The notes beneath the pieces are model-generated. The model was not told the origin of the DNA, made no database searches, and saw only the letters and a list, made by a program, of their open reading frames with translations. Made by a program: the position numbers and the translations under genes. From Entophlyctis helioformis (taxonomy: Eukaryota > Chytridiomycota > Chytridiomycetes > Chytridiales > Chytriomycetaceae), in the NCBI GenBank assembly GCA_025526915.1, contig JAHLKH010000167.1:1-62500 (forward strand): a DNA stretch of 62,500 nucleotides, in the 5' to 3' direction. Positions 1 to 62,500 of the stretch are shown piece after piece. Position 1 is the stretch's first letter, and each line of letters begins with the position of its first letter.

Positions 1-1121
1 GCTGACGGCATCGCCGCCAGACCACTTGCGGCGGTGCTTCATTCGTGTCGACAGTCTCGTACATTGCCATCGCATCCTCGATTGGCATGCCGCGATCCAC
101 AGCAGCAAACAGCTCAGCCGCAACAATGTGAAGCATCTGCATGGCACAGATCTTCCCGCCATCCTGAAGTTCCTTGATCGCTCTTGCTTTCATCTCGCGT
201 TTCAGGTACTCAACCACGTCTGCGCTGACGATCCGTTGCTCGACATCCAGTTCGACGCTATCCTTTCTGGCCTGCTCCACGCCCATTGTCGGCCGCCGTC
301 TCTCGCGTCGCGCTTCGTCAGTCGCATCCTCGGCATCGTCAGGGACCAACTGGAACGTGAACAGATTCTCTTTGCCGACAGTGAGCGTGCGTTGGATCTG
401 GTACAACGACCGCCTCGTTCGCTTGACATTCGCATAGATGTAATGGAATCCATATTGCTTTTCACCAGCTCCTAGAAATATCACTGCTCTTGAGTCGGGT
501 TTTCCGGCCGTGTCTGCCGCCTTGTCCTTCTCGTCATACGTGCCGTCGGTGAACGAGTTGAGATAGCTCGCAGCAGTGAGCAGTTCATCTAGGCCAGCAA
601 AATGCGCTCGCTCTCTGGTGTTCCGCCGCCTTGCACTCTGATCTTGGAGCCGAGGCGTGACAGTATGTCGATCTGCTTGGATGTGAACTGCGGACTGGCG
701 GCTGCATCGGGTCGTATCGACATCGGCATCGGCATCGACATCGGCATCGGCATCCACAGCGATCTCTTGGGTATCTTGAGTGGAAGTCTGTCGCAGCAAA
801 GAGGCGTTCAGGTCAGCCATCAGTGCAAGTGGCGCTGAGTGGACTGTGGTGCTTGCCTTGGCTGCATCGGCTTTGCTGCTGCTTCTGATGCTGTTGGCGC
901 AGTAGCTGTTGGCTGCGCTTGTGCTGCATGTACGCCTTGCTGCCCTTGCCGATGCTGCGTTGAGGGCCGGCTGCCGAGCGACCCACTGATGCTGAGCTGC
1001 TGCCGTCACTGCCACGGCTGTCGTTGTCGTCGTTGTTGTTGTGGGTCTCAGAGTCGGACAGCGGAGGCTCCAGGTCGCTGTACACTGCGGCAATGAGACT
1101 GCTGGTTGCGGTGTCGGTCAT
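1..1121 (-). CDS. IRE1-like kinase/RNase, copy 1: N-terminal part only, truncated by window edge
   Basis: This minus-strand gene starts at 1121 (MTDTATSS...) and runs off the left edge before the kinase domain. It is collinear with the N-terminal part of the copies at 29352-32267 and 40204-43140. Visible parts are an acidic/Ser-rich start, a basic Gln-rich stretch (about residues 55-85), an Asp/Ala repeat (near 710-755), a helix-rich segment beginning SPQFTSKQ, and a conserved block including AMQMLHIVAAEL. Compared with the other copies it has an extra T near 870 and a missing G near 595, and both break the frame. The second is in a short G run, so base-call error is as likely as decay. The segment from about 190 to 840 differs from copy 2 mostly by amino-acid changes. 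Kinase identity comes only from the intact paralogues. Confidence 0.7.
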
Positions 1122-1350
1122 GGCAGGCCGTCTATGTGTGTGCACTTGACGTTGCTGGCTGCTGGCTGCAGGCTGCTGGCTGCTGGCTGGTGCACACTCG
1201 CCGCTGTTGGAGAAGCAAGGGAAGCGAGCGACGCCTCAAATGCCACGGGAATCGGATTTCATTCGAGTGTGCAGTGTGTTGCAGTGAGTGTGCAGTGTGT
1301 GCAGGGGGATATGGACAGGATCGTGCGGTGGCAGTGTGGGCTCGTGGGAT

Positions 1351-1740
1351 CTACGTGGAGGAGACGCTGCCCGCAGTGGTTGGAGTGGCAGAAGCAGGAT
1401 CAGCCGCGACGGTCTCGGCAGCCTTCTTTCTCTGTCCCTTGCCCTTCGATCCCTTCTTGCCTTTCTTGCCCTTCTTGCCTTTCTTGCCCTTTGCCTTGGC
1501 TGTCTTGGTGGCAGCCTTGCCAGCACCGGCGTCGACAGTCGCAGCACCAGCAACCTCGGTCGGCGTCGCGTCGGGAACAGCAGCAGTTGCAGCCACAGTC
1601 GCAGCACGAGCAGCATCACTCGCAGTCGCACCAGAGACAGCAGCGACATCCGACCCAGATCGCTTGTCGTGTGGGATCACCAGTGCCTGCGAAGCGAGTG
1701 CAAGGGTCGACAGAGCGAGGAAGACTGCGTTGAAGTGCAT
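1351..1740 (-). CDS. Small secreted Lys/Ala/Thr-rich protein, copy 1
   Basis: A single-exon protein of 129 residues. The first ~21 residues (MHFNAVFLALSTLALASQAL) form a classic signal peptide, followed by a possible dibasic site (DKR). The mature part is low complexity: an Ala/Thr/Val stretch, then GKK repeats at about residues 84-100, then an Ala/Thr tail ending GSVSST. No known domain is recognisable. Paralogues at 32501-32974 and 39512-39984 have longer Lys repeats and an extra Ala/Pro/Thr segment missing here. A TATA-like box lies about 90 bp upstream, and the leader is rich in CAA/CAAC. It sits upstream of an IRE1-like gene on the same strand in all three copies. An extracellular or cell-wall polycation is a guess. 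Confidence 0.75.
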   Translation of the reverse strand: MHFNAVFLALSTLALASQALVIPHDKRSGSDVAAVSGATASDAARAATVAATAAVPDATPTEVAGAATVDAGAGKAATKTAKAKGKKGKKGKKGKKGSKGKGQRKKAAETVAADPASATPTTAGSVSST

Positions 1741-1830
1741 GTTTGGATGGTTGTCGCTGTGGTTGTCGCTGTGGTTGTTGGTGTTGTTGGTGTGGTTGAT
1801 GGGCAGCAGACAAGGTGGGTCGGCAGCGTG

Positions 1831-1839
1831 CTTTTATGG
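1831..1839 (-). promoter_or_regulatory. TATA-like box of secreted-protein gene, copy 1
   Basis: CCATAAAAG on the minus strand, about 90-100 bp upstream of the start codon at 1740. The same box is kept at the same distance in copies 2 and 3. Confidence 0.6.
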
Positions 1840-2254
1840 AGATCGCAGACGGCCGAGGGAGCCCGCTCGGCACAGCAGCCGCGAGAGCAGCCGCAGCCAG
1901 CGGGACGCGGGCCGAGTGTGGCGCGCTGTGTCTGCCGAGCGCGTCGATTGTGGCGTCGCTTGATTGAGCATCAATGGTCCAAGGGCGACGAGGCCGGCGC
2001 GGGTCACTCTGTGTGAGTGCGCGTCTCTCTCTCTGTCTGTCTGTGTGTGCGAGGGTGCCAGTGTGCCAGGGCGAGTGTGGCCAAAGGGCCGCGTCCATTC
2101 GCAGACGCATCAGCGACTCAATCCATCAACAAGCGAATGTGTTTATTGACAGAGCGGCAAGTGGCATGCGCTCACACACGCCACGCCATCCAATGCACAG
2201 CACCCCATGACGCAGCATAGAAGCATCCCCATGACGCGGCAGCACCCGCACTGC

Positions 2255-3154
2255 TCATCGGTTGACCGACGACATGCCCTGCGCCGTGTAGCGCTCGCCC
2301 TCGATCGGGATCTTGGCAATCACGTCGCGGATCTGCTGCAGGTCGCCCGCGGTCAGCGCCACGCCGACGGCCCCCCAGTTCTCGACAAAGTACTTCATGC
2401 GCTTGGTGCCCGGGATGGGGATAAAGTCGTCGCCCTGCGCCATGACCCACGCAAGGCACAGCTGCGACGTCGTGATGCCCTTGGCCGTCGCGATCGTCTC
2501 AAACGCTCGCACGAGCTCGTAGTTGCGCTCAAACACGCCGGGCTGGAAGCGCGGCAGGTAGCGGCGGAAGTCGCCCTCTTCAAAGTCGGCCGGCGACTTG
2601 TACTGGCCCGTGAGGAAGCCGCGGCCGAGGGGCGAGTACGCGACGATGGCGATGCCGAGCTCGCGGCAGACGGCGAGGCGGCCGTCGGTCTCGATGTCGA
2701 GACACCATGGGCTGGTTGTTGTGGTTGTTGTGGTTGTTGTGGTTGTTGTCGTGGTTGTGGCAGCGTGTGTGAGTGCACCAGGATGCGATCAGAGGGACAG
2801 CCCGCATGGTAGCCACGCAAGGCAGCCACGCATGGCAGCCACGCACCTGTACTCGACCTGGTACGCCGCGATCGGGTGGACGGCGTGTGCGCGGCGGATG
2901 TTGTCAGCGCTGCACTCGGACAGACCCAGATAGCGCACCTTGCCCTCGGCGACCAGCTCGGCCATGGCGCGCACCGTGTCCTCGATGGGCGTGTTGGGGT
3001 CTGGGCGGTGCTGGTAGTCTGTGGAGCCAGGCGGCGGTCAGCGAGAGTTGTTCGATGCAGCACGCTCGATGCAGCACGCTCGATGCTGCATCGTCGGTGG
3101 ATCTGCGCGTGTGGCGTGGCTGCTTGAACGAGCAAGTGGCACAGCAGCCACACA

Positions 3155-3185
<31 letters not shown>

Positions 3186-3587
3186 CGGCTGGGGCTGCAC
3201 TCACAGAGGTCAATAGTGGAAATGCCCAGACGCTTCAGGCTGGCAGCGCACGCCGCCTTGACGTACTCGGGTTTGCCCGAGATGCCCATGCCGCCCTCGC
3301 CGCGGACAATGGCAAACTTGGTGCAGAGAAACACCTCGTCACGGCGGGTGGCGAGCACCTTGGCCAGCAGCTCCTCGTTCTTGCCCGAGCCGTACATGTC
3401 GGCCGTGTCCCAGAAGGTGCACCCGGCGTCGATGGCGGCGTGCAGGATGGCCAGCGACTGCGTCTCGCTGTCGGCGTCGACGGCGCCGTAGAACTCGGAC
3501 ATTCCCATGGCGCCGAAGCCGAGTGGCTGACGAGCGGGCCGTTCTTGCCGAGTCTGCGCTGCGGCGCTGCGTCTTGGTGGAGGCCAT
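2255..3587 (-). CDS. Aldo-keto reductase (YakC/AKR13-like), copy 1
   Basis: Predicted NADPH-dependent oxidoreductase of the aldo-keto reductase superfamily, probably cytosolic; the substrate cannot be told. Three exons are visible: N-terminal about 3587-3210, middle about 3019-2850, C-terminal about 2710-2255. The family catalytic residues are present: Asp in DTADMYG, Tyr in MYG, Lys in FLCTKFA and His in DYQHRPDPN. The C-terminal cofactor region reads [10 protein letters not shown]. The first intron holds a CA array and the second a TTGTGG array. The chosen ATG (3587) is followed by two apparent one-base deletions, near 3555-3565 and near 3522-3528, before the frame that gives [13 protein letters not shown]. 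Near-identical copy at 33494-34859. Confidence 0.9.
2713..2760. repeat. TTGTGG/CAACCA simple repeat in AKR intron
   Basis: Imperfect array of TTGTGG-type units inside the second intron of aldo-keto reductase copy 1, next to its 3' splice site on the minus strand. Copy 2 (33954-33985) has a shorter version. The same motif recurs upstream of the TRAPPC8 gene and in the leaders of the secreted-protein genes. Confidence 0.85.
3149..3186. repeat. CA microsatellite in AKR intron, copy 1
   Basis: About 38 bp of CA repeat with one interruption, inside the first intron of the aldo-keto reductase. The allele in copy 2 (34379-34460) is about twice as long. Confidence 0.95.
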
Positions 3588-4337
3588 GGCGGGATGGGTC
3601 TGTCGGTGCTGTTGGTGCTGTGTGTTGTCGGTGCAGATGCCCAGAAAAGGCGGCTGCTTTTGAAGGGCAGACGCGGCGAAACGCGGCCGAAAACACACGG
3701 GAAGAATGGAAGTGCAGACTTGGCCACAGACCGACAAGCAAGACCAGTCAGTCAGCAGACAGCCGGACGGCACCAGACAGGACACGGTCTGCCACCATCG
3801 GCCACTGCTGCGATGCGCTCGTGTGTCGACGCATGCGTGCCAGCGATGCCGTCGCTGCTGCTGCGTGTGCTGGATCTTGCCTGCGTGTGGCTCGTGTGTG
3901 CAGGTGAGGGCATCGCCACACGCAGCCGGCCATGGCACGACCGCACGCTGACCGACTGCCCTGCTGGCCGCACTGCAGCTGTCGGGCTGTCTGTGCGCTG
4001 TGCGATGAGCTTCCCCACACTGTTCAGGCTCCTTTCGCCACAGCAACAGCAGCAACAGCAGCAGTAGCACACACAGCATCCATCCACAGCGACCATGCAG
4101 GACACACCACAAGCAACGATCGCATCTGCAGAGTCGCACGCCTGGCACAGACACCACCACAGCTGCTCGGCATCCACACCGTCACACGCTCAACGGCATC
4201 CACGTGTCAGGACTCGGTGCCGGCCAAGCCTGACAGGCTGAATGGCAGGCGATCATTTCTGCTTCGAGCGGTGCACATGCCAACGACTGAATGTGAACAC
4301 GTTTATGGATTAGACTTGGTAAGAAGAAGACCGGTGA
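3588..4337. other. Non-coding region between AKR copy 1 and RRP41
   Basis: About 750 bp between the AKR start and the RRP41 stop, both on the minus strand. It holds a CAG/CAACAG run near 4039-4066 and scattered CA-rich sequence. Up to about 4248 it is duplicated at 34860-35513; the rest is unique. No supported gene is seen; it presumably includes the AKR promoter and the RRP41 3' end. Confidence 0.7.
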
Positions 4338-5442
4338 CTACAACGCTTTCGGCAGCTTTGAGGATGTGCGCACAGCCTGCTCAAGAGCCTCGCCCAGCGT
4401 CGCGCATCCTTCTGTTGCCAGATCCATGACAGCCTGCAGATGATCCAGATGCAAACGCGACTCGAGCTGTTGTGCCATTGCATCTGTCCGTGTCAGCACA
4501 CACACACACACACACACCACACACACGCTGCTTCTCGCATCAACGCAAGAACAGCAAGACAGCGAGCGATCGAGCATGAGGCACAGGACAAGCCACTCAC
4601 GCCTAGCATGGACAGCTTGCCGCTTTTGGACAGCAGCGCGACGGTGAGAGCAGGCGTCTCGGCCGACTCTTCGATGTAGTTGAGGTCCAGCACGGCGACT
4701 CCGTTGGCAAAGCCAGCCGAGCACGCCACGACAAAGTCGGCCATGGGGATGCCCGCATCGATCATGGCCAAGCACGACGCATTGATAGCCGCATGCAGCG
4801 CACCTGGCACATATGCGAGCAGGGTCAGCGACAAGACAAGTCAAGACACGGCAAGACAAGACACGGCACGGCTCGGCATGGCACCGCACGACACGGCACG
4901 ACAGCAAGACGAAAACGGATACACACCGCCGTCCAGCTGCAGGATCTGGATGTAAATGTCAATGTCTGAGCGCGGGAACGAGGCGGTCATGACGACGGGC
5001 TCAAAGGTGCGCTTGATGATGGACGCAAACTCGAGCAGACGGCGGTCCTTGCGCAGCTTGGTCTTGCGCTCGCCCGAGCTGAACGAGGCGACGTTGAACT
5101 CGACGTTGATGCTGGCGCGGTCGTGCAGGGCGGCGCTGGCGAGCCGCGGCTGGACGGGAAGCGAGTCAGCGTGCCAAGCGGATGGTGCGCCACGAGCAGC
5201 AGCCACGGGCAGCAGCCACGCACCTCCTTGGGGCCGTAGACGGCCGCCAGACACTTTGTGTTGCCCAGCTCGATGTAGGCGGAGCCGTCGGCCTGGGCCA
5301 GCAGGCCGATCCGCGCAAGCAGCCGGCGCAGCTCGGCGGGGCGGCGGCCGTCGACGCGCAGGCCTGTCGCAGGGCGTCGGTGTCAGTGCGGCGAGTGCGG
5401 CGACTGCGGCGTGTAGCTGGGGGCGGGCAGGCATGCGCTTGT

Positions 5443-5496
<54 letters not shown>

Positions 5497-5547
5497 ACAC
5501 GCACGCACGCACGCACCTTCGGGCGAAACGAGCTCGGCGCGCGACAT
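4338..5547 (-). CDS. RRP41: Exosome complex subunit RRP41 (Ski6), RNase PH fold
   Basis: Structural subunit of the RNA exosome ring (nucleus and cytoplasm), which handles 3'-5' RNA processing and decay. The start [11 protein letters not shown] is the typical RRP41 N-terminus. Then come [30 protein letters not shown] and an RNase PH core ([43 protein letters not shown]). Five exons are apparent: about 5547-5517, 5363-5224, 5149-4927, 4802-4603 and 4490-4338. All introns start GTGCGTG or GTGAGTG. Intron 1 is largely an AGCC array and intron 3 a degenerate CAAGACACGG-type repeat. The length (~245 aa) suits the family. The start is only 29 bp from the divergent RPC4 start. Confidence 0.94.
5443..5495. 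repeat. AGCC tetranucleotide array in RRP41 intron 1
   Basis: About 13 perfect AGCC units (GGCT on the coding strand) directly followed by an ACGC run, filling most of the first RRP41 intron close to its donor site. Confidence 0.97.
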
Positions 5548-5576
5548 TGACGTTGCAGAACGATCGCAGAGACAGA
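5548..5576. promoter_or_regulatory. 29-bp divergent spacer between RRP41 and RPC4 start codons
   Basis: Only 29 bp separate the two opposed start codons, and both starts are supported by family-typical N-termini or splice phase. Either the core promoters overlap the neighbouring coding exons, or the two transcripts overlap at their 5' ends. No TATA box is seen. Confidence 0.6.
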
Positions 5577-7130
5577 ATGAGCGAGCGGCCCGTGCGTCTT
5601 GGCTCGCTGCGAGCACCGCGGGTGCGCGGGGCTGCTGCGACGGCTGCGACGAATGCAACGGCTGCGACGGATGGAGCTGCTGCAGACGCTGGCAGCGCTC
5701 ACGATGGAGCCGCTGCGCCAACGGCCGCTGACGGCGCTGCTGTGTCTGCCGGGCCGTCGGCAGCTGCCACGGCACCAAGGCCCAAGGTGCGTTCAAGTGC
5801 ATGCACGCAGGCAGACGCAGGCAGGCAGACGCAGACAGACAGACGCAGACAGACAGACGTTACGTGCTGACTCTGGTGTGCGCTGTCGTGTGTGCAGCCG
5901 ACCGTCGGCCCCAAGTTTGCGCCGACCATTCCGGCCAGACGCACGCGCCGCGAGGCTGCCCTGGAGCCTGCGCCAGCACCGACGCCGGTCGATGACGGTG
6001 CAGGCCGAGGCCGTGGACGCGGACGCGGACGGGGACGTGGCGGGTTCGATGGCGACGGCGGTGGCCGCGGCCGTGGGCGTGGGCGAGGTAGGCGATGCGT
6101 GCGTGCATGGTGATCGTTGGCTGCCGATCGTATGGGTGATCTGACGGGCATCCAATGGACGTGAATGTGGGCATCGATGTGGGCTTACAGGTGCCAGGCC
6201 CGAGGTCCAGGTGACGGCATCAGGCCCGTTCTCGCTCGGCCCTGCTGCCCGAGGTAAGCGTCACAAGCATGCCACTGGGCCGTTCATGCCATGCACGTCT
6301 ACTCATGCAGCCCAATATTCCCACGACAGGCGCAATTGTTGCACCCAGACGCGGCGACATCGCGTCCACATCTGTCCACACGCAGGGCGGCGACAACATG
6401 CTGTACGAGGACGCAGAGGGAGACGATCTGGACGAGGGTCAGGCTACATTCGTTGGCGACATGTGGTCGCCCATTACGATCGACCAGCATCGCCAGTTTC
6501 TGCGCAAGTCGAAGCCCAAGAGCCATGTGCCGAGCATCAAGGGCAAGGGCAAGGAAAAGAGTGAGCGGACGCAGAGGATAGGGTAGATGGAGGAGATGGA
6601 GTGGGCGATGGGCTGACGGATGTGCATGCGGCAGAGGAAGAGGATGTCGACATCAAGATGGAGATGCGTGATGATGTCGGTGGACAGGAGCCTGAGGTCA
6701 TGGACGTGGATCCCGAGGCGTCATCGTCGACAATGGACACGCTGCCTGACGCCCAGCAGGACTCGCTTATTTCTGACTTTGCGCCAGAGCATGTGAGTGT
6801 GCCATCCCACCACGCAGCATCCTGTGTCTTAGCTGGCACGACCGCAATCGTCCACTCACTCGCTTGCCGTGCGGGTAGCTCATGTTTTTCCAACTGCCGC
6901 TGGTGCTGCCGAGTTTCGAGAGCAGCGAAGAGTATCCGCCGCCAGCTGCTGCGTCGGGATCGAGACAAGTGCCTGGCGGCTTGAGCTCGGCGGGGCCTGG
7001 CGGAGCGGCACCTGCTGCCAACACCGCACCGCCCCTGGCGCCAGTTGCGGGCAAGGCAGGCAAGCTTGTGATCCGGCGATCCGGCCGCATGACGCTTCGC
7101 ATGGGCGGTGTCGAGTTTGAGGTCGGTTGG

Positions 7131-7205
<75 letters not shown>

Positions 7206-7418
7206 GCCAGCCTGCCATGCACCTGCGAGCCACACGAGTTGTTCTGTGCGAGCTGACACACGCTGGACGATTGGGGGTGCGGACAGATCAACCACGCGCC
7301 GGTCGCCAACTTTGCACAGAGCATCGCGTACATGGATCCCGAGACGAGCGGCCTGTATTTCCTGGGCGATGTGCAGAACCGCTTCATCTGCACGCCACGC
7401 ATCGACACGCTCGTGTAG
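5577..7418 (+). CDS. RPC53: RNA polymerase III subunit RPC4 (Rpc53)
   Basis: Subunit of nuclear RNA polymerase III, which with Rpc37 acts in termination and reinitiation. Exon 1 (5577-5786) encodes an Ala-rich start (MSERPVRLGSLRAPR). Exon 2 (5898-~6087) carries PTVGPKFAPTIPARR and an RG-rich box typical of RPC4. Later exons give MLYEDAEGDDLDEGQATFVGD, an acidic middle, LMFFQLPLVLPSF, and the C-terminal RPC4 signature KLVIRRSGRMTLRMGGVEFE followed by APVANFAQSIAYMD. The splice phases that were checked (exons 1 to 4) join cleanly. The last intron holds a long TGTC array. The C-terminus is convergent with MIC60, 275 bp away. Confidence 0.92.
7133..7206. repeat. TGTC tetranucleotide array in last RPC4 intron
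   Basis: About 18 near-perfect TGTC units starting within ~10 bp of the 5' splice site of the last RPC4 intron. It takes up most of the intron. Confidence 0.97.
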
Positions 7419-7693
7419 CTGCATGAATGCATGCATGCCTGCCCGCCGTGCTGGCTCCACAAGCAACGAATAATATTCTCGACTGTGCACTCTTTCTTCT
7501 GTTGCTCGTGTTGCGGAGGGCTCAGTGTGCCTCGAATGCAAGTGAGGTAGTATTGTTGTGTTGAGAGGGGGATGGGATCGGGTGATGGATAGAGAGGCGA
7601 GAGGCGAGATGGGGTTGGTGTGAGGGTCGAGATAGAGAGAGAAAGAGAGAGGGGCAGCAAGAACATCCAAAATGCCCAGACAGACACGGTGCA

Positions 7694-10108
7694 TTACAGG
7701 ACACCGAGGCTCTGGAGGTTGAGGTGCGTCTCGATGGTCTTGACCGCCTGTCTGAGCTCCAGATGCACGCGGGCCTTGGCAAGCCAGTCCTGCGCAAGCC
7801 GCTTGGACCATCCGGTCAGCTGGTTGATCTCGCGGGCCGCCTCGTCCACGTTCTGGTGAGCCAGATGGTACTCTGCGCGCGCGAGGATCGACTCAACGTC
7901 CGATCCAGCCACCAGGCCGGATTTGGGGATCAGGGCATAGGACGCAACGGAGCCGAGCACATACGAGAACACGTTCGCGTCGTTGGGAACGAGCTGCGAC
8001 CGACGCACAGGCGTCTTGATGACATCAAAGTAGTGGACAAGGTCCGCGAGAGAGGTGTAGCGGGTCGCAATGTCCGCGGGCAGTGTGGACAGCACTGTGC
8101 TCACAAACGCGTCGCCCTCGCCGAGTGTCGCAAGCACCTTGAACTCTTGCGTAAAGTTGGCCGAGGACGGGCGGGAGAGGACCGCGTCGAGGGCACGGAC
8201 AGCCGACTGCAGCTGGTGGATGCGGCGGTTGCGGTCGTAGCCCTCGCCGGCATCGAGGGAGATGCGTTCAAGGAACTTGACTTTAAGGGCGAGGTGGTCG
8301 AGGCGGGCAAGACGGCCGTCGCGCTCAAGGTCGACACGGTTCCGCACCTCCTGCGACCAGAACTTTTCGAGCTCGGCGGCCTGGCGCTGCAGGTCGCGCT
8401 CGAGGGCCGAGCGGAACTCGTCCGCCTGGCGAAGGAGCGAGTCAGCAAGCTGCTTCTCGTGCTCCTGTGCGAGGGTGGCGCGCTGCTGGGCAAGCTTGGC
8501 AACAAAGGCGGACTCGAGCTCGGCCGTCTGCTTGACAGTCGACTGCAGCGCGTCGTTGTAGATGGTGTCCACAATGTGCTCAAAGGCAACCGACTGCTCC
8601 TCGAGGGAGGATTGGACCAGAGCGACTTCCTCGGCCTTGAGGTGCTGCAGGAACGTCGTGAGCGCAAGGAGATGGTCACGTGCAAGAGAGAGACGCGACG
8701 CCTGGGTAGAGGGCGGTGCGTTCTCATTCGTGAGCTTGTCGAGTGTGAGGGCAAGGTCGTGGAGCGTGACAGAAAACCGCTCCAGGATGGGCTTGTCGGC
8801 AGGCAGCGTCTTGATGATGGCGTCAAGGTCAATGAGCGCGACAGGGGCAGCGGGCTTGGCAGCATCGCCAGACACGGCAGTTGCAATGGCTTCGATGGTC
8901 GCATCATCCAAGTCAGACGCGTCCTTGTCCGCCGGCTTCTTGTCTGCAGGTGCAGGTGCCAGCAGCAGCAGTAACGGCAGAAGCAGCAGCAACAGCGGCA
9001 ACAGGCTCGGCAGCCTTGGCAGCAGCCTTGGCAGCTGGCTTGACCTCCTTTGCAGCCTGCTTGGGCTCAGCCTTCTTCTCAGCGACGGGAGCAGGAGCAG
9101 GGACTGGCTTGGCCTCTGACTTGGCCTCATCCTTGGGCACAACAGGAGCAGCAGTCTCCTTGACAGTCTCCTTGACAGCCTCCTTGATCTCCTTTGCAAC
9201 CTCCTTGACCTCTGCGACGGCCGCCTTGACCTCCTTGGTGGCAGCAGCAGCAGCAGCATCAGCAGCAGCAGGCTTCTGCTTGGGCTTGTCCGCCGGCACG
9301 CCCGTCACGGTCTCAACGACCGTCTCAACCGCCTTTTCGACGTCGTGCACAATGCCCATCACCGAGTCTTCTGCACTCTTGTACGTGGACTGTACAACGG
9401 CAATGGTGGTCGTCGTGGTCTCGGCAGCTGCCTTGTATGTCTGCGTGGCCGTTGTCGTGACGTTGTCGACAATGCCAGTGACGGTTTCGGTGGCCTGGTG
9501 GATGGCGCGGCCGGCCTGGTCAAAGGCGGTCTCTGCAGACTCGCGCAGGTTGGACGCGGTCTTGGTGATGGTGTCGACGGTCTCGGTCGTGGTCTTGGTG
9601 ATGGAGTCGATGGTCTTTGTTGTCTTTTGGTGGAGGTCGTTGGCGGTCTTGGACAGCTTCTCAATGGTCTCGTTGGCGGTCTTCTGGATGTCTTCGACCT
9701 TGGTGGCCTTGATCTGGGCCTCGGCCTTGCGCACGGCATCGAGGGCCGCCTCGCCACCGGGGATCTTGTTGTCGATCCAGAACTTGTGGACATTGTCGTC
9801 CAGCGTGGCGGCATAGGCAGTGCCGACGTAGGCCGTGCCCACGAGAGCGGTGGTGCCCAGGATGAAGCGCACCGGGCGGAACGACGAGCCGCCCTCGGCC
9901 GACGACGAGAAGGACCGCGCCGACTAGCACGGCGGTGTTAGATATCGACAGAAATAGATACCAAGTGGATAGAGAGAGAAGCAAGCAAGCGACTCACGGC
10001 ACGCAGCGAGAGGTGCGAGAGCGACGGCGACCTGGCCAGCGCCGACACCAGGCGACGGGCGCTTGCCGCCGACGACGACGACGACAGCGAGGAGTAGGCA
10101 GCGAACAT
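7694..10108 (-). CDS. MIC60: MICOS subunit MIC60 (mitofilin)
   Basis: Inner mitochondrial membrane organiser of crista junctions. Exon 1 (10108-9998, 37 codons) encodes a Ser/Arg/Ala-rich presequence, MFAAYSSLSSSSSAASARRL. It joins in phase to exon 2 (from 9923), SARSFSSSAEGG, then the membrane segment FILGTTALVGTAYVGTAYAA. A long Thr/Lys/Glu coiled-coil region and an Ala/Lys/Pro linker follow. The C-terminal mitofilin domain includes FWSQEVRNRVDLERDGRLAR and DANVFSYVLGSVASYALIPK, ending NLQSLGVL. The frame shifts by one base in the Ala-rich linker near 8945-8965, with no plausible intron, so a consensus error in GCA-repeat DNA is likely. Head to head with UTP25. Confidence 0.94.
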
Positions 10109-10406
10109 GGGCGTCTGTCGCACAGCGCACGAGGCGGGACGGGGCGAGGTCAGTGTCCGCTGCCATCTGCGACGCAGCAAAGGGGTTGGCTGGCTGGCTG
10201 GCTGGCCGTGTGCGGTGCGTCTTGCACAGCAGGGCTGCCCACGTAGACGTCGTCGCAGCTGCTCTTGCTTGTGGTGCAGCCTCTGAGGGCCAGCCAGCGG
10301 GGCAGCTTGGCGGGCAGGCAGGCAGGCGGGCAGGCTCTTGCACGGCAGCCGCAGCTCACCTGCAGCAGATCTGTCGCTGAGGTCTTTGCGTTGAAGGCGA
10401 CAAACG

Positions 10407-10881
10407 ATGAAACGCGCGCGAACGAGCGAAGGCGGCAGCAGAGGCGGCAATAACCGAGGCGGTCGAGGTGGTCGAGGCAGCAGCAGAGGCAGCAGAGGCA
10501 GCAGCAGAGGCAGCGGCAGAGGTGGCAGAGACAGAGCACCAGCGCAAGAGGCATCGCCCGCGCCATCGCCCGCGCCGCCGGCCCCTCCGGCCACATCGCA
10601 GCTGGGCAAGCTGCTGTCGGGCATCCGCAAGTCGTCGAGTGCGTTGCGTCTTTTCTGTCGGCGTGTTGGTGTCTGGCTGCTTGCATGCATGCTGACCTGC
10701 ATGTCTGTCTGTCTGCATGCATGTCTGTCTGGCTGCATGTCTGGCTGCATGCACGCCGCAGAGGTCCAGGCCGCCCAGACGGCCCGTGTGCGTCCCGATG
10801 CCGTGTCTGCCAAGCAGCCGAACGCACCCAAACGCAAGCATCGTGCCGACGAAGACGACGTTGAAGACACGACGACGAAGA

Positions 10882-10914
<33 letters not shown>

Positions 10915-13213
10915 CGGACGATCAGGACAGTGCAGAGCTGCCTGACAACGACGAAGACCGAAGACGGCGACGGCAACAGCAACGATGATGACGGCCCAGA
11001 CACCCGCAGCCTGTTCGAGAAGCACTTTGGCGACAGCGTTTCCGACTCGCTCCTGCACACCTCAGTCTTGGTCGACGCCAACAGCTGGGACCTGGACGTC
11101 CACGAGCACCCGATCCTCAACCGCATCATGACGTCCGTCCTCAAGGACACGCCGTCCGCCTCGCACTTTTCCATCGACGATCTGGACACGGACCGGTCGC
11201 TTGTGGCCGACCTGGACGTCAAGAACCGCATTGCCGAGAAATGGCCCGACGTCAATGGCAAGATCACCAAGAAGACGGGCGGCGACTCGTTCACGCCGCT
11301 GCAAAAGGCGCTGTTCCCGCTCATGAACTCGTATGCGGATCTGCTGTACACCAACCAGGACTTCAAATTCCGCAAGGATATCACCAATCTCATGGCGCTG
11401 CATGCCCTCAACCACGTGTACAAGTACGTGCTGGCAGTGTGACGGCTGCAGTGCGCGTGCTGACTGGCCATGCGCGTGTCTTGTCAACAGGGCAAATGAT
11501 CGCGTGATTAGAAACACAACCAAGCTCAAGGCGGAGCTCGCCGAAAACAAGCCTGCCAGGTGTGCGCAACAGACTGCCGTGCATCGTGTCCATGCATTGC
11601 AGCCTGCTCACATTCTTGGGATGGGCCAGTGATCTGCGCGACCAAGGGTTTACGCGTCCCAAGGTGCTGATCATTCAGCCGTTCCGCAACAACGCGTTCG
11701 AAGTTATCCAGACCCTCATTGCTCTCTCCGGCACCAAGACGCAGGTGCGACACCAGCCATGAGCATCTGTCTGGCATCATGCGTGCTATATTGACATGTG
11801 TGCATTGCCATGCTACAGGACAACAAGAAGCGGTTCATGGACGAGTTTGGGTCTGATCCTGCTGATGAGAAACGCGAGTCCAAGAAGCCTGGTAAGCCAG
11901 CCCGCACGAGTGGCATCATGGGATGGGGGCTGTGTAGACCTGCTGACGAGTGTCTGCAGACGAGTATCGCAAGATCTTTGCAGGCAACGTTGACGACTGC
12001 TTCCGTGTCGGCATCAAGTTCTCGCGCAAGCACATGAAGCTGTTTTCCGACTTTTATGCATCGGACATCATTGTCGCGTCGCCCCTTGGTCTCAAGCTCG
12101 TCATTGGCGCGGATGGGTAGGTGCGCTGCCGTGATGGGTGCAGATAGCCGAATGTTGACAGTCTGTCTCGTCGACCAGAGACAAGAAGCGGACTTTGATT
12201 TCCTATCGTCAATCGAGGTTGTCATTGTGGACATGGCCGATGTGCTTCTGATGCAGAACTGGGACCACGTCCGGGTACGCCTCGCGTAGCAGTGGCTTTT
12301 TGTGCGTTGATTGGTCGCTGACGTGTTGGTCTTGTTGTGCACAGGCTGTGTTTGACCACTTGAATCTGATCCCCAACAATGCACACGACTGCGACTTTTC
12401 TCGTGTGCGTTCGTACACGCTTGATGGCCGGTACGTCGCTCCTCCTCGTGCCCCCACATCAGATACTCTTCCCAGCCTAACTCCCCTCAATGTCCCGCAA
12501 GGTCCAAGTACGTCCGCCAGAACCTCATCTTTGCCCGCTACGCCACGCCAGAGATCAACGCCCTGCAGTCTGCCTACTCCAAGAACGTTGGCGGCCGCAT
12601 CAGGATCAGCCGTCCATACAGGGGCACGATCAGCGACGTTGTCGTGTCCATCCCACAGCTCTTCCACCGCATGCCGCCTCACGCGCTGTCCGCCGGTCCC
12701 GACGCCCGCTTTGCCTACTTTATAGAAAAGATCCTCCCAACGCTGCGCCAGTCGGTCGTGCAGCAATCCCACACCCTCATTGTCGTGCCGTCGTACTTTG
12801 ATTTCGTGCGGCTGCGCAACTACCTCGCCGAGCACAACTACCACCAGGTGGGACCCATCTCCGAGTACACGTCGCGGTCTGAGGCCGACTCGTACCGCCA
12901 CCGGTTTGCCAAGGGCGTCGGCGGCGGTGGCGAGGAGCTCACCGACATTGCCTACCTCCTCGTGACGGAGCGGTACCACTTTTTCCGGCGTCCGGTCATC
13001 AAGGGCGTGCGCCATGTCGTGTTCTACCAGCTGCCCCAGAACGCCGGGTTCTATGCCGAGCTCGTCAACCAGGTGGACGCGTCGGCGGGCGAGGTGACGT
13101 GCTCGGTCGTGTACTCGGCTGCAGACAAGATGGTCCTGGAGCGCGTTGTCGGCAGCGACCGCGTCGAGCGCATGATCAAGGGCCAAAAAGATACGTACTT
13201 GTTCACTTCATAA
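10407..13213 (+). CDS. UTP25: U3 snoRNP/SSU processome protein UTP25 (DEAD-box-like, DUF1253)
   Basis: Nucleolar protein needed for early 18S rRNA processing, with a degenerate helicase fold. The start [14 protein letters not shown] leads into an RG/Ser-rich tail and an acidic region. Then come [35 protein letters not shown] and [16 protein letters not shown]. Hallmarks follow: [74 protein letters not shown] and [17 protein letters not shown]. The family lacks a canonical DEAD box (here VDMADV). At least seven introns are seen. An apparent one-base frameshift lies near 10957-10965 in the acidic repeat (GAC/GAA-rich), between exon 2 and the FEKHF block. The stop is 113 bp from the SMC2 stop. 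Confidence 0.94.
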
Positions 13214-13326
13214 CAGGAATGGAGAGGAATGGGATTTGAATGAAGCCGACCACCGAGCACCGAGCACCACCACTCTCCAACGCCCACTGCTATCGCCACT
13301 ATCAACATCAGACGTCCCTTTGAGCC

Positions 13327-16300
13327 TCAGATGTTGAGCTCTGACAACATGCTCTGCCGACGCGACGCCAGCATCTTGACCGTCTTCCCGCGACCACTCG
13401 CACCGCCGACGGGGGTAGCAAACTCTTTCCCGCTGCCACCCGCACCCGCACCGCCACGGGCATCTGCGACGGCGGCACGGTTCTGCGTGCGATCGACCTT
13501 GCTCACACCGTCGACAAACTTGGTGCGGAAGAGCACGTTGGCGTTGTTGAACATGCCGTCCTTGAGCGACACGACAATGAACTGCGAGCCGCGGAAGCGC
13601 GACTTGAGGAGCTGGCCAATGTTTTGCGTGTGCGAGAGGTCGAGGGCCGAGTCGACTTCGTCGAGAATGTACATGGGTGCCGGCTTGAACTGCAGCAGCG
13701 ACAGAATGAGCGACAGGGCAATCAGGGACCTGTTCGTAGAGGCGTGCGTGTGTGTGTGTGTGGGTCAGTCGCGTGAGTGCGCAAACCATGCCAGCGAGAA
13801 TAAGGAACAAGAGTCGGCAGACGTACCGTTGGCCGCCGGATAGCTCTGTGAGCGACTGCTTCCATTTACCGCCCAGCGAGACTTTGACTTCGAGGCCGGC
13901 CGTGATGTCCTGGCCCTCGGGCGGCTCCAGCTTACACGTATTGCCAGGCAGCAGGTCGGCGAAAATGAGGCCAAAGTCGCTGTGCAGAGCAAGCCACGCA
14001 TGGCAGGACTGTCAGTCGTTTGGAAGCCCTTGTGCACCACCACCACCACCGTCGACAACACGATCCCGCACAACACGACACTCTGCAAGACGTGCGCAAG
14101 TGAACGCACCGGTTGACCTTGGTCCATGTCTCGACAAGCTTCTCGCGCTTGAGCTCATCGAGCGTCGAGATCGTTTCCTGGATCTTGCTCTTGTCTTTGC
14201 GCACCGTCGCCAGCCGCTGCTTGAGCGACGCTTCGCGCTTCTCGACGCGCTCGTACTTTTCGAGCACCTGCGGGTCGACGCTCTTGGACAGCGACGCGTG
14301 CTGCTCGCTCAGCTGCGCCAGCCGCTTCTTGCGCTCGCTAATGTCCGCCTGGCTGAAATCGTACTCGGTGTCTGGCTCGTTGAAGAACCTGTCCGGTGGC
14401 GATTTTGTTGTCGTTTTTGGGATAGGGAGGTTGGAGTGGGTTAGTGCTGGCTTGCATGGCGAGGCAGTCAGCATATGGGCTGGAAATGCATGTACGCAAC
14501 TGTTTCTGGTCGGATATCCACACGTTGGCCGCTTCAAGGTCGCGTGCAAGACGCACAGCATGGTCGCGCTCGGCCGCCAGCTTGCCCACCTCGTGCCTCA
14601 GCTTCTGCAGCTCGTGCTTGCCGTCTTCGATTGTCTGCGTCTTCTTGCGCTTCTCCTCTTCCAGCTGGCTCATGGTGTTGTCATACGCAACGACTGTGGC
14701 TCGCTCGCGGTTCCAGCGCTCGTTGGCAGCATCCAGACGGCTCTGCCACGCGTTTTCGTTGTGAGACGACAAGCCCCACGACCAGCCTTGGCAAACGCAT
14801 CGTATATCTTACCTGCACGGCCTTGCGCTCTTCTTCAAGTGTGCGAATCTGTGCAGCGAGCGTCTCGATCTGCTGGTCAGCAGCAACCATCTGCTCCTGG
14901 ATCTGCGTCGCCTCTCGCTGCAATTGCTCTACGCATCAAACCGCATCAGCGCGCCGCCTGCCACCCTCGACCGCAGACATCCACACGCCATCCACGCACC
15001 CGTCTCTTCCTTGGCCAGATCAACCTCTTCCTGCATTTTCTGCACAGACGGCTGTGCCTTGGCAATCTGCTTCTTGCCAGCTTCGATTTGGTCCTAAACC
15101 CATCCTCGCACGATCGGTCAGTCCACCCGCGTGCTCCCAAAGCGGCTGCACCGCACCGTGCCAACAGCGACAACAGCAACCCACCCGAATGGATTTGAGC
15201 TTCGAGCCCTTGTCCGACGAGAACTCCTTGATCTCCTTCTCAATGCTAGCACACTGTTTCTCGGATTCAGCCATGCGCTTCTTGGCTGCTGCCAGCTTCT
15301 CCTGCAGCGTCTGGATCTCCGTCTTGAGGTCTGCTGCATGCTTGACAATCTGCCACCGACGCATATCCATCACCCATGTCAGTGCCAATAGATCACAAGC
15401 AGTGAAAACGGCAAAGTGGGAGGGAGACATTGCGGGCAAGACGCACCAGCATGCTCGGGTTGTTGGCCATCCGCTCCTCGAGCATCTTCTTCTCGTGTGT
15501 CTTGAGCTCGATCTGGTGCTTGAGTCCCATCGCGATATCCTTGGTGCGCAGGAGATCGTTGAGGTCGGCACTGATCTGGTCAAGACGCGCCACAATCTCT
15601 TGGCGCTGCGCACGGAGTGCCTTGAGATGCTGCATCTCGAGAAGCGCACCGGCAGATGACGAGCGCGAGCCGCCCGTCAATTGGCCGTTGGGCTCGTACA
15701 AGTCGCCGTCAAGGGTCACGGACCGCATCCTGACGCCATTGTCAAAGGCAACGAGTTTGGCTGTCGCTGGGTCTGCACGTCGCATCGCATCATAACGCAT
15801 TGCATCGTATCCATGCCATCCACAGTCAGCCAGCCGCGTCGCTGTGCGCCAAACACAATGCTCGCGGTCGCAGCTCACCCTTGCACAAAAGCGTCGATCC
15901 AAACACATAGTCCATGACCACAGCAAGCTCTTGCGGGTAGCCAACCAGGCTCAGGGCCAGATCAACGGACCCAGGAGCCAGCCGCTTGGCGTTGGCAATA
16001 CACTCTGCCTGCACCTTAAACGCCTTGATCTTGTTGATCGGGATGATCGTCACGCGATGCTTGAGGTTGCCTCGCTGAAGCAGCTGCGAACCGACGACTT
16101 CCGACTCGACGACAACCTGTCCAAACAGCGTGCGCGCGCGTGTCAGATCAGTGCCGCTCAACCACCACCCACTCACGCATCCATCCATCCATCCAGCCAC
16201 AGCCGCAGACTCTTACATTGTAGAGTCGGCCACCCGCACAGACTTCGAGCGCTGTGGATGCGTCCATCCGGTCTGCCGAGATATCAAACAGCTCCGCCAC

Positions 16301-18386
16301 AAGGCCCTTGACTTTGGACCGATCAAAGTTGGGTGTCGGGTCCGAGTATGTAAACTGGAAGCCAGACTGTGAGCTTTGCAGCTCGCGGATCGCCTGGTCG
16401 ACGGCGTCCAGCTGCTCCATCTCCGAGCGGCGGGCATCGAGCAGCCGGGCCTCTTCAGCCGCATCGAAAGCGACAGCCGCCATCTGGTCGTTGAGCAGTG
16501 CGAGCACCTTGGTGTTGGCCTCGAGGTCATGGACGAGCCCGACGTTTTGCTTTTCGGCAGCACGCGCTTTGGGCTCGGCGTCCTGCAGCTCTTTGGACAG
16601 GTGTGCCATACGCAGCTGGATCTGCTGTGCCTCGGACGTGGCAGAACTGAGCTGCTCCTTGGACTCTGTAGACGAGCCATCCAGTCGCGCGTCAGTGCCA
16701 TGCAAGCGCACTGGTGTCGTCTGCACGGACTGGAAGAAAGCACGATGCGAGGCAAGGTACCTCTCAGCTGGTCGAGATAGCCGCTATCTTTGCCGTGGCT
16801 GGAAGACAGGCCGGTAGTGAGGGTCTGCAGCAGCTCTTCGAGTTTGCGCACATTCACAACCAGTTCATCGTTCTGCACAATCGTCGACTGGAACTTGTCG
16901 GCAAGCTTCTCCTCCTTCTTGCGCGACGCGACGACCGCCGCTTGGTTCTGCCATTGCTGCGTGTCAGCCAAGTGGTCCGCCGTGCCAACCATACAGCCCA
17001 TGTGCGACCCACCTCTGCAAGTGACTCTTGCAAGGCGAGCCTGTTCTTCTTCTCGTCCTTGACAGACTCGAGCGCCAGATTGTGCTGCGTGGACACCTTG
17101 ACGAGGTCGTCGGCAATGCTCTTGACCTCTGCCTCCAGCTGGACCGACTTGCCGCCATTCTGCACAGCTGGGGAATCAGTATCGTTTGCCACAGACCGGC
17201 CAACTCGGGACGGCACAGAGCACAGCGCATACCTTGGCTTTGTCCGCATGGCACTGGCGAAGGGACTCTTCAATGAGGCCAATGTTCTCGGCCTCGTGCG
17301 CGTTCAGTTTCTCAAGATGCGCAATGCGCTCCTGCGAGTAAGCCAGACTCTCGGAAGTCTTTTCCGCCCGTTGCTAGTGGCAGATCCGCCATGGCGCGAG
17401 GGTCAGTCAGGCTGCTGCCATTGCGCGGCTCGCGTTGGAGCGGACAAGGGACCGGCCACCGACCTTTGCATGGTAGTAGTCGTATGCAACCACAAAGCGC
17501 TTGACCAGGCTGAGATCCACGTCAACCTTTTGGTACTCGAGAAGAGCCCGTTTGCCCTCGCGCAGCTTGTCCAGCTTTGGGGCAATCTCGGTCTCGAGCA
17601 GCTGTCCACAACCAGCCACATCAGCACCAGCACCAGCATGCACGACCAAGCCATACAGGGCTTGCACAAGACACGACAAGGCATGGCATGGCACGGCGCG
17701 TACGTACGCTGGTGATCTCGGACAGCTTCGAGTCCTTCTTGTCAATGGTCTTGATGGCCTTGTCCTTGTGATCCTCGAACATGCGCGTGCCGGCGGCCTC
17801 CTCGACCATGGCCAGGATCTCAGGCGGCTTCATGTTGAGCACCTTGGTGATCTTGCCCTGCATGATGAGAAAGTGCGGGTTGTTGACGTTGAGCTGCACG
17901 GACTGGAAGAGGCTGGCCACGTCCTGCTGGCTCTTGTCGACGCCGTTGACCTTTGTCTTGTTGCGGCCGTTGATGACGATCGAGCGGGTGATGTTGATGT
18001 GGTCGTGCTCCTGGTAGCCGATGGGGCTGCGGTCCTTGTCCTCGTTGTTGAAGGTGATGGACACGGACGCTCGGATGACGCCGGCCTGGCCGCGCTTGTA
18101 CACCAGGTCCTGCAGGTTGGCGGCACGCACCTGCACAGCAGTGTCAGCCACGGCTACTACGCAGCACAAGACAACGAGACCAGCGACGCAGGACAAGACA
18201 ACCAGACCAGCGACGCACATGCGACAGAGTGGAGATGCCCAGCACGAAGCAGATGGCGTCGAGGATGTTGGACTTGCCCGAGCCGTTGAGGCCGGTGATG
18301 GCGTTGAACGCAGGGTCCCAGCCGGGAATGACGGTGCGGGACGAGTACGACTTGAAGCCGTCGATGACGAGCTCTTCGAGGTACAT
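13327..18386 (-). CDS. SMC2: Condensin subunit SMC2
   Basis: ATPase arm of condensin, which compacts mitotic chromosomes. The start [18 protein letters not shown] is diagnostic for SMC2. Walker A is GLNGSGKSN, then [11 protein letters not shown]. The conserved block [37 protein letters not shown] follows. Two long coiled-coil arms flank a hinge around 16350-15650 ([39 protein letters not shown]). The C-terminal ATPase has LTELSGGQR, Walker [13 protein letters not shown] and [20 protein letters not shown]. About 14 introns, most under 120 bp, interrupt the gene. No disabling change was noticed. Head to head with KRR1, 179 bp between starts. Confidence 0.97.
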
Positions 18387-18565
18387 GGCCCGGACAGTGG
18401 GTTGCTGTTACTGTTACTACTGCTGCAGTTACTGCTGCTGCTGTCGGTGTTGCCGTCGGTGTGCTCCGTTCGTCGCCCGCCTCGTCCGATTCCGCGAGTG
18501 AATCTGAATCTGGACAAGCGGTGGATTTTGCGATTTTTCTTTATTTTCGACCAAACCACGACCGC

Positions 18566-20313
<1,748 letters not shown>

Positions 20314-20479
20314 ACGGTCCCGCGTGCTGTGTGCCGCGTGTCTGCCGTCCCGTCCAATACATTGCCGTCCATCTATCCAAGACGTTGTTGCCGTTGTTGC
20401 CTCTGTTGTCCGAATCCGAATCCGAATCCGACACGGCCACGCCGTTCAAGCCCAAGCCGCCAACAGCAGCAGCAGCAGC

Positions 20480-23400
20480 ATGTCCAACGGCCGCGACCAC
20501 GATGGGCCCGACGGGCACGCAGGCACCGAGCAGCCCGTCGACCCAGACGAGCACTTCCGCGAGCAGGACACGTTCCGCATCATGCTCGCCACCGACAACC
20601 ACCTCGGCTACATGGAAAAGGACCCGGTGCGGGGCGAGGACTCGTTCAACGCCTTTGAGGAGATTCTGCAGCTGGCCCAGGAGCGAGAGGTGCGTGCGTG
20701 TGTGTGCGAGTGTGTGCACGCCCATGTTTGCGCACTGGTGCGGTGCACACGGGCGTGCATGGCTGCCAGTGCGCCGCCGTACACCGGCATCTCACACGCA
20801 CGGCGCAGGTCGACTTTGTGCTGCTGGGCGGCGACCTGTTCCACGACAACAAGCCGTCGCAGCGCACGCTCCACGCCACCACGACGCTGCTGCGCCAGTA
20901 CTGCCTGGGCGACAAGCCGTGCGCCATGGAGATCCTGAGCGACCAGAGCGAGAACTTTGCCGATCGGTGGGTGCGCCCGTGCCTTGCGTCTGCATCCGCT
21001 GCCGCTGCCGCTGGCCGGCCGTCGGTGCACCGAGCGCTGACCGTGCGCGGCGTCTGTGCACTCGCTGGGCCGTGGCCAGATTCGCGGTCGTCAACTACGA
21101 GGACCCAAACTTGAACGTCGGCATCCCCGTCTTTACGATCCACGGCAACCACGACGATCCGTCCGGCGTGGGTCTCGCCCTTCCCTTCCCTGCCTCGCCC
21201 TGCCTCGCTCTTGCGCGCAGACTGGCCCCCTGTCTAACCACCAGTGAGACATGCGTCACGCTTGTTCCTTCCAGGGCGGCAATCTGTGCGCGCCAGAGCT
21301 GCTGTCGGCCACGGGTCTCGTCAACTACTTTGGCAAACAGCCCAGCCTGGAGCAGATCGAGATCAAGCCCATCCTGCTGCGCAAGGGGTCGTCGTACCTG
21401 TCGCTGTTTGGGCTCGGCAACATCCGCGACGAGCGGCTCAACCGGCTATTCCGCGATCGCAAGGTCAAGATGTTCCGTCCGCGGGAGCAGGCCGAGCCGT
21501 GGTTCAATCTCATGGTCCTGCACCAGAACAGGTGCGGCCGGATGCTTGCGAGATCGTCGCGCATTGGGCTAACACGACGGCTGTGGCCGACAGAGTCGCA
21601 CATGGACGCAACAACTTTATACCAGAGTCGTATCTCGCAGACTTTCTGCATCTCATTCTGTGGGGCCATGAGCACAAGTGCCAGATCGATCCCGAGGCCA
21701 ACGACGCCAAAGACTTTTACGTCACCCAGCCAGGCTCGTCTGTCGCGACCTCACTCTGCGAGGGCGAGTCCGAGACCAAGCACGTTACCCATTCTGCGAC
21801 TGCATCCCAAACGCTTTCTGCTAACACGAGTGTTGTATGGCCAGACATGTCGGGATTCTGAGCATCCAGGGCACGACCTTTGCGATTGAAAAGATCAGGC
21901 TCAGGAGCGTGCGGCCGTTTGAGATGGACGAAGTCGTGCTCGAACGCGTCCCGGATCTGTACCCCAAAGACCTGACAGCCGTCAACGAGTTTCTCCACGG
22001 CAAGGTCGCCGAGATGATTGAGTTGGCGCGTATCCGTTGGGCCGAGCTCAACCCTGACGAGCCGCCCGACAACTTTCCGAAACCGCTGATCCGACTCAAG
22101 GTGAGCGCGAGCCGCTATTGTCTTGATACCATGCGTGTCGACCGAGCCTGTCTGACATTGGATGCGGCAGGTCGAGTACAGTGGCGGATTCACGACATTC
22201 AACCCGCAGCGGTTTGGCCAGCATTTCATCGACAAGGTGGCCAACCCCAAAGAGATTCTGCATTTCTACCGCAAGCGCACATCAGTCCGTCGTGAGTGAC
22301 CGGCCATTTTCTCTTGCTTCCTTATGCCACCCTTCGTTGCCTGTCCTGCTAACACACACTCTCTCTCATGGTGCAGCCAAACGCGTCAATGTGTCTGAGC
22401 CGCTCCAGCCGATGCTCCCCGACGAGATGGACGCGGTCACGATCGAGGACCTTGTCCTGCAGTACCTGGACGCACAGAAGCTGGAGATCCTGCCCGAGAA
22501 CGAGCTGCAGGACGCGGTGCTCAACCAGGTCGAGAAAAACGACAAGGACGCCGTGCGATCCTTTATCGAGCGCACGTTAACCGAGACGAAGCGCGCCATT
22601 CGCAGCAAGATCGATCCCACTGCTGCTGCTGGTGGTGGTGGTGCCGGCCCTGCTGGTGGTCGTGGTCGTGGCGCTGCCGGTGCGGGCGCTGCAAGGGGGA
22701 GGCGGGCAGCTGCGGCTGATGCTGGTGATGGCGGCGACGATGATGGTGACGGTGACGTGGATATGCAAGAGGACGGCGACGAGCGGCTGGATGCCGAGGA
22801 TACAGAGCAGCTGATGGAAGAGATTGCACGTGTCAAGATCAGCCGAGTTGAGCAGTACGAGCGACGAACTCGTGAAACTGGTGATGCTGGCCGGACCAAT
22901 GGAGAGCTCGTTGGCACGAGAGCTGGTGCCGCTCGTGCGAGCCGCAATGCTGACCAGGACGAGTACGACGATGATGTGGACGAGGGCGATGGCCGTCCTG
23001 TGCCGGCTCCTCCGCCTGCGCGTGCCAAGCAAACAGCTCGATCTGCCCGTGGTCGCGGGGCGAGTCGGGCAACTGGCCGTGCGACTGCGCAGTCCAACTA
23101 CCGCGATGATGACGGACAGTTGAGCGATGATCTCGGAATGGGGCGTGACCATCAGAACGACTTTAATGCGACGCGGTACGAGGATATGGACGATGGCGAT
23201 AACGGGTTTGCCAGACCCAGCACGGCGAGGACAGCTCGCGGCAACGGTCGTGCATCGACGGCCGCAAAGGGGAAAGGGTCTGCGACAGCCACGTCGACGG
23301 CGCGTGGCCGGCGTGGACTGGCTGAACTTCTTGAGAATGAGAGGTCTGGATCGCAGGACTCTGCTGGATCGGGCTCGTCAGCATTGAGCGCCACGACACG

Positions 23401-23983
23401 CAGCAGAGGTGCAGCCGCAGCAGCCGGTCCAGATGCTTCGTTTGTCGCACCGCCTGCACCTGCTGGTCCGTCTGCTCCAGTACGTCCAAGCAGATTGCGG
23501 CAGGTACGGAACCCACGGGACTGGCACGCTGACTGGCACGACACAAATGCGCAACTAACGGCCAATGCTGTCCAGATCATGCCAGAGTCGCAGGAAAGCA
23601 TTCCGAGCAGTGTGCGGTACGTGTCCAACGCGTTCAACATCACACACACGGCGCACGACGATGCCATGGACGACCCCGGTGATCACGGCATGATCACATC
23701 AACACCCATGGGCCAGTCCGTCGCTCCAGCGCAGTTCTCTGCTGGCTCAGAGTCCATCCCGCCCACGCCCATTGCAGCGGCAGGCACACAACGGCGACGG
23801 CTGCCGGCATCGCTCATGACCGACGCGCCGACGCCGTCGGTAGGCAAGCCGCCCACCAAGCGGGCCGCGGCCGGGCAGCTGCGGCAGACGACGATTGCGT
23901 TTGGGTCGCAGGCAAGCGCGGCGTCGGCAGGCGAGACGTTTTCCGAGTTTGCGTCGAGCACCAAGCGAGGGCGGCGCCGCTGA
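20480..23983 (+). CDS. MRE11: DNA double-strand-break nuclease MRE11
   Basis: Nuclease of the MRE11-RAD50-NBS1/Xrs2 complex, which starts resection and signals at DNA breaks. Phosphoesterase motifs in order: [12 protein letters not shown] (I), [13 protein letters not shown] (II), [10 protein letters not shown] (III), MVLHQNR (IV), [10 protein letters not shown] (V). The capping and C-terminal parts are [33 protein letters not shown] and [17 protein letters not shown] long disordered tail with RG boxes and acidic runs ends in TKRGRRR. Introns interrupt the nuclease domain; the tail is one exon (from about 22377). It follows KRR1 on the same strand after 166 bp, with a GAATCC run at about 20410-20431 in the gap. 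Confidence 0.97.
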
Positions 23984-24156
23984 GCGAGTTTGTTCTGCGT
24001 TCTGGCTGCCTGCTGGCTGCCTGCTGCTCTGTGCTGGAATGAAGCCGTGGAAGCGTGGCCCGTCACGGTCGCTCGCATGTGCACAGGCGACGGGCTTTCA
24101 CTCACTTGGCCAAACGCGACGTTGAGATTGCGAGATTGCGCTCGCCGAGACCGCCA

Positions 24157-24198
24157 CAACAACCACAACCACAACCACAACCACAACCACAACCACAA
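24157..24198. repeat. CAACCA hexanucleotide array upstream of TRAPPC8
   Basis: Six to seven CAACCA units ending about 17 bp before the TRAPPC8 start codon, so it is probably in the 5' UTR or core promoter. The MRE11 stop lies 173 bp upstream of the array. Confidence 0.93.
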
Positions 24199-24215
24199 GC
24201 AGCAACAGCGCGGCC

Positions 24216-27200
24216 ATGGACGAGGGCAGAGACTTTCTTGCGCGGGTCGCCAGCCCGCTGGTGGCCGTCGTGGCGGACCCGCTGCGCGTGCCTGCGCTGC
24301 TGGCCAAGAGCAACGTGCCCGACATGGCGCTGTTCCTGCGGCCGTTTGGCTTCCGCCACCACTCGGGCGGTGAGTTGCGTCTGCGTCTGCCTGCGTGCGT
24401 GCCTGCATGTGCGTACGTCTGGCTGACCGCCTGCCTGCCTGCCTGCCCGTCTGCCCGCCATCCAGTCACCGTCACCGACATGCACGGCGCCACCGCCGCC
24501 CTCGACCCGTGCTACATCCGCTTTGTCGAGGCGCATGCGGCCGAGTCGCCCGATCCCGCGCTGTTCCAGTCGGTGCTGGCGGCCGACGTCATGGCCCGCT
24601 ACAACGCCGCCGCCCATGTGCTTCCGGCCCTCCGCACCATCGCCGACGTCGAGTCCTTCCGCGAAACCGCCGGCTTCGAGGCGATGACGCCGTGGTTCTC
24701 GCACTACCGCAATCTCGTGGCCTTGCACACCGGCGCGTCCGAGCACGACACGTTCAACCATCCCGTGGCCTGTAAGTGCCGTGCCGCGCCGTGCCCGCGT
24801 GCCTGCCGCTCTGCGCCGTCGCACAGACGCGGCTGCTGACAACTTTACCCTCTCTGCCCAGGCCTGGTCGTCGTCTCGACGAGCGATCCCTCCGTCGTTG
24901 CAACCGCCCAAAGCCTCCTGTCAGAGTCCAACCTGCCGTCCATCCTCATGCGGCCGTACATGGACCCGTCGGTGCTCCGGCTGTATCTGCTGCTGCACGA
25001 TCCAGAAGAAGCGCCAAACGCCGATCCAGCCGCTATCCTTGCGGACATGCAGCGGGCTGGCCTGCAGACGCACTTGCTTACAATCAACTCGCAGCCGGCA
25101 GAGCCAGACCAGAAGCCCATCGTTCCAGACGTGTGGTCGCCGTTCATTGCCGAGACAGCTGCGCTGAATCGCAAGCTCGCGTCTTCCTCTCCCATTGCTC
25201 CTGGTCTCGGATCAACACTGCCATCCATCATCGACCAGCCATTCCAGCTGCCGTCAGACGCTGGCGTGCCACAGCCGCCACCGCTCATTGACGTACCACA
25301 GTCGCCTCCCGCTCTGTCATTGTCGCAGCAAGGTCTCAGCCACGGCCGTGGCCTGCGCCTCTCCGTCTCAGACTTTCAGGCAGTCGACGTCCTGATCAAA
25401 GACTTTCTCCTCAAGCAGGTCTTGGATCGCATCACACGTCAAATGCGCGACTGGGAACGCGACATTGCCAGTGCCCGTCGCGGTCTCTCTGGACGTCTCT
25501 TCAAAGTCGGCCTCAAGTACTTTGGCGCATCAAAGTCTGCCGCGCCAGCCCCATCTGCCTACATGGACATGGCTACCCGCACAACCGTGTTCCCATTTGC
25601 CTCGCCCGAACTCATCATGCGGCGACTCGGTGACTATGCAGTCATGATCCGAGACTACAAGTACGCGCTGACCGTCTACGAGTCTGTCAAGAAGGACTTT
25701 TCTGCAAACGAGCGATACGTCAAGTTCTATGCAGGCGTGCAAGAGATGATTGCAGTCGCTGCCCTGCTCGTCACGGATAACCCCAACAAGACCGGCGTCG
25801 AGTCGGCATTGGAGGCGTCTGTGCAGGCATACACAGATGCCAAGTGCCCCATCTACGCGACACGGGCTGCTCTCCTTGTTGCCGAGATGACCAAAGAGCA
25901 CCACGCGTACAGAGACGCCGCTTCTCTGCTGATCAAGAATACGGCCGAGGATGCCGACCTCAAGTCGGCGCTCTTCTTGGAATCGGCCGCCATCTGCTTC
26001 TTGCAATCCAACCCCCCACTGCCGCGCAAATACGTGTTCCATCTCATTCTGGCCGGACACCGCTTTGCCAAGGCCGGCCTGCGCGATCACGCGCAGCGCA
26101 ACTATGTCACGGGCCTGAGTGCGTATGGCGGTCTGGGCTGGTCGCTTGTTGACGACCACATTCATTTTGCGCTTGGGCGGCAGTCGTACCACCTTGGGCA
26201 GGTGCGGGATGCCGTGCTGCACTTTATCAAGCTGCTGAGACGGAGTCGGCAGACCGCCTCTGCTCAGCGTGCCTATCTTGCCGAGTTTGTGTACATTTAC
26301 CAGCAGTACGGCGCGGCAGGTGGGACGGTCGGCACTGAGGAGGGCATTCCTGCCATTCCACTCCCGGTGATTGTTGATGGTGGGGTCACGGTGCAGTCTG
26401 GCTCTCTTGGAAGCACTGGCGGCTCGGGATCCGCGAATGCTGGCGGCGGTGACGACGAAGCCATCTGGGAGGCCATGGAGAAGGATCTGCTTGATTTTGC
26501 TGCAAGCGGCGGTGATGCTGCTGCTGTCGCCAGTGCAGCATCCAAGCGCAAGACGCCCTTTGGCCAGACCGTCGCAGTCCCGCAAGTAACGACATTGAAC
26601 GAGACCACGACCGCGGTTGGAGGTGCGTTTGTCTACTCTCTCACAGCTGCTTTGCCCACCATGTCGCCAGCTCATTGTCTGCCCTCACAACACAGAGCCT
26701 GTGACTGTCAACTTCCAGTGGCAGAACCCACTGCAAGTGCCCGTTCCTGCCAACAACCTCTATCTCGAGTGTGCATTTGGCGATGCGCCGGAATCCGTCA
26801 CAGACCTGCAGGTGTCGCCAGACAGCGACGTGCCCAGCAAGATTGAGCGTCCCGAGTTTGACGTGGAGGTCTTGCACGACGTGTCGCTTGACGCCAACGA
26901 GAAGCGCAAGGTGCAGCTCAAGATCTACCCCAAACGCGAAGGCACCATCACGATCCTCGGAATCCGATACCTCCTCTGCGGCGTCATTCCGACGTACCAC
27001 CGCTTTCATAAACGCGGCAGGCGTCTGAACGACACTCCTGCGCAGCGGCAAGACCCGGACGGCGTGTATGCGCCAGATGTGGTGCTCAAGGTCGTTGTCA
27101 CGCCGCCCATGCCGGTGCTGGACGTTCTTCTCCATGGTTTCCCGGACATGATGCTTTCTGGCCAGGTCATCCAAGTGGCTCTCGAGCTCAACAACAAGGG

Positions 27201-29300
27201 CTCCCGAGGCCTCAAGAGCCTCTACGTCAAAACCAGCCATCCCGCCGCGTTTTGCTTTGGCGACGGCACGTCGCTGGAGCTTCCCTCGTATGCCTCTGTG
27301 AACGAGGGATCGGTGGCGGCCGCTGAAGAAGAGGAGATTGTGGGCAATGCACTCGACCGCGTCTCGTGCCTGCCGCTGCGGTTGCCGCTTCCGGACGGTG
27401 TTGTGCAGCCAGGGTCCAAGGATGCGCTCGGCATGGGCGTGCTGCCCGCAGCCATGACGACGCTTGTGCCTGTCTGGATCCGTGCAGAAAAGGCAGGACG
27501 GTTCTTCCACCGCATGGTGTTTGTGTACCAGTCCGAGGTGGGCAATCATAGCTTCTCTTGCGCGTGAATGCTGCAGTCTTGTAGAGCGAGGCTGACCGTG
27601 CGCAACTGGCCGGCACTGCGCAGGACCAAGGCGGGTACCGTTTCCTCAGATACACGATCGCTGCCCAGGTGTATCCGTCACTTCGCATCAACACGTTCAC
27701 GCGCACGAGTCTGACGGCCATGAACGAGTTCATTCTTGGTGTTGAGATGGAGAACCAGCACCCGTCGCTCAATATTGTGTTCCGACAGATCACGTCCATC
27801 AGCCCGTCGTGGAAGATTGAGCCGCTGTCGTCTCCGTGAGCATTGCGTGTCTTGCATCGTTTCCTTGTGTCTGCATCTCGACTTACATGGCATGTTTGTG
27901 TCCGACAGCGATGAGCCCGTCTCGTCTCAGCTCGGTCCCAACCAGACACAGTACCAGTACTTCCGCATCAAGCGTTGCACTGGTCGGCAGCCGCTTGTCG
28001 TGCATCAGACGCCTGAGCTGGTCACTACAACCGCCATCGAACGGCTCATTTACCAGGACGCCGAAGCCAAGTTTGCGCCGCCCGACATCAGGCTTGTCAT
28101 GCACAGCCTGGGAGCAGTACGTCTCTCCTCTTACACGTGCTTTCCATTCGAATGCACGGCGCGTTGCGACACTGACAACCAGCTCTACGCAGCCGGGACA
28201 GATGTCGTCATCGCAGCAGTTTCCACTCAGCCACATGGTGCAGTCGCAGCGGTTCGCCGCTCGCCTTGCCACCTTGGCATCGCAGTATCCGTCGATCCCC
28301 GCGCGCCAGCTGTCGCAGCTGTTCACGCTCTACTGGACCGACGACCTCGACCTGCTCCTGTTCTGGGAAGCACCGCAGACGGGCCAGCGTGGACATATCG
28401 CCATCACGGGCACGAACCTCAACCTCTACTCGCCGCTGCCGCTGTCAGCGTGGTTTGGCCGGCTGGATGCACGCACCCTTGCTGGCCGCGCGCTGTTTTC
28501 GGCCACGGTCCGTGAACGCACGCAGCTTGTGACGGGGCTCCTCAAATCGCGCGCTGTGGGCGGCGGTGGTGGCGGTGGAAGCAGCAGTGGCTCCTCGAAC
28601 ACTGGCGCGCGCGTGTCCAGCGATGGCGCGAGCGGGTCAGGCAGTGCCGGCAGCGGTGCCAAAGAGTCCAGTCCCGTGCGCGTGCTCGTCAAGGCTGAGA
28701 CGGATGTGGTGTTGTCTGGCGGTCCTGATGGGTAGGCTGACCACTGACGTTTGCTTGCTGGCTGGGATCGGAGGCGTGTTGAGGCTGACAACTGGCGACA
28801 GAGTGTGCGTGACGCCTATCCGCATCACGCTGGGCAACACGTCGTGGATGCATGTCGCCGAGTACACGTTCGAGGCGCTATCGCCCAGGTATGCCAGACA
28901 CTCGCCCTTTAACGATACAGTCAACTAACGCCTCAGTCGGATTGGTCATGGCCCGAACAGCACGGCGCCGCAACACGCGTCGTTTGCAGCCGACGCGCCA
29001 TTGTCGCAGGCGCCGCTCAACTTTGCGTGGGTCGGCCAGACGCACTTTTCTGGACTGCTGCAGCCCGAGTCGTCCGTCGACGTGCTCCTCCACGCGAGCT
29101 TCGCGACGCCGGGCATGTTTGATGTGAACCGATGGCGGCTGCACACAGTGCTCTCGTTTTCGCCAGCCGCGCTGCTCGCGTCTGTGGATGGCGGCCGCAG
29201 CAGCAGCATCGCGGGCGAAAAGACGGGCGTTGTGTTTGTGCAGACGCCCACCATCCCGCAGCATGTACTCGTCACGGCTGGACACCCCGTGCAGCGATGA
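24216..29300 (+). CDS. TRS85: TRAPP complex subunit TRAPPC8 (Trs85)
   Basis: Subunit specific to TRAPPIII, the Rab1/Ypt1 exchange factor used in autophagy and secretory traffic. Exon 1 (24216-24369) encodes LARVASPLVAVVADP and LRPFGFRHHSGG. Later exons give FEAMTPWFSHYRNLVALHTG and FNHPVA, the conserved TRAPPC8 N-terminal pattern, then SPFIAETAALNRKL and the helical solenoid (RQMRDWERDIASARRGLSGR; LRRLGDYAVMIRDYKYAL-like). The C-terminal half (VTVNFQWQNPLQVPVPANNL; VYPSLRINTFTRTSLTAMNE) looks like the Ig-like/ASPM-type beta domains of the family and ends HPVQR. At least nine exons. Total length (~1400 aa) is within the family range. The stop is 51 bp from the convergent IRE1-like copy 2. Confidence 0.9.
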
Positions 29301-29351
29301 CTCGAATAAACGTCGTCGTTGATGAAAAGAGCGGTTGTGTGGTTTGTATGT

Positions 29352-32267
29352 TCATTGCAGTGGTGCACAGTACGCAGACAGCAGCGAGTCGCTGCGCAGC
29401 GTCTTGCTGCTGGACACTGCGGCATAGCAGTGCAGCAGCAGGAGTGGGAACCGCGTCTCGTAGTACGCCAGCAGTCCGTCTGGCTGCTGTCCGAGCACGG
29501 CCTTGGCTGCGGGTAACAGAGCTTGGAAGTGGTGTTTCTGTCGTGTCATGTTGTTGATGGTGCATGCATGCATGTCAGCAGTCGCAGTCCATCGCACATT
29601 CAGTCACACACACACACACACACGCAGCCACTCGCCTGGTTGCGAAGTGCACGCAGCAGATCCACCACGCTCGTCCCGTCGTATGTGCGGTGCTTGGCGG
29701 CCGCTTCCATCACGCTCGCGTCCATCTTGGCTTGCCAGTCGCTGCCCGTGACTTTGGATCCGCCGCGCTCGATCAACTTGACCAGCGGCGACACGTTGAC
29801 GGCGTCGCGCGGCTCGCTCTCCAGGCGGTCGGATAGGTCGCCAAGGAACGCCAGTCGCTGGCTCGCACTCCAGAAGAACGGATGGTGCAGCACGGCTGTT
29901 GCATCGGGTCTGATGGTTGGTTGGTTGGTTGAGGCTGTCAGTCCACGCCAGCACACACTCTGCCACGCAGAAAGACCGCCAACTCACCGCTTCTTGGCGT
30001 CTGGTGCGATCATGCGTCGGATGACGTCCTTGGCAAGCACGCCTTCTGGCCCAAGTGCGTCCAGTGCATCCAGCCGGTAGTTGCCGCGCATGATGTTGGC
30101 TTCGCACATGAGCTTGTTGCCAAACGGATGCTTGCCTCCCGACAGCACATAGTAGAACACGCAGCCACACGCAAACACGTCCACTGCTCGCGACATGCGC
30201 AGCGTCGAGGATGTCGTCGATGTGTCGGCTGGCGGTGTGTCTGCTGTGGTACATCGGCTGTTGGTGCTTGTGCAGAGTCGTCGTCATCGTCACTGCTTCC
30301 GTCACTCTGTGGGTCGTCGCACGCGTCCATGTCGCCTGCAAGTGCCTCGAGCACCTCGCGTGGCCGCCATCCAGCCGTGCCGCCACCGCGTGCTGCCGTG
30401 TGTGTGAACGACGAATGGTCGTCTGCAAGCCGCTTGCCGAGCCCAAAGTCCGAGATCAGCACACGCGGCCGCGTGTCCTTCTTGCTCTGCGGACCGCCAA
30501 TCAGGATGTTCTGCGGCTTGATGTCGCGATGCACAATCTGCATCGAGTGCAGGTGCTGCACGCCGCACATGGCTTGCTGGAGCACGTCCTTGTGATTCAG
30601 CTGGGATCGCAGCAGAGTGAGTTCGGGAGTGGGCGGCTTCTCGACCAGATCAAACAGTGACGCCTGGCAGAGCTCGAGCGCAATGTACAGGAATCCATCG
30701 TGCTCCTCCTGTCGCATCCATCCAAGCGGGTCAAGCCAGTCCAAGCCTGCCCAAGCGAGTCACGCGAGTGAGCTGATCCATGCCACGCAGTCACGCACGC
30801 AGATCCACAAGCAGTCACGCACCTTGACAAAGTATCGGATCACGTTGGGATGGTGGTCCGACTCTTGCAGGATGCGTGCCTCGTGTTCGGCCGTCTCGTA
30901 GAAATCCGCCAGCATCCGCTTGATGGCCACTGGTCTGTTCTCAAACTGTCCCTTGAACACGACCGTGCCATGGCTGCCATATCCTGTCCGTGCCATCGTC
31001 ATCAACAGCCATGCGTGAGTGTCAGTGCCAGTGGCTGCCATCCAGCCACAGCCATCCATCACTCACCAAGCACTTGGTCTGTCAATGTCAGCGTGTGCAG
31101 TCCAGTCTGGCGAGTGGATGCAACAGGAACCACATCGACTTGATCAGGTGCCAGAGGACCGTAGCTGACGGCATCGCCGCCAGACCCACTTGCGGCGGTC
31201 GCTTCATCGTCGCTGTCGACAGTCTCGTACATTGCCATCGCATCCTCGATTGGCATGCCGCGATCCACAGCAGCAAACAGCTCAGCTGCAACAATGTGAA
31301 GCATCTGCATGGCACAGATCTTCCCCCATCCTGCAGTTCCTTGATCGCTCTCGCTTTCATCTCGCGTTGCAGGTACTCGACCACGTCCGTGCTGACGATC
31401 CGTTGCTCGACATCCAGTTGGACGCTATCCTTTCTGGCCTGCTCCACGCCCATTGTCGGCCGCCGTCTCTCGCGTCGCGCTTCGTCAGTCGCATCCTCGG
31501 CATCGTCAGCGACCAACTTGAGCGTGAACAGATTCTCTTTGCCGATAGCGAGCGTGCGTTGGATCTGGTACAACGACCGCCTCGTTCGCTTGATGTCCGC
31601 ATAGATGTACTGGAATCCGAAATTCTTGTCGTCACCAAGCACCATTGTATACCTCGGCCTAACAATTTCCGGCCGTGTCTGCCGCCTTGCCCATCTCATC
31701 AAACGTGCCGTCGGTCACATAGTTGAGAGTGGTTGCCGCCATGAGCAGTTCATGGATACCAAGGAAAATGCGCTCGCTCTCTGGTGATCCGCCGCCTTGC
31801 ATGTCGATCTTGGAGCTGAGACGTAACAATATGTCGATCTGCTTGGATGTGAACTGCGGACTGGCGGCTGCATCGGCATCGGCGTTGGCGTTGGCATCCG
31901 CATCCGCAGCGATCTCTTGGGTATTTTGAGTGGAAGTCTGTCGCAGCAAAGAGGCGTTCAGGTCAGCCATCAGTGCAAGTGGCGCTGAGTGGACTGTGGT
32001 GCTTGCCTTGGCTGCATCGGCTTGCTGCTGCTTCTGTTGTTGACGCAGCAGCTGTTGGCTGCGTTTGCGCTGCATGTACGCCTTGCTGCCCTTGCCGATG
32101 CTGCGCTGAGGGCCGGCTGCCGAGCGACCCACTGATGCTGAGCTGCTGCCGTCACTGCCACGGTTGTCGTTGTCGTCGTCGTTGTTGTGGGTCTCAGAGC
32201 CAGATAGCGCAGGCTCCAGGTCGCTGTGCACTGCGGCAATGGGACTGCTGGTTGCCGTGTCGGTCAT
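29352..32267 (-). CDS. Soluble IRE1-like kinase + KEN endoribonuclease, copy 2 (with apparent frameshifts)
   Basis: This gene encodes the effector half of IRE1 joined to a non-IRE1 N-terminus. Kinase motifs: GYGSHGTVVFKG (P-loop), VAIKRML, HRDIKPQNIL, DFGLGKRL and GTAGWRPREV. The KEN RNase part is DGTSVVDLLRALRNQ-KHHF, then YYETRFPLLLLHCYAAV, keeping the Arg-Asn and His-His of the IRE1 active site. There is no signal peptide, luminal beta domain or membrane segment: the ATG at 32267 opens an acidic/Gln-rich stretch and an unrecognised ~250-residue region. Against the other copies it lacks one base near 31325, one near 30255 and has a shift near 31668, so as written it is broken. Dictyostelium has IRE1-like kinases without sensors, a possible analogy. 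Confidence 0.85.
29538..29635 (-). other. GC-AG intron inside the KEN RNase domain, copy 2
   Basis: The exon ends AACCAG and the next bases are GCGAGT instead of GT; the acceptor is ACGACAG before AAACACCAC. Only this junction gives RNQ-KHHF, aligned residue for residue with known IRE1 KEN domains. Copy 3 has the same non-GT donor (42865-42954). Confidence 0.75.
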
Positions 32268-32500
32268 GGCAGGCCGTCTATGTGTGTGCACTTGACGTTG
32301 CTGGCTGCTGCCTGGCTGCCTGGCTGCTGGCTGGTGCACACTCGCAGCTGTTGGAGAAGCAAGGGAAGCGAGAGACGCCTCAAGTGCCACGGGAATCGGA
32401 TTTCATTCGAGTGTGTGTGCAGTGTGTGCAGTGTGTGTGCAGTGTGTGTGCAGGGGGAATATGGACAGGATCGTGCGGTGGCGGGGTGGGCTCATGGGAT

Positions 32501-32974
32501 CTACGTGGAGGAGACGCTGCCTGCAGTGGTGGTAGAGGGATCGGCAGCAGGCGTGGCAGCAGGCGTGGCGGACTCGGAGGAAGGCACGGCCGTGGCAGCA
32601 GCAGGATCAGCCGCGACGGTCTCGGCAGCCTTCTTTGTCTGTCCCTTGCCCTTCATGCCCTTCTTGCCCTTCTTGCTCTTCATGCTCTTCTTGCCCTTCT
32701 TGCCCTTCTTGCCCTTCTTGCCCTTTGCCTTGGCTGTCTTGGTGGCAGCCTTGCCAGCACCGGCGTCGACAGTCGCAGCACCAGCAACCTCGGTCGGCGT
32801 CGCGTCGGGAACAGCAGCAGTTCCAGCCACAGTCGCAGCACCAGCAGCATCACTCGCAGTCGCACCAGAGACAGCAGTGACATCCGACCCAGATCGCTTG
32901 CCGTGTGGGATCACCAGTGCCTGCGAGGCCAGTGCAAGGGCCGACAGAGCGAAGAAGACTGCGTTGAAGTGCAT
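32501..32974 (-). CDS. Small secreted Lys/Ala/Thr-rich protein, copy 2
   Basis: The longest intact copy: one exon, 157 residues. The signal peptide (MHFNAVFFALSALALASQAL) is followed by IPHGKRSGSD, an Ala/Thr/Val stretch with two repeats of the VAGAATV type, and a polybasic block of GKK, SMK and GMK units (about residues 84-112). A tail rich in Ala, Thr, Pro and Ser follows. Relative to copy 1 it has an extended Lys block and an added Ser/Ala/Thr/Pro segment. No cysteine and no known domain are visible. The gene lies 233 bp upstream of the IRE1-like start on the same strand, with its own TATA-like box. Confidence 0.8.
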   Translation of the reverse strand: MHFNAVFFALSALALASQALVIPHGKRSGSDVTAVSGATASDAAGAATVAGTAAVPDATPTEVAGAATVDAGAGKAATKTAKAKGKKGKKGKKGKKSMKSKKGKKGMKGKGQTKKAAETVAADPAAATAVPSSESATPAATPAADPSTTTAGSVSST

Positions 32975-33064
32975 GTTTGGATGGTTGTTGTTGTTGTGGT
33001 TGTTGGTGTTGTGGTTGTTGTGGTGTTGGTTGATGGGCAGCAGACAAGGCGGGTCGGCAGCGTG

Positions 33065-33073
33065 CTTTTATGG
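33065..33073 (-). promoter_or_regulatory. TATA-like box of secreted-protein gene, copy 2
   Basis: CCATAAAAG on the minus strand about 90-100 bp before the start codon at 32974, in an otherwise GC-rich upstream region shared by all three copies. Confidence 0.6.
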
Positions 33074-33493
33074 AGATCGCAGACGGCCAAGGGAGCCCGC
33101 TCGGCACAGCAGCCGCGAGAGCAGCCGCAGCCAGCGGGACGCGGGCCGAGTGTGGCGCGCTGTGTCTGCCGAGCGCGTCGATTGTGGCGCCGCTTGATTG
33201 AGCATCAATGGTCCAAGGGCGACGAGGCCGGCGCGGGTCACTCTGTGTGAGTGCGCGTCTCCCTCTCTCCCTCTGTGTGTGCGTGCAGGGTTCAGGGTGC
33301 CAGGGCGAGTGTGGCCAAAGGGCGCGTCCATCCACAGACGCATCAGCGACTCAATCAATCAACAAGCAAATGTGTTCATTGACAGAGCGGCAAGTGGCAT
33401 CGCAGCGTCACACACGCCACGCCATCCAATGCACAGCAGCACCCCCATGACGCAGCATAGAAGCACCCCCATGACGCGCAGCACCCGCACCGC

Positions 33494-34377
33494 TCATCGG
33501 TTGACCGACGACATGCCCTGCGCCGTGTAGCGCTCGCCCTCGATCGGGATCTTGGCAATCACGTCGCGGATCTGCTGCAGGTCGCCCGCGGTCAGCGCCA
33601 CGCCGACGGCCCCCCAGTTCTCGACAAAGTACTTCATGCGCTTGGTGCCCGGGATGGGGATAAAGTCGTCGCCCTGCGCCATGACCCACGCAAGGCACAG
33701 CTGCGACGTCGTGATGCCCTTGGCCGTCGCGATCGTCTCAAACGCTCGCACGAGCTCGTAGTTGCGCTCAAACACGCCGGGCTGGAAGCGCGGCAGGTAG
33801 CGGCGGAAGTCGCCCTCTTCAAAGTCGGCCGGCGACTTGTACTGGCCCGTGAGGAAGCCGCGGCCGAGGGGCGAGTACGCGACGATGGCGATGCCGAGCT
33901 CGCGGCAGACGGCGAGGCGGCCGTCGGTCTCGATGTCGAGACACCAGGGGCTGGTGTTGTGGTTGTTGTGGTGTTGTCGTGGTTGTGGCAGCGTGTGTGA
34001 GTGCACCAGGATGCGATCAGAGGGACAGCCCGCATGGGCCGGGCCACGCATGGCAGCCACGCACCTGTACTCGACCTGGTACGCCGCGATCGGGTGGACG
34101 GCGTGTGCGCGGCGGATGTTGTCTGCGCTGCACTCGGACAGGCCCAGATAGCGCACCTTGCCCTCGGCGACCAGCTCGGCCATGGCGCGCACCGTGTCCT
34201 CGATGGGCGTGTTGGGGTCTGGGCGGTGCTGGTAGTCTGTGGAGCCAGGCGGCGGTCAGCGAGAGCTTTCGATGCAGCACGCTCGATGCAGCACGCTCAT
34301 GCAGCACGCTCAATGCGGCATTGTCGGTGGATCTGCGCGTTGTGGCGTGGCTGCTTGAACGAGCAAGTGGCACAGCA

Positions 34378-34442
<65 letters not shown>

Positions 34443-34859
34443 CACACACACACACACACAGGCGGCTGCACTCACAGAGGTCAATGGTGGAAATGCCCAG
34501 ACGCTTCAGGCTGGCAGCGCACGCCGCCTTGACGTACTCGGGTTTGCCCGAGATGCCCATGCCGCCCTCGCCGCGGACAATGGCAAACTTGGTGCAGAGA
34601 AACACCTCGTCACGGCGGGTGGTGAGCACCTTGGCCAGCAGCTCCTCGTTCTTGCCCGAGCCGTACATGTCGGCCGTGTCCCAGAAGGTGCACCCGGCGT
34701 CGATGGCGGCGTGTAGGATGGCCAGCGACTGCGTCTCGCTGTCGGCGTCGACGGCGCCGTAGAACTCGGACATTCCCATGGCGCCGAAGCCGAGTGCGCT
34801 GACGAGCGGGCCGTTCTTGCCGAGTCTGCGCTGCGGCACTGCGGTCTTGGTGGAGCCAT
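33494..34859 (-). CDS. Aldo-keto reductase (YakC/AKR13-like), copy 2
   Basis: Nearly identical to the reductase at 2255-3587, with the same three exons and catalytic residues ([23 protein letters not shown]) and the same end, [14 protein letters not shown]. In this copy the [13 protein letters not shown] junction is intact, but one base appears missing right after the ATG (34859) to reach the frame [15 protein letters not shown]. Two copies with different small lesions in the first ~20 codons suggest base errors more than decay. The first intron holds the long CA array. Substrate unknown; no neighbouring pathway gene indicates one. Confidence 0.9.
34379..34460. repeat. CA microsatellite in AKR intron, copy 2
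   Basis: About 82 bp of AC/CA repeat with one interruption at 34441, in the first intron of AKR copy 2. It is more than twice the length of the array at 3149-3186. Confidence 0.97.
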
Positions 34860-35786
34860 GGCGGGATGGGTCTGTGGTGCTGTTGGTGCTGTGTGTTGTC
34901 GGTGCAGATGCCAGAAAAGGGCGGCGGCTTTTGAAGGGCAGACGCGGCGAAACGCGGCCGAAAACACACGGGAAGAATGGAAGTGCAGACTTGGCCACAG
35001 ACCGACAAGCAAGACCAGTCAGTCAGCAAGACAGGCCGGACGGCACCAGACAGGACACGGTCTGCCACCATCGGCCACTGCTGCGATGCGCTCGTGTGTC
35101 GACGCATGCGTGCCAGCGATGCCGTCGCTGCTGCTGCGTGTGCTGGATCTTGCCTGCGTGTGGCTCGTGTGTGCAGGTGAGGGCATCGCCACACGCAGCC
35201 GGCCATGGCACGACCGCACGCTGACCGACTGCCCTGATGGCCGCACGGCAGCCGTCGGGCTGTCTGTGCGCTGTGCGATGAGCTTCCCCACACTGTTCAG
35301 GCTCCTTTCGCCACAACAGCAGCAACAGCACACACACACAGCATCCATCCACAGCGGCCATGCAGGACACACCACAAGCAACGATCGCATCTGCAGAGTC
35401 GCACGCCTGGCACAGACACCACCACAGCTGCTCGGCATCCACACCGTCACACGCTCAACGGCATCCACGTGTCAGGACCCGGTGCCGGCCAAGCCTGACA
35501 GGCTGAATGGCAGACTGAGTGGCAGGCTATCAGATCTGCACAGTCTTGTACATCCAATACATTGCTCACTTCAGGAATATGGCTGGACTGGCATGACCAA
35601 CGGCTCGTATCCACAACCGGTAGGTTGCAATCACGGATCCCTCTGTTGGCCAGAGTCTCATGAACGATCACAGTCTCACTACCAGCGCCACTCGCGCTTT
35701 GACGTTCCTTGCAAGTCCAGTTAAAAGCGGCTGTTCATTTGCAGCAAGAAGCCATGAGACGGGTGGTCGGTTGGAAGAAAGGGTCA
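34860..35786. other. Non-coding region upstream of AKR copy 2
   Basis: About 930 bp between the AKR copy 2 start and the ENTH stop. The part to about 35513 repeats 3588-4248, including the CAACAG/CACA-rich run near 35314-35340. The remaining ~270 bp is unique. No supported gene is seen. Confidence 0.7.
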
Positions 35787-38025
35787 TTAGAAGAGCGTTT
35801 GCTGTTGGTGCTGGTGCTGGGTATGGTTCTGGTGCTGGGCTTGCTGCTGGAACGACGGTGCCTGCATCGGTACGAGCGGAGCTCCAAATCCCATGCCCAT
35901 GCCCATGCCCGAGGCTGGGCCGCCCATCATGGCAGGGTTGAGAGCCGGCCGCGACGCCCCCATAGAGTTGAGGCTAGGCCCAGTTTGCTCTTCGCGCTTG
36001 ACGCCGGGCGTAAGAGCCATCGCGTCGAGAGACACGAGCTTGGACATGGGATCCGAGACGACGGATGCTGGCTTGACGGGTGTCATCACGGCTGATGACT
36101 CAAAGTTGCCGAATGGCGACATGGGCTGTGGTGCAAGCGGCGCGGTGCCGAACGGTAGAGCAGCAGCAGCCGCCGTCGATGACGGTGGTGGGAATGCGGC
36201 AAAGCTTGCTGGGGAAGGTGCAGCCGCAGGCGATGGTGCGGATCCAAAGTTGGCGAATGACGCGAACGAGGCCTGTGCGACTGGCTGGGATGGCTGGCCA
36301 AACGAGGCGAATCCGCCATTCGCATTGTTGCCTGCCGCTGCCATGGCGGCCTGGCAGCAGAGTTGCTCAGCGGCGCGCTCTGGAAGTCGGCAAAGTCGTC
36401 AAGCCCGCCACCGCCTGTGCCAGAACCAGGAACATTGGATGATGGCGCACTGGAAAAGTCTGACCAGTCATCGCCGCCGCCCAGATCGAGCAAGTTGCCG
36501 GCGACAGGCTGCTTCCGTTGCTGCGTCTGGGGTTGTTGCGAGACAGGCTTTGGCAGGCCAGCGCCAGCAGATATGCTGGATGAAGAAGGACGCGACGCGG
36601 CGCGGCCAGTAGCGACGTCTGCCTGGGTGATGACCCTTCACGGAAAGATGGGCCAGACGACGAGAGGTGGACGAGCCTGGACCAAATCCACCGTACTTTT
36701 TGCCCGATCCGCCAAAGCCCTCGCCGCCACCGCCACCCCTACCGCCGGCGAATCCCGCTGAACCAGACAGCATCTGTTCGGCAGAGACACCAACGTACTT
36801 TGCTCGATTCTCTGTCCATTCAAAGCACAGCGATTGTCAGTCCAATCGGCTGGTGAGCGCGGGCAGAGCGAATATGCTGGAGACATACCCTTGGCTTTGG
36901 TACGCTCGGTGCGGATCTTGTCGTCACTTGCCAACAGCTCAGTGATCTCCTTGGCTCTGTTGCGGACTGCAGGAGACCAGACGGCGTGAGCGACCATGCC
37001 AATAACAAGTGGGCATTCCACGGCAAGCTGAGAAACATACCATTCAGCCTTGGTCTTTTTTCTTCTCGTCGACGTACTGGTAGCTCTGCAGGACGCGCAG
37101 CTCGTAGACATGAGAGCGTGCCGAGTCAATAACGCGCTCTGATCCGTTCTTGATAAGGTATTCGAGCAGCTGAAGAGCCTGTGCGATGCATTGTGGTGAG
37201 AGGCGAATGCGGGCAGGACATGGAGCGAGAAGCATCACAGTGCCAAGAGAATTGTGGGCATGTTTACCTTGTACGTCTGCCGCCAGGTGGACGACGGCGG
37301 TTCTTGGCAGCGTTTGTAGATGGTGTTCATGATGTCGTTGAAGTGGTTGCTGGCGGGGGGCAGGTCAAGGCGAGGAGAGTGAGTGGACGCAGGGAAGGGG
37401 CGGCATGGCTGGCAGACGGGCAGGTTGGGATCGAGGGCGAGGAGGCGTACAAGTTTGCGGTGGCTGAGAGCGACGGCGTGGCGGGAGGCGGGAGGCGGGA
37501 GGCGGGGGGCGGGGGCAAGAGCGAGCGCGATCACGGGGGCGGAAGCGGAGCGAGCCACGCACGGCAAGAACACGGGCACGAGCGTGGCGGCAGGACGGCC
37601 AGAGCGAGCGAACGAGTGAGCGTGTCAGCAGCGGCATGCAGGCGGGCAGGCGGGCGACGGCAGCAGCAGCCAGACGCAGCGGCATGCAGACGCCACCACG
37701 CACCGTTGGCAATGTCCATCATGAGCGTGGACGATGCGCCCCCTGCGGCCGGACGCCGCCGACGCAGACACCGACGCCGTCGCAGCACATGCGCTGTTAG
37801 TCAGCCAGCAACCAGATGGACAGCACAGACCAGACCAGATAGGCACGCAGGCACGCATGCAGGCACGCACGCACGCAGGCACACAATGGGCGACTTACAC
37901 GGGTCGTTGTTTGTGGCATCGCGCACCTTGGCCTCGTACTCGGGCACGTTGAGCACGGCGTTGCGCACCTTGTTGACCATGGACGTCACCTTGTTGACGT
38001 CAAAGTAGTTGCCGAGGCTCTCCAT
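35787..38025 (-). CDS. ENT3: ENTH-domain clathrin adaptor (epsinR/Ent3-type)
   Basis: Adaptor for clathrin-coated vesicles at the trans-Golgi/endosome that binds phosphoinositides and SNARE cargo. The ENTH domain is complete over several exons: MESLGNYFDVNKVTSMVNKV, NVPEYEAKVRDATNNDP, GASSTLMMDIANG, HFNDIMNTIYKRCQEP, ALQLLEYLIKNGSERVIDSA, QSYQYVDEKKKDQG, NVRNRAKEITELLASDDKIR and RAKYVGVSAEQML. A Gly-rich linker follows, then DDWSDFSS and LDDFADFQSAP, which look like adaptor-ear-binding acidic-Phe motifs, then a Ser/Ala/Pro/Phe tail and a Gln/His-rich end. Two apparent one-base shifts occur in the tail (near 36640 and near 36345). The Ent3 class is chosen over Ent1/2 because no UIM or NPF motif was noticed. 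Confidence 0.92.
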
Positions 38026-38139
38026 CGTGCGGCGTCGGCTGTCTGTGTGCTGGCGGTGGTTGCGGTCGTGGTGTTGTTGTCCTTGTGGTTGAAGTCGTTG
38101 TTGGACAGAGTTGCCCAAGACCCGTCGCGAGATTGCGCG

Positions 38140-39082
38140 ATGCCGATGGACGCTCATGTACACACAGACGCTCGCACAGACGCCCCAAGGCCGCACGGGC
38201 CGCGCATGGCCAAGCTCGTGCGCGCGGTCGACCATGCGCTGCAGGCGGTGCTCAAGGACTGCAGGTGCTGTCTGCATCCCGCCCGTGCTGCGCCTGCCCC
38301 CGCCCCTGCCACGCACCACTCACCCGCACGCCGGCTTGTGCATGCCCCGCCGTGCCTGCAGCGACGCAAAGTTCGCCCAGAGCTTCCCGCAGCTCGCCCG
38401 CGACAACCCCGTGGCGCTGGCACAGGCCCGCCAGGACGTCGTGGCCCAGTTCCAGGCGTCGGTGATGGTGCGTTGCGTCTGCCGTGCCTGCCGTGCCTGC
38501 CGTGCCTGCCGTGCCTGCTGTGCCTTGTGGCCCACCCCTCGACTCACCGCTCGCCACTCGACGCACAGAGCTCCTTTGACAAGCTGGTGTCGGACAGGCA
38601 GATTGACGCGCGGCTCAACGACCTGGACGTGCTGATCGAGGCCGCACGGCAACGGCCGGCTGCCTCGTACTCTGGGCCGTGAGTCCAACCGTGTCTGTGC
38701 ACCTGCCAGATGTGGACTGACCGAGTGCGTTTGTGCAGACCGCCGGCGCCGCAGGACATTGCGACGGTGCGGCGATACAACGCCAAGCTGCTGGAACGCA
38801 AGCGCCTGCTCGACAAGCTCACAGCCGTGAGTGTCTGCATCCGTGCAACACGAGGCCCGGCTGCTGATGCGTGGCTGCTGCTGTGCGTGGCTGCTGGTGC
38901 GTGGCTGACCGCGCTTTGCATTGGCACCGCAGATCTCGGCAGACAATGACGTGCAGATCCGCCGTGTCAAGCTCAAGCAGGACCACTTGCGTCGCATGAT
39001 GGCGCATCTGCGCGAGAAGCGGGCTGCCGTCCTGCCTGCTCAGCAGCCGCTGTCGTTTGACGCCGACAACCGCTTGCTATGA
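38140..39082 (+). CDS. NNF1: Kinetochore MIND/Mis12-complex subunit NNF1 (PMF1 family)
   Basis: Helical subunit of the kinetochore complex joining centromeric chromatin to the Ndc80 complex. Five exons are read. Exon 1 starts MPMDAHVHTDARTDA and runs to AVDHALQAVLKDC. Exon 2, after a CAG acceptor, reads SDAKFAQSFPQLARDNPVAL then ARQDVVAQFQASV. Exon 3 reads SSFDKLVSDRQIDARLNDLD and VLIEAARQRPAA. Exons 4-5 add coiled-coil and end SFDADNRLL. The combination KFAQSFPQLAR... / DARLNDLDVLIEAA matches the Nnf1 family pattern. Introns contain CCTGCCGTG and CTGCTG repeats. It shares a 114-bp divergent spacer with the ENTH gene. Identification is by pattern, so less certain than its neighbours. Confidence 0.75.
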
Positions 39083-39417
39083 CGCTGCGCTGCCACTTGT
39101 CGATCTGTCAATGAACACATTCGCTTGTTGATTGATTGAGTCGCTGATGTGTCTGTGGATGGACGCAGCCCTTTGGCCACACTCGCCCTGGCACCCTGGA
39201 ACCCTGGCACGCACACACAGAGGGAGAGGGAGACGCGCACTCACACAGAGTGACCCGCGCCGGCCTCGTCGCCCTTGGACCATTGATGCTCAATCAAGCG
39301 ACGCCACAATCGACGCGCTCAGCAGACACAGCGCGCCACACTCGGCCCGCGTCCCGCTGGCTGCGGCTGCTCTCGCGGCTGCTGTGCCGAGCGGGCTCCC
39401 TTGGCCGTGTGCGATCT

Positions 39418-39426
39418 CCATAAAAG
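39418..39426 (+). promoter_or_regulatory. TATA-like box of secreted-protein gene, copy 3
   Basis: CCATAAAAG, 86 bp upstream of the ATG at 39512. Between them lies a leader ending in CAA/ACAACAACA repeats directly before the start codon, a context common for strongly expressed fungal genes. Confidence 0.6.
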
Positions 39427-39511
39427 CACGCTGCCGACCCGCCTTGTCTGCTGCCCATCAACCACACCAACAAACACCAACAACCACAACAACAACAACA
39501 AACATCCAAAC

Positions 39512-39984
39512 ATGCACTTCAACGCAGTCTTTTCGCTCTGTCGGCCCTTGCACTCGCTTCGCAGGCACTGGTGATCCCACACGGCAAGCGATCAGGGTCG
39601 GATGTCGCTGCTGTCTCTGGTGCGACTGCGAGTGATGCTGCTGGTGCTGCGACTGTGGCTGGGACTGCTGCTGTTCCCGACGCGACGCCGACCGAGGTTG
39701 CTGGTGCTGCGACTGTCGACGCCGGTGCTGGCAAGGCTGCCACCAAGACAGCCAAGGCAAAGGGCGCAAAGGGCAAGAAGGGCAAGAAGAGCAAGAAGGG
39801 CATGAAGAGCAAGAAGGGCAAGAAGGGCAAGAAGGGCAAGGGACAGACAAAGAAGGCTGCCGAGACCGTCGCGGCCGATCCTGCTGCTGCCACGGCCGTG
39901 CCTCCCTCCGAGTCCGCCACGCCTGCTGCCACGCCTGCTGCCGATCCCTCTACCACCACTGCAGGCAGCGTCTCCTCCACGTAG
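39512..39984 (+). CDS. Small secreted Lys/Ala/Thr-rich protein, copy 3 (one-base deletion in signal peptide)
   Basis: Same protein as copies 1 and 2. Relative to copy 2, one C is missing near 39531 (TCTTCTTC reads TCTTTTC), which breaks the frame inside the signal peptide. From about 39545 the reading frame is open to the stop and encodes ALVIPHGKRSGSD, the Ala/Thr stretch, a Lys block of GKK, SKK and GMKSKK units, and the Ser/Ala/Thr tail ending GSVSST. Promoter box and leader are intact, so a consensus error is as likely as inactivation. The IRE1-like copy 3 start follows 219 bp downstream. Confidence 0.7.
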
Positions 39985-40203
39985 ATCCCACGAGCCCACC
40001 CCGCCACTGCACGATCCTGTCCATATCCCCCTGCACACACTGCACACACACTGCACACTCGAATGAAATCCGATTCCCGTGGCATTTGAGGCGTCGCTCG
40101 CTTCCCTTGCTTCTCCAACAGCTGCGAGTGTGCACCAGCCAGCAGACGGCAGCCAGCAGACAGCAGACAGCAACGTCAAGTGCACACACATAGACGGCCT
40201 GCC

Positions 40204-43140
40204 ATGACTGACACCGCAACCAGCAGTCTCATTGCCACAGTGCACAGCGACCTGGAGCCTCCGCCGTCTGGCTCGGAGACCCACAACGACGACAACGACA
40301 GCCGTGGCAGTGACGGCAGCAGCTCAGCATCAGTGGGTCGCTCGGCAGCCGGCCCTCAGCGCAGCATCGGCAAGGGCAGCAAGGCGTACATGCAGCACAA
40401 GCGCAGCCAACAGCTGCTGCGTCAACAACAGAAGCAGCAGCAAGCCAATGCAGCCAAGGCCAGTTCTGCCTGGACCCTTGAATTCATGCTGTGACGTTGA
40501 TCCGTGGCTGATACGTGGCAACACAGACACCAGCCGCCGACCTCGCAAGCCCGCAGTTCACGCAAAAACAGCTGGCCATCATGACATATCTCTCCAACAA
40601 GGTCATGGCGTCACCACCAGGCTCGGCTGAAAGCGAACGACTTCTCGACGGCCTTAACGAGCTCATCATGTTTGTTGACTACTTCTACGCGGCGTTCGGC
40701 AGGCCAACAAGGCTCCTCACGCCAGAGGACTTCACCAAGATCGGCATTAGTCAAGACGCAACACAGCTGGCCGATCCGTCTGATCCAAACTCGGGCCCAC
40801 GGCAGTACGTAAGGACGCAGTACATGAAACTCACGACTGACGAGTGGCAGAATGTGGGCCAGTACTACTCGCTCGACTATCGTGTGTGGCTTCCTCAGCG
40901 CGTCTGGCCGGTCGGCGCCAAGAAGGCGTACCGGACGGCTCGCACGATATACGAAAAGACAATCGGCACAAAGCATGATCATACATTCATATTCCATTCG
41001 ACCGACGAGGATTCGGATGCACCTGACGAAGCAAGACGCGAGAGACGCAAGCCGCGGATGAGCAAGGAAGGAGACGTCGATGTCGAGAAACGAGTGGTTA
41101 GCGCGGATGTGATTGAGTATCTGAAACGCGAGACGAGAGCAAGGGCGATCAAGGAACTGCAGGATGGCGGGAAGATCTGTGCCATGCAGATGCTTCACAT
41201 TGTTGCGGCTGAGCTGTTTGCTGCTGTGGATCGCGGCATGCCAATCGAGGATGCGATGGCGATGTACGAGACTGTAGACAGCGACGATGAAGCGACCGCC
41301 GCAAGTGGGTCTGGCGGCGATGCCGTCAGCTACGGTCCTCTGGCACCTGATCAAGTCGATGTGGTTCCTGTTGCATCCACTCGCCAGACTGGACTGCACA
41401 CGCTGACATTGACAGACCAAGTGCTTGGTGAGTGATGGATGGCTGTGGCTGGACGGCAGCCACTGGCACTGACACTCACGCATGGCTGTTGATGGCGATG
41501 GCATGGACAGGATATGGCAGCCATGGCACGGTCGTGTTCAAGGGACAGTTTGAGAACAGACCAGTGGCCATCAAGCGGATGCTGGCGGATTTCTACGAGA
41601 CGGCGGAGCACGAGGCACGCATCCTGCAAGAGTCGGACCACCATCCCAACGTGATCCGATACTTTGTCAAGGTGCGTGACTGCTTGTGGATCTGCGTGCG
41701 TGTGACTGTCTGCGTGGCATGGATCAACTCACTCGCGTGACTCGCTTGGGCTGGCTTGGACTGACTTGACCCGCTTGGATGGATGCGGCAGGAGGAGCAC
41801 GATGGATTCCTTTACATTGCGCTCGAGCTCTGCCAGGCTCGCTGTTTGATCTGGTCGAGAAGCCGCCCACTCCCGAACTCACTCTGCTGCGATCCCAGCT
41901 GAATCACAAGGACGTGCTCCAGCAAGCCATGCGCGGCGTGCAGCACCTGCACTCGATGCAGATTGTGCATCGCGACATCAAGCCGCAGAACATCCTGATT
42001 GGCGGTCCGCAGAGCAAGAAGGACACGCGGCCGCGTGTGCTGATCTCGGACTTTGGGCTCGGCAAGCGGCTTGCAGACGACCATTCGTCGTTCACACACA
42101 CGGCAGCGCGCGGTGGCGGCACGGCTGGATGGCGGCCACGCGAGGTGCTCGAGGCACTTGCAGGCGACATGGACGCGTGCGACGACCCACCGAGTGACGG
42201 CAGCAGTGACGATGACGACGACTCTGCACAAGCACCAACAGCCGATGTATCCACAGCAGACGCACCGTCAGCCGGCACATCGACGACATCCTCGACGCTG
42301 CGCATGTCGCGAGCAGTGGACGTGTTTGCGTGTGGCTGCGTGTTCTACTATGTGCTGTCGGGAGGCAAGCATCCGTTTGGCAACAAGCTCATGTGCGAAG
42401 CCAACATCATGCGCGGCAACTACCGGCTGGACGCACTGGATGCACTTGGGCCAGAAGGCGTGCTTGCCAAGGACGCCATCCGACGCATGATCGCACAAGA
42501 CGCCAAGAAGCGGTGAGTTGGCAGTCTGTCTGAGTGGCAGAGTGTGTGCTGGCATGGACTGACAGCCTCAACCAACCAACCAACCATCAGACCCGATGCA
42601 ACAGCCGTGCTGCACCATCCGTTCTTCTGGAGTGCGAGCCAGCGACTGGCGTTCCTTGGCGACCTGTCCGACCGCCTGGAGAGCGAGCCGCGCGACGCCG
42701 TCAACGTGTCGCCGCTGGTCAAGTTGATCGAGCGCGGCGGATCCAAAGTCACTGGCGGCGACTGGCAAGCCAAGATGGACGCGAGCGTGATGGACGAGGC
42801 GGCCAAGCACCGCACATATGACGGGACGAGCGTGGTGGATCTGCTGCGTGCACTGCGCAACCAGGCGAGTGGCTGCATGTGTGTGTGACTGAATGTGCGA
42901 TGGACTGCGACTGCTGACGTGCATGCATGCACCACCAACAACACGACACGACAGAAACACCACTTCCAAGCCCTGCCGCCTGCAGCCAAGGCCGTGCTCG
43001 GACAGCAGCCAGACGGACTGCTGGCGTACTACGAGACGCGGTTCCCACTCCTGCTGCTGCACTGCTACGCCGCGGTGTCCAGCAGCAAGACGCTGCGCAG
43101 CGACTCGCTGCTGTCTGCGTACTGTGTATCATCGCAATGA
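40204..43140 (+). CDS. Soluble IRE1-like kinase + KEN endoribonuclease, copy 3
   Basis: Starts MTDTATSS, as do copies 1 and 2. After the Gln-rich stretch (about residue 90) a probable intron at about 40464-40531 leads to a long open exon (to 41427) encoding the N-terminal region. That region is very different from the other copies between SPQFTQKQ and the conserved KELQDGGKICAMQMLHIV block. Then intron 41428-41510 and the kinase: LG-YGSHGTVVFKG, VAIKRML, HRDIKPQNIL, DFGLGKRL, GTAGWRPREV, MSRAVDVFACGCVFYYVLSG. The KEN RNase is LLRALRNQ-KHHF, RFPLLLLHCY, across a GC-AG intron at 42865-42954. One base is missing near 41843 (ELCQASLFD in copy 2). No signal peptide or membrane segment; only 219 bp separate its ATG from the upstream stop. 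Confidence 0.88.
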
Positions 43141-43240
43141 ACATACAAACCAATACCAGCACCATGACCAGTCGCAGTCGCAGTCGCAGTCGCAGTCTTC
43201 TTACAGTTGCCCCCTGTTCTGCACACGCGCGACTGCCGCC

Positions 43241-46200
43241 ATGGCCCGCACCGTCCGCACCGTCCGCGCCGGCGGCCTCGAGCCGGCCACGCAGCGCAGC
43301 CTGGCCGCGTACGTCTTCGCCTTCTGCCAGCTGCTCAAGGCCGCCTCCGTCGCCAGCGTGCTGCGCACCGACGTGCAGCCGCCCATCGAGACCGACGCCG
43401 CCGCCGCGCTGTTCGCCTTTGCCGACCCGCTGCTGGCCGCGCTGCGCATTGCCCGCCCGGCCGCCGTGTGGGTGCTCGACCTCGACGTGCGCTTCCTGGC
43501 CGCCTGGGTGCTGCTCGACGTCGTCTTCCTGCTCGCCCTGCGCCGCATGCGCGTGCCGTGGCTCACGCTCAGCCTTGCCGGCACGCTCATCGTCGCCGCC
43601 TGCATGGCCGTGCTCAACCTGCTGCTGTTCGTCGTGCTCTCGTCGACGCTGGGCCAGCCCGCCTGGGACGCACACTGGATCCACGAGGCCCAGCGCCAGC
43701 AGGCCCAGCTGCAGATGCAGCGCCAGCACGTCGTGCCCGCGTCCGCCGCTGGCGCTCCCGGCGCTCCCGGCTCAGCAGGCGGCCCCGCAGCACCAGCCGG
43801 CCCTGGTGCACCCGGCGGCCCGCCTGGCACGTCGCGGCCCGTGCTGTTTGGCGGCCCGACCGCCGCCAACGTGGACGCGATCCTCAACTCGTCGTACATT
43901 GTCGGCTCGCACACCGTCACCGTGCGCCCGCCCACCATCGCCAAGCTCAATCCCAACGCATCCGTCTTTTGCATCCTCGACTCGGACCCCCGCCCCTCGG
44001 CCCTCATCCCGCTCCTCGTCAAGGGCACTCCGCCGTTCAAGATCGACTACGAGATCACGAGCATCGACACTGGCGTGCCAAAGCGCTATGATGGCGTCGA
44101 GATCTCGGCCGCCGATGCCGTCAAGGCCGTCTTACGCGACGACGGCAGCCTCGCCTCGCTCGAGCGTGACCCAACCGCTGCCAAAGTGTCGTCCAGGCGC
44201 ACGGGCCTGTATGCCATCACGGGCTCAACGACCGGCATTGTTCGCGTGACTGGCGTCCGCGAAGTCAATGGCGATCCTGGCAAGGTCGTGTCGGGCCGGT
44301 TCGCTCAGATTGTCCACTGTCCATCTGCCGCCTGGGCATGGTCTCCGCCATCCGCCTCTCCGTCTGCCGGTGCAGCCAAGGGCAAGCCTGTGCCGTCTGA
44401 TCCGGCTGGCTCGGGCAAGCAGCAAGCCTTTGATCGTTGCGTGGACGACACGTTTTCGACTGCCATCCAGGTCACGGGCGTGCCTCCGCTCACCGTCATG
44501 TACATCAAGAAAGTGGGACAGGCGGAGAGTGTCGTGACGGTCGAGTCAGGCACTCTTGTGGCCGACGCTGCGGACCCTGCGGCTGCCAAGCTCAATCTTG
44601 CCACCAAGGAGTCTCTTGACGCCGACACGCAGGCGCTCATTCAAGCCAGCCGCCGCACCACAACCACCGTGCCGGTTGCATTCAAGGTCGACCAGAGCAC
44701 CGTCCACCTGTTCCGCATCGCCCGCGTCATTGACGGGTTCAACAACAGCATCGACTACCAGACGTACTCGCGTCTTGCTCTGCCAGAGCCGTTCCAAAAG
44801 TCAACGACTGCGACTCTGGACGATGCCGGTGACCATTTTGTCGTGACGGGACGCGCTCATCCGGCAGTGCGGCTCGACGAGTGCGATGGGCTCAAGATCC
44901 GCGCGGGCAATCCAGCTTACCTTGGACTCCGATTCGACGGCGTTGCGCCGTTTGAGGTGGCCATGCACCACACTGGCCAGCGTGACGGAGCCCCCATCAA
45001 CGAAGTCGACCGCGTGGCTGGCATCCTTGATGCGCATGTCCACTACCAGATCACCGAGCCTGGATTGTACGAGCTCGACTCTGTCTCTGACGCATACTGC
45101 CCGGGATCCATCAGCCTGCCGGCCTCGTGCCAGGTGCAGCAAGTCATGCCGCCCACGATGACGCTCTCGTCTGCTCCCATCGAGGAAAAATGTCTGGGTG
45201 CAGTCGGCGCATCGGTCAACCTCACCTTTACGGGCGAGCCGCCTTTCCAGGTCGAGTACGTTGAGGAGCGGTCTGTTATTGTGGGCGACAAGCGTGGTGC
45301 GGGCGGTGCTACGCGCGCGGGACCTGTGCTCCACCGTCGTGAGCATACCCTCCGATCGATCGACAAGCCCAGACGATCGCTCGTTCTGTCGCCAAGCGAG
45401 CCTGGCATGTACCAGTACACGTTCAACGTCGTAAGTCTGGTTTCTGCCACACGAGCTGTCCAGTGCCTGCTTAACGATGGCGATGGTTCTCACCACGACT
45501 CTCTTTGCGTTGGCAATCTAGGTCAAGGACGCAAACTACCCCGAAGGCGTCCACCTCAAGGGCTTGAGCGTTACGCAGATCATCCACCCGCACTCGTCTG
45601 CCCACTTTGTTGGTGCCTTATCTCGCTACACTCGATGCATCAACGACACTGTCCAGCTGCGTGTAGGCGTGCAGGGCTCCGGACCGTGGACGCTTGTCTA
45701 CTATGTTGTCCACGACGAGACGCGCACGCGGTATGTCAAGACGGTCGGCCTTGACCAGTCGGGCACCGACATTCTCGTTGACGGTCTCCAAACGGCGGGC
45801 CTGTATCTTGTGGACCTGGCCGAGATCACCGATGTCAATGGATGCACAGAGACGGTCGGGTCGGCTGGCGTCACGATCGATGTGCTGCCGATCCGACCGA
45901 CTGTCAATTTCCGCACGAGCAAGTCTGTTGCGGTTGTCGCTGGCGGCCGTGCTGCGCTTCCCATTTCCGTGTCTGGCAAGGCACCGTTTGAGATCAAGTA
46001 CCGGTCGGTTGGAGCTGCGGGAGTGCGGACGTGGCGCGGTGGGGCCGAGCTTGAAGTCAATGGACCAGGTGTCTTTGAGCTGCTGTCTGTGCGCGACGCG
46101 GTCTGTGATGGATTCGCTGTGGAGCCGCGCGTTCTGGAAGTGACCGAGATCCCCAAGCCCGGGCTCAGCCTGGCAGCGGATGCAGTCACGGATGCCGACT

Positions 46201-47512
46201 TGTGTATGGATGCCAACGACGGCGTGCATGTCCTCCTCAGCGGCCGTCCGCCGTTCCATGTTGTCTACGAGCACACTGTCACGGCGGATGGCGGCGGCAA
46301 GACCCACACGGACACGCGGCGTCTGGACACCTCTGTCGACACGTACCCGCTGTCCATCAACACCACTGTTCCTGGCAAGCACACCTACCGCCTGATGTCG
46401 GTCTCGGATGCCAACTACGCGACGCCAGTTGCACTGGGCGACAACATCCCGATTGTGACGCGGCGTGTCAACCGGCCCCGACTGCTCAGTTTGCCGAGCC
46501 GGGAGAGCGAGCGTCGCAGTGCGCGTCTGGACGTGCGGGGCACCCATTGATGCTTGGCGTGCTCCTCCGCGGAACACCACCGTTTATCCTTTCTGTCGAT
46601 CGCCGACATGACAGCTCGTTGCCCGTCACGACCAACTACACGATCGGCCGCGGCGGTCTCGAGTTTGTGGGCGACGGCGACGCCAAGGACAAGAGCGACA
46701 AGACCGACAAGAGGGACAAGAGCGACAAGAGCAGCGCCAGGGAAGTGCATGCGACGGCCAGCGGGCTGTGGAAGGCGGACGTGGATGTCGGTGTGCTTGA
46801 CGGCCAGGGCAAGTACGAGTTTATCATCACGGCCGTCACGGACGGCACGGGCTGTCCGGCTGTTCCCGACAAGGACGTGGCCGAGGTTGCCAAGACGTTT
46901 GTGCATGTCGCCGAGCAGGCCAAGATCACGTCGCTCAATCCGACCGTCGTCTGTGTGGGCGATGTTCTCTCGTACGGCTTCCAGGGCTCGCCGCCGTTTA
47001 CGGTCGGATACGAGTGGAACGGCGTGCGCCAGCCAGATGTTGTGGTTGCGGACCCCATCATGACGCTGTGGGCGGGCACGGCGGGCGAGCTGTCCATCAC
47101 CAAGGTGTGCAACGCCATGATGTGCTGCGACGAGACGCTGGCGCTTGACGAGGGACTGCGCAGTACGGTGCATGCCCTGCCGCGCGCGGTGGTGGACGGC
47201 GGGCACGACCTCATTGACGATATCCGCGAGGGCGACGAGTCGGAAGTCACGGTCGAGCTCGACGGTGAGCCGCCGTTCTCGTTCTCGTACTCGTATGCCA
47301 AGGGCCCTGTCAAGCGTGTTGGCGGTACGCGTGTTGTGCAGAGCAGCCAGGACGATCTGGTGACGGTGACGGTGCGCGACTATGACCAGCGGCGATGGAG
47401 CATGGCCACGAGCCAGGAAGGCGTGTTCCGTGTCACTGCTGTGCGCGACCGGTTCTGCGCCTACCCGCGTATCATCCAGTCCATGTACGGCGCCAATGTT
47501 GTCTTGCAGTAG
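43241..47512 (+). CDS. POM152: Nuclear-pore membrane glycoprotein POM152
   Basis: Fungal-type membrane nucleoporin that anchors the pore in the nuclear envelope. The N-terminal part has hydrophobic segments (FLAAWVLLDVVFLLAL; LTLSLAGTLIVAACMAVLNL), then a Gly/Ala/Pro linker. A lumenal array of about ten Ig-like repeats follows, each with a G-x-P/A-P-F/W core: GTPPFKIDYE, GVPPLTVMY, GVAPFEVAM, GEPPFQVEY, GSGPWTLVYY, GKAPFEIKY, GRPPFHVVYE, GTPPFILSV, GSPPFTVGYE, GEPPFSFSY. One intron is seen (about 45430-45521, GTAAGT...TAG). The frame shifts by one base near 46480 in a run of four Cs, between repeats 7 and 8, and would be repaired by one more C. Length (~1390 aa) fits POM152. Confidence 0.93.
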
Positions 47513-47962
47513 ATTGGAACTGTGTGTGTGGTTGGTGGTTGGGTTGGTTGGAGTGGACACCTTTATTTCCCTATGGTATCTCTTGCAGATCGCTTTTTCA
47601 ATACCACGTTGATGTTTTCTTTGACTCTTGGCATCCTGCTCGTGGTTGCTGGTGGTTGCTTGCTGGTGGTGCTGTGCCAGTCAGATAGACGCGTGGCCGT
47701 GGCGTTATTGCATGGCCAGACCGACCGTGTCGCTCTCGGGCTCTCTGCAGCCGAAGCAGCCGGAGCAGCAAGGGATTCGTACTTGGCAGCACACATTGAC
47801 CAGCATGAGACTCATCAGTGCCAGGTTCATGGCGACAATCTCATTGGTGAGCGAGTGCAGCAGCGGCGACCAGTCGTGGCACAGCGTGAGTGCACCGGGA
47901 CAGAGTGTTAGACTGCAACAGACATGGTCTTGCACACAATGGGTTTATTGGGTCTTGCTGTA
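47513..47962. other. Intergenic region between convergent POM152 and kinesin genes
   Basis: 450 bp between two stop codons. GGTTGGTT-type simple sequence follows the POM152 stop. Short ORFs exist on both strands, one with a hydrophobic stretch, but none shows family similarity or a clear start context. Probably both 3' UTRs and terminators. Confidence 0.6.
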
Positions 47963-50900
47963 TTAATAGTTTAGAAAGGCGTAGCGGGCCATGAACTTGT
48001 CCAAGAGGGCTGCGTCGTCGTCCGAGTCTGTGCGCGACGGCTGGCGTTGGATGGACACCGGCGACACTGCAAGCGGTGAGAGTGGGGCCTGTTTGGCGTG
48101 ATCCATGTTTGGCGTCGATGGCTGGCCATCTTCAGACCCGGCCATCGCAGATCCAGTTGGCGCGGCAGACGACAGAAGCTGAGCGACTGATGTAATGATG
48201 GTCAGTGGTGCCGGCTTTGTGGGCGACATGTCCAGTGAAGATGCCAGGCTCGTGTCCTGAGATGATGGCGATACTGCTGGGGTGTTATGGACAAGAATAG
48301 CAGATGCGCCGACGAGTGACTGCACAAGTTTGGGCACTTGAGCCACGCTCGATTGGTCAGGCCGGTGGACGATCGGCGCAACCAGAGTCGACGACGAGGC
48401 TTTTGATGCTATAGACTCATGGTCGAGTCTTGATTCTGCGGCAAGATGCAGTCAGCATACGCTGACAATCAGATGGGTCGCGGTTGAACAGAGGCAACCT
48501 ACCCAGCGTCTCAAGCTGAGTGCGCCAGCTGTCGACTTGCTCTTCCAGATCGTGGATGCGCGCAAGGCTGACTGACATTTCAGCACTGCGCTCCTCTGGT
48601 TCCAACATTCGAAGCGAGTCAGCGGCATCGCTAGCACAATGTACAAGGACGGCGCAGTCCTACCCTTGATTCGCGCAACATAGCCTTCAAGGGTCACAAT
48701 CGTGTTCTCCAACTGAGCAATGCGCTCAAATGGCTCAGTGCTGCCGACGGTATGATTACTGCGAGCTGCATCCACAAGCCTCAGTCAGCGTTGGCATGAA
48801 ATGCAGTCAGCAGAACGAGAGCGATTACCATCAGATGCAGCAAGGCGTGCACGCAGCGACTCGTTTTCTGTCTCAAGTTCGACAACACGCGACTTGATCG
48901 CGGACATGGCGCGCTCGTGCTCTGCATTGACGACTGATTCGACATTGGGCTCGTACACATTGCGAATCTTGCGCGACGCAGCAGCATACTTGACGTTTTC
49001 AAAAGCAGCATATCAGATGATGCATGCATGGCACGACCACATCGGAATGCGCGACTCTACCTTGAGGGTGTTGACGCTCTCCTTGATATCCATTTCGAGG
49101 CTGGAAATGCAAGCCAGAATCACAGTCTTGCTGTTTCCTCCAAGGCTGTTTTGAAGCATGCGCTGCAAGGGCGGCGTATGTATGGCACTGGATGGATTAG
49201 GTTGCGGCCCAAGAAACGGCAAGGGGAAATCGCGCATACCGTAAGCTTGGATTCGCGGTATGGAACAATTGCTTGGGCAGCAGGGTCCGTTGTGTGGGTT
49301 GCCGCGTTGCTTGCCAGAGTATTCACAACGCGGCCAAGAGTCAAAAGCCCCTGGTTGATGGAGATTCCCTCAGCCAGCCGCTCGCCACTGCTTCTTGTGC
49401 GCTTAAGCTGAGCAGCGAGAGATGATTGCATGGACACAAGGTCAGCCCTCGCACGCAAATCAAACAAGCGGCGACCAGTGGCTCACCCGCTCAGAGCCGG
49501 CGAGATCGACAAAGTGGAGTTTGGATATGGTCGTGCTGCTGTCGGTCCGCTGCTGGAGCGTGACGGTAAAAATGGCATGTGATCTCGACGAAGTGTCGTT
49601 GAGCGATGTCGCTGCAGTGCAGCGCGCTGCCATTCCACGGTGAAGACAACTGTTGGCACCATCAATGTGTTAGTTTGAGAGCAGAGCGTCACCAAGGCAG
49701 CACGCGGTGCCACCTACCGCATGGCCTCGACAGCAGACGAGACGGGAACCTCAAGAGCACCGCTGACAAAGACGCGGCCGTCGGGTGTCTGGCGGATCTG
49801 TACACTGGCTGGTTTGGATGGCGATGTGGAGGGACGCGAGGGTTTGTATGAGGCGCGACTGAACGACGACGAGTGTGACGATGCAGTGTGGGATGGCGCG
49901 GCCGTGTATGTGTTGAGGAGATCGTGCCACTCTTCGTTGTAGAGCTCCAAAAACGAAATGAGGACGGTGGTGGTCGTGAACGGCTTGTCGTCTGATGGCT
50001 GGGGCGATGGCGACCGTGCAGACAGATCGAGCATCTCAAACAGGCGATGCAGAGCACGCGGGACCATCTGCGCCAGACATTCATGGGAATGTGAGAAGTT
50101 GATCACGAGGGTGTCGGATCGTACGGGACTGCAACTTACACCCATGGACGCGGCGTTGGCAGAGATGGAGGATGCAGGCTCATGCCGAGCGTGAATGTCT
50201 TGCCAGATCCAGTCTGGCCCTGGACGGTGGGGTGAATGCCCGGCGAATGTCAGTGGGCAGGAGCCAGAGCCATTCAACAGACGACTGCCGCCTTACATAG
50301 GCCAGAAACGTGCAGTTGACGCCGGCCACGAAGGCGTCGAGCATAGGCAGGACCTCGGCAGAGAAGATGTCGGCCTGCGATGGCGGGATGGACAGGGTGG
50401 ACAGGTGGACAAGGTGGACGGTGAGTGATCGGCTCGTGACGCAAAGCTTGTTTGGGCGGCCCCCACCTGCAGCGATGCTGGGCCGTAGATGGCGTCGAGC
50501 TCGTACGAGTCGGAGGCGTGCGTGCGGTCGACCAGCATGGTGGTGGGCGACACTCTGCGCAGCGAGCGGCACTCGCCGGTGCGGCCGGGCCTGCTGGTGG
50601 CCGGCGGGTGGCTTGCGAGGCTGCCCGCCGAGGACGCCGCAGAGCCGTTGGACACCATCGACGACGAGCTGGCGCGCTTGCGCAGGGGCGGCGGCTGGCT
50701 GGGCCGCAGCGTCTGCGACTGCGAGTGCGGCAGGCTCTTTGGCGGCAGCAGCGAGCGGGCCCTGTACGCAGACGCAATGGTGACGGGGGCAGTCGACGGC
50801 TGGCTGCTGCTGCTGTTGCTGTTGCCGTTGTTGCCGTTGTACGACAGCGACGGCATCGACGACGCCGAGGCGGACGGCGACAGCGACAGCGGCTTTGCGG

Positions 50901-51084
50901 GCTCGGGACGCAGCCGCAGACACACACGCACGTTGGACGGCGTCGGGGCGGAAGGGCTGCTGGCGGGCGGGGGCGGCTCGGGGGCGGGCGGCTCGGGGGC
51001 GGGCGGCGACAGCGACTCGCGGGCAGCGGCACGCAGCGCGGCAGCCTTGGCGGCCAGCACCGGCAGCCGCGACTGAAACGGCAT
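47963..51084 (-). CDS. Kinesin motor protein, kinesin-4-like
   Basis: N-terminal plus-end-type motor. The start [20 protein letters not shown] leads to a Pro-rich leader and beta-1 [11 protein letters not shown] Ser/Pro/Asn-rich insertion of roughly 100 residues separates this from [16 protein letters not shown]-binding [16 protein letters not shown] spans a GTAAGG...CAG intron. Switch motifs are [14 protein letters not shown] and [10 protein letters not shown]. Then come [42 protein letters not shown] and [20 protein letters not shown]. The order and wording of the last blocks resemble kinesin-4. Short coiled coils ([40 protein letters not shown]) and a Ser/Pro-rich tail ending YAFLNY follow. 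Many short introns. Start is 69 bp from the divergent DUF885 gene. Confidence 0.92.
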
Positions 51085-51153
51085 CGTCGGTGCGCGGTCG
51101 GAGTTGCGCGCAAAGTGCCCGACGCACACAAACGCACACACACGCATCGACGC

Positions 51154-54100
51154 ATGTTCGGCAAGCTGCTGCGCAGGCGACGGGCGAGCAAGGCCGCCAA
51201 GGCTGCTGCTGCTGGCACAGACGACAAAGGCACAGACACAGACGCGAGCCGCTCGGACCGGCCGCAGGCGGTCGCCGCCTTGATGGACGAGCTCGTCGAC
51301 CTTGCCGTGCAGAGTGCACCCAGTGAGCACGCGCGTGCGGCGGCTGTGCGTTGGGCCGCATGCATCCCTCGGCTGACTTGTGCCGTGTCGGGCCCGTCCG
51401 CCAGGCGTCGGCGGCATGTTCGGCTATCCCAAGTACCAGGACGAGGTCTTCAACGTCTCCGAGTCGTTTGTGGCCGCGTCGCTGGCCAGGTCCAAGGCCA
51501 TCCTCGCGCAGGCCGAGGTGCTGGACGCTGCGACGCTCTCGGCGGCAGACCTTGCGGGCGTTGCGCTCATCAAGAGCATGGTCCACGACGTGCTGCTCAC
51601 GGTGCAGGGCTACGACCGCGAGATCCCCTGCCAGCACATGTTTGGCGCTTTCTCGTCCTTTGACCTGGACATCACCAGGTGCGTCCTCCGTGCCTCGACG
51701 GACTCCACCTGCAAGATCTCTGATGTCGGCACCTCTTTGGGCCCACAAAGTCCGACATTCGAGATGTGATCACGCCCACTGTGCCGGCTGCCCTGTCTGC
51801 AACTGACATGCTGGATCTGGACGTCTGCAGCTACCAGCAGCTCAGGAACGCCAAGGACGCCGAGAACTACGTCTCTCGCCTCTCCAAGACACCCGAGCGC
51901 TTCAACGACTGCATCATCGCGTTCCGTGCTGGTATTGAGGCTGGCATCACGCTGCCTGCCGAGTCGATCAAGCTCATGATTGAAAAGTGCAACAACATGG
52001 CCGTTGAAGATCCCACCACCAGCCTGTTCTTCACCGAGTTCAAGGACAAGATCGCTGCCGTCGGTCTTCCCGAGGACTACCTTGTGCCTGTGATCCGCGA
52101 CAGCCTCGTGCCTGCATACAAGGCTGTTGCCGCGTTCCTTGAGACTGAGTATCTCCCGCACGCACGCAAGAACCCTGGCATCTACGGTCTGCCCGACTAC
52201 GAGCGTGTGTACAACGACCTGATCTACCTCAACACGACCACTCGCTACACGGCCGAAGAGCTGCACCAGATTGGTCTCAATGAGGTGTCGCGGATCCGTG
52301 CACGCATGGAAGCCATCAAGGACGAGACCAAGTTTGACGGCTCTCTTGCCGAGCTGTTCGAGGCTCTCAAGGACCGCAAACGCTTCCCTCAACTGTACCT
52401 TGCATCCGAGGATGACTATGTGCCGCACTACAAGTCCCTCATCGAACGCATTGGCAAGACAATGCCCGAATACTTTAGCAAGTTCCCCAAGTTTGCTTGT
52501 GGCGTGGAGGCTGTGGCCAAGGCAGCGGAATCTTCGTCGCCGACCGCCATGTACCAGCCTGGCACGCCCGAGAAGCCCGGCACGTTCTTTGCAAACGTTG
52601 CCATTGCCAAAAGCTCGCCCATGCATACTGCCATGGCGCTCACGCTCCACGAGGCAATCCCAGGCCACCACCACCAGGTGTCGCTGGCGTTTGAGAAGCC
52701 AGAGCAGCACCTTCTTTTCAAGTTGGCCAACTACACCGCGTTTGACGAGGGCTGGGGTCTCTACGCCGAGTATCTTGGCGAGGGTAAACGCGCGCAGCTT
52801 TCACGCTGATCCATGTCGTGCACCTGGCTGACATCATGCACTCGACAGAGATGAAAATGTACGACACGCCACTCGATCTTCTTGGCCGTCTTGAGATGGA
52901 GATGTTCCGCGCTCTGCGGCTTGTGGTCGACACGGGTCTTCACACCAAGGGATGGACCGTCGACCAGTCTGTCCAGTACATGAGCGAGCATGTGTCCATG
53001 TCGCACCAGAAGCTGCTCAACGATGTCAAGCGCTACTCGATCATGCCCGGCCAGGCCCTTGCCTACAAGGTCGGTGAGATCAAGATCCGCGAGGTGCGCA
53101 AGTACGCCGAGGAGCAGCTTGGCACCAAGTTCAACATCCGCGACTTCCACGATGTTGTGCTTGACTCTGGGTCGGTGCGTCTCGAGACTCTCGAGGCCAA
53201 TGTCAAGAACTGGGTCGAGACCATCAAGTGCAAGCCCAAGAACAAGGCATACTTCATTCTCAGATCTGTCATGGATGACTATGTCGACCTTGTCTTCCGC
53301 TCGTCTCCAGGTGGGCCGCTATTGCCACTCTGTGGTTTGATGCTCGTTGCTGAATCCAACCGACTGACACGATGGACAGTTGAGGGCGTCATCTTTGACT
53401 ACCCCAAGTACCAGGACGAGATCTTCAATGTGTCAAAGGCGGCCACCGACCGCGAGCTTGAGAAAGTGCACGAGTCGCTCGCCATCCTGGACAGCCTTGA
53501 TGTCGCCGAGCTGAATGCTGAGGAGATCAACGATCTTGGTCTTCTGCGTGGCTGCTTCAACGAGATTCTTCTTCGCAACTCTTGCTGGGGATACGAGATT
53601 CCGTGCACGCACATGGACAACGCCTTTGCCCAGCTTGACATGAGCATTCTTCCGTATGTGATCACGCCCATTGTGCCGGCTGCCCTGTCTGCAACTGACA
53701 TGCTGGATCTGACGTCTGCAGCTACCAGCAGCTCAGGAACGCCAAGGACGCCGAGAACTACGTCTCTCGCCTCTCCAAGACACCCGAGCGCTTCAACGAC
53801 TGCATCATCGCGTTCCGTGCTGGAATTGCGGCTGGCATCACGCTGCCTGCCGAGTCGATCAAGCTCATGATTGAAAAGTGCAACAACATGGCCGTTGAAG
53901 ATCCCACCACCAGCCTGTTCTTCACCGAGTTCAAGGACAAGATCGCTGCCGTCGGTCTTCCCGAGGACTACCTTGTGCCTGTGATCCGCGACAGCCTCGT
54001 GCCTGCATACAAGGCTGTTGCCGCGTTCCTTGAGACTGAGTATCTCCCGCACGCACGCAAGAACCCTGGCATCTACGGCCTGCCCGACTACGAGCGTGTG

Positions 54101-55201
54101 TACAACGACCTGATCTACCTCAACACGACCACTCGCTACACGGCCGAAGAGCTGCATCAGATCGGTCTCAATGAGGTGTCGCGGATCCGCAAGCGCATGG
54201 AAGCCATCAAGGACGAGATGTTTGAAGGCACATTCGCCGAGTTCCTCGATGCGCTCAAGGACCGCAAACGCTTCCCACAGCTTTTCCTCGACACGGAAGA
54301 CGAGTTTATCCCGTACTACAAAGCCATGATCAAAGTGAGCAGGCTTCTGCTGACTCGGTGCGTGAGGGCACGGTTACTGACGCGACATGCCATCGTAGCG
54401 TATCAACACAAAGATGCCCAAGTTCTTCAACAAGTTCCCCAAGTTCCAGTGTGACGTGCAGGCTGTCCCCAAAGCCGCCGAAGAGTCGGCTCCCGTGGCG
54501 TACTACCAGGCTGGCACGGCCGACCAGCCCGGCGCATTCTTGGCCAACATCGGTCTGTCCAAGGCGTCTCCTATCCACAGTGCGATGGCCCTCACGCTCC
54601 ACGAGGCCATTCCTGGCCACCACCACCAGATTTCGCTGGCCAACGAGCGCGTCACCAGCCATCTGTTCTACAAGCTGTCCGAGTACACTGCATATGACGA
54701 GGGATGGGGTCTCTACTCAGAGTTCCTTGGCGAAGGTGAGTGAGTGGCGTTGGTGCCACGTTCGAAGCGCAAGCCGATTGCAACCGACTGACCATGCTCT
54801 GGCCAACCGCCATAGAGATGAAAATGTACGACACTCCACTCGATCTTCTCGGCCGTCTCGAAATGGAAATGTTCCGTGCGCTGCGTCTTGTCGTTGACAC
54901 GGGCCTTCATGCCAAGGGATGGTCGATTGACGACTGCGTCAAGCTCATGAGCGAGAATCTCTCCATGTCGGCTGAAGAGACGCTCAGCGAGGTCAAGAGA
55001 TACACGATTCTCCCCGGCCAGGCTCTTGCGTACAAGGTCGGCGAGATCAAGATCCGCGAGCTGCGCAAGCATGCAGAGACGATTCTTGGAGAGCGGTTTG
55101 ACATCCGTGGGTTCCATGACGTGCTGCTGGACTCTGGATCGGTGCGACTCGAGACGCTGGAAGCCAATGTCGAGGCTTGGATCGCGGGTGTCAAGGCATA
55201 G
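51154..55201 (+). CDS. Double DUF885 protein (two tandem metallopeptidase-like domains)
   Basis: One gene with two complete DUF885 units. Exon 1 encodes a basic start (MFGKLLRRRRASKAAKAA). Unit 1 begins GYPKYQDEVFNVSESF and has the putative metal motif HEAIPGHHHQ, DEGWGLYAEYLGE and EMKMYDTPLDLLGRLEMEMF. It ends DYVDLVFRSSP without a stop and splices (intron about 53310-53379) into unit 2: FDYPKYQDEIFNVSKA, HEAIPGHHHQ, DEGWGLYSEFLGE, ending AWIAGVKA. DUF885 proteins are mainly bacterial and uncharacterised; the HExxxH-like motif suggests a hydrolase. One G is missing near 53711 relative to unit 1, and the junction near 51679-51763 has no clean acceptor in phase. A bacterial origin is possible but unproven. 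Confidence 0.85.
51766..52326 (+). repeat. Near-identical ~560-bp patch, unit 1 of DUF885 gene
   Basis: Matches 53658-54217 almost base for base (from VITPxVPAALSATDML to EVSRIR and MEAIKDE), while sequence on both sides differs clearly between the two units. The offset changes from 1892 to 1891 at the missing base near 53711. Confidence 0.9.
53658..54217 (+). repeat. Near-identical ~560-bp patch, unit 2 of DUF885 gene
   Basis: Partner of 51766-52326; see that entry. The patch lies wholly within coding sequence. Confidence 0.9.
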
Positions 55202-55522
55202 ACATTGCCTATCGATCATAAACGGATGTTATGGCTGCTGCTTGGTTGCTGCTGAAGCTTGTGTGAACAACGGCGAGCGTCTCGATGACAACGGATGACC
55301 GATCCCATGCTCACACTGCACTGCCGAGCAGTCATGGCATCGGTCTGTTGGCAACACCCTCATCCCGCTGAAGCCTGCTGGCCTGCTCACGGCATTGGGA
55401 CCGATCCTGCTGCTGGGATCCAGAAGATGGCAGGCTGCACTGGTATCTATGTTCATTGAAAGTGCGTACATGGCATGGAGCAGACCGGCTGCTCGTGTGG
55501 TGGCTGCTCAGTGCACAGGCGA

Positions 55523-56151
55523 TCAGGCCGAAGAAGAAGGTGGCGCCTTGAACTCGGGAAGGCCTTTGACGAACGACTCGAATGCAGACAGAGCAGCCAC
55601 GGCGGCCGAGTCCCAGTCGGCGTTGCCCGTCGACGGGAACGGCGTCTTTGCCTTGCTGGCGGCGTCTGCTGGCACACCTTCGATGCTGCGGATCTCGGCA
55701 TGGATCGCATTGAGCGTCGCACTGGTCTCGTCGATCGCCTGGCGCTGCTGGCCCATGTTGTCCACAAGGCGATCGGCCATCTTCGCCAGCATCTGCGAGG
55801 ACTCTTGGCTGCAGACGGCGGCATGGACCGGATCTCGCTGAGCAGCTGCCCGTGCGTTGCCGTGGTCTCGTCGAGCACCTGCTGCTGCTGGCGCAGAGTG
55901 GCATCGAGGCGCTCGGCCGTCTGGCGCAGCATGGTGATGCGCACATGGTCGTCGGGCGAGAGCACAGCGGCGTGGTTGTGGTTGCGGCCGCCCCTTGGAG
56001 TTGCGTTGTCGTCGCGGGAGTAGCGCAGGTTGAACTTGCCAAACGGAGTCTCGACGGTGCGGACGAGCGTGACGACGCTGCCGTCCTCGCTAGTGTAGGG
56101 AACGGTGGCCTTGGCAGCGGCATCATCGACGAGCATGACTGTGAACGTCAT
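55523..56151 (-). CDS. Hypothetical coiled-coil protein
   Basis: Not recognised. The start is MTFTVMLVDDAAAKATVPYT. A short beta-like N-terminal part (GSVVTLVRTVETPFGKFNLR) is followed by two heptad-rich helices: RITMLRQTAERLDATLRQQQ with QVLDETTATHGQLLSEIRSM, and QMLAKMADRLVDNMGQQRQA with IDETSATLNAIHAEIRSIEG. The two helices look like repeats of each other (LDETTATHGQLLSEIRS / IDETSATLNAIHAEIRS). It ends in a Ser/Pro tail. The frame changes by one base between the helices, near 55795-55815. Corrected length is about 209 residues. No membrane segment. Confidence 0.6.
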
Positions 56152-56500
56152 TGTGCAGGTGGCTGTTGGTTCTGGTGACGGCAACAGCGGCGACAGCGCC
56201 GTCTTTGTAGGCGAATCTTCTGGCGGCTGCCACGTTGCGTGACGTGTCGTGCCACGTTGCGCCGTTCTGTTCGACGTGGCAACGGCTGCAGCGAGCACCG
56301 ACAGCGACGACATGGCGCCGTCTGCATAGCACCTGCAGAACAGTCGGCAGCCGGCTGCCCTTGGCCGCACTCACATCGTGCAGGCTTTTAGAGCGAGTGG
56401 CAGCAGAGATCCACGCCATGATCCTCAAGGCAGCCGGCCATCTCACCCGCTCCGTGCACGACCATCGCTGCAAGTGTTTCCGTTGGAACACCAAGAGCTG

Positions 56501-56827
56501 ATGAGGGGCGAGCTGAACAGTCGGCGTCTGCTGCATGTCTCCGTTCGACACGGCTGGCTTGATCTACTTGACTGTGTGTATCCAACCGCACTCGCTCTCT
56601 TGGCCGTCTGCTGTGAGCAACTCGATCTGCTCAAGCACTCCAGCTCACACGCCAAGACTGTCCAACTCCACGGATTCAACTCTGTCAGCAGCAACACACA
56701 CTCGTTCAAAGCGGTCGACGAAGCTGCGATGCATGCACATCTGGATGCCATGCGGCTCTTGTTTGAGGAGCATGTGAATAGAGACACAAACAAGGCGAGC
56801 ATCAAGCAGCATGCGCCAATGGCGTAA
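56501..56827 (+). CDS. Doubtful small ORF
   Basis: 109 codons beginning MRGELNSRRLLHVSVRHGWL and ending KASIKQHAPMA. The region 56152-57108 otherwise shows no recognisable gene. The ORF has a plausible helical end (HLDAMRLLFEEHVNRDTN) but no family match, and it could be chance. Confidence 0.2.
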   Translation: MRGELNSRRLLHVSVRHGWLDLLDCVYPTALALLAVCCEQLDLLKHSSSHAKTVQLHGFNSVSSNTHSFKAVDEAAMHAHLDAMRLLFEEHVNRDTNKASIKQHAPMA

Positions 56828-57108
56828 CGCTGTCCAATGTGTATCTGACGAATGCACACGTCACGGTGATACTCAACACACTGCTCGCAGCTGCACTTTC
56901 AATACACAGAGTTTCATTACATGCAGCCGACGCTAAAGCCGTTTCACATCCAACCCAGTTTTGTGAGAAGCATGCGAGCAGCTGACAGCATATGCACTCC
57001 TCTCGACATAAACCTTCAGACCACTTTAGACATGCAACTTGGTGTTCATTGGTGGTACATGTTCAATCGACTTGATGGCAGTCTTTGTTTGGTTCGACAC
57101 TCGTGGAT

Positions 57109-60100
57109 CTAAGCCAGCTTGAATGTGAATGTCTTGCTGAGCACACGCTTGATCTTGGCTACAAAACTCTTTCCTGCGGGCTTGATGTCATGGGGTTCAG
57201 TCACAGTCGCGGCGTTTGCAGGCTGGATGCCGTTGTCCTTGGCAGGAAGCACGCTTGTTGCCATGGGCTGGTCGGCAGCAAGTCCCATCATGGTACGGAT
57301 AGCAGCAGCAAAGGCCACAGCAAACTCGCCGTCGCGTGGAATGTCGTGGCCAGCGTCGTGCTCAAGCATCATGCACATGTCGGCTCGGTACGAGCTGCGC
57401 AGTCCGGTTCGGAACACTTGCTCTTCGTTGGTGCCAAATGCGTGGATGGACGGGATGCTGACAGTCGCATGGGCAGATGACACGAGCGACGACTTGGTGG
57501 AGGCTGGACCAGAGAAAAGAGCACTGAACTTCCATGTGCGCTGGATCTTGCCCTTGTGTGCAAGCTGGTCGAGCATCTCGACGACCATGGCGCCTTGCGA
57601 GAAGCCGAGCAGACCGTCGATGGGACCAAGAGACGCAGGCTTCCATGACATTTTGGACACAGCGCGTTGGTATCAGCTTTGTGGTGAACAGAGACTGCGG
57701 AACCACTCGAACCACTCCATATCGGGATAGATCTCACTCATCGCTGTGGCGATGATAGAAGAGTGTCAGTTGCAGGATAGAAGCATGCATCATCAGACTC
57801 AGGAGACTTACGTGACGATGACGTCTTGAAGGGTGCTTGGATGAACACAAACTCGATGTTGTCGCCAAAGTGTGCCTTGAGACCGGACAGCTGGAACTCC
57901 ATGTGGACGGGGTTGGATGCCTGGCCGTGGAGACAGGCGATACGGATGACATTCGTGTTGCTGCTCTCATCCTCGATGGAACTCTTGCGTTCAGCTGGAA
58001 GAACGGCCCTGGTGAGCAGTCCAAGTGTTGGATGCTTGAAGACGGTCTGCAGGGACAGAGTCGGGCAGTCAAAGGCAGACTGGATCTTGCGGACGAGAGC
58101 AATCGCGTTCAAGGAGTTGCCACCGAGTGCAAAGAACGACGTGTTGCGGCCAATCGACTCGACCGGCACACCAAGCACATCGGCCCACACGGCGGCCATG
58201 CGCATCTCGGCATCGCTCGACAGGCTCTCGACGACAATCACAACGTCCATGGCGGCGAGTGCCTTCTTGTCCGTCTTGCCGTTGGCGTTGGTCGGCATGG
58301 CGTCCAGTCCCACAAACACGGCCGGCACCATGTACGCTGGCAGGTGCTCGGACACCACATCGCGCAGCTCGTCGGCATCAATGTCGGCTGGTGTCACAAA
58401 GCCAACCAGATGCGTCTTGTCCTTGACAATGCTGCCGCCCCGTCACACGCGGATGCTTCATCAATGCGGCTGCAACCTCGTCCAGCTCAATGCGGTATCC
58501 CTTGAGCTTGACCTGGTCGTCACGGCGTCCGATGATCTCGAAGCGGCCGTCGGGAAGCATGCGTCCGAGATCGCCCGTCTTGAACATGCGGCTGCCACAC
58601 TTGGCTGCAAACTCGCCGCTCGCAAACGGATCGGCCAGGAACTTGTCGGCCGTCATCTCGGGAAGGTTGATGTATCCAGGCGACACGCCAATGCCGCCAA
58701 GAACATCTCGCCCATCACACCAGCAGGCACGCGGCGCTGCTGCTCGTCAAGGATGTACGACGCCATGTTCGGGAGAGGGCCGCCGATTGTCACATCTGCA
58801 GTCGGTGAAAGAATCGCTGCATGTGAGATGAGTGTGATCTCCGTCGGTCCATAGAAGTTGGCGAGCTGCGCTTCTTGCGACCACAGATCCTTGAGCTTCG
58901 CGGGACACGATTCGCCACTGACGGTCAGCGTCTTGATGTTTGGGAACTGCGAAGGCGAGCCGAGATGCGATAGACCGGTTGGCGTGATGATGAGTGCGTC
59001 GACTGACGCTGCTGTCTTGAACGCGTCCTCTTCGCGGAGCACAAGAGTGCAGCCGTGGGTCAAAGCAGACCAGGTCTCGCGTTGGCAGGCGTCGAAGCCG
59101 ATGGCCATGAACTGCGCAACTCGGTATCCAGGCTGCAATCCCATCAGCCGAGCGGTGAATGCGACGACGTTGACAACACCGGCGTGCGGCACTGGCACTC
59201 CCTTGGGATTGCCCGTCGAGCCTGATGTGTACACGATCATGAACACATCCGATCGAGATGCGGCGTGCTTCATGTCAGCCGATGCCTGGAATGCGACAAC
59301 AGCCTTGGTTGATGCCGCTGCCTTGAGATTATCGGCCGACACCATCACAACTCGCACGGTGGATGGCAGCTGCAGCTTGTCAATGTGCTCTTGTTCAGAC
59401 TCGGTCGACAGCACAACCGTCACGCCGGCATCGGCGAGAATGAACCGGATGCGCTCGGCTGGGAACTTGGAGTCGAGCGGCACAATCGTCGCGCCGGTCT
59501 TGAGCACAGCGAGCAGTGCAAGCGGGAACTCGAGGCATCGCTGCATGATCACTGCGACGCGCGAGCCAACGCCAATGCCGCCAAGTGCGACGATCTGGTT
59601 GGCAAGCAGAGTGCCGCACTTGTCCAGTTCGCCATACGTGATCGACTCGTCGCCGTACTCGACGGCCGTCCAGTCGGGATGCTCGGCAGCGACTGCCTCG
59701 AAGCCGTGGTGCACTGCCTCGTATGGCAGATCCACGAGTGGTCCGAAGCTGTGTGCATCGAGCAGCTGTGTCTGGGCAAGTGACAGATCCCAAAGCGGCT
59801 CGATCGACGACTGAGATGCGACTGCAGATGCAAGCTGGCCGACCGTGAAGTCAAACTCAGCCAGGATCGACGACGCCTGCGTGTGCGACAGCTGTCCAAA
59901 GTCACGCTTCGCCGTCCATGTGAAGCCGTCAGAGTGCGGGAACAGGATCAGCTCAAAGTCGTACGCATTTGACCGCGACGATCCTTGTGATCCAACTTGG
60001 CTGAACGGCAGCTTGGAGCCAGCGTCGCCTGACAGACGGTCGTCCTCTGGCAGGTTCTCAAACAAAAACAGTGTCTGGAACAGCCTGGCGTCCGATGCAA

Positions 60101-62500
60101 GTCCGCTCCACTTCTGCACGTCGATCAGTCCCGTGTGCGAGTGTGGCAGCATCTGTCCGTGGTCCGCCTGGATTGCACGCAGGACATCGGCCGCATCAGT
60201 GCCATCCGAGTCGATGCGCACTCTGCACGGCACGGTGTTGATCATGGCTCCAACAATGCTGCAGTCAGGGATGCATGTGCGAGTGTCAGTCATCATCCAT
60301 ACACACACCAACAACAAGCAGCAACACAGCATGCGACTTACCGGTCGGCACCAGCAACGGGGATCTCGCGGCCTGACAGCACCTGGCCAAACACGACATC
60401 GCTGGATCGCGTGTACTTGCGCAGCGTCATGGCCCATGCCGCCTTGAGGAACACGGCGGCTGTGACGCCTGCCGCCTTGCACGCCGCCTGCATCTGCGGC
60501 ATCGGCAGGCTGCACTCGAGCGACAGCGGCTTGTCCTCGGAGGCATCCTCAGAGTCCCACTTGCCAAGCGACAGTGGCTCGGCTGGTGCAACGCCGGCAA
60601 GGTACTCGCGCCAGAACGACTCGGTTGTGGCTGCATCCTGTGCGGTGATGTAGTCCACCACAGACCGGAATGCGGGTCGCTCCTCGAGTGCGTGGCCGCC
60701 ATACGCTGGCAAGCAGGTCTCCCATGATCATCGGCATCGACCAGCCGTCGTACAGCGTGTGGTGGATCGTGAGCACAACAACAGGGTGCGAGTCGGCCGT
60801 GTGGGTCAGCAGCGACAGGCGGGATCCAGTGCTTGTCGCCGACGGCAAAGCCACGAGCCTTGTCTTGACCGAGGAACGCGGCAATGTCCATGTCGGCTGT
60901 GAGAGTGACACGCTCGAGTGCAACATCGCGCTCGTCGATCTGCGGCCGCACAACCTGCACAATGCCGCCAGTCGATGTCGGCACAAACGACGTGCGCAGT
61001 ATGGCATGGTGCTGCACAAGTGTGCGGAATGCCGCCTCGAGAGCAGCCACATCGATCGCCTGCGTGGCTTGCAGCGGCACTTGGGCAATGTATGCCGATG
61101 CATCCTGGATCGTGGCTGCAACCATGCCAGACTGCAGCGGCGTGGCGGGGAATGCGTCCATGGTCGATGCATCCAGTCCGAGTCGGTCGGTCCAGTCGGC
61201 AGCAATCTCATCGAGCGTGTCCTGAGAGAGAGTGGCAGCCGGCCACACTTGGCGTGCTGTCAGAGCCAGAGTCGCCAGACCGAGGACTGCCTTGTCGGCG
61301 AGTGCGGCTGAGCGTGACAGCGTCTGTGTCTTGAACAGCTGCGGCACCGTGATCGGCAGACCCGCACGCTGGCAGGCTGTCGCCGTCTTGATGGCTGAGA
61401 TCGAGTCGCCACCAAGTGCAAAGAACGACGTGTTGCGACCCAATCGACTCGACCGGCACACCAAGCACATCGGCCCACACGGCTGCCATGCGCATCTCGG
61501 CATCGCTCGACAGGCTCTCGACTGACAATCACAACGTCCATGGCGGCGAGTGCCTTCTTGTCCGTCTTGCCGTTGGCGTTGGTCGGCATGGCGTCCAGTC
61601 CCAAAAACACGGCCGGCACCATGTACGCTGGCAGGTGCTCTGACACCACATCGCGCAGCTCGTCGGCTCAATGTCGGCTGGTGTCACAAAGCCAACCAGG
61701 TGCGTCTTGTCCTTGACAATCGCTGCCGGCCGCCGTCACACGCGGGTGCTTCATCAGTGCGGCTGCAACCTCGTCCAGCTCAATGCGGTATCCCTTGAGC
61801 TTGACCTGGTCGTCGCGGCGTCCGATGATCTCGAAGCGGCCGTCGGGAAGCATGCGTCCGAGATCGCCCGTCCTTGAACATGCGGCTGCCACACTTGGCT
61901 GCAAACTCGCCGCTCGCAAACGGATCGGCCAGGAACTTGTCGGCCGTCATCTCGGGAAGGTTGATGTATCCAGGCGACACGCCAATGCCGCCAATGAACA
62001 TCTCGCCCATCACACCCAGCAGGCACGCGGCGCATCTGCTCGTCAAGGATGTACGACGTCATGTTTGGCTCCAATGGCCCGACCGTCACGCAGTCCTTGA
62101 TTTCAATGAGAGCAGCGTGTGAGACAAACGTCTCCGACGGTCCGTATGCGTTCGTGAACGTGACTTGGACGCCCACAGATCCTTGAGCTCCCTGGGCAGA
62201 CTTCGCCTGCGACGGTAACGCTCTTGAGTCGGGGATAGTCGGCGGGGCTTCCAAGCTGAGCGAGACCAGTTGGTGTGATCATCAAGACGTCGACGGTGGC
62301 AACAGTGGCGAACGCGTCCTCTTCGCGATCACAAGCGTGCAGCCGTGGCACAGCGATCCCCAACTTCCCACTGGCACATGTCGAATCCAATGGCCATGAA
62401 CTGCATGACACGGGCACCAGGCACGCATCCGACATTTGCTGATGTTAAGGCGACGATGTGAGCATGCCACCGTGTGTCACTGGCACACCCTTCGGGTTGC
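57109..62500 (-). CDS. Non-ribosomal peptide synthetase with C-terminal FSH1-type hydrolase (5' end outside window)
   Basis: Read from the right edge leftwards: adenylation domain A1 (partial; [36 protein letters not shown]), carrier PCP1 ([12 protein letters not shown], phosphopantetheine Ser), condensation domain ([24 protein letters not shown]), complete A2 ([53 protein letters not shown]), PCP2 ([14 protein letters not shown]), then an FSH1-family serine hydrolase ([38 protein letters not shown]). By-eye A2 pocket reading is D-A-R-I-T-S-F-L-I; no substrate is assigned. A1/PCP1 contains many one-base shifts, and an in-frame TGA sits at 57676-57678 before the hydrolase Ser motif. Introns near 60260-60335 and 57738-57810. 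Confidence 0.92.
58127..58765 (-). repeat. Near-identical A-subdomain/PCP patch, NRPS module 2
   Basis: The C-terminal half of adenylation domain A2 (from the [10 protein letters not shown] region through [11 protein letters not shown]) and the start of PCP2 match 61416-62065 almost exactly at the DNA level. The substrate-binding core upstream (58780-59500 versus 62070-62500) is clearly diverged. Confidence 0.85.
61416..62065 (-). repeat. Near-identical A-subdomain/PCP patch, NRPS module 1
   Basis: Partner of 58127-58765. It carries several one-base differences (for example near 61440, 61523, 61667, 61873 and 62025) that break the frame, while the module 2 copy is mostly open. Confidence 0.85.

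Follow-up and report, generated by a model that had tools for sequence, protein, structure and literature searches.

An IRE1-like kinase/RNase cassette family with a divergent orphan N-terminal domain in the chytrid Entophlyctis helioformis

The question raised by this locus is whether a divergent stretch set between near-alike flanks in an IRE1-like kinase/RNase gene of Entophlyctis helioformis is a diversifying sensor linked to a conserved effector, or a passive product of gene conversion in a decaying family. The window analyzed here is the 62,500-nucleotide stretch C167:1-62500, in which a first-pass annotation had described three copies of a cassette joining a secreted-protein gene to the kinase/RNase gene. 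All three are present (c1, c2 and c3), but the genome holds six, the others lying on two other contigs: one on contig C207 (hereafter C207) and two on contig C134 (C134a and C134b). Genome searches covered the 29.57-Mb, 482-contig assembly, and cassette counts are to be read as lower bounds. A DNA search with the lysine-rich (K-rich) secreted-protein gene retrieved all six cassettes; a search with the kinase-RNase part retrieved the five cassettes having that part and two genes on contig C1. Genome-wide, PF06479 (the RNase of IRE1 and RNase L) yielded 14 exon-level matches, located in the true IRE1 gene on C1, an adjoining soluble relative (C1b), c3, c2, C207, C134b and C134a. The features of the window are as follows:

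39080..43152, + strand: cassette c3 (K-rich secreted-protein gene and soluble IRE1-like kinase/RNase gene), delimited by BLAST to c2
39512..39984, + strand: c3 gene for the lysine-rich secreted protein (473 bases, a length not divisible by 3)
40204..40462, + strand: conserved 5' exon of the c3 kinase gene (MTDTATSS...; ~86 codons)
40463..40533, + strand: probable c3 intron between the conserved exon and the variable domain (our GT-AG choice)
40534..41140, + strand: variable domain of c3 (40464-41135 in the first-pass annotation)
41141..41427, + strand: homogenized linker up to the kinase, c3
41511-41671 and 41792-42512 (span 41511..42512), + strand: kinase exons, c3
42591-42864 and 42955-43140 (span 42591..43140), + strand: KEN RNase exons, c3 (PF06479 matches at 42643-42867 and 42952-43089)
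29340..33410, - strand: cassette c2 (variable segment ~31353-31984)
1..2171, - strand: cassette c1, truncated by the contig start ahead of the kinase (variable segment ~186-834)

The public gene model P0121 shares the start Met of the conserved 5' exon of c3 and places the boundaries of the probable intron a few bases off 40463/40533, with the frame unchanged.

C207 encodes an unbroken protein of 841 residues in five exons, and C1b a protein of 782 residues. Both display an N-terminal region followed by an IRE1-type kinase and a KEN RNase; PF00069 matches the C1b kinase exon, and among solved structures C1b has its best match in IRE1 (chain 2rio_A, which we take to be yeast IRE1). The kinase VAIK, HRD and DFG motifs and the KEN RN..HH motif are kept in all five copies with a 3' half, when read through frame breaks. 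No membrane-span-like stretch was found in C207 or C1b (top 19-residue hydropathy of 1.27 and 1.31, respectively), nor did any lumenal sensor match in Pfam above cut-off in the N-termini of the c3 open reading frame, C1b or C207. The gene upstream of C1b, in which a signal peptide, a lumenal region and a hydrophobic stretch were recognized by eye, was therefore taken to be the ordinary IRE1. While they share kinase and KEN RNase with the ER-stress kinase/RNase of fungi and animals, the cassette proteins are, as judged from the sequences of C207 and C1b, IRE1 paralogues devoid of a lumenal sensor and membrane span, and further differ from IRE1 in their orphan variable N-terminal domain and their multiple copies.

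In a tree of 37 proteins (35 of the 120 retrieved, plus C207 and C1b; c1, c3 and C134a not included), the cassettes, C1b and a paralogue from Batrachochytrium salamandrivorans grouped in one clade (91/99, the tool's mark for strong support being 95/80) that sits beside the canonical IRE1 of related chytrids. The longer model of the B. salamandrivorans paralogue matches only kinase and RNase in Pfam, in a setting where gene models can be truncated. On this topology, the soluble paralogue may predate the divergence of the E. helioformis and Batrachochytrium lineages. Residues 140-640 of C207 are 44-58% identical to chytrid matches outside E. helioformis. Two B. salamandrivorans models, P0005 and P0007, are IRE1 paralogues without a recognized lumenal domain and fall in the same clade as C1b; this species also has a canonical IRE1 (P0010).

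The limits of the divergent segment and the likeness of its flanks, as given by the first-pass annotation, were both borne out. The aligned segments of c2 (~31984-31353) and c1 (~834-186) lie close to those it had proposed, and in a window BLAST the alignment of c3 stopped at 40463 and restarted at 41015, with nothing alignable in between at the settings used, the flanks on either side being 94.1% (39080-40463) and 94.7% (41015-43152) identical to c2, and 87.1% and 85.0% identical to c1. In a six-copy DNA alignment scored in 100-column windows, the segment, whose core of ~92 codons runs from ASPIF to ADIK in C207, was far more divergent than the flanks in all six copies, the dip in identity, within the kinase gene, spanning alignment columns ~1500-2300. 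In columns 1500-2100, c3 shared 43-56% identity with the other five, against mostly 81-100% in the flanks (overall ~50% in the segment, and ~94% with c2 in the flanks). The five non-c3 copies were 56-87% identical to one another in columns 1800-2000 and mostly 90-100% identical in the flanks, except in the adjoining block of columns 2100-2300 (75-98%) and where C134a and C134b are truncated at the 5' end. Hypervariability limited to c3 was thus ruled out, the divergence peak also existing among the other five, with c3 as the outlier of the six. An unrelated insertion in c3 was likewise ruled out, the segment being a homologous version of one domain. Its homology to the C1b protein is weak (50 of 180 aligned positions identical; 21-24% for the other five copies). 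Within the 10-kb repeat carrying C134a and C134b, the domain is the most substituted of eleven 1-kb windows (94 substitutions, compared to 4-40 in the others).

Codon counts, from which any codon containing a gap, stop or frame break was excluded, gave pairwise dN of 0.16-0.27 and dS of 0.18-0.45 in the core of the five copies other than c3; in the kinase, pairwise dN was 0.006-0.018 and dS 0.034-0.102. Pairwise omega among the five was 0.47-1.18 in the core, with dN/dS below 1 in nine of the ten pairs, and 0.08-0.27 in the kinase. The block to the right of the core (TMAV to IHQ) showed dS of 0.20-0.67 and omega of 0.17-0.64 among the same copies. Between c3 and the others, core dN reached 0.66-0.82, with a dS of 1.69 in one of the five pairs and saturation in the other four. 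The claim that c1 and c2 differ there mostly by amino-acid changes holds for raw counts (41.6 nonsynonymous versus 18.4 synonymous), but per site dN (0.231) is lower than dS (0.389). Since dS in the core is raised alongside dN, part of the divergence is age; on these counts, the segment predates its flanks and is also proportionally richer in amino-acid change, age and selection being mixed.

Maximum-likelihood codon models (M0, M1a and M2a; our own script) were fitted to the core, using the kinase, RNase and 5' flank as control regions. Under M0, omega was 0.76 (five copies) or 0.57 (six copies) in the core, 0.17 in the kinase, 0.28 in the RNase and 0.34 in the 5' flank. Passing from M1a to M2a, a model that assumes a single tree and that recombination or misalignment can mislead, yielded a 2dlnL of 25.9 in the unmasked core of five copies and of 12.1 once the six codons to either side of each frame break were masked. 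Other subsets of the core gave 11.2 (without C134a), 15.0 (without C134a but with c3), 9.4 (without the indel-rich centre) and 8.0 (without the centre and C134a); the controls gave 0.5 (kinase), 0.0 (5' flank) and 5.6 (RNase, borderline). None of 48 null simulations under the fitted M1a reached 12.1, the maximum being 6.7. The selected site class had an omega of ~4-11 in masked subsets, about half of the core codons had an omega close to 0 in the main fits, and in the masked fit the posterior exceeded 0.7 at seven core sites, variable core sites being interleaved with invariant ones. Flagged model residues 43, 50 and 54 have the spacing i, i+7, i+11 on predicted helix 36-60 and would share one helix face. 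The codon models support selected sites in the core and not in the kinase or 5' flank. An elevation of dN/dS confined to the N-terminal segment, as the first-pass annotation had anticipated, is thus seen at the level of sites under M2a but not overall, where omega stays below 1, and with the RNase borderline. A dN/dS above 1 across the whole segment was not found; nor was dN/dS well below 1 throughout, the outcome named as speaking against selection (pairwise omega 0.47-1.18; M0 0.76).

The copies have a mosaic history. In FastTree reconstructions, the c3 branch measured 0.70 in the core versus 0.026 in the 5' flank, 0.006 in the kinase and 0.025 in the RNase, and the branching order of the copies changed from segment to segment. 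In a permutation test, c3 and c2 shared an over-long run at the segment's right-hand edge (columns 2267-2297; matched in 0 of 2000 permutations), the runs of c3 with C207 (0.086), C134b (0.15) and C134a (0.12) not being significant in the same test; the truncated c1 was left out of this test and of the kinase/RNase tests. Six pairs without c3 were also significant, with their longest runs in or beside the core, and were discounted because the divergence of c3 makes nearly every core column polymorphic. Homogenization of the flanks by conversion, the process first proposed, is compatible with the mosaic of segment and flanks and with a significant run in one of four c3 pairs. The mosaic could have arisen in two ways, by conversion of the flanks onto an old gene or by transfer of an old core into a young cassette. 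A search of the assembly for a donor of the c3 core found none.

AlphaFold2 modeled the C207 domain (eleven rows) with a mean pLDDT of 74.5 (64.5-74.5 across five models) and a pTM of 0.73 as an alpha/beta arrangement of three helices, four strands, a helix, two strands and three helices. The c3 prediction (pLDDT 52.7) has outer elements resembling those of C207 and low confidence over residues 61-141. No fold match at E <= 0.001 was returned from PDB or BFVD, and no Pfam family matched the domain in the c3 open reading frame or C1b (searched to E 1; best E 0.33-0.58, below cut-off) or the C207 N-terminus at E 0.01. The C1b N-terminus had no homologue at E <= 0.1 among 7990 scored candidates. 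The domain profile (A2) retrieved four proteins at E <= 1, all from E. helioformis, in a word-based search limited by protein length; Rfam gave no match in the window. The segment is accordingly described as a predicted folded domain found only in E. helioformis: the structure prediction suggested for it yielded a putative alpha/beta fold, but no recognized ligand fold.

The K-rich secreted gene adjoins the kinase gene in all six cassettes. It is intact in c2, c1 and C207, one base short in c3 and devoid of its 5' part in C134a and C134b, and is 87-100% identical among c1, c2, c3 and C207 in DNA windows 500-1000. None was matched beside C1b in a search that skips simple repeats, the nearest match on C1 being 69 bases long and ~270 kb away. 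A second, acidic secreted gene lies downstream of the kinase in three cassettes, with the promoter and signal peptide of the K-rich gene and a different mature part, a case of signal-peptide/promoter reuse:

C207:20074-20553: acidic secreted gene
C134:62034-62513: acidic secreted gene
C134:about 4342-4821: acidic secreted gene

Contig C134 contains a 10-kb inverted repeat (1-10218 versus 56633-66889, 95.2%), the edge of which coincides with that of a block shared at 98.6% between C207:31947-42377 and C134:66891-77335; repeat and block may be structural variants, haplotypes or misjoins. Elsewhere in the window, a tandem gene duplication at 51764-55174 (93% identity in the first 0.7 kb and 73% in the next 0.75 kb) is another pair with an abrupt change of identity, its first copy matching DUF885 (PF05960), and 58114-62500 holds NRPS-type genes (condensation, AMP-binding and carrier domains) with an internal repeat of 84% (58114-59212 / 61403-62500).

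The many paralogues expected of a sensor family come down to a small repertoire of six cassettes, and in this assembly the kinase-gene frame is unbroken in one of the six, C207; c1 is both truncated and broken. In the N exon, frame breaks number none in C207, none in c3 (intron left out; a single apparent break sits at the trimmed edge of the exon), two in c2, three in C134b, four in c1 (the last at the cut end) and 16 plus one stop in C134a. Gap runs in the kinase/RNase exons number one each in c3 and c2, none in C207 and C134b, and four in C134a. A one-base deletion after 41838 breaks the c3 kinase frame, and the c3 secreted gene is one base short in its signal-peptide codons, its frame from the ATG closing after 20 codons. 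These breaks reflect either decay or consensus error. Contig-end quality found no support as their sole cause, as c3, c2 and C134b, inside contigs, also carry breaks; of the 24 one-base gaps that the C134 repeat shows on the C134a side, 12 are located in alignment columns 1000-2000, away from its end. Copy-private changes in kinase plus RNase (nonsynonymous:synonymous) were 3:1 in c3, 7:5 in c2, 6:3 in C207, 9:6 in C134b and 1:2 in C134a, or 26 replacement and 17 silent in total for a neutral replacement share of 0.72; recent changes in this part look near-neutral. The RNases of C207 and C134b share a Tyr to Phe change, presumably at a catalytic Tyr, and C207 also has Lys changed to Asn next to the HH pair. 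Public models break around frameshifts: c3 appears as the partial 318-aa P0121 and C207 as the 474-aa P0003, although the spliced frame of C207 is open over 841 aa (affected regions, window 39512-43140 and C207:16719-19637).

How are these observations best explained? The leading but unproven reading, to which we give an even chance, is that of a diversifying RNase L-like intracellular sensor family evolving by birth and death. What had been proposed of a diversifying part and a conserved effector agrees with the variable, folded-looking domain, the conserved kinase/RNase, the mosaic history and the selected sites; sensing stays putative. A serious rival, which we find quite possible though short of probable, is a passive mosaic: an old duplicate, c3, and younger duplicates would share flanks by gene conversion that stops where sequences are too different to pair, around a fast, weakly constrained domain, most copies being pseudogenes and none engaged in recognition. 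Raised dS in the core (with saturation in four of the five c3 pairs), frame breaks in five of six copies, near-neutral private changes, the c3-c2 run at the segment's right edge and the 5'-truncated K-rich gene of C134a and C134b all fit with this; yet this reading sits ill with a site class at omega ~4-11 in masked subsets that none of 48 null simulations matched, with about half of the core codons near omega 0, which argues for constraint, and with a kinase pairwise dN/dS of 0.08-0.27.

That the cassette is instead selfish or toxin-antidote-like, its RNase and linked secreted genes spreading by duplication and its domain pairing with a partner inside the cassette, seems improbable. Linkage of the K-rich gene in six of six cassettes (5'-truncated in two) and the acidic gene after the kinase in C207, C134a and C134b would suit such an element, but the K-rich gene changes little between copies and so does not co-vary with the domain, and it has no match beside C1b. 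More improbable still is an assembly artefact, with c3 a chimera or collapsed repeat and single-base indels as consensus errors. Two of six copies (c1 and C134a) do lie at contig ends, C134a has its 16 N-exon breaks, and the 98.6% C134/C207 block ends at a repeat edge; however, at least ~19 kb separate c3 from each end of the window, its segment stays open for 306 codons and is homologous both to the remaining copies and to C1b, P0121 crosses the junction and the divergence peak recurs among the other copies. Misassembly of c3 is thus unlikely.

Under the sensor reading, E. helioformis would possess a small family of cytosolic IRE1 paralogues in which an orphan folded N-terminal domain diversified while the kinase-RNase tail and 5' flank were kept alike, most simply by ectopic recombination. 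The pattern resembles that seen in recognition proteins, with a tail kept alike and one front domain diverging fast. In IRE1 and RNase L, the joining of two kinase-RNase tails switches on RNA cleavage; by analogy, the cassette domain would bind a variable ligand or partner and binding would bring two tails together, turning on cleavage. The family would evolve by birth and death, under which several copies would be decaying. We consider doubtful, as a whole, the bolder proposal that this fungus independently evolved an RNase L-like surveillance system, in which an IRE1 kinase-RNase freed from the ER would have acquired a new diversifying recognition domain of unseen fold, recombination shuffling conserved tails onto divergent sensors to make a small mosaic repertoire.

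RNase L combines an ankyrin 2-5A sensor with a pseudokinase. Its soluble order of N-domain, kinase and KEN RNase is shared by C207 and C1b, and sensing followed by dimerization is the model proposed here by analogy; the cassette kinase, in contrast, keeps its motifs, and no ankyrin repeats were matched (E up to 1 for the c3 open reading frame and C1b, 0.01 for the C207 N-terminus). Fungal NLR/HET nonself-recognition genes likewise join a conserved effector to a variable recognition part, as the cassettes do; no NB-ARC/NACHT or HET domain was matched by Pfam in the N-termini scanned (c3 open reading frame, C1b and C207). Arabidopsis IRE1C is, like the cassette proteins, an IRE1 paralogue without a sensor domain, and shows more divergence between species than IRE1A/B; it is a plant gene, for which the parts of the source available mention neither a variable replacement domain nor flank homogenization (PMC6788458). 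The KEN RNase has multiplied independently in Oikopleura and monocots, where it is described, in the portion of the source available, as separate from the kinase (PMC3710099), whereas the cassettes keep kinase and variable domain together with it. No earlier description of this soluble IRE1 cassette family was found in the open-licence literature searched.

The tree points to a clade of soluble IRE1 paralogues in some chytrids. The cassettes provide a clear case of a domain with a history older than its homogenized flanks, and would do so even with most copies in decay. If the sensor reading is true, a soluble IRE1-type RNase driven by a sensor would have arisen a second time, apart from RNase L of vertebrates, in early-diverging fungi, a group with poorly known antiviral and nonself defences, and the domain would represent a new recognition fold.
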